Shown piece after piece: positions 1-64,000 of a DNA stretch of 64,000 nucleotides (its first letter is position 1; the number at the start of each line of letters is the position of its first letter). The notes under the pieces are model-generated. The model was given only the letters and a program-made list of their open reading frames with translations, made no database searches and was not told the DNA's origin. Where the stretch lies: positions 16,510,001 through 16,574,000 of the forward strand of contig CM027380.1 of NCBI GenBank assembly GCA_015680905.1, given 5' to 3'. Origin of the DNA: Coptis chinensis (Eukaryota > Streptophyta > Magnoliopsida > Ranunculales > Ranunculaceae). Position numbers and translations under genes: made by a program.

Positions 1-224
1 AGAAGCATGCAGTTGAAATTAAGAAATCTGGGGCGGTGTTGCGTGAAGCATCGGCAAGTGTTGGACTTTGGAAATCAAGAGATTCTGAGAAACGGGAAAA
101 ATTGCAGCAGCTGTCAGATTATTATACTATGTGTTATAGGAAGTTGGAAGATGTATCACCATCAGATCTAATAGGTGTTCCAATTCCAGTGGAGGATAAC
201 ATTATGCCGCAACTTCTTGAGTGA
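1..224 (+). CDS. Last exon of an unidentified host gene (partial)
   Basis: An open frame enters from the window edge (frame starting at base 3) and stops with TGA at 222-224, giving about 73 residues. The peptide is hydrophilic, rich in Lys, Glu and Ser, and ends in a Pro/Val/Leu-rich tail (GVPIPVEDNIMPQLLE). No membrane segment or catalytic motif is visible and I do not recognise the family. Ordinary codon use and an AT-rich, UTR-like stretch right after the stop suggest a real 3' exon rather than transposon sequence. The upstream exons lie outside the window. Confidence 0.5.
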   Translation, partial: KHAVEIKKSGAVLREASASVGLWKSRDSEKREKLQQLSDYYTMCYRKLEDVSPSDLIGVPIPVEDNIMPQLLE

Positions 225-423
225 AGTTTTTGTTTTTTATTGTTAGGATGATGTGAGGTTAGGTTACGATTTTTTCTCTCTCAATTATATTTATTTTTTC
301 CCCTGTATTCATGATATTTGGTTTTTATCTATTTTTTATTAGATTGGTAATCAGAATAGGTTGGTCAAAATATATAAGAGTTAAATAATCGCCATGAGAT
401 AGTTCGCAAAATTTATATAAGTA
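225..423 (+). other. Probable 3' UTR and flank of the partial gene
   Basis: AT-rich, T-run-rich sequence directly follows the stop codon. It holds no ORF, no clear polyadenylation hexamer and no recognisable element. The minisatellite begins right after it. Confidence 0.35.
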
Positions 424-960
424 TTAAGGATAACGTAATTGGGGTGTCACCCCAAAGTTTAATGATGACATAATGTAATTTAGGGTGTCACCGCCCCATA
501 GTATAATGATAACATAATGAAATTTGGGGTGTCGCCGCCCCCATAGTGTAATGATAACGTAATGAAATTTGGGATATCGCCGCCCCCATAGTGTGATGAT
601 AACGTAATGAAATTTGGGGTGTCGCCGTCCCCATAGTGTAATGATAACGTAATGAAATTTGGGGGGTCGCCGCCCCCATAGTGTAATGATAACATAATGA
701 AATTTGGGGAGTCGCCGCCCCCATAGTGTAATGATAACGTAATGAAATTTGGGAGGTCGCCGCCCCCATAGTGTAATGAAAATTGGGTAGTCGCCGCCCC
801 CATAGTGTAATGATAACATAATGAATATTGGGGAGTCGCCGCCCCCATAGTTTAATGATAACATAATGAAATTTGAGGGGTCGCCGCCCCCATAGTGTAA
901 TGATAACATAATGAAATTTGGGGGGTTGCCGCCCCCATAGTGTAATGATAACAAAATTTG
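424..960. repeat. 45-bp minisatellite, about 11 copies
   Basis: The block CGCCGCCCCCATAGTGTAAT recurs every 45 bp with few changes (for example near 540, 585, 630, 675, 720 and 765). One unit near 770-805 is shortened. Between the GC-rich blocks is an AT-rich half, TAATGATAACATAATGAAAT. Because 45 is a multiple of 3, several minus-strand frames stay open through the array; these are not genes. The array sits just beyond the integrase end of the minus-strand Tat element, where such elements often carry tandem repeats before the 3' LTR. It may therefore be element-derived. Confidence 0.9.
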
Positions 961-1044
961 GGATATTTGATCCCTAGTTAAAACGAAAGATGGATTGAAT
1001 TTTATTGAATTATGAAATGATTACAATGAATTAAAAACAAACAT

Positions 1045-2450
1045 TCAACGATAAAACTTTTTCAAATGAAAAGCATTCCATGGCTTGGCAAATTTTTCTC
1101 CGGTGATTCGACGAAGGAAATAAGACCCTTTGGATGCTGGTCTATCAATAATGAATGGTCCTTCCCAATTCTCTGACAGCTTCCCAGATTCAATGAGCTT
1201 CTGTTTGCGGCTAAGTACCCAATCTTCTGGTTCGAAACTCTTGAGGCAAAGCTTTCTATCATATTTGCGTTTCATGGCTGCCTGATATTTTATTAGACAT
1301 TGTAAAGCTTCTTCTCGAGTTTTATCAATTGAGTCTGCCACCAAAGTTAGAGCAACGTCATTGTTTCCAGTTTGTACTGCTTCTGTCCTTGTAGTTGGTG
1401 CAATTAATTCTGTCGGGAGGACAGCATCCATGCCATAAGCTAGATTGAAAGGGGAAAGATTGGTAGAATGCTTTGGAGTTGTGCGATAAGCCCAAAGCAC
1501 TGCTGGCAACTCTTTAACCCAATTTCCTTTTGCTTCATTAAGCTTCTTCTTCAAAGTCGAGAGAATCGTCTTATTGGTTGCTTCTGCTTGTCCATTTGCT
1601 TGTGGATAATATGGAGCGGAGAAATTATGCTGAATTTTTAGCGAGGCGCAAAATTTGTGAATTTCTTCCGCATCAAATTGTTTACCGTTGTCAGAGACGA
1701 TGTTAGATGGAATTCCAAAGCGACAAACGATGTCTTTCCATAAGAAACGTCGTATTATCCGTTCTTTGAGATGTTGACAAGCGGTTGAGCTTCTACCCAT
1801 TTAGTGAAATAATCGGTCGCAAACCAATAAGAATCGCATTACACTTCCGGGAGCCTTTGGTAGGGTCCCATGATATCCAAGCCCCATTTCGCAAAAGGCC
1901 AAGGGCTTAGAATTGGGTGGAGTTCCGTTGCGGGAAGTTTGCCCATATTTGCATGTTTTTGACATGGTATGCATTTTTGGGCAAATTCCGCTGAGTGTCT
2001 TTGCATGCTAGGCCACCAGTATCCTTGAGTCATGGCTTTATGTGCAAGACTACGTCCCCCAGAATGGTTTCCACAAAGTCCGGAGTGTATTTCTTCGAGA
2101 ACTAGATGACCTTGATCTTTGGAAAGACATCTGAAAAGAGGACTGAAATTATTTGCTTTCCTATAAAGTAGGAGATTTCCCTTAGAATTTGGAATTATGA
2201 CAAATTTCCAGGCATCTCTCTTAATTTTGTAGGAAAGCGACAAATCCTCAGGTAGAGTTCCATGTTGCAGAAATTCTAAATAAGTAGGTCTCCAATCATC
2301 TGGTGAAGAATCACCGTCGATAGATTGGAGATCCAAATGTGGTACTTCTGGAGAATTATCTGCTTCGTGGGACTCATCTTCCATATCAACATTGACTTGG
2401 TCGGCATCATGTGTGAGTGGTGAATCACTCTCAACACGATGATCAGCCAA
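1045..2450 (-). pseudogene. Tat element integrase region (fossil)
   Basis: On the minus strand the region first shows an HHCC zinc-binding domain (GNHSGGRSLAHKAM followed by a CIPCQK pair) and then the start of the catalytic core near WGLDIMGPY. Core motifs follow (IVSDNGKQF and PYYPQANGQAEA). The C-terminal part ends in the PWNAFHLKKFY motif typical of Tat and Athila integrases. The pieces lie in more than one frame; the region is a fossil. Confidence 0.85.
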
Positions 2451-2647
2451 ACCTTGATGGTCGGCTAAATCTTCTTGAGCTGCTTCCTCTGAGTGAGATT
2501 CTGAACTTGTGCCGGCCGATTGAGCTAGCTCTTCTCTCTTTCTTTTCCTTGTTACGACATTGACTTGCTCGAATTGAAATTCGATATGTCGCCCGAAATA
2601 GCATAGATGAGCAATGTATAAGTTTTGAACATGTTCTTCTATAACGA

Positions 2648-4524
2648 TTATGCTTGGAAAAGGTTGGAAATCAATATAGATTTTTCTTTCATTGTTAACA
2701 TCAACTCGGCGCAGAGATAGGCTAAGGCATCGGCGTGACGATTATCATTCTTGAGGCGGGTGAACAACAATGGATTTGAAATGAATGGATAGCTCATGCA
2801 TTTTTTGGACATATGCAGCCATCCTATCATTTCGAGCAACAAAAGATCCGCCAAATTGATTCGCAACAAGCTTTGAGTCAGTGAATAACTCAATCTTTGT
2901 CGCCCCCAGGTCAAGTGCCGTTCGCATTGCATAAAGAACCGCTTCATATTCAGCTTCATTGTTTGATGCGCAAAATTCGAGGCAAACAGATTTTTCAATT
3001 TTCTCGCCATCAGGTCGGATCAAAACACAACCAAGGCCTGAACCTGATTTGTTCTTGGAACCGTCCGTGTGTATAGTCCATAAAGAAGGGTCGGCACTTG
3101 TGGATGGATCGGCCGATCCTTGTTTTGGATTAGGAGGAGGTTCAAAACCGCTTCTTCCATGGTCGGTATGTCATCGACGGAAAATCGCCATAAGTGATGC
3201 CATTCGTGGCCTTTCTCAGATGATCGGGCTTTGTAGATAATTTCGTAGGCACTCAAATATGTTTCCCATTCTGCTAATCGGCTCGAATCAGCATTTCAAA
3301 AACTTTTCTCAAAGGGTATTCATGTAGACATTGATGATGATACGCCCTTGAAAATAAGGCTTCAATCTTCGCGGCACTATGGACAAGTGAGAGAGCGATT
3401 TTCTCAATCTGTGAATACCTTGTTTCGAGCTCGTAAGTCTTACTTATGAAGAAAAATTGGTTGTTCATTTTCATCATCAATGAATAAGACTCGCACTCAC
3501 AGCCTATTTCGATTTCGCCAAATAGATGCCAATTGTTTGTCCGGTGGTCGGACTAGCAAGAATTGGCGGCTGTACTAGGTATTCTTTCATTTTCTGAAAA
3601 GCTATGTCACACTCATCTGTCCATTTTGGGGATCCCTTAATGGCTTGGAAAAAGGGGTGGAGCCGATCTGAATATTTTGAGATAAATCTACCCAAAGCGG
3701 CTATCCTACCCGTAAAGTTCTTTGGATTTGCTTCTTGGTTTTTTGGCGAGGGCATTTCAAATTATTGCACGGATTTGATCAGGGTTAGCTTCAATGCCTC
3801 GTTTGGTCATAAGATATCCAAGAAATTTTCCCAATGCTAACCCAAATGCGCATTTTGATGGATTTAGACGCATTCGAATATGCATCACCGATCAAAATAT
3901 TTTTGCAAGTGATGAAGGTGTGATGACTCTTCATGCGACTTGATGACCATATATCGCAATATAAGCTTCCATAAACTTGCCTAAGAAGTCTGAAAATGAT
4001 GTATTAATGAATTTCTGATATGTTGTCGGTGCATTTTTTAGACCGAAAGGCATTACCTTATAGCAAAATAAGCCTTGGTCTATTATGAAAGTTGTAAGTT
4101 CTTGTTCATCTTCAGCTAAAGCAATTTGATAAAATCCCATTGAGGCATCCATAAAAGAAATTCTTTTAAACCCTGAAGTGGCATAAACCATTTCAGAAAT
4201 ACGAGGCAAGGGATACGGGTGAACAGGACATTTTTTATTGACATCAGTAAAATCAACATAGATTCTAAGTTTCCCATTTTTCTTAGGGACTGCTACTACA
4301 TTTGATATCCATTTCGGATATAGTACAGGCCTAATAAAATTAACACTTAGAAGTTTGTCGATTTCTTCTTTCACTTTGAGCTTTCGATCGGGAGCCATTC
4401 GGCGAGGCTTCTGACGCACTGGCTTTTGTGTTTTGTCGATATCCAGCCTGTGACATGCAAGTGAAGGATCAATCCCAGGCATTTGTTCGATCGTCCACGC
4501 AAACACTGTGCAATTTTTCTTCAA
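2648..4524 (-). pseudogene. Tat element RT, RNase H and second RNase H region (fossil)
   Basis: From right to left: a reverse transcriptase block (IYVDFTDVNKKCPVHPYPLP, then CYKVMPFGLKNAPTTYQKF), an RNase H/connection block (GRIAALGRFISKYSDR, ELETRYSQIEK), and an archaeal-type RNase H block (SNNEAEYEAVLYAMRTALDL, TDSKLVANQ). Having both RNase H domains is diagnostic for the Tat lineage. The frames are broken. Confidence 0.85.
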
Positions 4525-4689
4525 AAGCTCAATGAGATTATCCTATTCTTTCTTGGAAATTTCCGCAGAAATAAAAGTGGTTTCTTCTTCCTTGTTGCCG
4601 ATCTGTACTTCGAAGAGTCTGTCGATGGTCGGGGGGCCACCTAAACGCTGCTCCATAGCATTTACCCGGCCAATGGAATTCTGTAATTG

Positions 4690-7416
4690 CTACTTTTTCC
4701 CATCGACATTTAGGATGGTGTTACCCTTGACTTCCGAATCTTTATAATCTTCGAGTACAGACTCATGGCACTTCAAAGCTGCTATCTGATCACTTCGAAC
4801 TTTGCATACCCTACCATCACACCGAACTTGATAGCCCGATGAAAAGTAGAAATGACGACTCCCATTGAGTGAATCCAATCTCTTCCCGAATGACATTGTA
4901 GGAAGAGTTACACCAAGAGAAGAAAATCAATTGTAACTTCCTTGTTCATTAATGTCACCGAAGAGAGCATCTACCAACCGATGTTCTTTTTTGTCCCATC
5001 GGGCCAATGATAGGATTTGGATCGAACTATCATTTTCTCGGGAGGTTGAGTCCTTTGTAACAACGCTTTGTAGATCACACTTGCCGAACTACCAGATCGA
5101 TCATGATTTTCTCGCACACGATGAATTCCAACAAAAGCTTGTATTACAACGGCATCATAATGAGGATGGTGCACTCCTATCGTGTCATTGTCGGTCCAAC
5201 ATAGAGGTCCTTCCTCATAAGTTTCAAGCACCCATTCCGTGGAGAAAATCATATCCACTATAAACATAGTGGTGGCTGAGATCGATGATCTTGGAGTGAT
5301 TGAAATTCTTCTTACCGGGTGTTAGACATTGAATTAACTCGCATGACCGACTTTGATTACATTGTGTCGTAACGACTAAAGCTTGTTTCGCTTTTACCAA
5401 GCACATAATCTCGAGCATACCCTTCTCGATCAAACCTTGGATTCTACCCCTTAGAGATCGGCATTGTTCAGTTTCATGACCAAAATCATCGTGAAATTTG
5501 CACCACAGGGATTTGTCACGTGTAGCCTTGGTATCTTCGGAGAGAGGATAAGGTGGAGATAAGATATTCTTTCCTTTAATCTTCTCATAGATAACAGCGT
5601 ACTTCTCGTTGAGGGCGGTAAGCTTTAACTCTGGAAGTTTCTTTTGTTCTTTGTCGTTCCATTGTTGTGGCCTACCATCACTTTTGGACTTTTGATCGGT
5701 TGTTTGTTGAAACTTCGCTTTTTGACTCTGTTCCTGCGGCTTGCTTATTCGATCCCTATCTCTGTGAACTCGTGCCGATGCATCATCTTCAACTCGAATA
5801 AACTGTTGAGTTCGAGAGAAAAGTTCATAACGAGTTGTTGGGACATCTTTTACAATAGAGTTGTAAATGCCGTCCCTATCATAATTAATGCCTTCCTTGA
5901 AGGCATAAATGACAAGAATATCAGATGCATCTGGGATTTCAACAGCCACTTTTCGAAATCTCGCAACAAACTTACTGAGCTTTTCTTCTTTTTGTTGTTT
6001 AATACTGAATAGAGAATCAATATGGTTCGGTTCTTTCCAGTTGTGGATTTAAAATGCTCGCAAACTTGTAAGCCGATCGAGAAAATTGTGGATGGATCTT
6101 TCGAAGCATGTTAAACCATCTCATCGACTCAATTCCAATGAGTGTGGACGGAATAACTTGCAAAGAAGAGAATCGCCGAAAGTCCATAAGATCATCTTGT
6201 TTCGTAATTAACAAGATGCATCAAAGGATCTCCATCAATCTCATCATACTTTTCAATTCGCCGCTTGAAGTCCTTGTGATGAACGGTTGTTTGATTCGAG
6301 AGAGAAGGGAGAATCGATACCACTTTCTATAGCGAGATTTCAAATTTTGTTTTCGCGTGACTCCTTATCATTAACAGCCTTTCAAGATCATCTCATGGAG
6401 ACGCTGCTCAGAAAAAATGGAACATTCTCGACGATGGTCCCGACCGAACTGTGGACGTTTTGGCCAAGATTTCTTCGGAGGAGGGGGAGTGAGTTCCCGT
6501 CGACCCGTCCATGCAGGTGAAGGTGACCGAGCCAGTAGAGGAGTTCGGTTCCTTCGTCTCCTATGGTGAACATCGGAGAATACTGACGGAGTCCGGATCG
6601 GCACTACCATTTTCTTGACCTGTTGCAAGTGAGTCTCCATCTCCATGGCTACCATTGTCAACATACTTTGGTCGACAATGAGCTCTTGGATTCGGACTAC
6701 AACTTGAGCGACTTTGTTGTGGAACTGAACCGCTTGGTGAATAGTGTCATTGTCGAGATCGGCGATACTCTTTATTCGCGGCGAGGACTTATATGGCTTT
6801 GCCTACCCCTTCTATAGCTTGGGGTAGGAACTTCATTGGTTTTTCGTTGGTTGGGTATTCTATCTTGCCGATCTATATGAATATTTTGCCGATCTCCCTT
6901 AGTACGGTTCAAATCGGTAAAACCGGTTTTCGTCATGAGATCTTTTGTGAGTTGGTGATCCCCGACAGGTGGTCGCATCAAGGTCGGCAGAGGAGTTTGT
7001 GGATTAAACTACGATTACACCGAAAGTGTAGGCTTTCGGCGCTGCACATTTTGTTTCTGTGAAGCCTTTTAAGTTTAACTTCGCCGCGGTTTCTCTTAGT
7101 CGCGGGAGTTTGTACTTTCGGAGTCTTTGAGAGATGCTTCAGATGTTCAAACGATCCCAAACACTTTTTGCCGTGGAGCCCGAATCATCTTCGGCGAAGC
7201 CGACGGTATTTCTTCTTGATTGTTATTCTTGCTCTCCAATTGTCGGAGACGACGGTCTACCTGAGTTGATGGATCTGGTACGTGAATACCCACTCTCTCA
7301 GTCGCAGATGGCCGAGGACCATCGGACTTGGAAAATGAATTCGCAGCAGAAGGTGAATGCTGAACTTGTGCGGTAAAAGGGATACTTTCACCGTTGTTTG
7401 TTTTTCGAGAAGCCAT
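4690..7416 (-). pseudogene. Tat element gag and protease region (fossil)
   Basis: The first Met codon after the primer-binding site is at 7416 and begins MASRKTNNGES. A gag-like core with retrovirus-type zinc-knuckle remnants (KFHDDFGHETEQCRSLRGRI) lies at 5224-5949. A protease-like stretch follows toward RT. The region is fossil and broken in several places. Confidence 0.7.
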
Positions 7417-7454
7417 TGACGTAACTTTTGTTTTGTGGTTGAGGGTAGGAGCAC

Positions 7455-7469
7455 AGACGGCGCCAAATA
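7455..7469 (-). other. Primer-binding site of the minus-strand Tat element
   Basis: On the minus strand the motif TTTGGCGCCGTCTG lies just inside the proposed LTR end. The same motif follows the 5' LTR of the Tat element at 27527, and a close variant follows the inner element's LTR at 38577, which supports the assignment. Confidence 0.65.
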
Positions 7470-7699
7470 TGTTTCAGCAAGATTTGCCAAAACACACCAG
7501 TTGAGGGTTGTGAGTAATGTTTTTTGGAGATGGTGAAGGAGATGGTGATTGGGGAAAGATGAGACTGGACTTCGGTTTTGAAGTTGCCTACGTACCCAAA
7601 GATATTGCTTGGGATCAAGTCTCGATTACGTAGTTCTGGAAAAATGACAAAGGTTGGATTTTATAGGTAGCATTGGTGATAGTTACTTCCTCGTTCTCC

Positions 7700-8157
7700 A
7701 ATATTCCAATCGTGGGAAGAAGTTGGAGAACCGGGCAGAGAACTGGCCCAATCATGGGATGAAGTTGGAGAGCTGGGGGACAAACCGTCGGCCGTGGAAT
7801 GAAGTTAGAATGGCGGGAGAATCGGCTTCGTGGGATGAAGTTGGAGAATCGGCGAGAGAACTGTCGGTTCGTGGATTGAAGTTGAGAACCGCGGGACATC
7901 TGTCACCGGTGGAATGAAATTGGTTTCACCGGGCGGAGAACTGTCGACTCGTGGATTGAAGTTGGAGAATCAAGCGGGAGAACCGCCGCCGTGGATTGAA
8001 GTTGAGAACGGGCGGAGAACCGCCGGCCGTGGGATGAAGTTGAGAATCAAGCGGAGAACCGTCGGTTCGTGGATTGAAGTTGAGAATCTGGGCGGGAGAA
8101 CTGCCGCCTCGTGGATTGAAGTTGAGAACCGGGAGAACCGTCACCGTGGAATGTAGG
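7700..8157. repeat. About 40-bp minisatellite inside the LTR, about 12 copies
   Basis: The phrase GTGGATTGAAGTTGAGAA (variants GTGGGATGAAGTTGGAG) recurs every 37-47 bp. It alternates with a GC-rich block containing GGGCGGAGAACCG. The units are degenerate. Confidence 0.85.
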
Positions 8158-8305
8158 CTTTGAGCATGGGCTTTTTCATAGATAAGCTCTGAGCATGGGC
8201 TCTGAGCGTGGGCTTGTTTATAGTTGGGCTCTGAGCGTGGGCTTGTTTATAGTTAAGTTCTGAGCGTGGGCTTGTTTATAGTTGGGCTCTGAGCATGGGC
8301 TTGTA
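8158..8305. repeat. About 30-bp minisatellite at the duplication breakpoint
   Basis: Units of the type GAGCGTGGGCTTGTTTATAG occur about five times, separated by TTGGGCTCT or TTAAGTTCT. Cassette copy A begins within this array, and part of the array is carried over at the start of copy B (14565 onward). Confidence 0.85.
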
Positions 8306-8820
8306 TTGAATTGGGCTTATATTGGGCCACATTTGTGTGGGCCGGAACAGTATGTAAATTAGAATATTAATATATTACATTTGTTTGAATGGATTGTGTA
8401 ACATGTTTAAGATTAATAAACACTTCAATACGCTAGTTGTGTTCTTCGTTCAATTCGATTTTTGCTGTTTTTCCATGTTGCGAATAAATATATTCGAAGA
8501 GGTATTGAACCGTCTGTAATATAGTCAATATAATTATTAGTGCATATGCCACAAACTAATTTACCCAAAAAAATATGTAATATGTTGATGAAGTTTACTT
8601 TTGTGCTGCTGGTTGTGTAATTATCTCGTCGAGCATTTATATGTGATTGAGTTACTTTGCTGGATTTATATGAGTGTACTACCTGTAAGATATAAAAATA
8701 TTATATCATGGTGTACAACATAGTTGGTATTCTACATTGGAGAATAAAATATCTTAAAAAAATGCAAGAAGAAAAACTTTTTTTTATCATTGTCTTCAAT
8801 ATGATCGAGCGAATCCATTC

Positions 8821-8853
<33 letters not shown>

Positions 8854-9059
8854 TTCGACTTAAATAAACAGGTAGCTTGGACAGAAAAAGAAATTGTTGC
8901 TAGTTAACAAATGTCATTTTGGTTTTTATATTTAGAAATGATTACATTGAGAAACAATTAGAAAAAATATATTGGACACTGTTAATATTTTGTTCTATAG
9001 ATCTATTTAGTCGGGAATAATATGTGGAGTGAATTGAATGTGTAAATAAAAACTTTCAG

Positions 9060-9263
9060 GAAAATGTTTATGTGGCAAGATTACCATTTAAAAGCTTTCA
9101 ATATAATGTAGATCTTATTTCATGTGTATGGAGATTGAATGATTCAAATGATGGAGTGATAATTTGTTCAAATCATCTGTATGGAGGCGACAAAATGAAG
9201 AAATTATGGATGTTACTCGCATTGCTGAATTACATCTGTTTTAGACTGGCATTAGTCGCATAG
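9060..9263 (+). other. Coding-like stretch of unknown origin (copy A)
   Basis: The frame can be read as VYVARLPFKSFQYNVDLISC and continues to about 9263, with near-coding composition. The family is not recognised and no start or splice sites are convincing. It is repeated at 15412-15615. It may be another captured gene fragment. Confidence 0.2.
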
Positions 9264-9299
9264 TCCTTTGATCAATTCTTGCCTTGGTTATTGGCAGCC

Positions 9300-10430
9300 A
9301 ATCTGAAAATGTTATTAGCACCCAACTCCACACGCAGTACTTTGGAAGGTTTCAAGCTTCCACCTGATTAATACAATGCAATGGAATGTTGGTTCTTTGA
9401 GAGTCAAGTGGCAACAACTTTAATTTTTGGAATTGCTCCACTACTATTTTAGGATATATAGATTAGTGACCTTAGTCTATTTTACTCAAATACTCTTTGA
9501 ATACTTATATACTGAGTCCATATTAATAATTTTTGCTTAAAGAATATGCATGTTAAGCGACTCATACTTCAATTAGCTAGTTAGGCTACTCAACTCCCTC
9601 AATGTGTTGCAAGTGCAACAGTTGGAAAATAGACTTCAATGAGGGCAAAATACAAACTGGTGTATTGGAAACAATGCTAGTGTTCTTCATAAAAAAAATG
9701 ATAAATATTATACGTCCAATACTTACCTCATTTCCTTTTATAATTGATAAATATTTTATTGTAGAATTATGGCAACACTGGTTGCAGTGTTAATTCTCTA
9801 TGAGTTTAGCAGTAGTGAACTTCTTATTGCAATCCTCAATAGAAGATCCCGTTAACTGAAGTTAAAGGAAAATCAAAAGTGAAATAAATGTTAGATACAA
9901 AAATTACCATGAAGGCAATAGAAGTCTGATTGGAACAGAAAACATACTGAAGCACTAATGACCAAATCCTGAGTGCACATACAATGGGATCACAACTATC
10001 CAACAACGGGGACAAAGGCAAGATGTGAAAAAACTCAGAACCCATTTAAAGCTGCAGACACACAAATAGAAAAGATAAGACATTAGTAGATGAACAAAGG
10101 GACAATGAAATACGTACTCATATATGCTTTCGCAATGGGTAAACTATTCAATGCTACCACACCTTGGTGAATGGTGAATATTTGGACCAAGCATCAACTT
10201 AATTGGACGATTTGAAGTACTGGATCAAAATCTATATTAAAGGACAATGGCTTTCTTTTCCTGCCCATCTAAAAGACTTTCACAGATTGAACAGTGAGAA
10301 TTACTTAAAGTAAATTTTTGGTTTAGAGTTCTCAACGGTTATGGCCTTATTATATGAATGTGCCTTTTCACAATTAAGACTTCAGACACCTCCTAGTACC
10401 CCAGGTTTTAAACACACAACAGTAGTTTGC
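9300..10430. other. Non-coding part of copy A, nothing recognised
   Basis: AT-rich sequence with only short, poorly supported ORFs. No domain or repeat family is recognised. The equivalent part of copy B is 15650-16784. Confidence 0.4.
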
Positions 10431-10431
10431 A

Positions 10432-10487
10432 GGGTGCACATAAGTTTGATTACCAAAAAAAAAAAAAAAAAAAAAGGGTGCACATAA
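10432..10487 (+). mobile_element. Tiny retroposition scar with 12-bp target-site duplication
   Basis: The 12-mer GGGTGCACATAA at 10432-10443 is repeated at 10476-10487. Between the copies lie only GTTTGATTACC and 21 A residues. A poly-A-ended insert flanked by a direct repeat is the hallmark of LINE-machinery insertion; here almost only the tail was inserted. The equivalent site in copy B (16785-16838) has a shorter A run. Confidence 0.65.
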
Positions 10488-10892
10488 CTGTATAGGCCAC
10501 AAACAGATGTATATATTTTGATAAAGGACCCATCTAATGGTAACACCCTTTTGTTTTCGTGACCAAAACCTAACCCATACAATGTTTCTGACATACACTA
10601 CAAGCCTACACTATTGCTACCATTTTAAAAAGCATTCTTAACATGTATCACAAACTTGCAACCAAAATACTTATCCTATCAAAGGTAACTTAGATTTCTA
10701 GTCCACTAAGGACAAAGGCTTATACTGGACTGGTATTAAAAGTAAAGGAGTTCATCGGATTAAGGTTACAAATTAATAATATTTAAAATCACTAGTCTCC
10801 ACATTCAGGGTGCACTATCAGTTCCATCTCTGCAAGCATCTATGAACTCCTTTACATCTCCTTCAAAGATTGTATACTTCCAAAGTCTACTG

Positions 10893-11290
10893 CTAGCTCT
10901 GCGCAGCCAACAATTCTGCCTCTGCGAAGGTATTGGCCTTCATCTTCTTTATGCAAGCTCCTAGAAACCTTCCCTCATAATCCCTGCCAACCACCGCTAA
11001 CGTAGCATGAGTGCCATCATTCACAAAAACAGCATCAAAGTTCTCTTTAACCCAACCAGAAGGTGGACTAATCCAGGAAGTATCTTTGGCCCTAATTTCA
11101 GTTGGTTCCACACGAAGAGTTGTTAAACTTCAACTTATTTCTAGCTTGCCATATAACATTCAACATAGCAATGAAGTAACCAATTGATGCCTCTATCCTT
11201 TGTTTCCTTGCCATGAATGCCAAATGAAATCCATCGGTTCCTCCAAAATCCTTCAACAGTGCCAGTGAGATTGGTAGATTAAAGTTGTGC
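10893..11290 (-). pseudogene. LINE-type RNase H fragment (copy A)
   Basis: On the minus strand a linker segment (VIWQARNKLKFNNSS) is followed, after a change of frame near 11100, by the start of an RVT_3-type RNase H domain: WISPPSGWVKENFDAVF, VVGRDYEGRFLGA and an AEAELLAA block. The second half of the domain, with the later catalytic Asp and the HLLA motif, is missing. The order resembles the C-terminus of plant L1-type LINE ORF2 or a domesticated RNase H-like gene. Confidence 0.6.
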
Positions 11291-11550
11291 AATGAGTTCG
11301 ACACCGTACCTTGATCAACAGCTACTCCTGCAGCACCATTGCCTCCAAGTGACTCTAATGATTCAGCAGCAACATGGCTATTTTTGGAATCTTCTGTGAC
11401 AGGGTTTGATACAAAATAATTTCTTGACTTTGTCCATCTTCTGGAGAATGGATCATATGATTCTTTACCAGCTTTAAAACTTGGGTTAACTGTCTTCTTT
11501 TCAGAGTGTAAGGGCGGAAGTTTTGATCTAGAACGAAATGTCTGACACAT
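11291..11550 (-). pseudogene. Gene fragment resembling the RTF1 C-terminus (copy A)
   Basis: The minus-strand frame contains SYDPFSRRWTKSRNYFVSNP. A DPFSRR block followed by Thr-x-Ser and an aromatic residue resembles the C-terminal end of plant RTF1/VIP5, a subunit of the PAF1 transcription elongation complex. I recall this similarity but cannot align it here, so the assignment is tentative. The frame runs on without a gap into the RNase H linker, suggesting two fused fragments. Confidence 0.3.
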
Positions 11551-11574
11551 CTTTAAAACCTTTAAAACCTAGTG

Positions 11575-12060
11575 CTTATCCTGGATGCCCTTGCTGATCT
11601 TGTGACTCGGCGTGATCTATGAGCGTGGGTTCATTGGCACCTACCAAGACTGGTGCGAGGCTTTCTCCACATATCCAAGAACATACGATCTCATCCATGC
11701 CACCGGTGTATTCAGTATCTATCAGGATAGCTAAGTAATAACTACAAAATTTGAATTAGTAGACAATGCTTTCTTTTGTGTAGAAAAATGTATGTTGTTG
11801 TATTGTCTTGTTTTTATGTGTGAGAGCTTCGTATCCTTGTGCAATGCAGGTGTGACATTACACACATACTATTGGAGATGGATAGGATATTGAGACCAGA
11901 AGGGACAATGATATTCAGAGACACAGTAGGAATTCTTGTGAAGATCGAGAGCATAATAGACAGAATGAGATAGAAGAGTCAGATTATGGATCATGAGAGT
12001 GGACCATTTAACCTTGAGAAAATTTTAGTTGCTGTTAAAACTTCTTGGACCGGTGAAAAG
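11575..12060 (+). pseudogene. PMT-family methyltransferase, C-terminal fragment (copy A)
   Basis: Two exon relics of a Golgi-type putative methyltransferase (PMT, DUF248 family) are present. Exon one reads [20 protein letters not shown] and [20 protein letters not shown], ending near 11731. Exon two starts at 11850 after TGCAG and reads ILLEMDRILRPEGTMIFRD, then IMDHESGPFNLEKILVAVK. Damage visible: the first exon is followed by CTAAGT where a GTAAGT donor is expected, and a TAG at 11971-11973 replaces the Trp normally found in the GMRW block. The N-terminal two thirds of the protein is absent. Confidence 0.8.
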
Positions 12061-12750
12061 TATCTGAAAGCAGTATCCTTTAAAAGGTAGAAGACACAAT
12101 TAAAACACAAACCACTAAAAGACAAACTTAAATTACCTAAACTTATGCGTATTTAGCCTGACGCTGAAAGACGGTAACGCGCATACCTATAGGATGTGTG
12201 AACGCGGGGAGAGTTTGTCTATGGGATGCTAAAAATTAAAAATAGTAATAAACACAAATAAATTACAAATTTCAAATTAATGGTTGGAAAGAATGTAGGA
12301 GGAAGAACGAAATACCAAAAAAATTAAAACTTAGAATAGAACAGTAACACGGAATAACGACATCAATAAAATTAAGACAATGGCAAAGCAAATGTGGGTG
12401 TTCTAGGTAATAAATCAACCAACGTGTGAAACACAGCAAAACAGTAAAAACAAAATAAGAACAAATAGAATAACGTAACATATAGAATCATGTAAAATGG
12501 AAACGAATCACGTTAATGGTTTGATGATCTAGGAGAAAAGAAATTAGGAAAAGTATAAGGAAAAGTGAAATTAGAAACTAAGAAAAAAACCAGAGAGAGA
12601 AATTAACAACTTACCTCTTCCATTGATGTTGCACGGACAGAGAGATTAATCAGAGAGAGAAACCAAAAAGGGAGAAGTACTGCCCCAGAAAGGGAGAAAA
12701 CGTTTCTGTCACATATCAATCGTTTGACCACCGCTTTCTCTCATTAAAGT
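12061..12750. other. Spacer between PMT and PARP1 relics
   Basis: AT-rich. The first 70 bases (PMT end, AAAAGGTAGAAGACACA) are repeated in altered form at 14140-14225. A purine-rich AGAGAGAAA stretch lies near 12590-12700. Nothing coding is recognised. Confidence 0.4.
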
Positions 12751-12751
12751 T

Positions 12752-14111
12752 TTAAAGGCTCTGATCTTCCAGCTTACTTTTCATATCAGATGTATTTGGT
12801 AAATCCCCGACGAGAACATTTTCTTCAGACTTATGGACTTTTGATTTTTGACCATCACTGGTGCTTCTTTTGCGTTTCATTCCACCTTTGGAAGGTTTTT
12901 CCATAAGTTCATCATCCACATGTGCCTCATAATTCAAATTTGAAGAGGGTGTTTAATTTTTAGTAAACTAAACGATGAAGCCTAAAACTGTTGTTTAACC
13001 TAGCATTAGCAATAGTTTTATAAAATTGGATGGATTCATACCGCTTTTGTTTGTGGAACATCCCTTCTTAGCCAGGGAACAAACAGCTTCCTGATCTAAA
13101 GCAAAAAGGCTCTCCCACCCTGCTAACTTCTCTACCTTAGTAGATGGAGTTGATTCCATAAAACAGCTTGCATGATGCCATGCCACCCCCCTTGCACCTT
13201 GTCCTTCTGGCTTGGTTGATATGAACCTTAAAAAAACCAATAACCGTACCCATCCCAAAAGAATGGTTAAGAAGACAATGAAATATATGGATACTTATAT
13301 ATGAAACCTCTTAAGGTCTACTAAACCTTCATTTCAGAGTTTCTGAGTACAGTTAGTGTCTATCATATCAGGACACTAAACCTTATTACAATTAACCTAT
13401 ACTAAAGTGAATCCTTTTCAATTTTAAGGTAACCTAAGTTTCTGCAGAAGTAGGTCCTTTTTCATCTGTGACTTTCTAAGATCAGCACTAATTATGGTTT
13501 TTTTATTGTCGGGGAAAATATGACTTACCCCTCCCTTCATAATTTTCTGACTGCATCTCCTGCAAGTAGCACGAAGAGTATGTGAAACCTCGATACCACC
13601 TACATTAGCAGCAACAGTGGTAATGCTTGAGGAAGAGACACCAACCTCTATATACTTCCTTATCATTTCTTGATCTTCCCATCGAAGTGAGTATATGCCT
13701 TCAACATCATCAAGGCTGAGATTATAATACAGGGCAATGCAAAGTCAATTACATAAAGGACAATCAGCATGGAATCCCATTTATTCATTTTATTTTTAAA
13801 TAGAGATTCCTACTTAATTGGAAATCACTGTAAATTTTAATTACGATTTGATCTAGTCTGTGAAAATGATGTGATCATTAAGAAAACATGACGAATCAAT
13901 CTTTAATGAAAAATATAAAATAGAAAAATGGCCAGAGTTGAAGGAAAAAGTTTGTTACATGCACTGGCCCATCGAACTTTGAGGACTGAACCATTTAACC
14001 AAAACGAAGTAACTCTTTAGTAATGCGATTATTGCAAGTTCTGCATAATGCCCTCGGTGACTTTGCATAGTCTGCTTTCCATGGATTTCCACGGTTTCCA
14101 GGAGTCCCCAT
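12752..14111 (-). pseudogene. PARP1 N-terminal pseudogene (copy A)
   Basis: Minus-strand relic of poly(ADP-ribose) polymerase 1, a nuclear DNA-break sensor. Exon 1 starts at 14111 (PWKADYAKSPRALCRTCNNR, the first zinc-finger half), with TAA where the family has Lys in the GKMVQ block. Exon 13529-13715 encodes DDVEGIYSLRWEDQEMIRKY and the first half of zinc finger 2 (CRRCSQKIMKGG). Exon 13042-13226 encodes the second half (AWHHASCFMES, VEKLAGWESL). About 12752-12930 encodes a Lys-rich linker ending SKLEDQS. The frames of the two finger-2 exons do not match at the junction. The WNHAxC block, the BRCT, WGR and catalytic domains are absent. Confidence 0.85.
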
Positions 14112-14139
14112 GTTCTACTTCTACACACACTCCCTCAAA

Positions 14140-14225
14140 ACTTATTGGATCGGTGAAAAGTATCTCAAAGCAATATCCTTTAAAAGGTAGAAGACACAGT
14201 TAAAACACAAACCACTAAAAGAAAG
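14140..14225 (+). repeat. Second partial copy of the PMT 3' end
   Basis: About 86 bases matching 12040-12125 at roughly 90% (ATCGGTGAAAAGTATCTCAA versus ACCGGTGAAAAGTATCTGAA), placed just beyond the PARP1 start codon. This shows that the cassette was assembled with internal duplication. The equivalent in copy B is about 20490-20575. Confidence 0.75.
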
Positions 14226-14564
14226 AATATTAGAAAGCGAAAATGAAAGAAAGTATTACCTTTGATTCTAAAAATGTAAAACAGGGTTTAAATTTATGTT
14301 TGTTGGTTGCAAAGAGTTTGATTTGATATCAGGGTTTTAATTGGGAATATCAGGAACAGAGAAGGCGAACGAATGGTTTAATTTGTTTTTAATTGGGAAA
14401 CCGCGAAACGGTGTATCTGTTGTTTTATGAAGACGTTGAGTTTTATAGTCCGGAAAATGCTTTAAATTACGGAATTATGGGAATACCGGAACTAATACGT
14501 AATGACTAATTTACCCTTCGAACATGATCTGTAAAAAAATTCGTGGGTGAAACTTTTGGGTTGG
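14226..14564. other. Right end of copy A and junction, no gene
   Basis: AT-rich and featureless up to the duplication junction at 14560-14565. No terminal inverted repeat is obvious. Confidence 0.4.
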
Positions 14565-16784
14565 GCGTGGGCTTGTTTATAGTTGGGCTCTGAGCGTGGG
14601 CTTGTTTATAGTTAAGTTCTGAGCGTGGGCTTGTTTATAGTTGGGCTCTGAGCATGGGCTTGTATTGAATTGGGCTTATATTGGACCACCTTTGTGTGGG
14701 CCGGAACAGTATGTAAATTAGAATATTAATATATTACATTTGTTTGAATGGATTGTGTAACATGTTTAAGATTAATAAACACTTCAATACGCTAGTTGTG
14801 TTCTTCGTTCAATTCGATTTTTGCTGTTTTTCCATGTTGCGAATAAATATATTCGAAGAGGTATTGAACCGTCTGTAATATAGTCAATATAATTATTAGT
14901 GCATATGCCACAAACTAATTTACCCAAAAAAATATGTAATATGTTGATGAAGTTTACTTTTGTGCTGCTGGTTGTGTAATTATCTCGTCGAGCATTTATA
15001 TGTGATTGAGTTACTTTGCTGGATTTATATGAGTGTACTACCTGTAAGATATAAAAATATTATATCATGGTGTACAACATAGTTGGTATTCTACATTGGA
15101 GAATAAAATATCTTAAAAATATGCAAGAAGAAAAACTTTTTTTTATCATTGTCTTCAATATGATCGAGCGAATCCATTCGTTTTTTTTTTTTTTTTTTTT
15201 TTTTTTTCGACTTAAATAAACAGGTAGCTTGGACAGAAAAAGAAATTGTTGCTAGTTAACAAATGTCATTTTGGTTTTTATATTTAGAAATGATTACATT
15301 GAGAAACAATTAGAAAAAATATATTGGACACTGTTAATATTTTGTTCTATAGATCTATTTAGTCGGGAATAATATGTGGAGTGAATTGAATGTGTAAATA
15401 AAAACTTTCAGGAAAATGTTTATGTGGCAAGATTACCATTTAAAAGCTTTCAATATAATGTAGATCTTATTTCATGTGTATGGAGATTGAATGATTCAAA
15501 TGATGGAGTGATAATTTGTTCAAATCATCTGTATGGAGGCGACAAAATGAAGAAATTATGGATGTTACTCGCATTGCTGAATTACATCTGTTTTAGACTG
15601 GCATTAGTCGCATAGTCCTTTGATCAATTCTTGCCTTGGTTATTGGCCGCCAATCTGAAAATGTTATTAGCACCCAACTCCACACGCAGTACTTTGGAAG
15701 GTTTCAAGCTTCCACCTGATTAATACAATGCAATGGAATGTTGGTTCTTTGAGAGTCAAGTGGCAACAACTTTAATTTTTGGAATTGCTCCACTACTATT
15801 TTAGGATATATAGATTAGTGACCTTAGTCTATTTTACTCAAATACTCTTTGAATACTTATATACTGAGTCCATATTAATAATTTTTGCTTAAAGAATATG
15901 CATGTTAAGCGACTCATACTTCAATTAGCTAGTTAGGCTACTCAACTCCCTCAATGTGTTGCAAGTGTAACAGTTGGAAAATAGACTTCAATGAGGGCAA
16001 AATACAAACTGGTGTATTGGAAACAATGCTAGTGTTCTTCATAAAAAAAATGATAAATATTATACGTCCAATACTTACCTCATTTCCTTTTATAATTGAT
16101 AAATATTTTATTGTAGAATTATGGCAACACTGGTTGCAGTGTTAATTCTCTATGAGTTTAGCAAGAGTGAACTTCTTATTGCAATCCTCAATAGAAGATC
16201 CCGTTAACTGAAGTTAAAGGAAAATCAAAAGTGAAATAAATGTTAGATACAAAAATTACCATGAAGGCAATAGAAGTCTGATTGGAACAGAAAACATACT
16301 TGAAGCACTAATGACCAAATCCTGTGCACATACAATGGGATCACAACTATCCAACAACGGGACAAAGGCAAGATGTGAAAAAACTTCGGAACCCATTTAA
16401 AAGCTGCAGACACACAAAATAGAAAAGATAAGACATTAGTAGATGAACAAAGGGACAATGAAATACGTACTCATATATGCTTTCGCAATGGGTAAACTAT
16501 TCAATGCTACCACACCTTGGTGAATGGTGAATATTTGGACCAAGCATCAACTTAATTGGACGATTTGAAGTACTGGATCAAAATCTATATTAAAGGACAA
16601 TGGCTTTCTTTTCCTGCCCATCTAAAAGACTTTCACAGATTGAACAGTGAGAATTACTTAAAGTAAATTTTTGGTTTAGAGTTCTCAACGGTTATGGCCT
16701 TATTATATGAATGTGCCTTTTCACAATTAAGACTTCAGACACCTCCTAGTACCCCAGGTTTTAAACACACAACAGTAGTTTGCA

Positions 16785-16838
16785 GGGTGCACATAACTTT
16801 GATTACCAAAAAAAAAAAAAAAAAAAGGTGCACATAAC
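16785..16838 (+). mobile_element. Retroposition scar, copy B
   Basis: Copy B version of the poly-A insert flanked by GGGTGCACATAA-type repeats. The A run has 18 residues against 21 in copy A, a normal homopolymer difference. Confidence 0.55.
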
Positions 16839-17243
16839 TGTATAGGCCACAAACAGATGTATATATTTTGATAAAGGACCCATCTAATGGTAACACCCTT
16901 TTGTTTTCGTGACCAAAACCTAACCCATACAATGTTTCTGACATACACTACAAGCCTACACTATTGCTACCATTTTAAAAAGCATTCTTAACATGTATCA
17001 CAAACTTGCAACCAAAATACTTATCCTATCAAAGGTAACTTAGATTTCTAGTCCACTAAGGACAAAGGCTTATACTTGGACTGGTATTAAAAGTAAAGGA
17101 GTTCATCGGATTAAGGTTACAAATTAATAATATTTAAAATCACTAGTCTCCACATTCAGGGTGCACTATCAGTTCCATCTCTGCAAGCATCTATGAACTC
17201 CTTTACATCTCCTTCAAAGATTGTATACTTCCAAAGTCTACTG

Positions 17244-17899
17244 CTAGCTCTGCAAGACCAACAATTCTGCCTCTGCGAAGGTATTGGCCTTCATCTTCTT
17301 TATGCAAGCTCCTAGAAACCTTCCCTCATAATCCCTGCCAACCACCGCTAACGTGGCATGAGTGCCATCATTCACAAAAACAGCATCAAAGTTCTCTTTA
17401 ACCCAACCAGAAGGTGGACTAATCCAGGAAGTATCTTTGGCCCTAATTTCAGTTGGTTCCACACGAAGAGTTGTTAAACTTCAACTTATTTCTAGCTTGC
17501 CATATAACATTCAACATAGCAATGAAGTAACCAATTGATGCCTCTATCCTTTGTTTCCTTGCCATGAATGCCAAATGAAATCCATCGGTTCCTCCAAAAT
17601 CCTTCAACAGTGCCAGTGAGATTGGTAGATTAAAGTTGTGCAATGAGTTCGACACCGCATACCTTGATCAACAGCTACTCCTGCAGCACCATTGCCTCCA
17701 AGTGACTCTAATGATTCAGCAGCAACATGGCTATTTTTGGAATCTTCTGTGACAGGGTTTGATACAAAATAATTTCTTGACTTTGTCCATCTTCTGGAGA
17801 ATGGATCATATGATTCTTTACCAGCTTTAAAACTTGGGTTAACTGTCTTCTTTTCAGAGTGTAAGGAAGTTTTGATCTAGAACGAAATGTCTGACACAT
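17244..17899 (-). pseudogene. RNase H and RTF1-like fragments (copy B)
   Basis: Same fused fragments as in copy A. The RNase H part is at about 17244-17640 and the DPFSRR-bearing part at about 17700-17899. Small indels relative to copy A split the open frame differently, for example near 17655 and 17865. This is expected of unselected sequence or of assembly noise. Confidence 0.5.
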
Positions 17900-17925
17900 C
17901 TTTAAAACCTTTAAAACCTAGTGCT

Positions 17926-18411
17926 TATCCTGGATGCCCTTGCTGATCTTGTGACTTCGGCGTGATCTATGAGCGTGGGTTCATTGGCACCTACCAAGAC
18001 TGGTCGCGAGGCTTTCTCCACATATCCAAGAACATACGATCTCATCCATGCCACCGGTGTATTCAGTATCTATCAGGATAGCTAAGTAATAACTACAAAA
18101 TTTGAATTAGTAGACAATGCTTTCTTTTGTGTAGAAAAATGTATGTTGTTGTATTGTCTTGTTTTTATGTGTGAGAGCTTCGTATCCTTGTGCAATGCAG
18201 GTGTGACATTACACACATACTATTGGAGATGGATAGGATATTGAGACCAGAAGGGACAATGATATTCAGAGACACAGTAGGAATTCTTGTGAAGATCGAG
18301 AGCATAATAGACAGAATGAGATAGAAGAGTCAGATTATGGATCATGAGAGTGGACCATTTAACCTTGAGAAAATTTTAGTTGCTGTTAAAACTTCTTGGA
18401 CCGGTGAAAAG
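17926..18411 (+). pseudogene. PMT-family methyltransferase fragment (copy B)
   Basis: Copy B of the PMT relic, with exon one ending near 18082 and exon two from 18201. It has the same CTAAGT at the donor position and the same TAG in place of the conserved Trp as copy A. The damage was therefore present before duplication. A single extra base near 17956 separates it from copy A. Confidence 0.8.
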
Positions 18412-19104
18412 TATCTGAAAGCAGTATCCTTTAAAAGGTAGAAGACACAATTAAAACACAAACCACTAAAAGACAAACTTAAATTACCTAAACTTATGCG
18501 TATTTAGCCTGACGCTGAAAGACGGTAACGCGCATACCTATAGGATGTGTGAACGCGGGGAGAGTTTGTCTATGGGATGCTAAAAATTAAAAATAGTAAT
18601 AAACACAAATAAATTACAAATTTCAAATTAATGGTTGGAAAGAATGTAGGAGGAAGAACTTAAATACCAAAAAATTAAAACTTAGAATAGAACAGTAACA
18701 CGGAATAACGACATCAATAAAATTAAGACAATGGCAAAGCAAATGTGGGTGTTCTAGGTAATAAATCAACCAACGTGTGAAACACACAAAAACAGTAAAA
18801 ACAAAATAAGAACAAATAGAATAACGTAACATATAGAATCATGTAAAATGGAAACGAATCAATGTTAATGGTTTGATGATCTAGGAGAAAAGAAATTAGG
18901 AAAAGTATAAGGAAAAGTGAAATTAGAAACTAAGAAAAAAACCAGAGAGAGAAATTAACAACTTACCTCTTCCATTGATGTTGCACGGACAGAGAGATTA
19001 ATCAGAGAGAGAAACCAAAAAGGGAGAAGTATCGCCCCAGAAAGGGAGAAAACGTTTACTGTCACATATCAATCGTTTGACCACCGCTTTCTCTCATTAA
19101 AGTT

Positions 19105-20461
19105 TTAAAGGCTCTGATCTTCCAGCTTACTTTTCATATCAGATGTATTTGGTAAATCCCCGACGAGAACATTTTCTTCAGACTTATGGACTTTTGATTT
19201 TTGACCATCACTGGTGCTTCTTTTGCGTTTCATTCCACCTTTGGAAGGTTTTTCCATAAGTTCATCATCCACATGTGCCTCATAATTCAAATTTGAAGAG
19301 GGTGTTTAATTTTTAGTAAACTAAACGATGAAGCCTAAAACTGTTGTTTAACCTAGCATTAGCAATAGTTTTATAAAATTGGATGGATTCATACCGCTTT
19401 TGTTTGTGGAACATCCCTTCTTAGCCAGGGAACAAACAGCTTCCTGATCTAAAGCAAAAAGGCTCTCCCACCCTGCTAACTTCTCTACCTTAGTAGATGG
19501 AGTTGATTCCATAAAACAGCTTGCATGATGCCATGCCACCCCCCTTGCACCTTGTCCTTCTGGCTTGGTTGATATGAACCTTAAAAAAACCAATAACCGT
19601 ACCCATCCCAAAAGAATGGTTAAGAAGACAATGAAATATATGGATACTTATATATGAAACCTCTTAAGGTCTACTAAACCTTCATTTCAGAGTTTCTGAG
19701 TACAGTTAGTGTCTATCATATCAGGACACTAAACCTTATTACAATTAACCTATACTAAAGTGAATCCTTTTCAATTTTAAGGTAACCTAAGTTTCTGCAG
19801 AAGTAGGTCCTTTTTCATCTGTGACTTTCTAAGATCAGCACTAATTATGGTTTTTTATTGTCGGGAAAATATGACTTACCCCTCCTTCATAATTTTCTGA
19901 CTGCATCTCCTGCAAGTAGCACGAAGAGTATGTGAAACCTCGATACCACCTACATTAGCAGCAACAGTGGTAATGCTTGAGGAAGAGACACCAACCTCTA
20001 TATACTTCCTTATCATTTCTTGATCTTCCCATCGAAGTGAGTATATGCCTTCAACATCATCAAGGCTGAGATTATAATACAGGGCAATGCAAAGTCAATT
20101 ACATAAAGGACAATCAGCATGGAATCCCATTTATTCATTTTATTTTTAAATAGAGATTCCTACTTAATTGGAAATCACTGTAAATTTTAATTACGATTTG
20201 ATCTAGTCTGTGAAAATGATGTGATCATTAAGAAAACATGACGAATCAATCTTTAATGAAAAATATAAAATAGAAAAATGGCCAGAGTTGAAGGAAAAAG
20301 TTTGTTACATGCACTGGCCCATCGAACTTTGAGGACTGAACCATTTAACCAAAACGAAGTAACTCTTTAGTAATGCGATTATTGCAAGTTCTGCATAATG
20401 CCCTCGGTGACTTTGCATAGTCTGCTTTCCATGGATTTCCACGGTTTCCAGGAGTCCCCAT
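19105..20461 (-). pseudogene. PARP1 N-terminal pseudogene (copy B)
   Basis: Copy B of the PARP1 relic: start codon at 20461, exons about 19880-20065 and 19395-19579, and the linker at 19105-19290. It has the same in-frame TAA in exon 1. It differs from copy A by one-base homopolymer changes around the zinc finger 2 donor (19850-19885). Confidence 0.85.
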
Positions 20462-20910
20462 GTTCTACTTCTACACACACTCCCTCAAAACTTATTGGAT
20501 CGGTGAAAAGTATCTCAAAGCAATATCCTTTAAAAGGTAGAAGACACAGTTAAAACACAAACCACTAAAAGAAAGAATATTAGAAAGCGAAAATGAAAGA
20601 AAGTATTACCTTTGATTCTAAAAATGTAAAACAGGGTTTAAATTTATGTTTGTTGGTTGCAAAGAGTTTGATTTGATATCAGGGTTTTAATTGGGAATAT
20701 CAGGAACAGAGAAGGCGAACGAATGGTTTAATTTGTTTTTAATTGGGAAACCGCGAAACGGTGTATCTGTTGTTTTATGAAGACGTTGAGTTTTATAGTC
20801 CGGAAAATGCTTTAAATTACGGAATTATGGGAATACCGGAACTAATACGTAATGACTAATTTACCCTTCGAACATGATCTGTAAAAAAATTTGTGGGTGA
20901 AACTTTTGGG

Positions 20911-23540
20911 TACCCTCTTGGACCAAAAGATTGGGTTAAAACCGAAAATACTGGAACTAATAAACCGCGGCAAGTTTTTCCATTATATATAAGATATATA
21001 AGTAACTGTATCATGATCTGACATTTGTTGCACAGTGCAAATCATGACGTGTTTTATTGTTTAGATGTGTTAGAGAGACGATATGTGTAATACTTAGGTG
21101 CTTCGTGATTCCATTTTTCATAATTTGTCTTACTCTAACCAATTACAAATTAAAATTTCCCACCATGAATAACTGTGAAGTTTGAAGTTAGATTATTATT
21201 CTTAAGTCTCAAGTTAGATTCATCTAAAACTTGCCGCTCAGGCCTTTTCTATTGCTCTAAATAAATCTCCCAAACTTGACTCTCAATTATATTTCCCTCT
21301 TGTGTGTAGGTGGCCAATGTTTTCGGCCATGATTACAATAATTCGCCTGACCAGGTATGCAACCTTGGACGCTCTACTAATCCCCGAATGAAAACGTTCA
21401 AATGACAGAATCTTTACCACGTACGCGTGTGCACCACGAATACTGTAGATTATATTTGGTCAACCATTTACCTCAACTATACGCAAATCTGCATGTGAGA
21501 TCTTCTCATCTTCAGAGGAAAATGTTAATAATAGAGTCTAAAGTAGCTTTTACCCATATAACTCAACTTGTCTACCTTATCCGACATTGGAACACAATTA
21601 AGGTGATTGAGCTCATCATCAACCTTCGCATAGGAAGAATAGCACAGGCATTTAGCAGGGAAACAAGGGGGTAGAATGTTTCTCTTAAGAGTAATATCAC
21701 ATGTAGGAGTCCCAACCGCATGTGTTAGTGCACATTTCCACTTGGCCAATTGAAGGTGTTAGGCAAAAGACGGTGTCAAACAAATACTTATATATACCAT
21801 ACAGGTAACTGTACTTTAATTCAGGCAGATATTTTTGTATCGTGCACGTATATATATGCTAATAAAGGAACATTTATCCAAGTATTAAGGAATTGAAATT
21901 GAGACCATCATCTAAGCAGAAATAAGAAGAAGATATAAAAACATGACTGACCATCATAATATGTTAATACCATATGCAGTATCACTAGCATTGCCTGATA
22001 TGATATAACGTTTTCCTAAGTTTTTCGTACTACAATTATTAGTGAAATGTTTATTTGGTAAATTTTCCCTGTACTTAATCATTGGAGGTTTGAAGTGAAA
22101 TGTTGGGGGAAAATTTACCAAATAAACGAAAAGGTTATACCCATGGCGGAATTTAACGATTTATGGTTCCCGGTCTAAGAAAACCTTTTTAACTAACAAC
22201 AAAAGATTGCACGAATTATATACTAAATCGTATATTGGGGATCCGATAGTTGACGTTAGGAATTGATCTCCTACCATGATTGTTAGACCGAAAAGAGAAC
22301 AATTAATATTTTTGACTTAAATGAAAGGGATTTGAGGTTGGTCGACTCCTACTAGAGCTGAATTAGTTATGTGTTTAAATGAAAACGAAAACATTCAAGA
22401 TTTTATACAGAGTTGAGAATACTAAAGGAAGAGTTGAAGACAGGAAGAAGTGGTCCAAAGGTATGTCCAGCTGAAGGTCAATTACGTGGGGAGTGATCAA
22501 AATCCTCGGTGACCAGTACTTGCACATTTTCTATCCTTTCTAATTCGCTGTAAACAATTCATACACAACTAGCAACCCTCAAATGTGGCATGTATTGAGT
22601 TCCCTTTCTCGGCTTTCTTTCGTACTAAAACATCACCTCCAAAATTCCTCAGCCCCCACAACCTGATGTCCTGATCTGCCGCTTCTCCTCCCTTATGTCC
22701 CCACTCCCCAGTCCTACCATGCTATTCATGCTTTCAGAAGATGACAACAATAAAAACAAATCAATGGGAGCAATGCCAGTAACTTATTAAGTACCCCCTC
22801 TACTATATAGTTGCACCCATGCCACATTGCCAATTGCCACCTCAAGAGACTAAATGCCATGTGCTTCACTTTTTATTTTGATCCACTGGTGGTTTGGTTG
22901 TAGATATATGTGTTAAGCCAAGGCGGAAGTCCTGCAAGCTGCAACACAAAAATCATAGCATTATATATCAATTTTAAACCAATTAGCGTATCCATCCGAG
23001 TTAAGATATGTGTCATAGTCAATGTAAGTAGAGATATTACGCATTTCATAGAAAGTCGCCTCTATGCGAAAATTCTGAAAGGGCCAATCATTCCTCTAAA
23101 TTAGTTATATTTTCCCATCCCCACCCACCTCTCACCCTCTCACCCTCTCATTTTTTCTCCTCATTTTTTTTTCTGAACTTTTCCTATCTGTCGTTCCTTA
23201 TCTCGTCTCATTCAAGTCAGGAATAAAGAAAACTAATCAAAAGTTCTCAAAGAGAAAGTAAGAGCAAAAAAAAAAGAGTGTGGTTTCTTGGTAGCCACTC
23301 CAGGAGGTTATTGTGAGATCAGAAATAAACACGTACATCTTTCTGGGGTTGGCCTGGATACATGCACTACACATCTTTAAGTTCAAGCAATCTACAACTC
23401 TTATTTTCTTCCTTTTTTATTTTTACTGCTTTTTGTAAAATATATATTTCTTGTTTTCTACTTGAAGACCTCAACTTGATTCCAAACCTCAAATGGTTAG
23501 TTATTACTTATTAGTTATCATGTACCCCTCTTTTCATATT
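20911..23540. other. Intergenic region upstream of the TTL gene
   Basis: AT-rich DNA with no recognisable gene. The ORFs at 21402-21674 and 22910-23104 have no supporting motif. A 21-bp perfect inverted repeat lies at 22049-22069 and 22107-22127. Near the gene, 23110-23170 is C/T-rich (repeated CACCCTCT), as in many plant promoters. Confidence 0.5.
22049..22127. repeat. Short hairpin, 21-bp perfect arms
   Basis: GTTTATTTGGTAAATTTTCC and its reverse complement are separated by 37 bases. The word GTGAAATGTT also occurs as a direct repeat beside both arms. It may be the remains of a small MITE. No flanking target-site duplication was confirmed. Confidence 0.6.
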
Positions 23541-23665
23541 CATATATATTAAATGGTTTTAAAGTTCATATCAACCTCCCCACGCCCTTCTCTTCTATTT
23601 TAGAGGGAGCTACATTCTAAAAAACTATCCCAACAAAGAAAGGAAGATCGGCTGAGGGAAGAATC
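23541..23665 (+). promoter_or_regulatory. Probable core promoter and 5' leader of the TTL gene
   Basis: CATATATATTAAAT at 23541-23554 fits a plant TATA box. A start site about 30 bases on would leave a leader of roughly 85-90 bases. The leader ends in a purine-rich stretch (GAGGGAAGAATC) directly before the ATG. No upstream ATG is seen in that leader. Confidence 0.35.
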
Positions 23666-26439
23666 ATGACAACAGAAATATTAAGTGATTATTCCGCTCA
23701 AAAGAAGTCAGGTTGTGGTATTCAAGGTTTGTACAATGGAGTTTTTGGTCGCCGGAGCACTAAGCCTAGAAGAACACTCTCAACAAGCTCAATTCCCATA
23801 CACAAAATCAGCAGCATCATTACTAACTTAAAGATTAGGCGAGCTGTAACTGGCGAGACTGCCTTGCTTGATAGTTCCAATTCAGCTGAGCTTCCTTCAG
23901 AACTAGTAGAGAAGTGCGTTGCAAAGACAACAAGTTATTCCAAGATCACTCCAAGTCATCAACGAAAACCGTCCCATGGGACTAATACTAGTAGTACTTC
24001 ATCGTCGTCAACCAGTTCAAACACAATTTCAAAAGCGCCATCAACCTCAGGCCTAGTTCAAGGGAGGAGGCTGTCCAAGGATAGTAGTTGTGTTTCTGAA
24101 ATGCTCGATGGTGTTAGTGTTTCTGAGCGGTCAAAGGGAAGCAATTCTCTTGTTAGAGCTTCGTCTGGCAATATCACACCCTTAAATCCCATGGGCAACT
24201 TGAGGAAACCTGGAATTGGAAATTCAAACTCGAGTGAAGCCTATGGTATCAAGTATACTATAAGTACTAGTAACACCAACAGTGTTATGGGTAATATAGT
24301 GAGAAAGACTAATGAGCATGAAGCTCACCATCAGATCAATTTAAAGCCAGGTTCTAATTACAAAGCTCTATATAAAAGATTAGATCCTGAAACATTCAAG
24401 GTGATGGGTAATGACGAATACAAGAAGGGGAGATACCCCGAAGCCTTGACTTTGTATGATCAAGCTATTGCTCTCAACCATGAGAATGCTTCTTACAGAA
24501 GCAACAAGAGTGCAGCATTAATGGGTCTTGGGAGGCTTTTCGAGGCAGCTTTTGAGTGCCAAGAAGCCATTAGGATTGATCCTTTTTATCGAAGAGCTCA
24601 TCATCGCTTAGCTACACTGTATTATAGGTATTAATTACTTCAAGTTCTACATTGGTTGGTCCATAAATCTAATTTGTCTACTACAATTAAATATACCATT
24701 TTAGAGAGTTGCATTGCATGTAACTTGTATATTTTTTCCAGATTAGGAGAAGCTGAGAAGGCCTTAAATCATTACAGACAATCCGGATTCGAAGTCACTA
24801 CATACGAGATTTCAAAGGCTCAAGCCCTGAAATCCCATCTCGACAATAGCATTGAAGCAAAGAAGATAAAAGACTGGCACAAAATGCTAAATGAAACCGA
24901 GCGTGCAGTTTCCCTAGGCGCAGATTCAGCCCCACAGGTACGGTTAACTACCTACTCCTTGTTCCAATTCTTAGTTTCTACAATTTTGTACTCATTTCCT
25001 ACCTAAGTTTCATGGTCCATACACTTACTCGAGTCTTTTTTTCGTATTGCAAAAGGTATTTTCGTTCCAAGCAGAAGCACTATTGAAGCTCCATCGACAT
25101 GAAGATGCCGACAGTGTATTGACAAAGAGACTTAATTTCGACGTTGATGATTGTACAAAGTTTTTCGGCCCCACTGGAAATGCACAGATACTCTTAATCC
25201 GAGCACAGGTTGACATGGCTTCCGGCAGGTTAGTCTTTAAAAAGAAAATAAACTCGACTAATATATTTAACACAACATTATTTAACTAGTAGACGTGTCA
25301 TCAATACATTAGGCGATAAGCTTAAATAATCTCCCACTAAGAAATGAATTCGTCAAAGAATATGGATTTCTAAGCAAGCTGCAATAATCCATTTTAAATG
25401 TATATATGTCCAGAGTTGTATATGTAACTCGTGTTTAATCATTGATCTTTTTGGCAGTGTTTTGGATCTAGACAAGACAAGCTTTCAATATGCTGTAAAA
25501 TTTTAGTTTCTTTATCATCTGAAAATGTTCAATTGGCTTCAATTCTAAAGGTTTGATGAGGCCATGGTGGCAGCTCAGAGAGCACTTCGACTAGACTCAA
25601 GCAACAGCGAAGTCAGTTCTGTCGTGAGGATGATTCAAGCTGTGTCATCTGCTCGATCAAGTGGTAATAAATTATTCAAGGCCTCCGAATTTGCAATGGC
25701 GAGTATGGCATATGCTGAAGGACTTGAGCATGAGAGGTTTAACTCGGTGCTGTTGTGCAACCGTGCTGCTTGTAGAATTAAGCTAGGCCAATATGAGAAA
25801 GCTATGGAAGATTGTACCAATGCTCTTAATGTACGTCCATCTTACAGCAAAGCTAGACTAAGGAGAGCTGAGTGTAATGCCAAGGTGACTTAATTGAACC
25901 TACTCCTGAACGAAGAAATACGAAAACATAAAAAGCTAAAAATTTAGAATTAAAATCAAAATCAGTAAATATTCAAATGACAAATATTTTCAAATCCTTA
26001 ACAAGTTGGATTTATTCAAATTCTAATTTCTTATAACCTAACCAATTACAAACTACTGACCAAGTAATTCAACTGAGCTGTTTATTTTCTAATTCAAGTT
26101 TACAAACTTATCTCGATTTTCATTGATCAATTTGAACATCGTGACATTACTTGCTTGGCAAGAGGAAATTCTAATCATTTCTTATCGGACATTAATTTTG
26201 TGTATTAGATGGAACGTTGGGAGGCGGCAATCCAAGATTACGAGATACTGACAAGAGAAAGTCCAAGAGATGAAGAAATGGGTCGAGCCCAACTTGAGGC
26301 CCAAGTCCAGCTGAAAAAACAGCGAAGCGAACATACTCCAAACATGAAATTCAGTGCTGACGTGGTCGCTATCAGCAGCAACGAATGTTTCACAAACTTT
26401 GTAACGTCACCTGTCAAATTCGTAGACGTACAAGGATAA
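23666..26439 (+). CDS. TTL-family tetratricopeptide protein, thioredoxin-like domain absent
   Basis: Five exons fit GT/AG rules: 23666-24627, 24742-24937, 25056-25228, 25551-25884 and 26209-26439. They total 1896 bases, an exact 631 codons plus stop. Residues 1-240 are basic and Ser/Thr-rich. TPR repeats run from about 245 to 355 (KVMGNDEYKKGRYPEALTLY, AYRSN-type and RRAHHRLA motifs) and from about 444 to 595 (SSGNKLFKASEFAMASMAYA, LCNRAACRIKLGQYEKAMED, RWEAAIQDYE). Plant TTL proteins are scaffolds in brassinosteroid and stress signalling and normally end in a thioredoxin-like domain of about 100 residues. Here the sequence diverges after NMKFSADVVAIS and stops 36 residues past the last repeat. 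Loss of the domain, or a missed further exon, are both possible. Confidence 0.9.
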
Positions 26440-27182
26440 CCTCATTCTTTGATCTGCCTTACGTACAAGCTGTACAAGATATCTTTTGCGGTGATATGAT
26501 AATCACCATGATTTTGATGATCACATTTTCTCTCCCCCAGACCCCCACATCGATTTGTTATATAAAGTGTCTCCATTTTGCGAGATTTTCCCATTACAGA
26601 ATAGCACGTACTCAATATATTTGAATACATTGGAATTTATTTAAGTGATGGTTGTTTTGGTAATCGGATATACCATTTGAAAATTAAAGTGATGAGTAAG
26701 TCTGTTAGCGGCACACTAAAACTATCATTTCTCAGAATGGCACTTTTAAATTGAAGAAATGGTTGAGGGAATTTGTCCAGGTCGCAAAAGAAATGCAAGA
26801 AGGCTCTCTTCGATGAAAAGATGCAGTGTTGATCTCTAAATCGACTTAATCGCAAGCTGTTTAGATCTTCCATGATCATCTATTGCAGTTACTTGTTGTA
26901 AATGCACTATTTTTTTCTGAGTTGTTCATTGGTATTGCCTTTTAATTGGCTAAATTAAAAAATTAAACATAAAACAACAATAAGTTGCACAACAACAGCA
27001 TATCTGAATGTTATATAATTGTTGCACATTGATGCACATTCATCTGGAATTCTGTATATATAGATTCATTGTACGAGAGAAGGTAGTTCTCAATTTCTCA
27101 TATTCCTAATTTATTTAGGGGAGTCTAACATCAAGATTCATCACATAAAGGTTATTTGGTCAATCGAGGAACAGAAGCTGCA
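26440..27182. other. 3' flank of the TTL gene
   Basis: AT-rich. I looked here for a thioredoxin-like continuation and found none in any frame. Contains the probable 3' UTR. The outer Tat element inserted at 27183-27187. Confidence 0.45.
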
Positions 27183-27187
27183 CTGAG

Positions 27188-27526
27188 TGTAGTGGCCCAA
27201 TAATGAGAGATGGACTAGCTCAATAGGATAAGGAAGGGGATGTAAGATAATAAGGGAAGTCGAGGAGTATGGTATCGTGACCGCGGAACCCTAAACCGCG
27301 GACGTGGCATAGGTACGGTGGAAAGAGAGACCGAAGGATGGAAAGACAGGTGGACGAACAAGATGAAGTGTAGAAGGGGTATAAAAAGAAGATGATGGAG
27401 AAAAGAAAGGGAGGCCGCACAGTGAAAGGAAAAGAGGGGAGAGAAAGGAAAAGAGAGAGAAAAAGACTAGTTAGAGCTTGAGTTTTTTGCTCTTCGGTTC
27501 TTACTTGTAGTTTTTAGGTTCATACA
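27188..27526 (+). repeat. 5' LTR of the outer Tat element
   Basis: 339 bp, starting TGTAGTGGCC and ending GTTCATACA. It contains a TATA-like GGTATAAAAAG at about 27378 and is followed by the primer-binding motif. The partner LTR is split at 38121-38214 and 51068-51316. Confidence 0.93.
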
Positions 27527-27545
27527 TTTGGCGCCGTCTATGAGG
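27527..27545 (+). other. Primer-binding site of the outer Tat element
   Basis: TTTGGCGCCGTCTATGAGG immediately follows the LTR. It has the same core as in the minus-strand element at 7455-7469. Confidence 0.75.
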
Positions 27546-27570
27546 ACCGAAGAGATTGTAGAAGGTAGAA

Positions 27571-29113
27571 ATGGCATCGAAAGTGAAGAAAGGGGTAGGC
27601 AAACCAAAGAGGGCAGTGGTGCAAGTCTGCAAGATCCAACACCGGAGGCGGTGATTGATGAGGAGGGAGGTCAAGAAGTGGAGCATGAAACATAAGAAAC
27701 CCGGCTTATGCGAGAGGAGATCGGGAGACTGAGAGAAGAGAACGACGAGCTGAGGAGAGAAAAGGAAAGAGCGGAGGAAGAAGAAGGGGAAGAAACAGGT
27801 GAGGAGTCTGACGAGGAGGAGGGCGAGCCGGACCTCGTCGAAAACCCGGTGGCGGGCTTGACTATAGAACAAATTCAGGAAATGATAGATAATGACAGAG
27901 AGGCGAATCGGCAGCAGGCAAAGGGCCGTGGGGGGACAGCAAGCCAAGTGGTGGCCGGACTAAATCGCAACCCATTAGCGGACGACATCTGGGCGTCATA
28001 GGTGCTGAAGTGATTCAACCAACCTAAGTTCGAAAGATACGATGGCAAAGGAGACCCGACTGACCATATCCATCATTTCAGACAACAGATGCCTCTCTAG
28101 TAAGAGGTTTGATATGATGGACTACGGTGTATGATGTTCCCGACGAGTCTGGAAGGAGGGGCGTCGGACTGGTATTACCGGTTGCCAACGGGAAGCATAA
28201 GGAACTTTCAAGAGTTGGAACAGGCATTTATAGATCACTTCATACACCAGAAAAAGCGAATGGTGGATATCGCGGTATTATTCAATGTTCGACAGAGATC
28301 CGCGGGTCAGTGAGGGAGTACCTATGTCGATTCAAGGCTGAGACATTGAAGGTCGAAAATCTGGATGAGATAACCGCGGTTATCACATTTAAAAGAGGGT
28401 TGCGACCAAAGACAGGAGTACACCAATTTGTGGCGAAGAACGAGATTGCAACCTTGCATGATCTATATCTGCGAGTGGAAAAATATATCAGGTATGAGGA
28501 CACTATACAGAAGGAGTTTAAGAGGTCAGAGAAGGCAGTGTTATCGTTGGAGAAAAACAGGGAATAATACTGAAAGGCGGCGGCGTCCGAGAAGGAAAGC
28601 GGTGGGTACCGTGGATACCCACCAAGGGCAGAAAGAAGCCGGGAGGGGATTCAAAGGGAAAATAGAGAAATGAAACCATATCGCGAGATAGAAGTGACAC
28701 CGCTGAATAAACCCCTGAGCGAAATATTGTCGTTGATTAAGAACCTACAGGGATATGAAGGGCCACGGAACACCCCAGTAGAACTACCTGATAAACCTTT
28801 CTGCGCCTATCATCAGATACGCAATCATGAGACCGACGACTGTTATGCCCTAAAGTGGTTGGTTCAACGATTAGTGGAAAAAGGGAGGATGAGGGAGTTT
28901 GTAAGGGGAGCACAGAATGAGGAGCGTATGCCGCGACAGGACCGGATACTAGGAACTATTAATGTGATTTTTAGTGGAGAGGTATTTAGTCATAATGCTC
29001 ATAGAGATAGGGTAAGGAGAATCGCGAGCATCCAGCAGATCAATGACGGGACAGACAAACCGCGACCAAGAGTAGGGACTGCGGAGGACAGATCAAGACA
29101 GGATTGTTTTTAG
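27571..29113 (+). pseudogene. Outer element gag region (fossil)
   Basis: Starts with MASKVKKGVGK. A coiled-coil acidic stretch follows (REEIGRLREENDELRREKER). The gag core begins with FERYDGKGDPTDHIHHF and includes GASDWYYRLPTGSI. A zinc-knuckle-like part (CAYHQIRNHETDDCYALKWL) is followed by a linker. Broken in several places. Confidence 0.8.
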
Positions 29114-29132
29114 TAGTGCGGACCTACGGGCA

Positions 29133-32100
29133 GTGGATTCTCCCCATGAAGATGCGTTGGTCATCACAGTAGCAATGGGCAATTACATGGTGAAGAGGGT
29201 GTTGATCGATTGTGGTAGTGTAGTGGATTTGTTGTTTAAAGGAGCTTTGGAAGAAATGGGGATTGATCATAGGCAATTGAGGCCTCTACAGACTAATTTA
29301 TATGGGTTCAATGGGAGTATGACGGAGCCTATGGGAGAACTCTTATTGCATGTAACCAAGAGTTCAGTGACGGTCTTTGCACGGTTTATGGTGGTAGATT
29401 CTTCTTCCCAGTACAATGCGATTTCAAGGAGACGGTAGATTCACGAGATGAAGGTTGTACCGTCAACATACTATTAAGTGATACGATTTCCCACCCCGAC
29501 GGGCATGTATGAGGTTCGCGAAGATCAGGTGACGGCCAAGAATAGTCACAGAGGTACAATGAAACGATTGATCTGTGGACCAGAAGAAGAAAACTCAAGT
29601 CCTAGGAAGAGGCAGGCATAACAATTATAGTGCGCCTCTGTGGAGGGGGAGGAGGAGTCAACAGTGGGTCCGAAGACACTCGATGAGATTGAAGTAGTGA
29701 ATATTAGGGAAGGGAAGGAAGAGAGATTCACCACGATAGGGTCCAATTTGCCGGAGGAGTGCAAAAGTAAGTTAATACAATTCTTGTCAGAAAACAAAGA
29801 CATATTTGCGTAGATAATTGAGGATGTTACGGGGTTAGACCCGTAGTTTGCGTGTCATCGGCTACACATGAAAGAGGATGCCAAGCCAGTGAGGCAAAGA
29901 ATGCGGAGCATTAGACCAAAGTATGCAGAGGGCATTCGCGAAGAGGTTGCATGGTTAAAAGGAGCCGGAATAATACGAGAAGTGGAATTCATAGATTGGT
30001 TGTCCAATGTAGTCGTGGTACCAAAAAAGAATGGCAAAGTTCGGATGTGTGTCGATTTTACAGATGTAAATGTAGAGTGCCTGAAAGATAGCTACCCCAT
30101 GCTGCGGGTGGATGAATTGGTGGATAGGACAGCAAGATTCAAAATATTTTCGTTCATGGATACCTCTATGGGATATAACCAAGTCGCGATGTACGGACCG
30201 GATCAGGAGAAGACAGTATTTGTCATAGAAGGCGGCAGTATTGCTATACCAGGATGCCATTTGGATTGAAGAATGCTTGAGCCATTTTCCAGAGGCTAGG
30301 TGAGAAAATATTCGAAAGTAAGATTCACAAGGGGATTGAAATTTATATAGATGACAAAGTGGAGAAAAGCATGTCGGAGGAGGAACATTTAGAGGGGTTG
30401 AGAGAGACATTTAGGATACTGCGAAAGTACAATTTGAAGTTGAATCCAAAGAAATGCACCTTCAGAGTGACCATGGGAAAGTTCTTGGGATACATTATTA
30501 TGCAACGGGGAATAGAGGCTAATCCGGAACAGATAAGAGCTTTGGTGGAGATGTCATCACCGCAGAATGTCAAGGAAGTCCAGCTGTTGGCGGGTAGGGT
30601 TGCAGCTTTGAATAGGTTCATTTCCAAATCATCTGATAAATGTAGACCATTGTATCAATTATTGAGAAGCACCCCAAAGTTCTCGTGGATATCAGAATAT
30701 GAGGAGGCGTTTCAAGAGTTGAAGAGGTATTTGGGTAAGGCTTCCTTGTTATCTCGGCCAGAACAGGAGGAGAAGTTGTATTTGTATTTGGGGGCTACTG
30801 AGTATGCAGTTAGTTCAATTCTTGTCCGTCTAGTCGATAGAATGGAGAAGTCAGTGTATTTTCAAAGCAAAACAATGTTGGATGTAGAGACGCGGTATAG
30901 TAGAATTGAGAGATATGCCCTTACGTTAATTTTCTCGGTTCTAAAGCTGAAGCCCTACTTCGAGTCACACTCGGTGGTGGTGGTGACTGACCTGCTTCTC
31001 AAACAGGCATTAAGGACAGAGAAGTCAGGTAGAATGTTGAAATAGGCAGTGATACTTAGTTCGTACAAGATACAATATCAAATAAGAACAGCGGAGAAAG
31101 CGCAGGCGGTAGCGGAGTTTTTGGTTGAGTTCCCTGCAGAAGATCCCACTTGGGGAGACGAGATGGTCATGGAACCGGAGGGGGATGGGGAGCCCGACCT
31201 ACTAGACCCTTGGGATAAGAGGAATGGGTGGAGAGTATTCGCAGATGGATCTGCCACTGACGCATGCAGCGGTATAGGAGTTGTGTTGGCCGCGCTTGAT
31301 AATAACAAAATATAACAGACCATGAAACTAGGGTTCACGGCATCAAGTAACGAAGCTGAGTATGAAGCAGTGATAGCGGGATTGAGAATGGCCGAGGACT
31401 TGGGAGTAAAGGAACTGACCGTGTATTCCGACTCAAACCTAGTGGTATGTCAAGCTAATGGAGGGTTCGCTGCTCGCTGTCTGCGAATGGCTAAGTATTT
31501 GAAGGTGGTGCACGAAAGGTCCAGCAAGTTTGTGAAACTCAGATTTGTACACTTGGGTCGTGGTGAGAATATGCATGCAGATGCCCTGGCATACGTGGCT
31601 GCAACCATACCTGGGTCCGAGGAAAGAACAATACGGGTAGGAAGACTGGAGAAGCCAAGCACAGAGGAGGTGATGGAAGTGTGTCAGATTGCAGCAGAAG
31701 AAGGGGGGTGGATGGATCCCATTAAGCATTTCTTGGAGGGAAAGGAGGTGACTGATAAGAAAGAAAGAAGGAGGTTGGAACAAGCGTCTCAGAGATATGT
31801 TATGTTGGAAGGTGAACTGTACCGAAAGAACTTCAATGGGCCATTGTTGAAGTGTTTAGGGCCACGGTTAGCCTTAGAGGTGCTGGCAAAATTGCATGAA
31901 GGGGACTATGGGAGCCATTCCACTGGGAGAACTACAGCATACCGACTATTATATTGACGCAGGGCTACTTCTGGCCCCACATGAAGAGGAATGCAGTGGA
32001 ATTCGCTAAGAACTGTGACAAGTGCCAGAGATTTTTACAGCTGATATTCATTCCCGCGGAGCCTCTGCATAATGTCTCAAGTCCATGGTCTTTTGCTATG

Positions 32101-32860
32101 TGGGCGATGGATATCGTAGGTCCACTGCCCATGGCTAGCGGCAAAAGGAGATATATGCTGGCAGTCACAGACTACTTCACCAAATGGATAGAAGCTGTAC
32201 CTTTGTAACAGGTGAAGGAGACGTAGGTGATTAAGTTTCTATAGGAGAACATCATATGTCGGTTTGGGCTGTCATATGCCATCAATGCAGACAATGGGAC
32301 ACAGTTCACGGGAGCAAAGGTGACTGAGTTTCTGCAGGCGTACAAGGTGAAACAAGGGTTCTCTGCCCCCTACAACCCCGAGGGCAACGGACAGGCTGAA
32401 TCTTCCAACAAGACAATAATGAACAACCTGAAAAGGAAATTGGAGGACAAGAAGGGCGCGTGGCCCGACGAGTTGACCATGTTCTTTGGGCTTATTGAAC
32501 CACACCTCGAACAACCACCAAGGAAACCCCATTTGCCTTAGCATACGGTGTCGAGGCCGTGATTCCTTCAGAGATGGTGGCAGCTACTATGAGAACCAAG
32601 GCCATGGAGGAGGGATCAAATTGGTGCATCCTGGCAAGGGATTTGAATTTGGCAGAAGAGAAAAAAGACTCAGCTCGCATTCGATTAGAAGAGTATCACA
32701 GGCGATTACAGAGGCAATACAACAAGCGGGTCAAGCCGCGGCAGTTCAAGATAGGAGAGTTGGTGCTCCGCCGGGTGACTCCAAGCACAAAGAAAGAAAA
32801 GGATGGGAAGTTGGGTCCAAATTGGGAAGGGTCGTACACAGGGCCGGCTTTGAGGGGTAG
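29133..32860 (+). pseudogene. Outer element pol region (fossil)
   Basis: Protease (RVLIDCGSVVDLLFKGALEE) at 29133-29438. RT from about 29868 (VRMCVDFTDVNVECLKDSYP). RNase H near 30359-31045 (FLGYIIMQRGIEANPEQIRA, LDVETRYSRIE). Archaeal-type RNase H at 31230-31560 (SSNEAEYEAVIAGLRMAEDL). Integrase from about 31780 to beyond 32860 (CDKCQRF, WAMDIVGPLP, NADNGTQF, YNPEGNGQAESSNKT). The double RNase H marks the Tat lineage. Fossil. Confidence 0.88.
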
Positions 32861-33833
32861 GCAGCATAGGCCACCACCTAGGGCCTCCATTTGATTGCTA
32901 ATATTTAGGGCCTCCAGCTGCTACACAAGTGCACACCCACTGACCTACGTCCATATTCATTTTTTTTTTGGTTTAGCTGTTTGGCTCGGCCCATTTAGTC
33001 AAAACTTAAAAGCCCAACTGCACTAAACAAAATAAACGAAACAAAACTTACATACTTACAGTAGCAAAACAAGAGATGAGGATGCCGTATTTCAGACTAT
33101 TTTAGCGAATTAGTGGATGTCGGATTTCTTCTCTTTTTGACTTTTTCCTACAAAAGTCAAAAGTTTTTCTAACAAATGTATGAGGTCTCAAACTCTCAAT
33201 GCTAAAATTATTTGAATTGCTTATTCTATTATTTCAATTTAAAATTTCTTTTGTTTATGAATTATGAGTTTGAATATATAATATGTTAGACAAAGTTTTA
33301 AATTGAATTAAGACTTTTAGGAGTAGAAATTATTTGAATTGGATATTTGCCATTGGTTTAGGCATGCATTTAAGTGTTACACCACAATTTTGTTTGTGAA
33401 GCTTTGAAATTCGTCGGTTATTCTGTTGTGATGACTGATGAAGTTGTGAATTGTAATTGTTGACTAGTTGCTTCACTGAGTTGTTTTACTAGCTTTGGAA
33501 AAGACAATTTGTAACGACTCAACATACTAGAAGCAACAAGTCCATGTACATTACCTTTACTTGTCCATTATTATGAAGGTATGTTGCACTTCCACTTTTC
33601 TCTTATACTTCACTTCTTGTCATTTTAGAAGTTGAAGGGAACGTTCAAATGTTTCATAGACATGATTACGAAATGTACTGTTCTGCTCACACCCCCACTG
33701 CAATGCAGTATACTAGTAATAATTTTAAAAAAATACGTGCGTGTGCGTGTTTTTTTTTCTCCTAAGACAGAGGGCCCATTTTTAGGAGCTAGCCTAGGGC
33801 CACCCAAATCTCAGAGCCAGCCCTGGCCGTACA
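32831..33833. mobile_element. Non-autonomous hAT (Tip100-like) DNA transposon
   Basis: A 987-bp insert (32839-33825) interrupts the integrase end of the outer element. The ends are inverted repeats CAGGGCCGGCTTTGAG and, read inward from the right, CAGGGCTGGCTCTGAG (14 of 16 match). The flanks are an 8-bp duplication, GTCGTACA against GCCGTACA. Subterminal GCCTAGGGC-type words occur near the right end and related words near the left. A CAGGG terminus plus an 8-bp target duplication is typical of hAT elements, and the subterminal words resemble Tip100. No transposase frame is present; the interior is AT-rich filler. Confidence 0.85.
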
Positions 33834-34080
33834 CCGTGGTGGAAGTAGGAGGGTCTGGTACTTATAAGCTCCGAACAATGAAGGACAAACTGATAGAAAA
33901 GCTTTGGAATGTAAGAATGTGGAAAAAAAATTTACAACTGAATGTAATGAAGTTACAAAGCAATGTAAGGAAGGTCCAGAGCAGAAGACTAGAGCTGTTT
34001 GTAAATATATAAAACCACAGCACTTTTGTGAAAAAAAATTTGTTTGCTATGTGTAATGTCTAAATGAGAATGTGAATCGC
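33834..34080 (+). pseudogene. Tail of outer element integrase and start of 3' region
   Basis: Element sequence resumes after the hAT insert with YTVVEVGGSGTYKLR, the usual C-terminal part of a Tat integrase. A short AT-rich spacer leads to the tandem array. Confidence 0.7.
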
Positions 34081-34089
34081 GAACAAGAG

Positions 34090-35010
34090 ATACGAGAGAC
34101 ATATGGGGCAAGGAGAGTGACCCCATCAGGTTTCCACGCCTATCAGAGGGAGAGGCAGCGGAGGGGATGAGCCTTTCGCTGGCACTAGAGCCGGAGTGAG
34201 CCTATCAAAGATGCAAGAGACACATGGGGCAAGGAGAGTGATCCCAGCAGGCTTCCACGCCTATCAAAGGGAGAGGCGACGGAGGGGATGAGCCTTTCAC
34301 TGATGCTAGAGCTAGAGCGAGCCTGGAACAAGATGAGTTGTTCCAGCAGGCTTGAGGGCCTGATCGAGCTCGCGGAGTGGGATGAGCCCTCCGCAGATCA
34401 GAGATGCAAGAGACACATGGGGCAAGGGGAGTGACCCCATCAGGCTTCCATGCCTATCGGAGGGAGAGGCTGCGGAGGAGATGAGCCCTTCCCTGACGCT
34501 AGAGCTAGAGTGAGCCTGGAACAAGGGGAGTTATTCCAGCAGGCTTCATGGCCTGATCGAGCCTGTAGAATGGGATGAGCCCTCCGCGGGTCTGAGATGC
34601 AAGAGACACATGGGGTAAGGAGAGTGATCCTAGCAGGCTTCCACGCCTATTAGAGGGATATGCCACTAAGGGGATGAACCCTTCGCTGATGCTAGAGCTA
34701 AAGTGCCTGGAACAAGGGGAGTTGTTCCAGTAGGCTTCATGGCCTGATCGAGCCCGCGGAGTGGGATGGGCCTTCTGCGGATCCGAGATGCAAGAGACCC
34801 AGGGGCAAGGGGAGTAACCCCATCATGTTTCCATGCCTATCAGAGGGAGAAGCAGCGGGGGGGATAAGCCCTTCGCTGATGCTAGATCTGGAGTAAGCCT
34901 AGAACAAGAGGAGTTGTTACAGCAGGCTTAAGGGCCTTATCGAGCCCGCAGAGTGGGATGAGCCCTCCGCGGATCAGAGATGCAAGAGACACATTAGGCA
35001 AAGAAATTTG
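34090..35010. repeat. About 192-bp tandem array, 5-6 copies, in the outer element 3' region
   Basis: The word AGATGCAAGAGACACATGGG recurs at about 34208, 34402, 34596, 34785 and 34977. Unit lengths are 189-194 bp, with a shortened first unit from 34090. Each unit also holds two related sub-blocks (GCCTATCAGAGGGAGAGGC and GATGAGCCCTCCGCGGATC). This is the 3' untranslated part of the element, between pol and the antisense region. Confidence 0.88.
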
Positions 35011-35345
35011 CCTTCATCAGACTGCACCACCTAATCGGGAATGTCGCACGACTTAGCCGAGGTGGCAGAGTGCCCTAATAAGGTGTGGAAAGCTTCAGGG
35101 GTGAAAATTTCAGGAGTGCACTAAGGAGAGGGCAAAGGACTGACCAGAGATGTGAAAAGTTGCATATGGGTATACTTTGCAAGTTAAACAAGTAGATAAA
35201 GCTCAAAGATAAAAAGACAACATGCACATTAAGCAAAATGAAACATCATAGTCACTAAACATGGAGCGAGACAAAGCGCAAATTTGTAACAGTATTTTAA
35301 TACAAAAAGATGTATAGGGCATTCCCTAGGTGGAATCATCAACAC

Positions 35346-37633
35346 TCATCTCATCATTAGTTCCCTCAGTGGTTGCGGCGGGGGTCGTATCAGGGGCTGC
35401 CGCTGGGAGGGATTTTCTTCCATCACAGGGTGTTCGGGAATGACATCAGTGGCCGAGACTCTTTCCGTTGCGACCTCAGGGGATTCGATCACCGAGGTGG
35501 CAAGCCTTTCGGGGAGAAGTCGACCTTCCTGTGTGAGTCGCGAATGCTCTTCCTGGATCTTCTTGGCCACCCTCTTGTCGGCCAGGGCCTTGAAGCGGTC
35601 GCAAAGAACAGTCATGTCTGATTGGTGCTGGTGCAGCAGCTGGGCGGTAGCATCCTGATGATTTTGACTAAGGGTGTCCACGACCTCCTTGTGCTATTGG
35701 GTGAGGGCATCCAGTTGAGTTGGTGTTGTTGGAGGAGCACTTCCCTTTGATGGCTTAGGCAGTCGTTGACTGTATCCATGTATCGTTAGTGAGATGACTC
35801 CGCAAACCTGAGCTCGTCCTGTGCCTTGACTTTAGCCAAATTGGCAACTCTAGATCTGATTGGAGTCCAGCATAGGCAACTTATAAGCCAGCAGGGCCGT
35901 TAAGTTCTAGCTCCAGGGCTATCACCTTATTCTTGGCGCAAAAAAAGGTCGCGAATCATAAATGAGATATCCAGGCTCACCTGGGATCAAAGAGGAAGAT
36001 GGAAAAAAAAAAAAAAAGTTGTACCCTTTCCCAGTTGGTATACAACGAAGTGCGGTGCTGGTCAAACGAACCCCCGTCCGCATATGCTATGTCCTTGGGC
36101 AGGTGAGCATTTTAAAACAAGGAGGAGGCTACGACAGCATTGTCCAGAGCGGAGTCTACCGTATTCACCATACGGTTGCGTACCTTGAAAATCGGATGAA
36201 AGTCCTCTGCAGCTGCAAGTTCGGATGCCGGGGCGGTAGGCGGAGCTGCTTCTTTGCCAGACCGGCGTATGTGCGGGGGGAGGAGACAGCAGGGTGAGGG
36301 GGTGAAGAGTTAGGGGCTTGTTCTTTGGATGCGAAGGCCCGCTGAGTGGTGGGGGCATGCTCTTCAGATGTAGTAGTCTGCTCCCTCTTGGAGGGAGGTT
36401 GGTCAACAGGAGCCCACACTTCATTGGAAGGGACTTCCGTCACCTCATCCTCATCGGAATCACTGTCAAACAGTTCTACTTGCAGATATCCATGTCGTTG
36501 GGAAGGAAGGAGGGTGAAGTGTACTGATCTCCCCAAGTGGAGATAGAGCAGTAGGAAGGGACGTCTTCAGGAGCCGAAAAGTGGGTGGGATCAGGAGATT
36601 CAAGGGAGGCGGGGGAGCGCGAGGAAGTTCGGGGATGATGGCGGCGGGAGGTATGGGTGTGAGACCTTTTTCTTGGAGGAGGAGAAGCTCTGAGTTTTCG
36701 CTCTTTGGGAGGGGGAGGTCTACAAAATGGACCAAAGAAAACGCCAATATTGTGTAGAGTGGGGATTGGCAACATAGGAGTAGCGGTAGTGGGATGGATA
36801 CCCAGACGATCGGCTTAAGCAGGACCAAGTTCATGAAACCTTTGGAAGATGGGACAAGAGATGTTGGAATAGATTCTAGACTTGGAATCTGGCCGCCAAC
36901 CTGCAAAACAAAGAGGAACCGTGGATTAGTGACAACAAGAGCAGCATATCGAGAGAGAAGGGAAGAGATAAGGCACTTACCACGTTTTATGAAGGCGAGG
37001 TGGGTAAGGGTTAAATCAGAAGGAATGTCCACGGAAAGAAATTGGCCTGACACGTATATCGGGTAGTGGTGCCACACCTTGTTTCTGAGGGTGTACACAA
37101 AAGGATTGGTACCCGACACTGACGTCTTTGGTACTGGTTTTGATATAGTATTGAGAGTAGATGTCGCGGCTGGTAATCTTAGGTTCACCAGTCTTGTTGT
37201 ACGAGTTCGCGACATAAAGAATCTTCCAAAAATTCCCTATACCTTGGCAGGGGGGAATATTGAAGTGGTTGCACACCTCGATGTCAAGAAGAGTGAGAGG
37301 AAGCCGTAGACCGGCGATAATTTGACCTACTGTAACTACAAGGTACCCCGGTCGCCGGGGAACCAAATGGGGATAATGGGTTACGGATGGCACGTGCTCC
37401 AACACTATATCGGCCGGAATGCCATAGGCAGCCCTAATTGCGGTCAAATTAGGTCTACGACATCTAGAAGGGGGTTGCAGTAAAGGGGCTTGACGGCCAG
37501 AGGTGGAGGGGATCGCAGCAAGGGCAGGAGCGGGTGGATAGGTTATTCTGTCAGATGGGGAAGAGGAATAGCCACCGGTTTCAGAGCTCGACATGGGGTA
37601 GGAAGATGAACAGACGCAAGGTATCAAACCCAC
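35346..37633 (-). other. Antisense ORF region of the outer Tat element
   Basis: Several long open stretches run against the element's own direction between the array and the 3' LTR. The most upstream (37633 leftward) reads PNLTAIRAAYGIPADIVLEH and GLRLPLTLLDIEVCNHFNIP, resembling the domain catalogued as putative gypsy-type transposon (Transposase_28). It is similar to the antisense region of the inner element at 49523-49972. Downstream parts are Pro/Ser-rich or helical. Antisense ORFs here are known in Tat/Retand-type elements; their function is unknown. The region is eroded. Confidence 0.65.
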
Positions 37634-38120
37634 TCAAAAACACAGAACTAACAAAAGAGAGAAAGGCCTAAAATAAAAACTTACCAAGGGGAGTGTAGAG
37701 AGAGGTGATAAGCCCGAAGAGTGCGCTGGAGAGAATAGGGAGTCACCGGAGGAACGGGAAAGACGAACACGAGTCGTAGTGTGGTCTGAAAAAAGAGAAG
37801 GTGGCTGAGCATTGGAAAAGCAGAGGGAGAGAGGGAAGTTGAAATGAGAAAAGGAAGAGCAGAGGAGAAGTTTAAAGAGGGGAGGGGTAGAAGCGTAATT
37901 TTGGAAGATTGAGAAAATCGAAGAGTCGGTCAGCAGATCCAGGCAAAGGGTGACGCGTGTAAGCTCGAGGTACGAAGGGCTGCAGAAAACATGCGTGATG
38001 ATTTCTATCAACATCACACGCAAATCGATGAAGAACATGATAAGCTGTCAATGTTAAAGAGCGGTGGGCATTCTCGACCCTAGGTCCACTCACGGAATTG
38101 CGGAGTCGAGAAGGGGCATT

Positions 38121-38214
38121 TGTAGTAGCCCAATAATGAGAGATGGATTAGGCCAACAGGATAAAGAAGGGGATGTAAGATAATAAGGGAAGTCGAGAAG
38201 TATGGTATCGTGAC
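38121..38214 (+). repeat. 3' LTR of the outer element, left piece
   Basis: TGTAGTAGCCCAATAATGAG at 38121 matches the start of the 5' LTR at 27188. It is preceded by a purine-rich tract (GAGAAGGGGCAT) fitting a polypurine tract. Interrupted after GTGAC by the inner element. Confidence 0.93.
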
Positions 38215-38576
38215 TGTCGTGGGCAAATATCGTCAATTCGATATTTCGGCAGTTATTATCGATATTTTGTATTACAATTGATATGTTGCAGGAAAGCGGG
38301 AAAAGGAAGGAAGAAGGAGAGGATGGACACATGTCAAGAGGGGATTAGTCTAAGCTATTCTAAAAGAACTATAAATAAACTAGCAAGAAAAAAATTATTT
38401 CATTGGAGATCATTACAACAAAATGGAAAACTGAGAGTAAGAGAGAGAAAAAGAGAGAATACTATAACCAATATTATTACTCAAGAACAAAGATTATTTC
38501 AACTGGATTTCAATCTTGATCTTTCATCTTAGCAATTCTTTACTGTTAATAGTGATCAGTTTCTTAGATCACTACA
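38215..38576 (+). repeat. 5' LTR of the inner Tat element
   Basis: 362 bp from TGTCGTGGGC to GATCACTACA, with a TATA-like ACTATAAATA at about 38370. Followed directly by a primer-binding motif TTGGCGCTGTCTGGGTTC. Confidence 0.96.
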
Positions 38577-38594
38577 TTGGCGCTGTCTGGGTTC
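38577..38594 (+). other. Primer-binding site of the inner Tat element
   Basis: TTGGCGCTGTCTGGGTTC abuts the LTR. It differs from the other two elements (GCGCCGTCT) at one core base. Confidence 0.75.
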
Positions 38595-38684
38595 AAAGAC
38601 AAAGATCGCGACTGTGATTTCTCGTTGTCTTTTTCTTTGGTTGAATCCATTAATTGAAGTTTTTGGTTAGAAAGAGTAATCAGA

Positions 38685-40271
38685 ATGCCTCCAAAGCATG
38701 CTACAGCAAATAAGGCAATGATGGTTAATGAGGGAAGCACTTCTCAGGCTATATCTAAGAATAAAGAGAGAAGAACTCGAAGATCCACTAGTAGGATGAT
38801 AGAAGAAGCAGAGGAGATACAAGAGAAAGAAGTGTCATTAAAAGATTTGTTGAGAAGGATGAATAATTTAGAAAAGCAGAACCAGATGTTAATGGCTGAG
38901 AATAAAGTAATAAGGGAAGAGAAGGAGAAGCGTGCTGAAGACGCTATGTATGAGAAGGGTGATGAAGAATCGAGTTCAGGAACTCCAATAGTGCGAAAAA
39001 GTTATTTAGAGGAGAGAAGAAAGAGTTATATTGGAGAAGTACAATCGGTGGCAAGAACAACACTGACAGTAGCCCAAGAGGAAGAAGGAAAAGTACTAGT
39101 TACAAAGGAAATGGTGCAAGAAATGATGTCGAAGCAGTTACGGGATCAGTTGTTAGAAAAAGTATCAGCATCGATAAGGAAGCTAGCAGATGATGTCGGT
39201 AGAAATCCATTAAATAAAGAGATAGAGAGGGCTTCGTTATCTCCAAAGTTTAAGAATCCAAAATTAAGCCAATATGAAGGAGTTACGGATCCAATGGACC
39301 ATCTTTTTAGTTACCGACATCAGTTCTCAATATATCAGGGTACCGAATATTGGGATACTGTACTATGTCGATATTTTTCGTCAAGCTTAAAGGGCAAAGC
39401 TTTAAAGTGGTTATGTACAATTCCAGAGGGGTCAATCTCAAGCTTTAGGGAAATTGAATAAAGGTTCCTAACTAATTACGGTCACCAGAGAGTGAAACCT
39501 AAGCAGGTGTCGTCTTCGTTTCAGTTAAAGCAAGCAAAGAAAGAATCTATGAAGGATTTCTTAACAAGGTTCAAGGCTGAGACACAGTCGGTGGAAAGGT
39601 TAGATGAATCGAAAATGACAGCTGTCATAGTGTTTCAAGCAAGATTAATGCCAGGATCTTTTATGCATAAGTATTTATTGAGAAAACAAGTTAAAACATT
39701 GCAGGAGTTGTATGACAAGGTCGATAGAGATATATTAGTAGAAGAGGGGTTGAGAACAGCCAATGCTCAAGCAGTTTTACAAGTAATCGATGCAGGGAAA
39801 AAAGAAAAAGATAATAAGGATCGCCATGAAGTACGAGATTCCTCGAGATCAGAGAATAAGAGACCTCAAGACAATTACTCTAATCGAGATAATTAGCCAC
39901 AGCAGCGACGGAAATATGATAAGACTTTGAGAGAGGAACTCGATCCTAGTAACTTTATAGCTCTAAATTCTACCCCAGAAGATATTTTGCGAAGAATAGC
40001 AAAGGAATATTTTGTTGTGTGGCCGAAATACACTCTAAGAGAAGTAAAGGGGAAGCCATATTGTCAGTTTCACAAGGTCGAGAACCATGAGACAAATAGA
40101 TGTCTCCAGTTAGTTAAGGAAATAGACAGGCTAATGAAAGATGGAAAGTTGAGAGAGTTTCAGGCATATATCAGGCCAGCAGAGACGGCAATGATACGAG
40201 AGAAGCCTTTGGGGGTAATAAACATGTTTTTTTGGGGGGGAAATTCCTCAGAAAAAGATTGTTCGAGATAA
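38685..40271 (+). pseudogene. Inner element gag region (near-intact fossil)
   Basis: Starts MPPKHATANKAMMV. A Lys/Glu-rich coiled coil (LRRMNNLEKQNQMLMAENKV) is followed by the gag core (DPMDHLFSYRHQFSIYQGTE, LKGKALKWLCTIPEGSISSF) and a knuckle-like segment (CQFHKVENHETNRCLQLVKE). Domain order matches the outer element's gag. Few breaks. Confidence 0.85.
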
Positions 40272-40299
40272 GATAAGGAAGATCTCAACGGTCAAAGAA

Positions 40300-43200
40300 G
40301 TGCTCGAGGTCAATATCGAGCTAGTACCAGTGAGCCAGCAACTGATATCGGCTAGTGTTCCAAGGGCAATCATGTTCGTACCGGAAGATTTGTCCAAGGT
40401 AATGTTACCACATGATAATGCTTTGCTAATCACTTTGCATATTTTGGGTTATGATGTACAGAAGATATTAGTGGACTGTGGTAGTTCAGTTAATATTCTA
40501 TTTTGGAAGGCGTTTAGCGGAATTGGTTTCGATGAGTCACATTTAAAGCCCCCGAAGTTCAGTTTGTATGGGTTTAATGGAAAGTGTACCAGACCAGCTG
40601 GAGAGATAAAATTGCAAGAGTGGGGCCTCAAACGGTGATGACAAAATTTGTGGTCATCAAGCACCAGTCTGATCATAATGCTATATTAGGAGGGAAATAG
40701 ATACATAAAATGCGTGCTGTTCCTAGTACATTTTATCAAGTTTTAAGATTCCCAACCATATCTGGTTTACATGAGATTAAGGGTGATCAGTCAAAATAAG
40801 AAAAGTGTAATTTTGTTACAGTAAAGGGAATGGTGAAGGGTAAAGCCCAAGATACTAGGGGCGTCGTGGAAAACTTTACATAGCAGTTATAGCAAACTTC
40901 ACCTGCCGACATCAATATGCAGATACAGGAGCAGGTAAAGTTCACTCAAGAGTTGAAACAACGTGAGGAGCAACCATGGGAAAGAAAAACAATAGAAGCT
41001 ATGGAAAGGATTAATATAGGGATAAGAGAAAGTGAACGTCATACGTTCATTGGTACAGAAATGGATAAAAATATAAGAAAGGAGTTGGTAGTCTTTTTAA
41101 AGGAGAATCGGGATGTTTTTGCATGGTCGATGTCGGATCTCACCGGTATCGATCCAGATATCTGTACGCACAAGTTAAATATGTTTAAGAAAACACAACT
41201 CCAATACATCAAAAGCACAGAAAGGTGAGACCAATATACAAAGAAGCGGTGCAAGCAGAGATACAAAAGATGTTAGATAATAACATCATCAAAGAAGTCG
41301 AGCATTCTGAATGGGTAGCAAATATAGTGGTTGTGCCCAAGAAAGATGGTAGAGTTCGGATCTGTGTCGACTTTACTGATGTAAATAGGAAGTGTCCAAA
41401 GGATCATTATCCTATGCCTCAAATTGACGAGTTGGTGGACCGAACTTCTGGCTTCAAGTTGATTAGTTTTTGTGATAGTTATTCAGGATATTTTCAGATT
41501 CTAATGGTTGTACTAGATCAATTAAAAACGCAATTCATGGTCAATGGAGGAATATACTGTTTCATCAAAATGTCATTTGGTTTAAAGAATGCTGGAGCCA
41601 CGTAGCAAAGATTAGTGGAGAAGATGTTCAAAAAACTCATCAAATGTATTGTCAAGGTCTATATCAATGACATGGTCATTAAGTCTATGAAAGTGGGAGA
41701 TCATATAAAGGACCTCGGTACTGTATTCAGAATACTGAGAGAGTTTAATATGAAGCTTAATCTGGAAAAATGTACATTCAGGGTCAGCTCGGGCAAGTTT
41801 TTGGGTTATACCGTTACGAAGCGGGGTATCGATGCTAATCCTGATCAAATACGATCACTTCATCAAATGCCGTCACCAATAACCCGAAAGCAAATACAAA
41901 GGTTGATGGGAAGGATAGCAGCGCTAAATAGGTTCATCTCCAGAACTTCTGATTACTGTAAGCCACTTTTTAAGTTGCTCAAAAAGAATGTCAAATTTTG
42001 TTGGAATGAAGAGTGTGAAGAAGCATTTTTTGAATTAAAGAAATATCTCAAAGAAGTACCGACTCTAACAAAGCCAGAGGAGGGAGAAAGTTTGCTCCTT
42101 TATTTGGCTGTATCAGATTTCGCTATAAGTTCTGTCTTGGTGAAAGTTGAAGGTGGGTTGGAAAGACCAGTGTATTTTCAAAGTAAAACAATGCTCGAGG
42201 CTGAAACTTGATATTCAATGCTAGAAAAATATGCTCTGGCGCTATTATTCTCATCTCAGAGGTTAAAACCATATTTTCAAGCACATTCAGTGATAGTGAT
42301 GACGAATCTCCTGTTAAAGCAAATTCTAGCAAGGACAACGAAGTCAGGAAGGATGTCTAAATGGTCTGTACTCATAAATGAATTTGGAGTTGAATTTCGA
42401 AATCGTGTATCAGAAAAGAGTCAGATATTAGCTGATTTCCTGGCTGATTTTCCATCTGAGGATGCCAGTTGGGGCATGGAAGAAGAGGAATTTGCAATGC
42501 TGCAAGAGCCTGAAGATGTTATCGATGCAGATGATCCATGGGCTGGAACGAATGGTTGGAGACTATTTGTCGATGGATCCTCTGGAGGAAAAGGTTGTGG
42601 CATCGGAGTGGTGTTGGTTACTCTTGAAAATCAAAGGCTCGAGACAGCAATAACGTTAGGTTTTCATGCATCCAACAATGAGGCTGAATATGAAGCTTTA
42701 ATAACTGGGCTCGAGATGGCTAAGTCTCTCAATGTTAAAGAATTGTCGATTTTTAGTGACTCGATGCTCGTGGTTAGTCAGATCAATGGGGGATACTCAG
42801 CAAGATGTGAAAATATGGTGGATTATTTGAATTTTATAAAATCCAAGTTGAAGTATTTTAGTAAAATAAGATTTCAGCATCTCAACAGAAATGAGAATAG
42901 GCATGCGGATGCCTTGGCATATGTGGCAGCGATGCTAGAAAACACGGAGGGTCGTACTCTGCATATCAGAGTGCAACAAAAGCCTAGCATTGACATCAAC
43001 CAGCAAGAAGTCATGGAAATTGATACACTGGGGGCATCATGGATGGAAGCATATATTTCATATCTAGCAGATGGAAAAGTAGTGGAGAATAAAAATGAGG
43101 CTAGAAGAATTAAGTCGGGCGCCCAAAGATATGTATTGGTTGATAATGAGTTATATCGAAAGAATCCTGGAGGGCCACATTTGAAATGCATATCGTATGA

Positions 43201-44191
43201 GGAGGCTTAACTAATCATTCAAGGAGCTTCACGAAAGCGAGTGTGGGAAACCATTCAAATTGGTAGATCGTTGGCAAATAAAATCACGAGAGACAGGATA
43301 TTTCGGCCTCAAATCTTGAAGGGATTGCCTTCGATATGCAAAAAAGTGTGTAAAATGCCAAATTCATGGGAAAGCCATACATGTTCCGGCTGAAGAGTTA
43401 CATTGTGTTTCAAACCCATGGCCTTTTGCTCTATGGGGGATGGATATTATAGGACCACTTACACCAGGGAGAGGTAAAAGAAGGTTCATATTGGCAGTCA
43501 CAAATTATTTTACGAAGTGGGTTGACGCCATAGCTCTGCAGCATATCAAAGAAAAGGATGTCATAAATTTCTTTTTTGAACGAGTCATATATCGATTTGG
43601 ATTGCCATATGCTATTATATCAGATAATGGGCCGCAGTTTGAAGGAGGAAAGGTGAAATTTTTTTGGAATCTTACAAGGTTAAGCATTTCACATCGGCGC
43701 CATACTATGCTGAGGGTAATGGGCAAACAGAGGCAACAAATAAGACCATTATGGATAATATCAAGAAAAAACTAGAAGACAAGAAGGGTCGTTAGGTGGA
43801 TGAGCTAAATAGCGTTTTGTGGGCTTATAGAACAACACCTCGAACAGCCACGGGAGAGTCGCCTTTCACTTTGGGATATGGTATGGAGGCAGTAACGCCA
43901 GCTGAAATGGTGGTATCGACATCAAGAACAAGGATGATAGAGAGCGGTCAGAATAATGAAAAAATGGCTTCAGAAGTGCTCAGTCTCGAGGAGACAAGGG
44001 AACAAGCAAGGGTAAAACTCGATTTCTATCATAGGCAGCTGAGAAAAGCTTTCAACAAAAAAGTTAGAGAAAGGCATTTTCAGGAGGGTAACTTGGTATT
44101 GAAAGAGGTCACTCAAGCAACTAAAGAAAAAGGGCGGCAAACTAGCGCGGCAAGTCGGGAGGGCCTTATATCATTCACAAGGTTGGAGTAA
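40300..44191 (+). pseudogene. Inner element pol region (fossil)
   Basis: Protease (ILVDCGSSVNILFWKAFSGI) near 40460. RT from about 41225 (RVRICVDFTDVNRKCPKDHY). RNase H with CTFRVSSGKFLGYTVTKRGI and PVYFQSKTMLEAET. Archaeal-type RNase H near 42540-42870 (SNNEAEYEALITGLEMAKSL). Integrase from about 43230 (WGMDIIGPLTPGRGKRRF, ISDNGPQFEGG), ending near 44191. The double RNase H supports the Tat lineage. Confidence 0.9.
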
Positions 44192-44379
44192 ATGGAGCTT
44201 ATTACTTAAAAACGGCTGAAGGTGTAATATTACCAAAGCCTCAAAATGTAAGCAATTTGAAAGCATTTTACCAATAAAGGATATTTCAAGTATCATGATG
44301 TAATATTTGGTATCAAGCTTATACATTCAATAAAGATATTGTCATAATAAATATTTGTATATATAGAGTTATATGATTG

Positions 44380-45040
44380 ATTGCAGGTCAGTAAAATCCT
44401 GTTCTTGGCAGAAATGTGAGTTCAGATCAATAAAATTCTGGTGATCTATAGATCCTCATCTCGATACCAGGTCAATAAAATCCTGTTCTTGACAGAAATG
44501 CGAGTTCAGGTCAATAAAAACCTGGTGATCTGTAGATCCTCATCTCGATACCAGGTCAATAAAATCCTGTTCTTGGCAGAAATGCGAGTTCAAGTTAATA
44601 AAATCCTGGTGATTTGTAGATCCTCATCTCGATACCAGGTCAATAAAATCCTGTTCTTGGCAGAAATGCGAGTTCAAGTCAATAAAATCCTGGTGATTTG
44701 TAGATCCTCATCTCGATACCAGGTTAATAAAATCCTGTTCTTGGAAGCAATGCGAGTTTAGGTAAATCAAATCCAGTTCTTGACAGAAATGTCAAGTTCG
44801 GGTCAAAAAATCCTAGTGATCTGTAGATCCTCATCTCGATACCAGGTCAATAAAATCATGGTGATCTGTAGATCTTCATCTTGATACCAGGTCAATAAAA
44901 TCCTATTCTTGGTAGCAATGCGAGTTCAGGTCAATCAAATCCAGTTCTTGGTAGAAATGTCAAGTTCGGGTAAAAAAAAAAAAAGAAAAAATCCTGGTGA
45001 TCTGTAGATCCTCATCTCGATACCAGGTCAATAAAATTAA
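44380..45040. repeat. 84-bp tandem array in the inner element 3' region
   Basis: The unit joins two related halves built on GTCAATAAAATCCTG, with CTCATCTCGATACCAG as a marker (near 44455, 44538, 44623, 44707 and later copies). Copies 44441-44761 are regular; those beyond 44770 lose or gain half-units. Because 84 is a multiple of 3, a spurious 106-residue frame stays open. Confidence 0.88.
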
Positions 45041-45303
45041 GGAATACGTGGTGTTGACTGGTCGACATTAGAATACGGTGAAAGTATGGTATGTTTTATG
45101 AGTAATATTTTAAATACATTTTGAATGTCGAATGTCGAATATCGATATCATTTTTTTTTATGTCAATAGCAGAAATGGATATTAAAAAGTAGGGAAACTG
45201 ATATCATAAATAGGGCAATAAGATGTCATTAGAAAGAGAACAAGAGTAGGCAAAGCAGTCTATTACAGTTCAGAAAGGAACATTAAAAATACGAGAATCA
45301 AAG

Positions 45304-45687
45304 CTAATCATTATCTTCTTCGTCATCAGGATCTTCATTTTCATCTTCATCTTCATCTTCATTTTCATCATCACCATCTTCGCCATCATCCTCATTAGTA
45401 TAAATACTGGGGTTTGCTTCATCATCTTCTTTGTTATCTTTAGATTGCTCGTTCAAATATGGATCTTCAAACCATTCATTGGTATAGTCGTTTTCAGTTT
45501 TTTCTTCTTCTTCAGTATATGTGTCGCTATTTTCATTATCTATAGCTTCTTTTTCTGAATGACATTCATCATTAGAAAGATCAGTGGTGTGGCAATAAGA
45601 CCAACGTTCGGGGGGAGAATGATCAGAATGATCGGGTAAAACCATAGAAATGATAAGAATAATAAGGAAGAAGGAAATGGAGTGCAT
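45304..45687 (-). CDS. Acidic antisense ORF with signal-peptide-like start (inner element)
   Basis: A 127-residue minus-strand ORF lies between the two arrays of the inner Tat element. It begins MHSISFFLIILIISMVLPDH, a short hydrophobic core like a signal peptide or membrane anchor. A polar middle follows, then a tail composed almost only of Asp, Glu and Asn (EDEDEDENEDPDDEEDND). The ATG context AAACCATGC is favourable. The acidic tail is encoded by repeats of GAT/GAA codons, so it may have grown by slippage. I recognise no family, and whether it is expressed is unknown. A chance ORF in low-complexity DNA is a real alternative. Confidence 0.35.
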   Translation of the reverse strand: MHSISFFLIILIISMVLPDHSDHSPPERWSYCHTTDLSNDECHSEKEAIDNENSDTYTEEEEKTENDYTNEWFEDPYLNEQSKDNKEDDEANPSIYTNEDDGEDGDDENEDEDEDENEDPDDEEDND

Positions 45688-46035
45688 GGTTTTCTCTCTA
45701 AGATAATAAGCAAGGAAGTTAAAAAGAGATATGATAAAAGGTAAAGTTTCAAAGGATTTTTAAAGTAAAAATGGTGGGCAAGGATACGAGTTTTTTAATG
45801 TTGATTTAATATGAAAAAGATGAGTATTAATGGTAGGTGAGCATGAAAAAGAGGAGATAATACAAAAAAGCTGTTATCTTCGTTGTATGTGCGCGGGATA
45901 GTCAGAGGTTTGAAGGATGTTTGTACAAACTGTTTGGTATATGAGCCTATATTAAATGACTATATTTATTGACTATATTAAATACATGGCAAGGGATAAT
46001 AAAATAATATATGATAAGTACATGATAAGTATAGA

Positions 46036-47245
46036 TACTTTTTTTAGTTTGAGGGGTATCGAAACTCGTTTTAAATATATAAGTATATAATAGGAATCGA
46101 TACTTTTTTTAGTTGGAGGGGTATCGAAACTCGTTTTAAATATATAAGTATATGATAAGTATCGATACTTTTTTTAGTTGGAGGAGTATCGAAACTCGTT
46201 TTAAATATATATGTATATGATAAGTATCGATACTTCTTTCAGTTGGAGGGGTATCGAAACTCGTTTTAAATATATAAGTATATAATATGAATCGATACTT
46301 CTTTTAGTTGGAGGGGTATCGAAACGCATTTTAAATATATAAGTATATGATAAGTATCGATACTTCTTTTAGTTGGAGGGGTATCGAAACTCGTTTTAAA
46401 TATATAAGTATATAATAGGAATTGATACTTCTTTTAGTCGGAGGGGTATCGAAACTCGTTTTAAATATATAAGTATATGATAAGTATCGATACTTCTTTT
46501 AGTTGGAGGGGTATCAAAACTCGTTTTAAATATATAAGTATATGATAAGTATCGATACTTCTTTTAGTTGGAGGGGTATCGAAACTCGTTTTAAATATAT
46601 AAGTATATAATAGGAATTGATACTTCTTTTAGTTGGAGGGGTATCGAAACTCGTTTTAAATATATAAGTATATGATAAGTATCGATACTTCTTTTAGTTG
46701 GAGGGGTATCGAAACTCGTTTTAAATATATAAGTATATGATAAGTATAGATACTTCTTTTAGTTGGAGGGGTATCGAAACTTGTTTTAAATATATAAGTA
46801 TATGATAAGTATCGATACTTCTTTTAGTCGGAGGGGTATCAAAACTTGTTTTAAATATATAAGTATATGATAAGTATCGATACTTCTTTTAGTTGGAGGG
46901 GTATCGAAACTCATTTTAAATATATAAGTATATGATAAGTATCGATACTTCTTTCAATTGGAGGGGTATCGAAACTCGTTTTAAATATATAAGTATATGA
47001 TAAGTATCGATACTTCTTTCAGTTGGAGGGGTATCGAAACTCGTTTTAAATATATAAGTATATGATAAGTATCGATACTTCTTTCAGTTGGAGGGGTATC
47101 AAAATTCGTTTTAAATATATAAGTATATGATAAGTATCAATACTTCTTTTAGTTTGAGGGGTATCGAAACTCGTTTTAAAAATATATAATTATATGATAA
47201 GTATCGATACTTCTTTTAGTTGGAGGGGTATCAAAACTGGGTTTA
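46036..47245. repeat. 65-bp tandem array, about 19 copies, with a palindrome in each unit
   Basis: Units contain AGTTGGAGGGGTATCGAAAC, then CGTTTTAAATATATAAG, then the 14-bp perfect palindrome AAGTATCGATACTT. Spacing is 65 bp (for example AGTTGG at 46501 and 46566). Divergence between units is low, so the array is recent or homogenised. It lies in the 3' untranslated region of the inner Tat element. Confidence 0.93.
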
Positions 47246-47499
47246 AAATTTATATACATGTTAGAGAAGAGGAGTTTATTTACTGTTTAAAGGTGGTAAA
47301 TATCATAAGTGTTGTATGCAAGAGGAATCTATAGAAAGCAAAAAGATATATTGTTCACATATCAAAAGGAGTTTTAGAAAGATTACAAAAGAAGGTTTAA
47401 ATTAGAATCAGCATTTAAAGCTTGTCATCGGGATCGTGGACAAAAAAATAAATGGATCATTGTATTAAGATTATAGTGACAGAGTAATAAGACAACAAA

Positions 47500-49972
47500 T
47501 TAAAGTGGAGTAAGATCCTCGTTGGGGTTCAAATCAGTTTTCTTTGCTCCAAGAAGGATGTCGAGATCAGCACTAAGAGTATTCATGAAAGTGTCAAGAT
47601 TAAAAGGTGAAGTAGATATCTCTGGGTCGTCAGTCTCAACAGCATCATTTACATGAAGGGTAGAATCTACAACATCGGTATCAACAGGTTCGGAGGGCAT
47701 CTCGCTCTCAGTGTCAGAATCTAGCCCTTTCTCTTCGACAACATCGTCAGGAATATATCTTCGTAAGCTTTTCATGGTCTCGGCCACATATTCCATATTG
47801 GCAGCATATGAAGCAACTTGGGCATGGGCTTTTTTCAGTTCAACTTTGAGATTGTTTTGTCGAGTCGTCCAGGCAGTTTTTTCAGTAGCAAAGGAGGTTT
47901 TGGTTTGAGTAAGTTCTTTCTCCATAGACTGATAAGATGCGGACAATTTCTCATTCATAACTGAGGTGTCATCAAAAAACTTCTTCATCTTGGTAGAATG
48001 TTGTTTTTCAGTCTCGAGAGTTTGCTCAAGATGATGTTTATCTTTCTTCAGTTGAGCATTTTCTTCTCTATATCGACGAAAGCAAGACATTTCATAATCA
48101 AATTGCCCCACCACAGCAATTTTGACTTGAGAAGGAGAATATATGATTTATGAATAATAAATAAGTAGATAAGAATAAGGAAAATCATAGAAACTTACTT
48201 TTTCAATAGAAGAACACAAAAGTTGAAATCGTTCATCGGAGCTGATTGCAGCAATTGCTCGCCTATCTCGAGGAAGTATAGTATTTGTCACAAAAGCTTC
48301 CCCGAGACCGGGTACTGCAGGTTCAGATAACAGAGAAGCAGTGTTTTGGACGTTGGTTTGATCTTGCATAACGAGTTTAACTTCAAAGTCACTGGAGGGC
48401 GAAGAAGAGGCAGAAGTAATAGGGTTTGTGTTAGGTGGAAGGGTGGAAGTTTTCGAAGGTAAAGTAATAGATGCAGTGTCAGTAGGTCTGATGGGTTTGC
48501 TTATTTTAGAGGCTAGTGGAGCCAAAGGATTGGATGGTTCTTTTCTTTTCTTCGAATGATGAATGGGATCGACATTTTTATCTCGGAAAGACGTAAGAGC
48601 TTGGGAAGAACTGCCATTCGTGGTTTTCTTTTTGCTCAAAATCTTATCCAATAATTTTAAGGATTTGAGAGGGACTTGTGAAATACGAGATGCCATATCT
48701 GTGAAACATAAACAATGCTGATCAAATACGTCATTCAAAAGAGGATAATTATATAAGTCAGGAATTTCTTGTTTGATTTGAGGAAAAAGATCTGCATTAA
48801 TTTTAAAACCAGTTTCTATATATGTAAAATAACATGGGGGAGTATTAACGGGTAGTTCAGTAAAGTTGAAAGTCGTTCGTAACGTTTGTTCAGAAGAACA
48901 AAGTTGTAAGGGACAGGGTTTGGAAGGTAAGGAATCTTGACCTCGAAGAACGGAATTCTTTAAGCAGTATAAAGGAGCAACATAGTTGGCGATATCCATG
49001 AGTTCGACAATCATTTTTGGGTTGCCATAAATATCAGCCCAGTTCGAACATTGATCTCTTTATTAGTGCCTTTTAGAAGGTCTGTTACTCTAGTAGATTC
49101 CCCAAGACTTCTCATCAAAGATGGTTTAGGAACTGAAATAAGCTCATAATAGTAGATAAGTCAGAATCAAGGCTCGAGATAAAGGAGAGGATATCGAAAG
49201 ATAACATACCATTGAGGTTAAAAACAGGGTGCGCCAAAGATGGAACTGCTATCGGTTCAAGTGATTCCCACCGACCAGAAACAATGATAGGGTATAATGG
49301 CTATCGAAAGTCATTATCTCGGTTTATCCTTATAATACCAGCACGGCCAATTCGTTTCTTAGGATAAAAATAACCACTGGGTACTTTCGTATCATGGTTA
49401 TTTTTCTCGTAATGTTCAAGAAAGGAATAGTGTTTTTGGATATCGATAAGACGAATTCTCTTCGAAGACCGGACATCGGGTTCAAGATGAGAATTGTAGA
49501 AGTTGCAAATGTACAACAATCTCTAGAAGTTGCCTGTGCCTTGACCAGGAGAGATGGTCAGATAGTTCAGTACTTCTCGATCAAGGGTAGAAAGGGGAAG
49601 GCATAAGCCGGCAGGCAATTGTCCAACAGTGATAATGGTGGTGTTGAGCTCGCCACTTTGGCATTGAGTTCCTTTTTTACTTCCAACATAGTGTCGAAGT
49701 TGGACGCAGTCTGGAATTTGATAGGCAACTCTAACTAGATATAAGTTGGGTCTTTCTAGAAAATAAGGGTCCAAGCCACCACTCCAAATACTCTGGTCAT
49801 CAATAATCTCGCGATCGGTGTCAGAATCAACAGTCTCGAATGGATGGCAGGGTAAACCATCAGCCAAATAGGAGGCATGCCATTCTGGTTCGGCAAACTC
49901 AGTTCGTTGGGATGACGAAGCAGAAGCGGACGAGTTGATGCGAGTGGCAAACTCAGTACTTTCGTTCGACAT
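47500..49972 (-). other. Antisense ORF region of the inner Tat element
   Basis: Open stretches on the minus strand at 49523-49972, 49301-49519, 48148-49014 and 47500-48114. The first has a Ser-rich start (MSNESTEFATRINSSASASS) and a conserved part (GLCLPLSTLDREVLNYLTIS) like the outer element's antisense region. The third has a Pro/Ser/Thr-rich end. The last is a coiled coil (ENAQLKKDKHHLEQTLETEK) with an acidic tail. The set resembles the Transposase_28-type antisense ORF known from Tat/Retand elements. The stretches may correspond to exons; I do not assemble them. Confidence 0.7.
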
Positions 49973-50685
49973 GGTGGTACCACTAAAAACAATAATTTTT
50001 TTATTAGAATTATATCATTTATCTGAGCTACTATCACTATATATAGTATAAGTATATAATATATTATGTAATAAGCACGTGTCGGTGTCTCGAGATGATA
50101 ATGTCGGGTTTCGAGGTGAAGAGGTGTGTCTCAAACGCATACGTTCTTGATGTCGAAGCCGGGATTGTTTCGAGAGCGTGCGTATAAAGTTAACATAAGT
50201 TTTTCTCCAAGCCATACTATCAAAGATTAGTGTTAAAAATCTAATTAGTATAAGGGTACACAGGTAATATTCAAGTATTCAAAACCTAAACACTAAGTAA
50301 CATAATCTAAAAAAAAGAAGATGGTAAGATCAGTTAAAATATTTTCAAGAAACTATGAAATCGGAATAAGAAATAACATATTAAGTTACTTTGTAATACT
50401 AACCTGATATTGTACAGAAGAATTTGTTGAAAGTAACAGCAAGTACAGACAAAATGAAGCTTTTCTGAAGAAGATAGTGGTAGTGAAGTTTGGAAAGATA
50501 AAGCTTTTTGGGGAAAGTGAAGAGAGAGAAAGCTGTGAAACTCTTTTTATATTGAAAATTTCATGATAACTGTTCAGATTTCTAGGTGTAACCGCCTGAT
50601 TTTTTTAAATTTTTAAAATTTGAAACTGTTCATATTCTGATAGATTCTCGAAGCATTCAAATTTTGCAGGTTGAAATTTGAAAGT

Positions 50686-51062
50686 TTCGAGAGGGGGCGA
50701 TGTCGTGGGCAAATATTGTCAATTCGATATTTCGGCGGTTATTATCGATATTTTGTATTACAATTGATATGTTACAGGAAAGCGGGAAAAGGAAGGAAGA
50801 AGGAGAGGATGGACACATGTCAAGAGGGGATTGGTCCAAGCTATTCTAAAAGAACTATAAATAGACTAGCAAGAAAAAGATTATTTCATTGGAGATCATT
50901 ACAACAAAATGGAAAACTGAGAGTAAGAGAGAGAAAAAGAGAGAATACTGTAACCAATATTATTACTCAAGAACAAAGATTATTTCAACTTGATTTCAAT
51001 CTTGATCTTTCATCTTAGCAATTCATTATTGTTAATAGTGGTCAGTTTCTTAGATCACTACA
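50686..51062 (+). repeat. Polypurine tract and 3' LTR of the inner element
   Basis: GAGAGGGGGCGA at about 50689-50700 is followed by the 362-bp LTR (50701-51062). It ends ATCACTACA before the GTGAC duplication. Confidence 0.95.
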
Positions 51063-51067
51063 GTGAC

Positions 51068-51316
51068 CGCGGAACCCTAAACCGCGGACGTGACATAGGT
51101 ACGGCGGAAAGAGGGACCGAAGGATGGAAAGACAGGTGGACGAACCAGATGAAGTGGAGAAGGGGTATAAAAAGAAGAGGATGGAGAAAAGAAAGGGAGG
51201 CCGCATAGTGAAAGGAAAAGAGGGGAGAGAAAGGAAAAGAGAGAGAGAGGGAAAGACTAGTAAGAGCTTGAGTTTTTAGCTCTTCGACTCATACTTGTAG
51301 TTTTTAGGTTCATACA
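51068..51316 (+). repeat. 3' LTR of the outer element, right piece
   Basis: Continues the LTR (CGCGGAACCCTAAACCGCGG onward) after the inner element's target-site duplication and ends GTTCATACA at 51316. CTGAG follows, the target duplication of the outer insertion. Confidence 0.93.
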
Positions 51317-51321
51317 CTGAG

Positions 51322-52433
51322 GTTTGTGTAATCAAGACAGCGATATTTCGCTTCCGATAACGACATTTCACATTTCACATATTTCTTTTCTTGGTTTCTT
51401 CTTTGAACAATTCTTAGATGTGGGAAGATGCGACTTGGTAAATCTAAGAACTATTCAAAGAGTAAGAGAGAGATAGAACACTAATCAAAGTCCAATGAGA
51501 ATTAGTCATTTTAATTCTTCTCCACTATATCAAGATTCAAATGTATATGCTTATCAATAGAGAGGGAATTAAATCCTAAAGTATATCGTGCATGCCAATT
51601 AACATATTGCCAGTGTTTCCTCTCTCTTTTTTGATAGGAAACTTCCATTAAACCAATGTTTTTCTCCTGTTAACAATCGAACCAATATGCTAGTGGAGTG
51701 GGTAGATATTCAGGCCCACTAATGATGATGAGGCATATTAGAGTGCATCACAACATAGATCATGGTCGGTTTGCGTGGTTAGTTTAATAAAGGAGATTAA
51801 CCAAGTATTTGTCAATAACGGAAGGAACCTAGCTTTATGATGTACTGAGTAATCATTATGATAAACACTCATTCCGTAGAATAATACTTGGTGCTTCTTA
51901 AGATATTCACAAGAAAACATTAGGAAGCAAGTTAGATTGTTAGAACTTGAGCCAAGCTTGACATCAATGTATGCACTATGCACTTATGCAGTCTGCCACT
52001 CAGTTTAATTCGGTTTTTAGCTATGGTTTGTTGCAAGTTTGTCCCAGTTAGTATAGGCCCACTGCTCAAAGAGAATTGAAATGTGTCCCAAATTCGTCGG
52101 AGTTTTTATTAGAACCATATTTCAATTCTCTAGACCAAAGACAAATATCCTCCAAGATGCTGAAAACCCAAAATATGTTCCAAAACTACAGTACTTATTC
52201 CGAGAAGTTTGGCATTTTATGGCCTGTTGAATGAAAAAAATTGATTACCGGTAATCTGAAAAAAAATAGATACTTACACAGTTTGGGATTTTGGAATTCC
52301 GGAAATCTGGAAAACTGAAATTCACACTATTTTGACCCATGCTACATTTTGATTTTGATTCATTTCGGAATCATCAATAAAATATTTTCACCCTATATTG
52401 TTTTTTTCATTTTTTTTTTTGAAAAATCAAAAT
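51322..52433. other. Spacer between the Tat nest and the LINE
   Basis: AT-rich, with no recognisable gene or element. The minus-strand ORF at 51738-51983 has no motif. The last bases are the LINE target-site duplication. Confidence 0.45.
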
Positions 52434-52550
52434 ATCTGGTAGAATTCTTTTTTTTTTTTTTCAATAATACCATATATATTCATAAATAAACCACTAAACC
52501 ACTACATGGGTAATCTTGTCTGTCAGGATACATTGTGGTAGCTGATCTAT

Positions 52551-54043
52551 TTACTGCAGATGGGAGGCCCATTTTGCCAACAAATGTGCCTCACCATTAG
52601 ACCTCCTGTTTATCCACTTAAACTTACAAAACACAAAATCAGAGCTTAACTTAACAACATAATCTCTCAAGCTCTCATACATCCATGAACAAGACTGGCT
52701 ATTTAAAGCCTTAATAACCTCTAAACAGTCCCCTTCTATGTACACTGCATTCCACCCAAAGGCAAGAGCAAACCCTATTGCCACCTCAGCCGCAACCATC
52801 TCTGCTTCCTCTGCAGACCTGGCTTGGAACTTTCTAGTGCCTGCCCCTACCACTCTACCTTCCGAGTCCCAAGCTATTGTTCCAGCTGCTACCTCTCCTA
52901 AAGTAACCTGAAAAGCAGCATCAAACCTTATGTTAATACAATCATTAGGAATCTCAGGGAACATAGAGTCTAAATCATATTTAGACTGGTCAAAAGTAGA
53001 CTCAGGGGGGTTAGAATTCTCATTCTGAATGTTGCTTTCTGTAAAACCATTGTTACATTTGCAGGCCTCCACCTCGCTTCTTCTAAGAGTTCTCCCTTTG
53101 TTTGGTACCCTATGTTCAAACTTTGCTTCATTTCTTGTTTTCCAAATGTTGTGTAGCAGGTAGCAAGCCTGAACTCCTACCTGAGATATATGTTGGCTCT
53201 TGCTATTGCACCAACTAAGGAATTTTGTAATCCATTCTTTGGCATTATTTCTACCCTTGCTTTCCATTCTCAGACCTAAGCCTGATAAGAACCACAGAAT
53301 TCTAAACCATTCACAGTCAAAAAACAGATGACTATCTGTTTCCAAACTTTGTAGCACAAGGGGCAGGAGAAATCCCCCAACATCTTCCTAGAAGCCAGCC
53401 TCTCCCCCATTGGCAAAGCATACATATACGCTTTCCAAATGAACATCTGGAGATTAGCTGGTATTCTAGCTTTCCAAAGGAACTTCACAGTTTTTTTATT
53501 AAAGCTAGAACTCTGCCCTATACCATTATCCATAGATATGTGTTTGTAGGCAGATTTCACTGTGAATCTCCCTGACTTCTCCCCACTCCAAACCATCCTA
53601 TCTTTTCCCAGACCCAAAGGTCTGATCAGAACTTCCTTGATTCTTGCAACTAGGAAAGGAGGGAAGAAGGCTGTGAGCTTGGCCTCATCCCATCCAGTCC
53701 TATCCTCATGGAACAGGTCAACCACATGGAGATCTTCAAGTCTGGGATCCTCCATCCCTAGTTCTCTCAAAGTCTTGGGTTTCTCATTACAGATCACCCA
53801 AGGGTCATCCAGAACAGATGTGGAAGTACCACTATGGATCCCCCAGACCAACCCTCCACTAATGAGATTGAAAGTTTTGTGTATGCCTTTCCAAAAGAAA
53901 GAGGCATACCCAGGTGGTTTCCAAACCTCCCCAATCCAGTTTTTTCCATATATACTAGCAAGGGTCTTTGTCCATATAGATTCAATGTCAGTAGCAGCTT
54001 TCCAAGGAAGCTTGGCTAGCATAGCTACATTTATGTCTCTCAT
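52551..54043 (-). pseudogene. LINE ORF2 zinc-binding and RNase H part
   Basis: The zf-RVT region (FTVKSAYKHISM, IPANLQMFIWKAYMYALPMG, FSCPLCYKVWKQ) crosses a frame change near 53330. An RVT_3 RNase H follows (NIRFDAAFQ, EEAEMVAAEVA, VYIEGDCLEVIKAL, EAHLLAKWASHLQ), with its acidic residues kept. It ends at 52551, about 90 bases before the poly-A tail. The cassette at 10893-11290 carries a piece of the same kind of domain. Confidence 0.85.
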
Positions 54044-55113
54044 CTTCCTGAACCCCAGTCCTCCTTCAGACTTGGGTTTACATAAGTTGTCCCACCCAAT
54101 GGTATGGACACTTTTTGATTTTCAGAACCATGCCAAAAAAACACTCTACATGCTTTGTCTATTTTGTCACAGGTAGACATGGGAAGCATATAAGTAGACA
54201 TATCATATAGAGGAATGGCTTGTACCACAGACTGGATTAAGGTAGCCCTTCCAGCCTGTGAGAGTACCTTAGCCTTCCAGCCTTTAATCTTATTGTAGAT
54301 CTTGTCCACTAAGAAGTCAAAATCCTCTGCCTTCCTTTGAGAAAGCATAATAGGGATCCCTAAATACTTATCCTTTGGGTCAAAAAGTCTCATCTTCCAG
54401 AACTTTTTTAACTTTATTTTGTTTCTAAACTTGATGTTTCTGCTAAAAAACATGCTTGACTTATCAAAATTAATCAATTGACCAGAAGCATCATAGAAGT
54501 CTTAGAGGATGTCTTTAAGGTGACCCCCATCCTCAAGATTACCTCTAGTGAACAGGATTAAGTCATTAGCATAGAGGAGGTGGGAGATGGGAGGAGAAGC
54601 TCTCCTGATCTTAATCCCATAGACTTTCTCCTCAGCCTCAGCTTTTGCAATCATCCTTGATAGAGCCTCAGACATGATGATAAAGAGATAAGGTGATAAA
54701 GGATCACCCTGTCTGAGGCCTCTTTCAGGGATGATCTTATTAAGAGGACTCCCATTCAAAAGGACTTGGAAGGAAACAGTAGATATACATTGCTTAATCA
54801 ATCTTCTCCATCTTTGGCTAAACCCCAGCCTCTCAAAGATGTTATCCACCAGAGACCATTCAACTCTATCATAGGCTTTTGCCATATCCATCTTTAAAGC
54901 AACCCACCCATGATTCTTGTCTTTCATGTTTTTCATGTGATGAAACAGTTCACAAGCCAACCTAGTATTATCCCCTATGTTTCTCCCTTTTATGAAGGCC
55001 CCTTGAAAGGGAGAAACAATTTTATTTAGGTGCCTCTTTAACCTATTGGCTAAAATCTTTGAAATGACTTTATAACAAAAATTGCAGAGACTGATAGGCC
55101 TAAGATTTGCCAC
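54040..55113 (-). pseudogene. LINE ORF2 reverse transcriptase part
   Basis: Reads ANLRPISLCNFCYKVISKIL, PFQGAFIKGRNIGDN, LKMDMAKAYDRVEW and ERGLRQGDPLSPYLFIIM. The catalytic motif appears as YANDL where the family has [FY]ADD, an Asp-to-Asn change that should abolish activity. A stop near 54500 separates the thumb part (54040-54477, LGIPIMLSQRKAEDF). Confidence 0.88.
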
Positions 55114-55183
55114 AGTCTCAAGATTGTTTATCTTAGGAATAAGGGCAATATAAGTTTCATTAAAAGTAGGGTTAAGCTCCCCC

Positions 55184-56626
55184 TTAGTAAAAAAAATCCT
55201 TCACAAAGGCAACAATACTGCTACCCACTATGTCCCAGGTGTTTTGATAAAAACACCCTTGGAACCCATCAGGTCTAGGAGCCTTAAGGCTGCCCATCTT
55301 TTTAACAGTTCTCCAAATATCCTCATAAGTAGGAATGGCAGTAAGGCTCTCATTTTCCTTAGCAGTGATACAGGGTTTGAACAAATTGAGGATGCTATCA
55401 TTTCTATGGGGATGGTCAGAGTTGAAGAGAGCTCTAAAGTAGGAGTTTATATTCTCCCCTACTTCAGTTCTCCCCACACTCCATCCTCCCCCTTGCTTCT
55501 GTAGCTTATCAATGTTGTTCTTCCTTCTTCTGAAGATGGTTGAGAGGTGTTTTTTCCACCCTCCTTCAGCCAATGAATAGTGGATTTCTGTTTCCAAAAA
55601 CTTTCCTCCTTAACCAACCACTCAAACAGCTCAGTTTTTAAGCCTTTTGCTTTTTCATAGTTGGTTAGGGAGAAAGGTTTTTTCAACACATCTTCTAGTT
55701 CTTTATTAACTTTTTTAATATTAGTAAAAATGTTGCCAAACACCTTCTTATTCCAAATAGAAAGATGTTGCTGTGTCATCTTATGTTTAAGGATAACATT
55801 AATATCAGGCAAGTCATGAGAAATAGAATTCCAAGCAGTATCTATAACAGGCATGCAAGTATTATCAGTGAACCACATATTGTAGAATCTAAAAGGTTTA
55901 TCATGTTCAGCTCTATTATCATCCTTAGCATTAAGATTTATCATGATAGACAGGTGATCAGAGCTAGCATTAACAATATTATACACATGCATGTTAGGAA
56001 AGAGGATAACCCAGGCATCAGTAGCCATAGCTCTATCTAGTCTCTCTATGATATGACTTTGAGGGGCTCTGTTATTGCTCCAAGTATACTTAGGGCCCTT
56101 AAACCCTAGGTCAATCAACTTAAGGTCATTTATCAGCCCATTAAACTCCACCATACTCTTATCAAAAATACTCCTACCCCCTATTTGTTTCATTGAGAGA
56201 TGTAATGGCATTGAAATCCCCAAACATACACCAAGGTCCAGGAATCAGGGTAGCTACATCCCTGAGCTCAGACCAAACTTTATGTCTATTACATGCTAAG
56301 GGTTCCCCATAAACAAAGGAAAAAAACCAAGATTCAATGCAATAATAATTATTCAGTTTACCTGTCACTTGGTTCCTAGTTGCCCCCAAGATTTCCAGGT
56401 CCACCCAATCTTTCCAGAGAACAGCAAGTCCCCCACTCAGCCCCATAGTTGGAACACAGAAACATCCCCTATACTTAACCATCCTACTTATCCCTTGCAT
56501 CCTTTCAATACCAACCTTTGTTTCAGACAGACATATAATATCAGGGTCAAATCTACCTATTAAGTCCTTTAGATTTTGAATTGCCATGGAGGAACTGATT
56601 CCCCGGTAATTCCAGGCTTGTATCAT
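55184..56626 (-). pseudogene. LINE ORF2 endonuclease part
   Basis: Starts MIQAWNYRGISSSMAIQNL, the usual WNxRG start of plant LINE AP-endonuclease domains. Next come ICLSETKV (catalytic Glu), MFGDFNAI (Asp-x-Asn) and SSDHLSIMINL (Ser-Asp-His), so the key residues are kept. The frame shifts near 56200 and again near 55500. The part ends before the RT block. Confidence 0.85.
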
Positions 56627-58002
56627 GGTTGACGAGGCAGCTGTTGTGGGACAGCTGCTGCGAACCCTGGAGGAGACACCAGACCCCCACTGCTTCCAAA
56701 CTCATCACTACCACAAATATTACCTTTACCAACCCCACTTCCCTCATCATCTCCACTGAACTTACCTGAACATTCCCCCTTATGTTGTTTCTTATCTATG
56801 TAGGATCTCTTTCTTATCACCAAGGAATCATCCACAGCTATTGGCTTTGGTTGTGGGAATTTTATCTGAGTAAAGTTGTCCTCAGAGTCGTACCCACCTC
56901 CTTCCAAGCTTCCTTGAGCAAGGTCCACAGGCACGTTCCCAATAGACACTTCCTCTTGCACCCCACCATTCTGAACCCCCAAATTATTACCAGCCTCTAG
57001 AGAGTTATACTCTTCACCCCATTCTGTAAACACATCTGAGGGAATTTGATCTTCTGGGATGGAGTGTCCCGAGATGTCAGATGGGATGGTAGAATCCAGA
57101 GATCTATTCGAGATAGATGTTTCAGTTGATACCATTGAATCACTAGAAATACTAATAACTGGTGCTTCTTCAGGTATGAGCAAGTGTCCCAGTCCTCTGG
57201 CTCTCAGATCATCAGCCTCTCTTTTCGCTCTTTTTGATTGTTTTACTACCATTCTAATACAATATCTTTCCCATTCACCATCATCCATTTTTTCAAACTT
57301 TCTCCCATAACTTACAAGGAATTTTCGTTTTTCTCCCACACCAACCCCTTGTATTGAGCCAGCTCTCCGTTTAACCGACCCTTTACCTTTTCCTCGAGAC
57401 ACCAACGTCTTAAAACCCCTTCCACGTGGAGGTAATCCAGATAACCTGAAAGAGGGTTGTTTTGTTCCAGCTAATGGGTTGGTTTGAGGAATCCCATCTC
57501 TTTTGGTATTCTCAAGAAAAGGTATAAGTGTCTTGGAACAAGGTGAGAGAAATTTTGGCGAGGCGTGATCATCTCCAGATTTGTTTCCTGTTCCCAAAGA
57601 TCCTTCCATCAGAGCTAGAGCCCCTAGGCCTCCATCTGTATGTTCTAGAGATGCCGAATTTTCCTCTTGGGCTTTATGAACCCCATCCACCATAATCACC
57701 TTTTGTATATCCAGATCCATCTCTGAAGAACCCAAGCCCCAGATAACTAAGGCTTGTTCCTTATGTGCTGGTCCATGGCCCAACCTCAGGAAAGCCCCTT
57801 GGGCTTCTTCAGTCTCAGTCTCGAGGGCTTGGGCCCGACTTACCATTTGTTGATTTCCACCAACAAAATTCTGGCCCTCCATGTCAGCATCCCCAACGGC
57901 TACTGATACAGAATTCTTCAAAGCTGATCCATCCGTTTTGACTTCTGTCAGACCAGGCCGTTTCTCCTCTGCCTCCCTTGTCCTATTATCCACCCCCAAC
58001 AA
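56623..58002 (-). pseudogene. LINE ORF1 C-terminal extension in shifted frame
   Basis: 459 residues, Gly/Ser- and charge-rich, including a basic block (GKGKGSVKRRAGSIQGVGVG) and KSKR-type segments. It overlaps the end of the zinc-knuckle ORF by 17 bases in another frame and ends just at the ORF2 start near 56626. Plant LINE ORF1 proteins often have long low-complexity tails, so this is most likely the tail after a frameshift. Confidence 0.65.
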
Positions 58003-58987
58003 CCACTTTGGCTACCCTTGGCGGTGTTGAGAAGAGCCCCGCCCCTTGCCAGTGTCTTCTGCCCGGAGAACCTCTGTTTCTGGCTGGGATCTGATCCAGT
58101 CTTGGTTTTTGAGGAGTTCCCGAGATAGTGACTATTGTCGGGGAGGAGGAGGTCGCTCCATTGTAAAACACATTTGCCCTCAGCAAGAAAGAAAAGTTAT
58201 TTTTTATATCCCTAGGGGAACCTCCCAGTTTCCTTAACTCCACACTGTGTTTCTCTCTTATGCTGCAGAAATGCAGATCATGCCCAATACACCCGCAGAA
58301 GTAACAAAAAATGTCTAGTTTTTCATACCTGAAAGTCACTGGAAGAACTTCCCCAAGCTCTATGCAAAGCTCTATACCTTTAAGTAACCTTTCTTTGATG
58401 TCCATACAAACTCTAACCCTAGCAACTGGTTTTTTGAACTCAGATGAGCAACAGATGTCAACCCCCTTTACTTTTCCTAGATTCATCCCAATGATCTTAG
58501 TATTCTCCTCATTTATCCGATCTCTTGGAAGCCCATAGATTTGGACCCATAAATCCACTCTGTCAAACTTCCGATCAGCTTCCAAGAGTTCTGAGTATTT
58601 ACCTTTTTTGATGGACAGAATAAAGCCTTGTATCACCCAAGGACCATTCTGCTTGACATGATTGTACTCATCCACATTGTCGAACACCATCTTGTAAAAG
58701 CCTTTTGTTATCATTTCTATGCTTGTTTCTCCTTTAGTTTGCCAACACCTATGTACCTCCTCCACAAATTCTTGCAAAGTAATGTGCTTGCCCCCATACA
58801 GCTTCCCTACCAAGGTTGTGTGTTCTTTTGGGTCTACTACCAAGTTCTTGCAGCCGATTTCTACCAGCTTTTTTTCCTTTGAGCAGAACAAGTTTTGCAT
58901 ATCAGCTTGGAGTTTTTCTATATTTTTTTTCTTTGTATTTTCCCCTTGTTCCTCATCCCCCACACTTCCCCCTTGTACCACTTCCAT
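57986..58987 (-). pseudogene. LINE ORF1 (DUF4283 and zinc knuckle)
   Basis: 333 residues. The first part is a coiled coil, the middle a DUF4283-like RNA-binding domain (GFYKMVFDNVDEYNHVKQNG, PWVIQGFILSIKKG). Then comes a CX2CX4HX4C zinc knuckle (CYFCGCIGHDLHFC), which binds LINE RNA. The open frame ends at 57986, where an overlapping frame (58002-56623) takes over. This looks like a single frameshift splitting a longer ORF1. The start codon at 58987 (MEVVQGGSVGDEE) follows a 5' UTR of about 670 bases. Confidence 0.85.
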
Positions 58988-59657
58988 CTACCGCCAGGTA
59001 AGCCCAGGATGCAGCAGAAGCCCAGGGATGGTTGGGTAAAAGAAAAAGAAAACCAAGGGGGTAGAGACCAGATACAGATAGGAATTTGTATCAGACATGA
59101 GATGAAGAGATAGAGAATGTAAACAAGATACTGTTCTCAGACTTGTATCACTCTTGTATGTAGAGTCACCAAGACAACACTATTCAGCAAGGGCTACTCA
59201 GATCACTAGAACCCCACCAGCCACTCTCTTTCCCTTTTTTCCTCCGAAAGAGATGTAAAATAAACCCCCCAGCCAGATAAAGCTAGGATACTCAACAACT
59301 AGGATTCACAGTTTGAAATTTGAAAAGAAAATAGGGGGAAAGAAATAAAGGGAAGAAACTCTGCTTTTAGCCGCAGGAGAGCTAAGAAAAGCGTCTTGAT
59401 CTATCTCATTCAAAGTTTACCAATTCCCTATTCGGCTATTCCAACAATATTTTGGCATAAATCAACTGAGGATTGAGAGTCATAATACTCGGTACAAATA
59501 GACTGCTATACACAATACACCATGATAGACAAAGAAGTCAACATCTTTGTTAAATAATGTTTGAGGCTATTGTTCTGGGTAAACTCAAGTAGCTACAGGT
59601 TTTGAGTGTTTGCACTGTAGCAGGGAGTGTAAAACCTCGGTCTGTTGTCTGCCCAGG

Positions 59658-60109
59658 GAGGCAATTGTAGTCTTGAAAAGGAATTAATCAAGGGGCCGTT
59701 TGTTTAACCGAGTCGACCACCAAGAAATTAATTGGGCACCAAGAAAGTGGAGTTGAGACAAGAAAATTGGTTTATAAGAAGAAGGCGATATAGAAAGAGA
59801 CAAAAAACATGTTGTCAAAATGTCCGATTATCAATGTTCCGCGATTCTAAAGGGAAAGTCAGAATTCTAGTCAGAAAAAAAAAATCTGGTAGAATTCTGA
59901 CTTTCCCTTTAGAATCGTGAACATTGGATACTGGACATTTTGACAACATGTTTTTGTCTCTTTTCTATATCATCTTCTTCTTATAAACCAATTTTCTTGT
60001 CTCAACTCCAGTTTCTTGGTGCCCAATTAATTTCTTGGTGGTCGACTCGGTTAAACAAACGGCCCCTTGAGCCCCTTGATTAATTCCTTTTCAAGACTAC
60101 AATTGCCTC
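59658..60109. repeat. Large inverted repeat at the LINE 5' junction
   Basis: Left arm 59658-59869 and right arm 59890-60109 are about 95% complementary by eye, around a 20-base centre with an A run. The outer ends are GAGGCAATTGTAGTCTTG and its complement. The right arm has one extra block (CCTTGAGCC, near 60065-60075). The inner end of the right arm overlaps the LINE target-site duplication. So the left arm looks like an inverted copy of the target DNA placed at the LINE 5' end. A foldback-type MITE is the alternative. Confidence 0.88.
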
Positions 60110-60895
60110 ATTGCCCCCAAATCTAAACGTAAATCGGAAGTAATGCAAGAGCCTAAACGTCCAATTACTTAAGCCCAACATAAGTTGGGCCAAAAAATGA
60201 ACAGAGATCGGGCCCATAGGATAGAATTGGGTGGGAATTATATAGCTCTACTAGTTTTTGAGCCCATTCAACAAACGGGGACCGTTTTCATAAAATTGAT
60301 CTGATTTTTTTAATATTTTTTGAATTATTATGTATCAAAAAGTTTTAACTATAGAATACTATAATGATTCATAGAAAGGGCGTTGAGGCATAATAATATA
60401 GTATTAATAAAAAAAAATAGTTCAACAAACATAATTAATTTGTTTTATGAACAAAACACTAACAAATTCTAAAATTTAAAAGTAGAATCTATCTTTCTTT
60501 CATGCACAAATTCAAATTGGAAAAGTCATTGAACTCAAAATTTAACTATTAACACTTTTTAATTGATTATATTTTGACAACCAGTCATTTTTTCCCCTAA
60601 TTTACACTTTAATTCATATGCGGAACATGTTCAGTTCACATTTTGTGAAAATGGATTTATTTATATTTTTAAATTATTTACTTAAATTATATAAATCGGC
60701 AACCTTCACAAAACGGAAATCGTTTTCATATAATTGATTTTTTTAATAATAGAACGGGGACCCCACCATGATAAAACCCTTCGACTTATTTTTATTGTTT
60801 AATAATAGAAGTTTGATTAAAATTTTGTGAGAATATCAAATGAAGTGAAGATCATAATGAAGCCACTTGAATAGCAAGATAATCCCAATTATACA

Positions 60896-60896
<1 letters not shown>
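60110..60896. other. AT-rich DNA, nothing recognised
   Basis: No ORF or repeat family recognised. The phrase AAACGGGGACCGTTTTCATA near 60273 recurs loosely as AAACGGAAATCGTTTTCATA near 60710, suggesting an old local duplication. Confidence 0.4.

Positions 60897-60960
<64 letters not shown>
60897..60960. repeat. (AT)n microsatellite, about 31 repeats
   Basis: An uninterrupted AT dinucleotide run up to 60960. Its length is likely variable and prone to assembly error. Confidence 0.97.
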
Positions 60961-60963
<3 letters not shown>

Positions 60964-61019
60964 AAATACTATTTTAAATGCAAAACTATATTTGTCGAGA
61001 CTTTCTCACTACATTCCAT

Positions 61020-63060
61020 ACAACTATGTTTTGAGGTTAGTATGATGCATTTGCATTCAGTTTCCGATTTTCCGTTAATAATTCTTTGATGCTAGTTCGA
61101 TTCATTTGCATTAGTTTCCAATTTTTCGTTAATTATTCTTTGAGGTTAGTTCGATGCATTTGCATCTAGTTATTTTCAATTTTTCGTTAATTATCCAAGG
61201 TGGTGTGTAATACAACTTCTATTGATCCTTCTGTAGTGTCCATGCAAACATGGCATAAAAAAAATATACATGATTCACTATGTGTGATCATCATAGATTA
61301 TCCAGTTTTCGATTTTCCGTTAATTATTCTTTAAGGTTAGTTCTTTGCAGTTGCATCTGATTTCTAATTTTCCGTTAATTATTTTTTGATTAAATTTCCC
61401 ATTAATTATTCTTTGAGGTTATTTCAATGCATTTGCATCCACCGATTTCCTGTTAAATATTCTTTAAGGTTAGTTCGATGTATTTGGATTTAATATTTTT
61501 TTAGGTTAGTTCCATGCATTTGTACCCAGTTTCCTATTTCCTGTTAATATTCTTTCAGGTTAGTTCAATTCATTTTGCATCCAATTTCTGATTTTCCATT
61601 AATTATTCTCTGAGATTAGCTCAATGCATTTACATAAAATTAATTTTCAATTTTTTGTTGATTATTCTTTGAAGTTAGTTCCATTCATTTGCATCATGTT
61701 TCCGACTCCCGTTAATTATTCTTTGGGGTTAGTTCAATGCAATTGCATCTAGTTTTCGATTTCTCATTAATTATCTTTTAAGGTTAGTTCAATGCAATTG
61801 CATCTAGTTGCCGATTTCTCATTAATAACTCTTTGAGGTTAGTTCGATGCATCTAGTTTTTGATTTCCCGTTAGTTATTAGTTGAGGTTAGTTCTTTGCA
61901 GTCGGATCCAGTTTTCGATTTCCCGTTAAGTATTATTTGACATTAGTTTAATGCATTTGCATCAAGTTTTCGATTTCTCATTAATTATCCGAGGTGGTGT
62001 ATAATACCAACTTCTATTTATTCTTTTGTAGTATCCTTGCAAACATGGCATTAAAAAAGAAATTAAAAAAAATATATACATGGCTCGTGGGATCATAAAA
62101 AAATTATAGAGTTTCTGATTTCCCGTTAATTATTCTTTGAGATTAGTTTCATGCATTTGTACCCAGTTTTTTTATTTCCCGTTAATTGTTCTTTAAGGTT
62201 AATTTTCGATTTCCCGTTAATTATTCTTTTTCCAGTTTTTGATTTCCCGTTAATTACTCTTTAAGGTTAGATCAATGCATTTGTATCCAGTTTCCGATTT
62301 CCGATTTCCCGTTAATTATTATTTGACGTTAGTTCAATGCAGTTGCATCCAGTTTCCGATTTCGGTTTTTTTTTAAGGTTAGTTCAATGGATTTGCATCC
62401 AATTTTCTCTTTACCATCAATTATTCTTTGAGGTTAGTTTAGTGCATTTGTATTCAGTTTTTTATTTTCCGTTAATTATTTTTTAATGGTAGTTCCATGC
62501 TGTTGCATCCGGTTTCCGTTAGTTTTCCCGTTAATTATTCTTTGAGGTTAGTACCATGCACTTGCACCCAATTTTCGATTTTCTGTTAATTATTCTAATT
62601 CAATGCAGTTGCATCCAGTGTCCAATTCTCTGTTAATTATTCTTTGAGATTAGTTCAATGCATTTGCATTCAGTTTCTGATGTCTTATTAATTATTATTT
62701 GATATTAGCTCAATGTAGTTGCATCTAGTTTCCCACTTCTCTTTAATTATTCTTTAAGGTTAGTTCCATGCATTTGCATATAGTTTATGATTTATTGCTA
62801 ATTATTCTTTGAGGTTAAGCATTTGCATCTAGTTTCCGATTTTCCGTTAATTATTCTTTGAGGTTAGCTCTAGTTTCTTATTTCCCGTTAATTATTTTTT
62901 TAGGTTAGTTTAATGCAGTTGCATCCAGTTTCTGATTTTTCATTAATTATTTATTGAGGTTAGTTCAATGCATTTGCATCTTGTTTTCGATTTCTCATTA
63001 ATTGTTCTTTAAGGTTAGTTCGATGCATTTGCATATAGTTTCAAATTTCTCTTTAATTCT
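61020..63060. repeat. Degenerate 55-57-bp satellite, over 30 units
   Basis: The consensus parts CCGTTAATTATTCTTTGAGG, TTAGTTCAATGCATTTGCAT and CCAGTTTCCGATTT recur throughout with many substitutions and deletions. Two non-repeat inserts at about 61194-61293 and 61985-62105 share GAGGTGGTGT-like and TGCAAACATGGCAT words. They lie about 790 bp apart, which hints at a higher-order unit. There is no coding content. Confidence 0.9.
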
Positions 63061-63240
63061 ATATTGATTTTTTATGTTTCTATGAATGCTTGCATATACA
63101 TATTTTGATCAAAAACTGAGAAGGAGATCAAACACATGTACCTTGAGTGAAAATAGTTTGGAGATTATTATTAGAGAAGGCATACGATTTATAGAACTTG
63201 GAGCTAATTGTGAGTGGAGCAGAATTAGTTATCAAGGTGC

Positions 63241-63384
63241 ATGGTGAAGAACCTCAGGGTGTGTGTAGATTGTCATGCTGCTATTAAGGTGATTTAAAAG
63301 CTGACTGAAAGTGAAATAATTGTAAGGGATAACAACAGGTTTCACAGTTTCAAGGATGGTGGCTGCTCTTGCAAGGATTATTAA
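63241..63384 (+). pseudogene. DYW-type PPR protein, C-terminal fragment
   Basis: Reads MVKNLRVCVDCHAAIKVI, then after an in-frame TAA KLTESEIIVRDNNRFHSFKD and GGCSCKDY. This is the end of a DYW domain, the cytidine-deaminase-like domain of plant organelle RNA-editing PPR proteins. The zinc ligands (CxxCH, CSC) are visible. The TAA falls where the family has a residue in the IKxxSK block, and the final Trp is lost (DY then TAA). No PPR repeats are seen upstream, where the satellite lies. A dead fragment. Confidence 0.85.
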
Positions 63385-64000
63385 TGAACCTTACAAATTC
63401 TCGCAATAGTTTAAGTATCGCAATAGACATGCATGTTTGATAAAATAATAGGTAGTTTTCGATGGATTGTAACTTAAATATTCAAGTTTCTAAAGATTGA
63501 TGTGTATGATTGGGGCGTTCTATTTACTACATATATACACTTGTACAATTTGGAGCACTTTAGCAAGAAAATTTATGCCAAACTTCTTAGCTTCAAAAAA
63601 ATTAGTTTTCGTAATGAAAACTAATGTTTAATTAAGAATAACTTAATTAAAGTGCATTAAGTCTGCCCTTAACACTTGGTCGATATGACATAGAATCAAA
63701 CATTGTTGATAATATCTTCACTCAGATTAAAGAACATACAGTTCTTCTATTGTCTATGTTGGCTAGGGTGTTGTGCCAATCAATGATGCAATTATGCAAC
63801 CACTATGTTGTGAATGATAACTTGGAAAAAATTATTCAATTGCTGAAATATGTTAAAGGGAAGATGTTTATTTGAATGAAATAAAATATATGATTGACAG
63901 GATGTCTCGGACTTCCTATCACAAATGAAAAGTAAGGAAATCCCACTCATTACATGGCAAAAACCTATTTATATGGGTCCTTCATAGAACACAACGATAC
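63385..64000. other. Right edge, possible exon at the end
   Basis: AT-rich. After a possible acceptor (TTGACAG at about 63893-63899) a short open stretch reads DVSDFLSQMKSKEIPLITWQ. It stays open for about 30 codons and stops near 63990. It has coding-like composition but I do not recognise it. Confidence 0.2.

Follow-up and report, generated by a model that had tools for sequence, protein, structure and literature searches.

The capture of host-gene sequence by Helitrons is already well described, both in maize and in other species. Dong et al. (2011) inferred stepwise capture in maize Helitrons by comparing related elements (PMC3288121), and for the same plant 2,791 transcriptionally active Helitrons, with sequences from 376 host genes, are cited in a review that also mentions Pack-MULEs (PMC13317346). 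In insect Hel1 Helitrons, short sequences common to both partners at capture joints were reported as support for a filler-DNA model (PMC6544945). In the collection searched, no account was found of a Helitron with an internal tandem duplication. Pack-MULEs have terminal inverted repeats and a 9-bp target duplication, and one element can carry several gene fragments together with their introns.

The window studied here is a 64,000-nucleotide stretch of Coptis chinensis DNA (C4:16510001-16574000), and the genome searched with it comprises 936 Mb in 116 contigs. The locus is very probably a non-autonomous Helitron, originally of about 6.4 kb, lying on the minus strand, carrying captured host-gene fragments and interrupted since its insertion. 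It occupies C4:16504532-16530994, that is, from window position 20994 leftward past position 1; the length of about 6.4 kb is obtained by subtracting the retrotransposon inside it, the second copy of that insert's target-site duplication, and the second unit of a tandem repeat. Like the non-autonomous Helitrons of maize, it has a CTAG end, captures from different chromosomes and a stepwise history that can be read from relatives, and nested and multi-terminus elements occur in both cases (PMC3288121). In contrast to them, it belongs to a different family with a different sequence, and its structure was altered after insertion, by an LTR retrotransposon and by tandem repetition of an internal stretch. 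With insect Hel1 it has in common internal captures, short common sequences at joints and a core element that can be found without the insert (PMC6544945), but here one joint between captured pieces occurs a second time next to the PARP1 piece, forming a direct repeat of 86 bp. The coordinates of all features are collected in the table.

Features of the Helitron locus, in window coordinates (position 1 is C4:16510001)
Feature	Position	Strand	Remarks
Near LTR of the minus-strand gypsy-type retrotransposon inside the Helitron	7470-8349		TGTT...AACA in window orientation
GTATG, target-site duplication of the retrotransposon	8350-8354		the other copy immediately precedes the far LTR (L075)
Helitron 3' subterminal region (family A)	8350-9698	-	copy 2 about 14709-16050; common to other elements
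Block B, 1 kb of dispersed-repeat sequence	9700-10726		copy 2 about 16052-17077
RNase H-like fragment	10795-11123	-	RVT_3 0.0054, under cut-off
RTF1-like C-terminal fragment	11180-11506	-	copy 2, by offset, at about 17531-17859
PMT methyltransferase 3' fragment	11606-12057	+	copy 2, by offset, at about 17956-18408
Block E	12062-12622		common to other dispersed loci without the PMT piece
Stretch between PARP1 piece and block E	12623-12757		
PARP1 5' fragment	12758-14143	-	copy 2, by offset, at about 19111-20493
Second copy (86 bp, 94%) of the E/PMT joint (12037-12122)	14137-14222		copy 2 20487-20572
Helitron 5' leader, copy 1	14222-14561	-	interrupted at 14561 by the joint of the duplication
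Three-base duplication joint, followed by the LTR tail that copy 2 includes	14562-14708		
Helitron 5' leader, copy 2	20572-20994	-	complete in this copy only
Helitron 5' terminus	20971-20994	-	sharp border; first base (T of TC) is 20994
Host flank at the 5' end	20995-21066		last 72 bp of the target dispersed repeat

The 5' end lies just to the right of the span first described, 8206-20910. A dispersed family continues rightward out of the second repeat copy and ends sharply at 20994, where a host A (the complement of 20995) directly precedes the terminus TCTTATATATAATGG. As in Helitrons, the element thus begins with TC after an A, and TC ends are also a feature of maize Helitrons. When 18 fetched genome copies, three further loci and the window were aligned, the flanks proved unrelated up to the A that precedes TCTTATATATAATGGGAAAACTTGCC. 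The start TCTTATA is present in 15 of the 18 fetched copies, with an A before it in 14 of those 15; the TC start is absent from the other three (L065, L071 and L072) and from the further loci L032, L043 and L044. The terminus motif has a single match in the window at up to three mismatches, on the minus strand.

The 3' end is found outside the window, at C4:16504532, where an 8-bp hairpin is followed by CCGTTTACTAG and then T. Just beyond the far LTR of the retrotransposon, the minus strand reads GCACGTGCGTTGCACGTGCCCGTTTACTAG followed by T, giving the CTAG-then-T form of the CTRR ending of Helitrons. The hairpin, GC-rich and short as expected some 10-12 nt before a Helitron 3' end, has an 8-bp stem and a 3-nt loop and leaves 11 nt to the end of the element; its fold reaches -9.8 kcal/mol (z -5.7, with none of 200 shuffles as good). 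The 20-base pattern GCACGTGCCCGTTTACTAGT, made of the hairpin arm and CTAGT, matches the genome exactly at 146 places, and its reversed control at none. For pairing, 54 typed 5' places on C1-C6, the window element included, were set against 100 listed places of these 146. Among the 3' matches listed, nine of the 54 5' places have a correctly ordered partner no more than 30 kb away and none has one in the wrong order, where about 0.13 pairs are expected under uniform placement; two of the nine have one 3' end in common. Two C1-C6 rows initially omitted have no listed 3' end nearby and bring the total to 9/56, and the 47 places without a listed 3' end within 30 kb are to be read knowing that diverged ends escape an exact pattern. 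The 5' and 3' ends belong together. As for a RepHel-coding autonomous relative in the genome, Helitron_like_N gave 157 genome matches from 150 of 2000 candidates scored, with no tie to the exact ends of the window element. The search for TC...CTRR ends and a 3' hairpin that the earlier note had proposed, having itself seen no convincing ends, has thus been answered at 20994 and at C4:16504532.

The 3' end was missed from the window because a retrotransposon near it hid it: a gypsy-type LTR element of 13.7 kb lies between that end and the Helitron body. The stretch at 7470-8349 is a member of a dispersed repeat whose copies are often paired, about 9-17 kb apart, and its own partner, the far LTR, lies at C4:16504608-16505504 and likewise starts with TGTT and ends with AACA in window orientation. 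GTATG stands on the outer side of each LTR. Between them, in window 1-7469, three of the five stop-free stretches have Pfam matches, to reverse transcriptase, the integrase zinc-binding domain and the integrase core, all on the minus strand and in gypsy order, while the other two have no Pfam match; an LTR pair, a 5-bp target-site duplication and pol domains are therefore all present. A minisatellite tract at 7.5-8.35 kb was considered as a possible Helitron end and rejected, being part of this LTR. Dating by LTR divergence was dropped, and no age is claimed since the minisatellite spoils the alignment of whole LTRs.

For the insertion site, 400 bp from either outer flank were joined into one query, and a genome search with it gave 10 long places with an identity of at least 87% whose match spans the joint. 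Five of the six that were fetched are colinear (C4:86.2M, C3:37.9M, C7:23.3M, C6:8.7M and C5:19.7M), and the sixth, C2:64.27M, is broken at a TA tract. These empty sites are paralogous, the target being itself a dispersed repeat that ends a little further right. The insertion point falls within a (TA)n tract, so that a 2-bp TA duplication is indistinguishable from none; the element sits between A and T as a Helitron does without target duplication, a 2-bp TA duplication being possible given such a site.

Read 5' to 3' on the minus strand, the element consists of the leader, the 86-bp copy of the E/PMT joint, the PARP1 piece, the stretch 12757-12623, block E, the PMT piece in antisense, the RTF1-like and RNase H-like pieces, block B and the 3' subterminal region. 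The PARP1 piece is named mainly for its 95%/93% DNA match to a gene at C4:93.376M that also encodes a PADR1 zinc ribbon; two zf-PARP matches on the minus strand (1.3e-6 and 0.0011; 29.5 and 20.1 bits) fall under the Pfam cut-off of 39.3, and 132 bp of the gene are missing at 13860. The PMT piece gives Methyltransf_29 on the plus strand above the Pfam cut-off (3.4e-12) and matches a PMT-type gene at C6:92.373M at 95% DNA identity. The RTF1-like piece has a DNA match of 95%/91% at C1:20.44M, next to a match there to the Plus-3 (RTF1) domain, and its name also draws on the known RTF1 sequence. It lacks about 75 bp of the gene; precise intron loss was rejected as the cause, the missing stretch being coding in L079 and, by eye, not splice-bounded. 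No Pfam match was obtained on the minus strand in 11101-11568, 12755-12952 or 13958-14134. The RNase H-like match is weak. The alignments of the PMT and PARP1 pieces to their genes take in the non-coding sequence that lies between coding parts.

The closest genomic copies found of the three genes lie at separate loci, PARP1 at C4:93.38M (77 Mb away), PMT at C6:92.37M and RTF1 at C1:20.44M. Related elements without the PMT piece indicate that capture was stepwise: in L030, L031 and L036/L037, block E is followed by 68-69 bp and then by 11598-11507, and alignment with these loci places the PMT piece in the position of most of that spacer. Other loci hold other combinations. The RTF1-like piece has 53 matches in the genome, gene copies and the window locus included, and occurs together with the RNase H-like piece at C9:62.2M; 5.5 kb fetched at C2:114.21M contain the RNase H-like and PARP1 pieces, but neither the leader nor any remaining piece gave a match there, and no Helitron ends were found. 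The repeat from which block B comes has 10 further near-full copies, at 84-90%. A copy on a 230-kb contig (C114) has the body in common at 97%, including block B and the PMT and PARP1 pieces, but without the retrotransposon; it is 5'-truncated and fused at the hairpin to another element, and no second intact copy of the exact cassette was found in the genome.

Where the 86-bp repeat meets PARP1, both sources have the motif AAGTTTT in common, which fits template switching or filler repair. A tentative and rather doubtful proposal is that the PARP1 piece was gained by serial template switching during replication of the element. Synthesis would have copied 86 bp across the pre-existing E/PMT joint, switched at AAGTTTT to the PARP1 5' UTR, and later returned from PARP1 to block E, crossing the same E/PMT joint again. 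If this were true, the joint would be a fossil of replicative capture and not of simple break-filling.

Several gene fragments with introns within a few kb are also what a Pack-MULE may hold, and the earlier note had offered such capture as an alternative. The two ends of this element are nevertheless no inverted repeats, as in Helitrons (1 of 15 end bases matches, and the best local match is 5 bases), no 9-bp duplication is seen in the flanks (CTATATATA against TATATAAGT), and the empty sites are colinear, so that Pack-MULE capture is very improbable. Equally hard to credit, with nothing found in its favour, is a cluster of neighbouring genes that decayed in place with no capture at all: the closest gene copies lie on C6, on C1 and 77 Mb away on C4, the pieces are in mixed orientation, and other loci hold some of the pieces and not all. 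Adjacent parents at one locus, which would have spoken for such a cluster, were not found in this genome. Still more remote is transduction of the fragments by the LTR retrotransposon, which does adjoin the cassette at 8349/8350; the GTATG duplication bordering its LTRs marks a separate insertion, and in the C114 copy the Helitron body and hairpin are present while the retrotransposon is absent. Serial capture by a Helitron, as the earlier note had suggested, is supported instead by the TC and CTAG termini, the 3' hairpin, the A/T target, the paralogous empty sites and the PMT-less relatives.

The tandem repeat is a matter apart. When the window is compared with itself, 8196-14561 recurs as a long direct repeat at 14557-20911, at 99.1% over 6379 columns; the exact unit, 8206-14561, recurs at 14565-20911, with a length of about 6.35 kb, and the 3 bp in between (14562-14564) continue neither side. 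Aligned globally, the two copies show 18 gap events and, over 6339 aligned bases, 27 substitutions. The cassette is thus repeated as described, but its borders are not those of the element, which reaches 20994 on the right and passes the window edge on the left, the first 144 bp of the described span (8206-8349) being retrotransposon LTR. Since the joint connects the Helitron leader (14561) to the LTR (8206), the repeat is younger than both insertions, and it is neither a Helitron concatemer nor two transposon copies. Two whole Helitrons in tandem were rejected because the window has one match to the 5' terminus and none to the 3' hairpin and the joint is internal; position 14561 was likewise rejected as an element end, relatives running past it to the TC end.

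The tandem duplication is probably real. That it is an assembly artefact, an uncollapsed or mis-filled overlap in a Helitron that is single-copy here, is nonetheless an appreciable possibility. With the C114 copy as outgroup over the part in common (8350-12964), copy 2 carries 22 of the 24 substitutions and copy 1 the other two, none being ambiguous; of 29 indel columns, 19 are on copy 2 (one of them, 12964, at the cut alignment end) and 10 on copy 1, these 10 forming two homopolymer-type tracts. Several copy-2 changes are clustered, as in a 4-base replacement, and counting clusters by hand as single events leaves about 11 against 2. Because two equally old copies should differ evenly, copy 2 is either poorly polished, read-filled or falsely duplicated. 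Against an artefact, the window holds no N, and so no scaffold gap at the joint, the three joint bases continue neither side, and a gap filled by an unpolished read would give the same pattern and yet be truthful. The proposal of an unequal tandem duplication is supported only in part: the joint has at most a few bases of common sequence and no long repeats, and an artefact is possible.

Taking the Helitron reading together with the duplication, the history of the locus probably ran as follows. Related Helitrons would have gained the RTF1-like and RNase H-like pieces, block B from another repeat, the PMT piece beside block E and the PARP1 piece stepwise, perhaps in that order and by template switching or filler repair. 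Rolling-circle insertion would then have placed the element in a different dispersed repeat, with an A on one side and a T on the other. A gypsy-type retrotransposon would have inserted near its 3' end, and finally tandem duplication of the 6.35-kb internal stretch would have joined the LTR to the leader, unless the assembly duplicated it falsely. A single genome here holds both ends, paralogous empty sites, near-identical relatives of three source genes, PMT-less loci and joints at base level, which makes the window Helitron a well-resolved example, useful for testing how Helitrons acquire host sequence.

Where the outgroup exists, nearly all of the substitutions between the two copies of the tandem unit fall in copy 2 (14565-20911), in clusters and along with small indels. 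Because the substitutions are concentrated and clustered there, and are accompanied by small indels, the pattern suggests that assembly accuracy is lower in copy 2. Within the unit, an 86-bp direct repeat (14137-14222 against 12037-12122, 94% identity) places a copy of the capture joint between block E and the PMT piece beyond the PARP1 piece.

C114, the 230-kb contig with another copy of the Helitron body, shows a 3'-to-3' fusion of two distinct Helitrons at 200.51-200.73 kb (about 6040-6260 of locus L001), as seen together with a further locus, L077. Both share a single hairpin and both lack CCGTTTACTAG; a direct repeat of ~50 bp lies on either side of the ~9.9-kb fused block.

Self-comparison of the window also brought out several arrays (see table), a stretch of ~450 bp at 59658-60109 matching its own reverse complement at 89%, and nested-order matches of 92-97% among repeat pieces at 27188-27526, 38121-38576 and 50701-51316, which are perhaps fragments of a single dispersed element.

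Tandem-repeat arrays detected by window self-comparison
Feature	Window coordinates	Period
Tandem-repeat array	430-966	
Tandem-repeat array	34084-35001	
Tandem-repeat array	44384-45037	
Tandem-repeat array	46005-47260	near 65 bp
Tandem-repeat array	61016-63069	

The repeat struck by the insertion, whose last 72 bp are window 20995-21066, has relatives lying ~3.3 kb away from matches to Helitron_like_N (C5:19.68M, C6:44.03M and C4:80.61M), and for this reason the element that received the insertion may be a Helitron too, one that carries RepHel.
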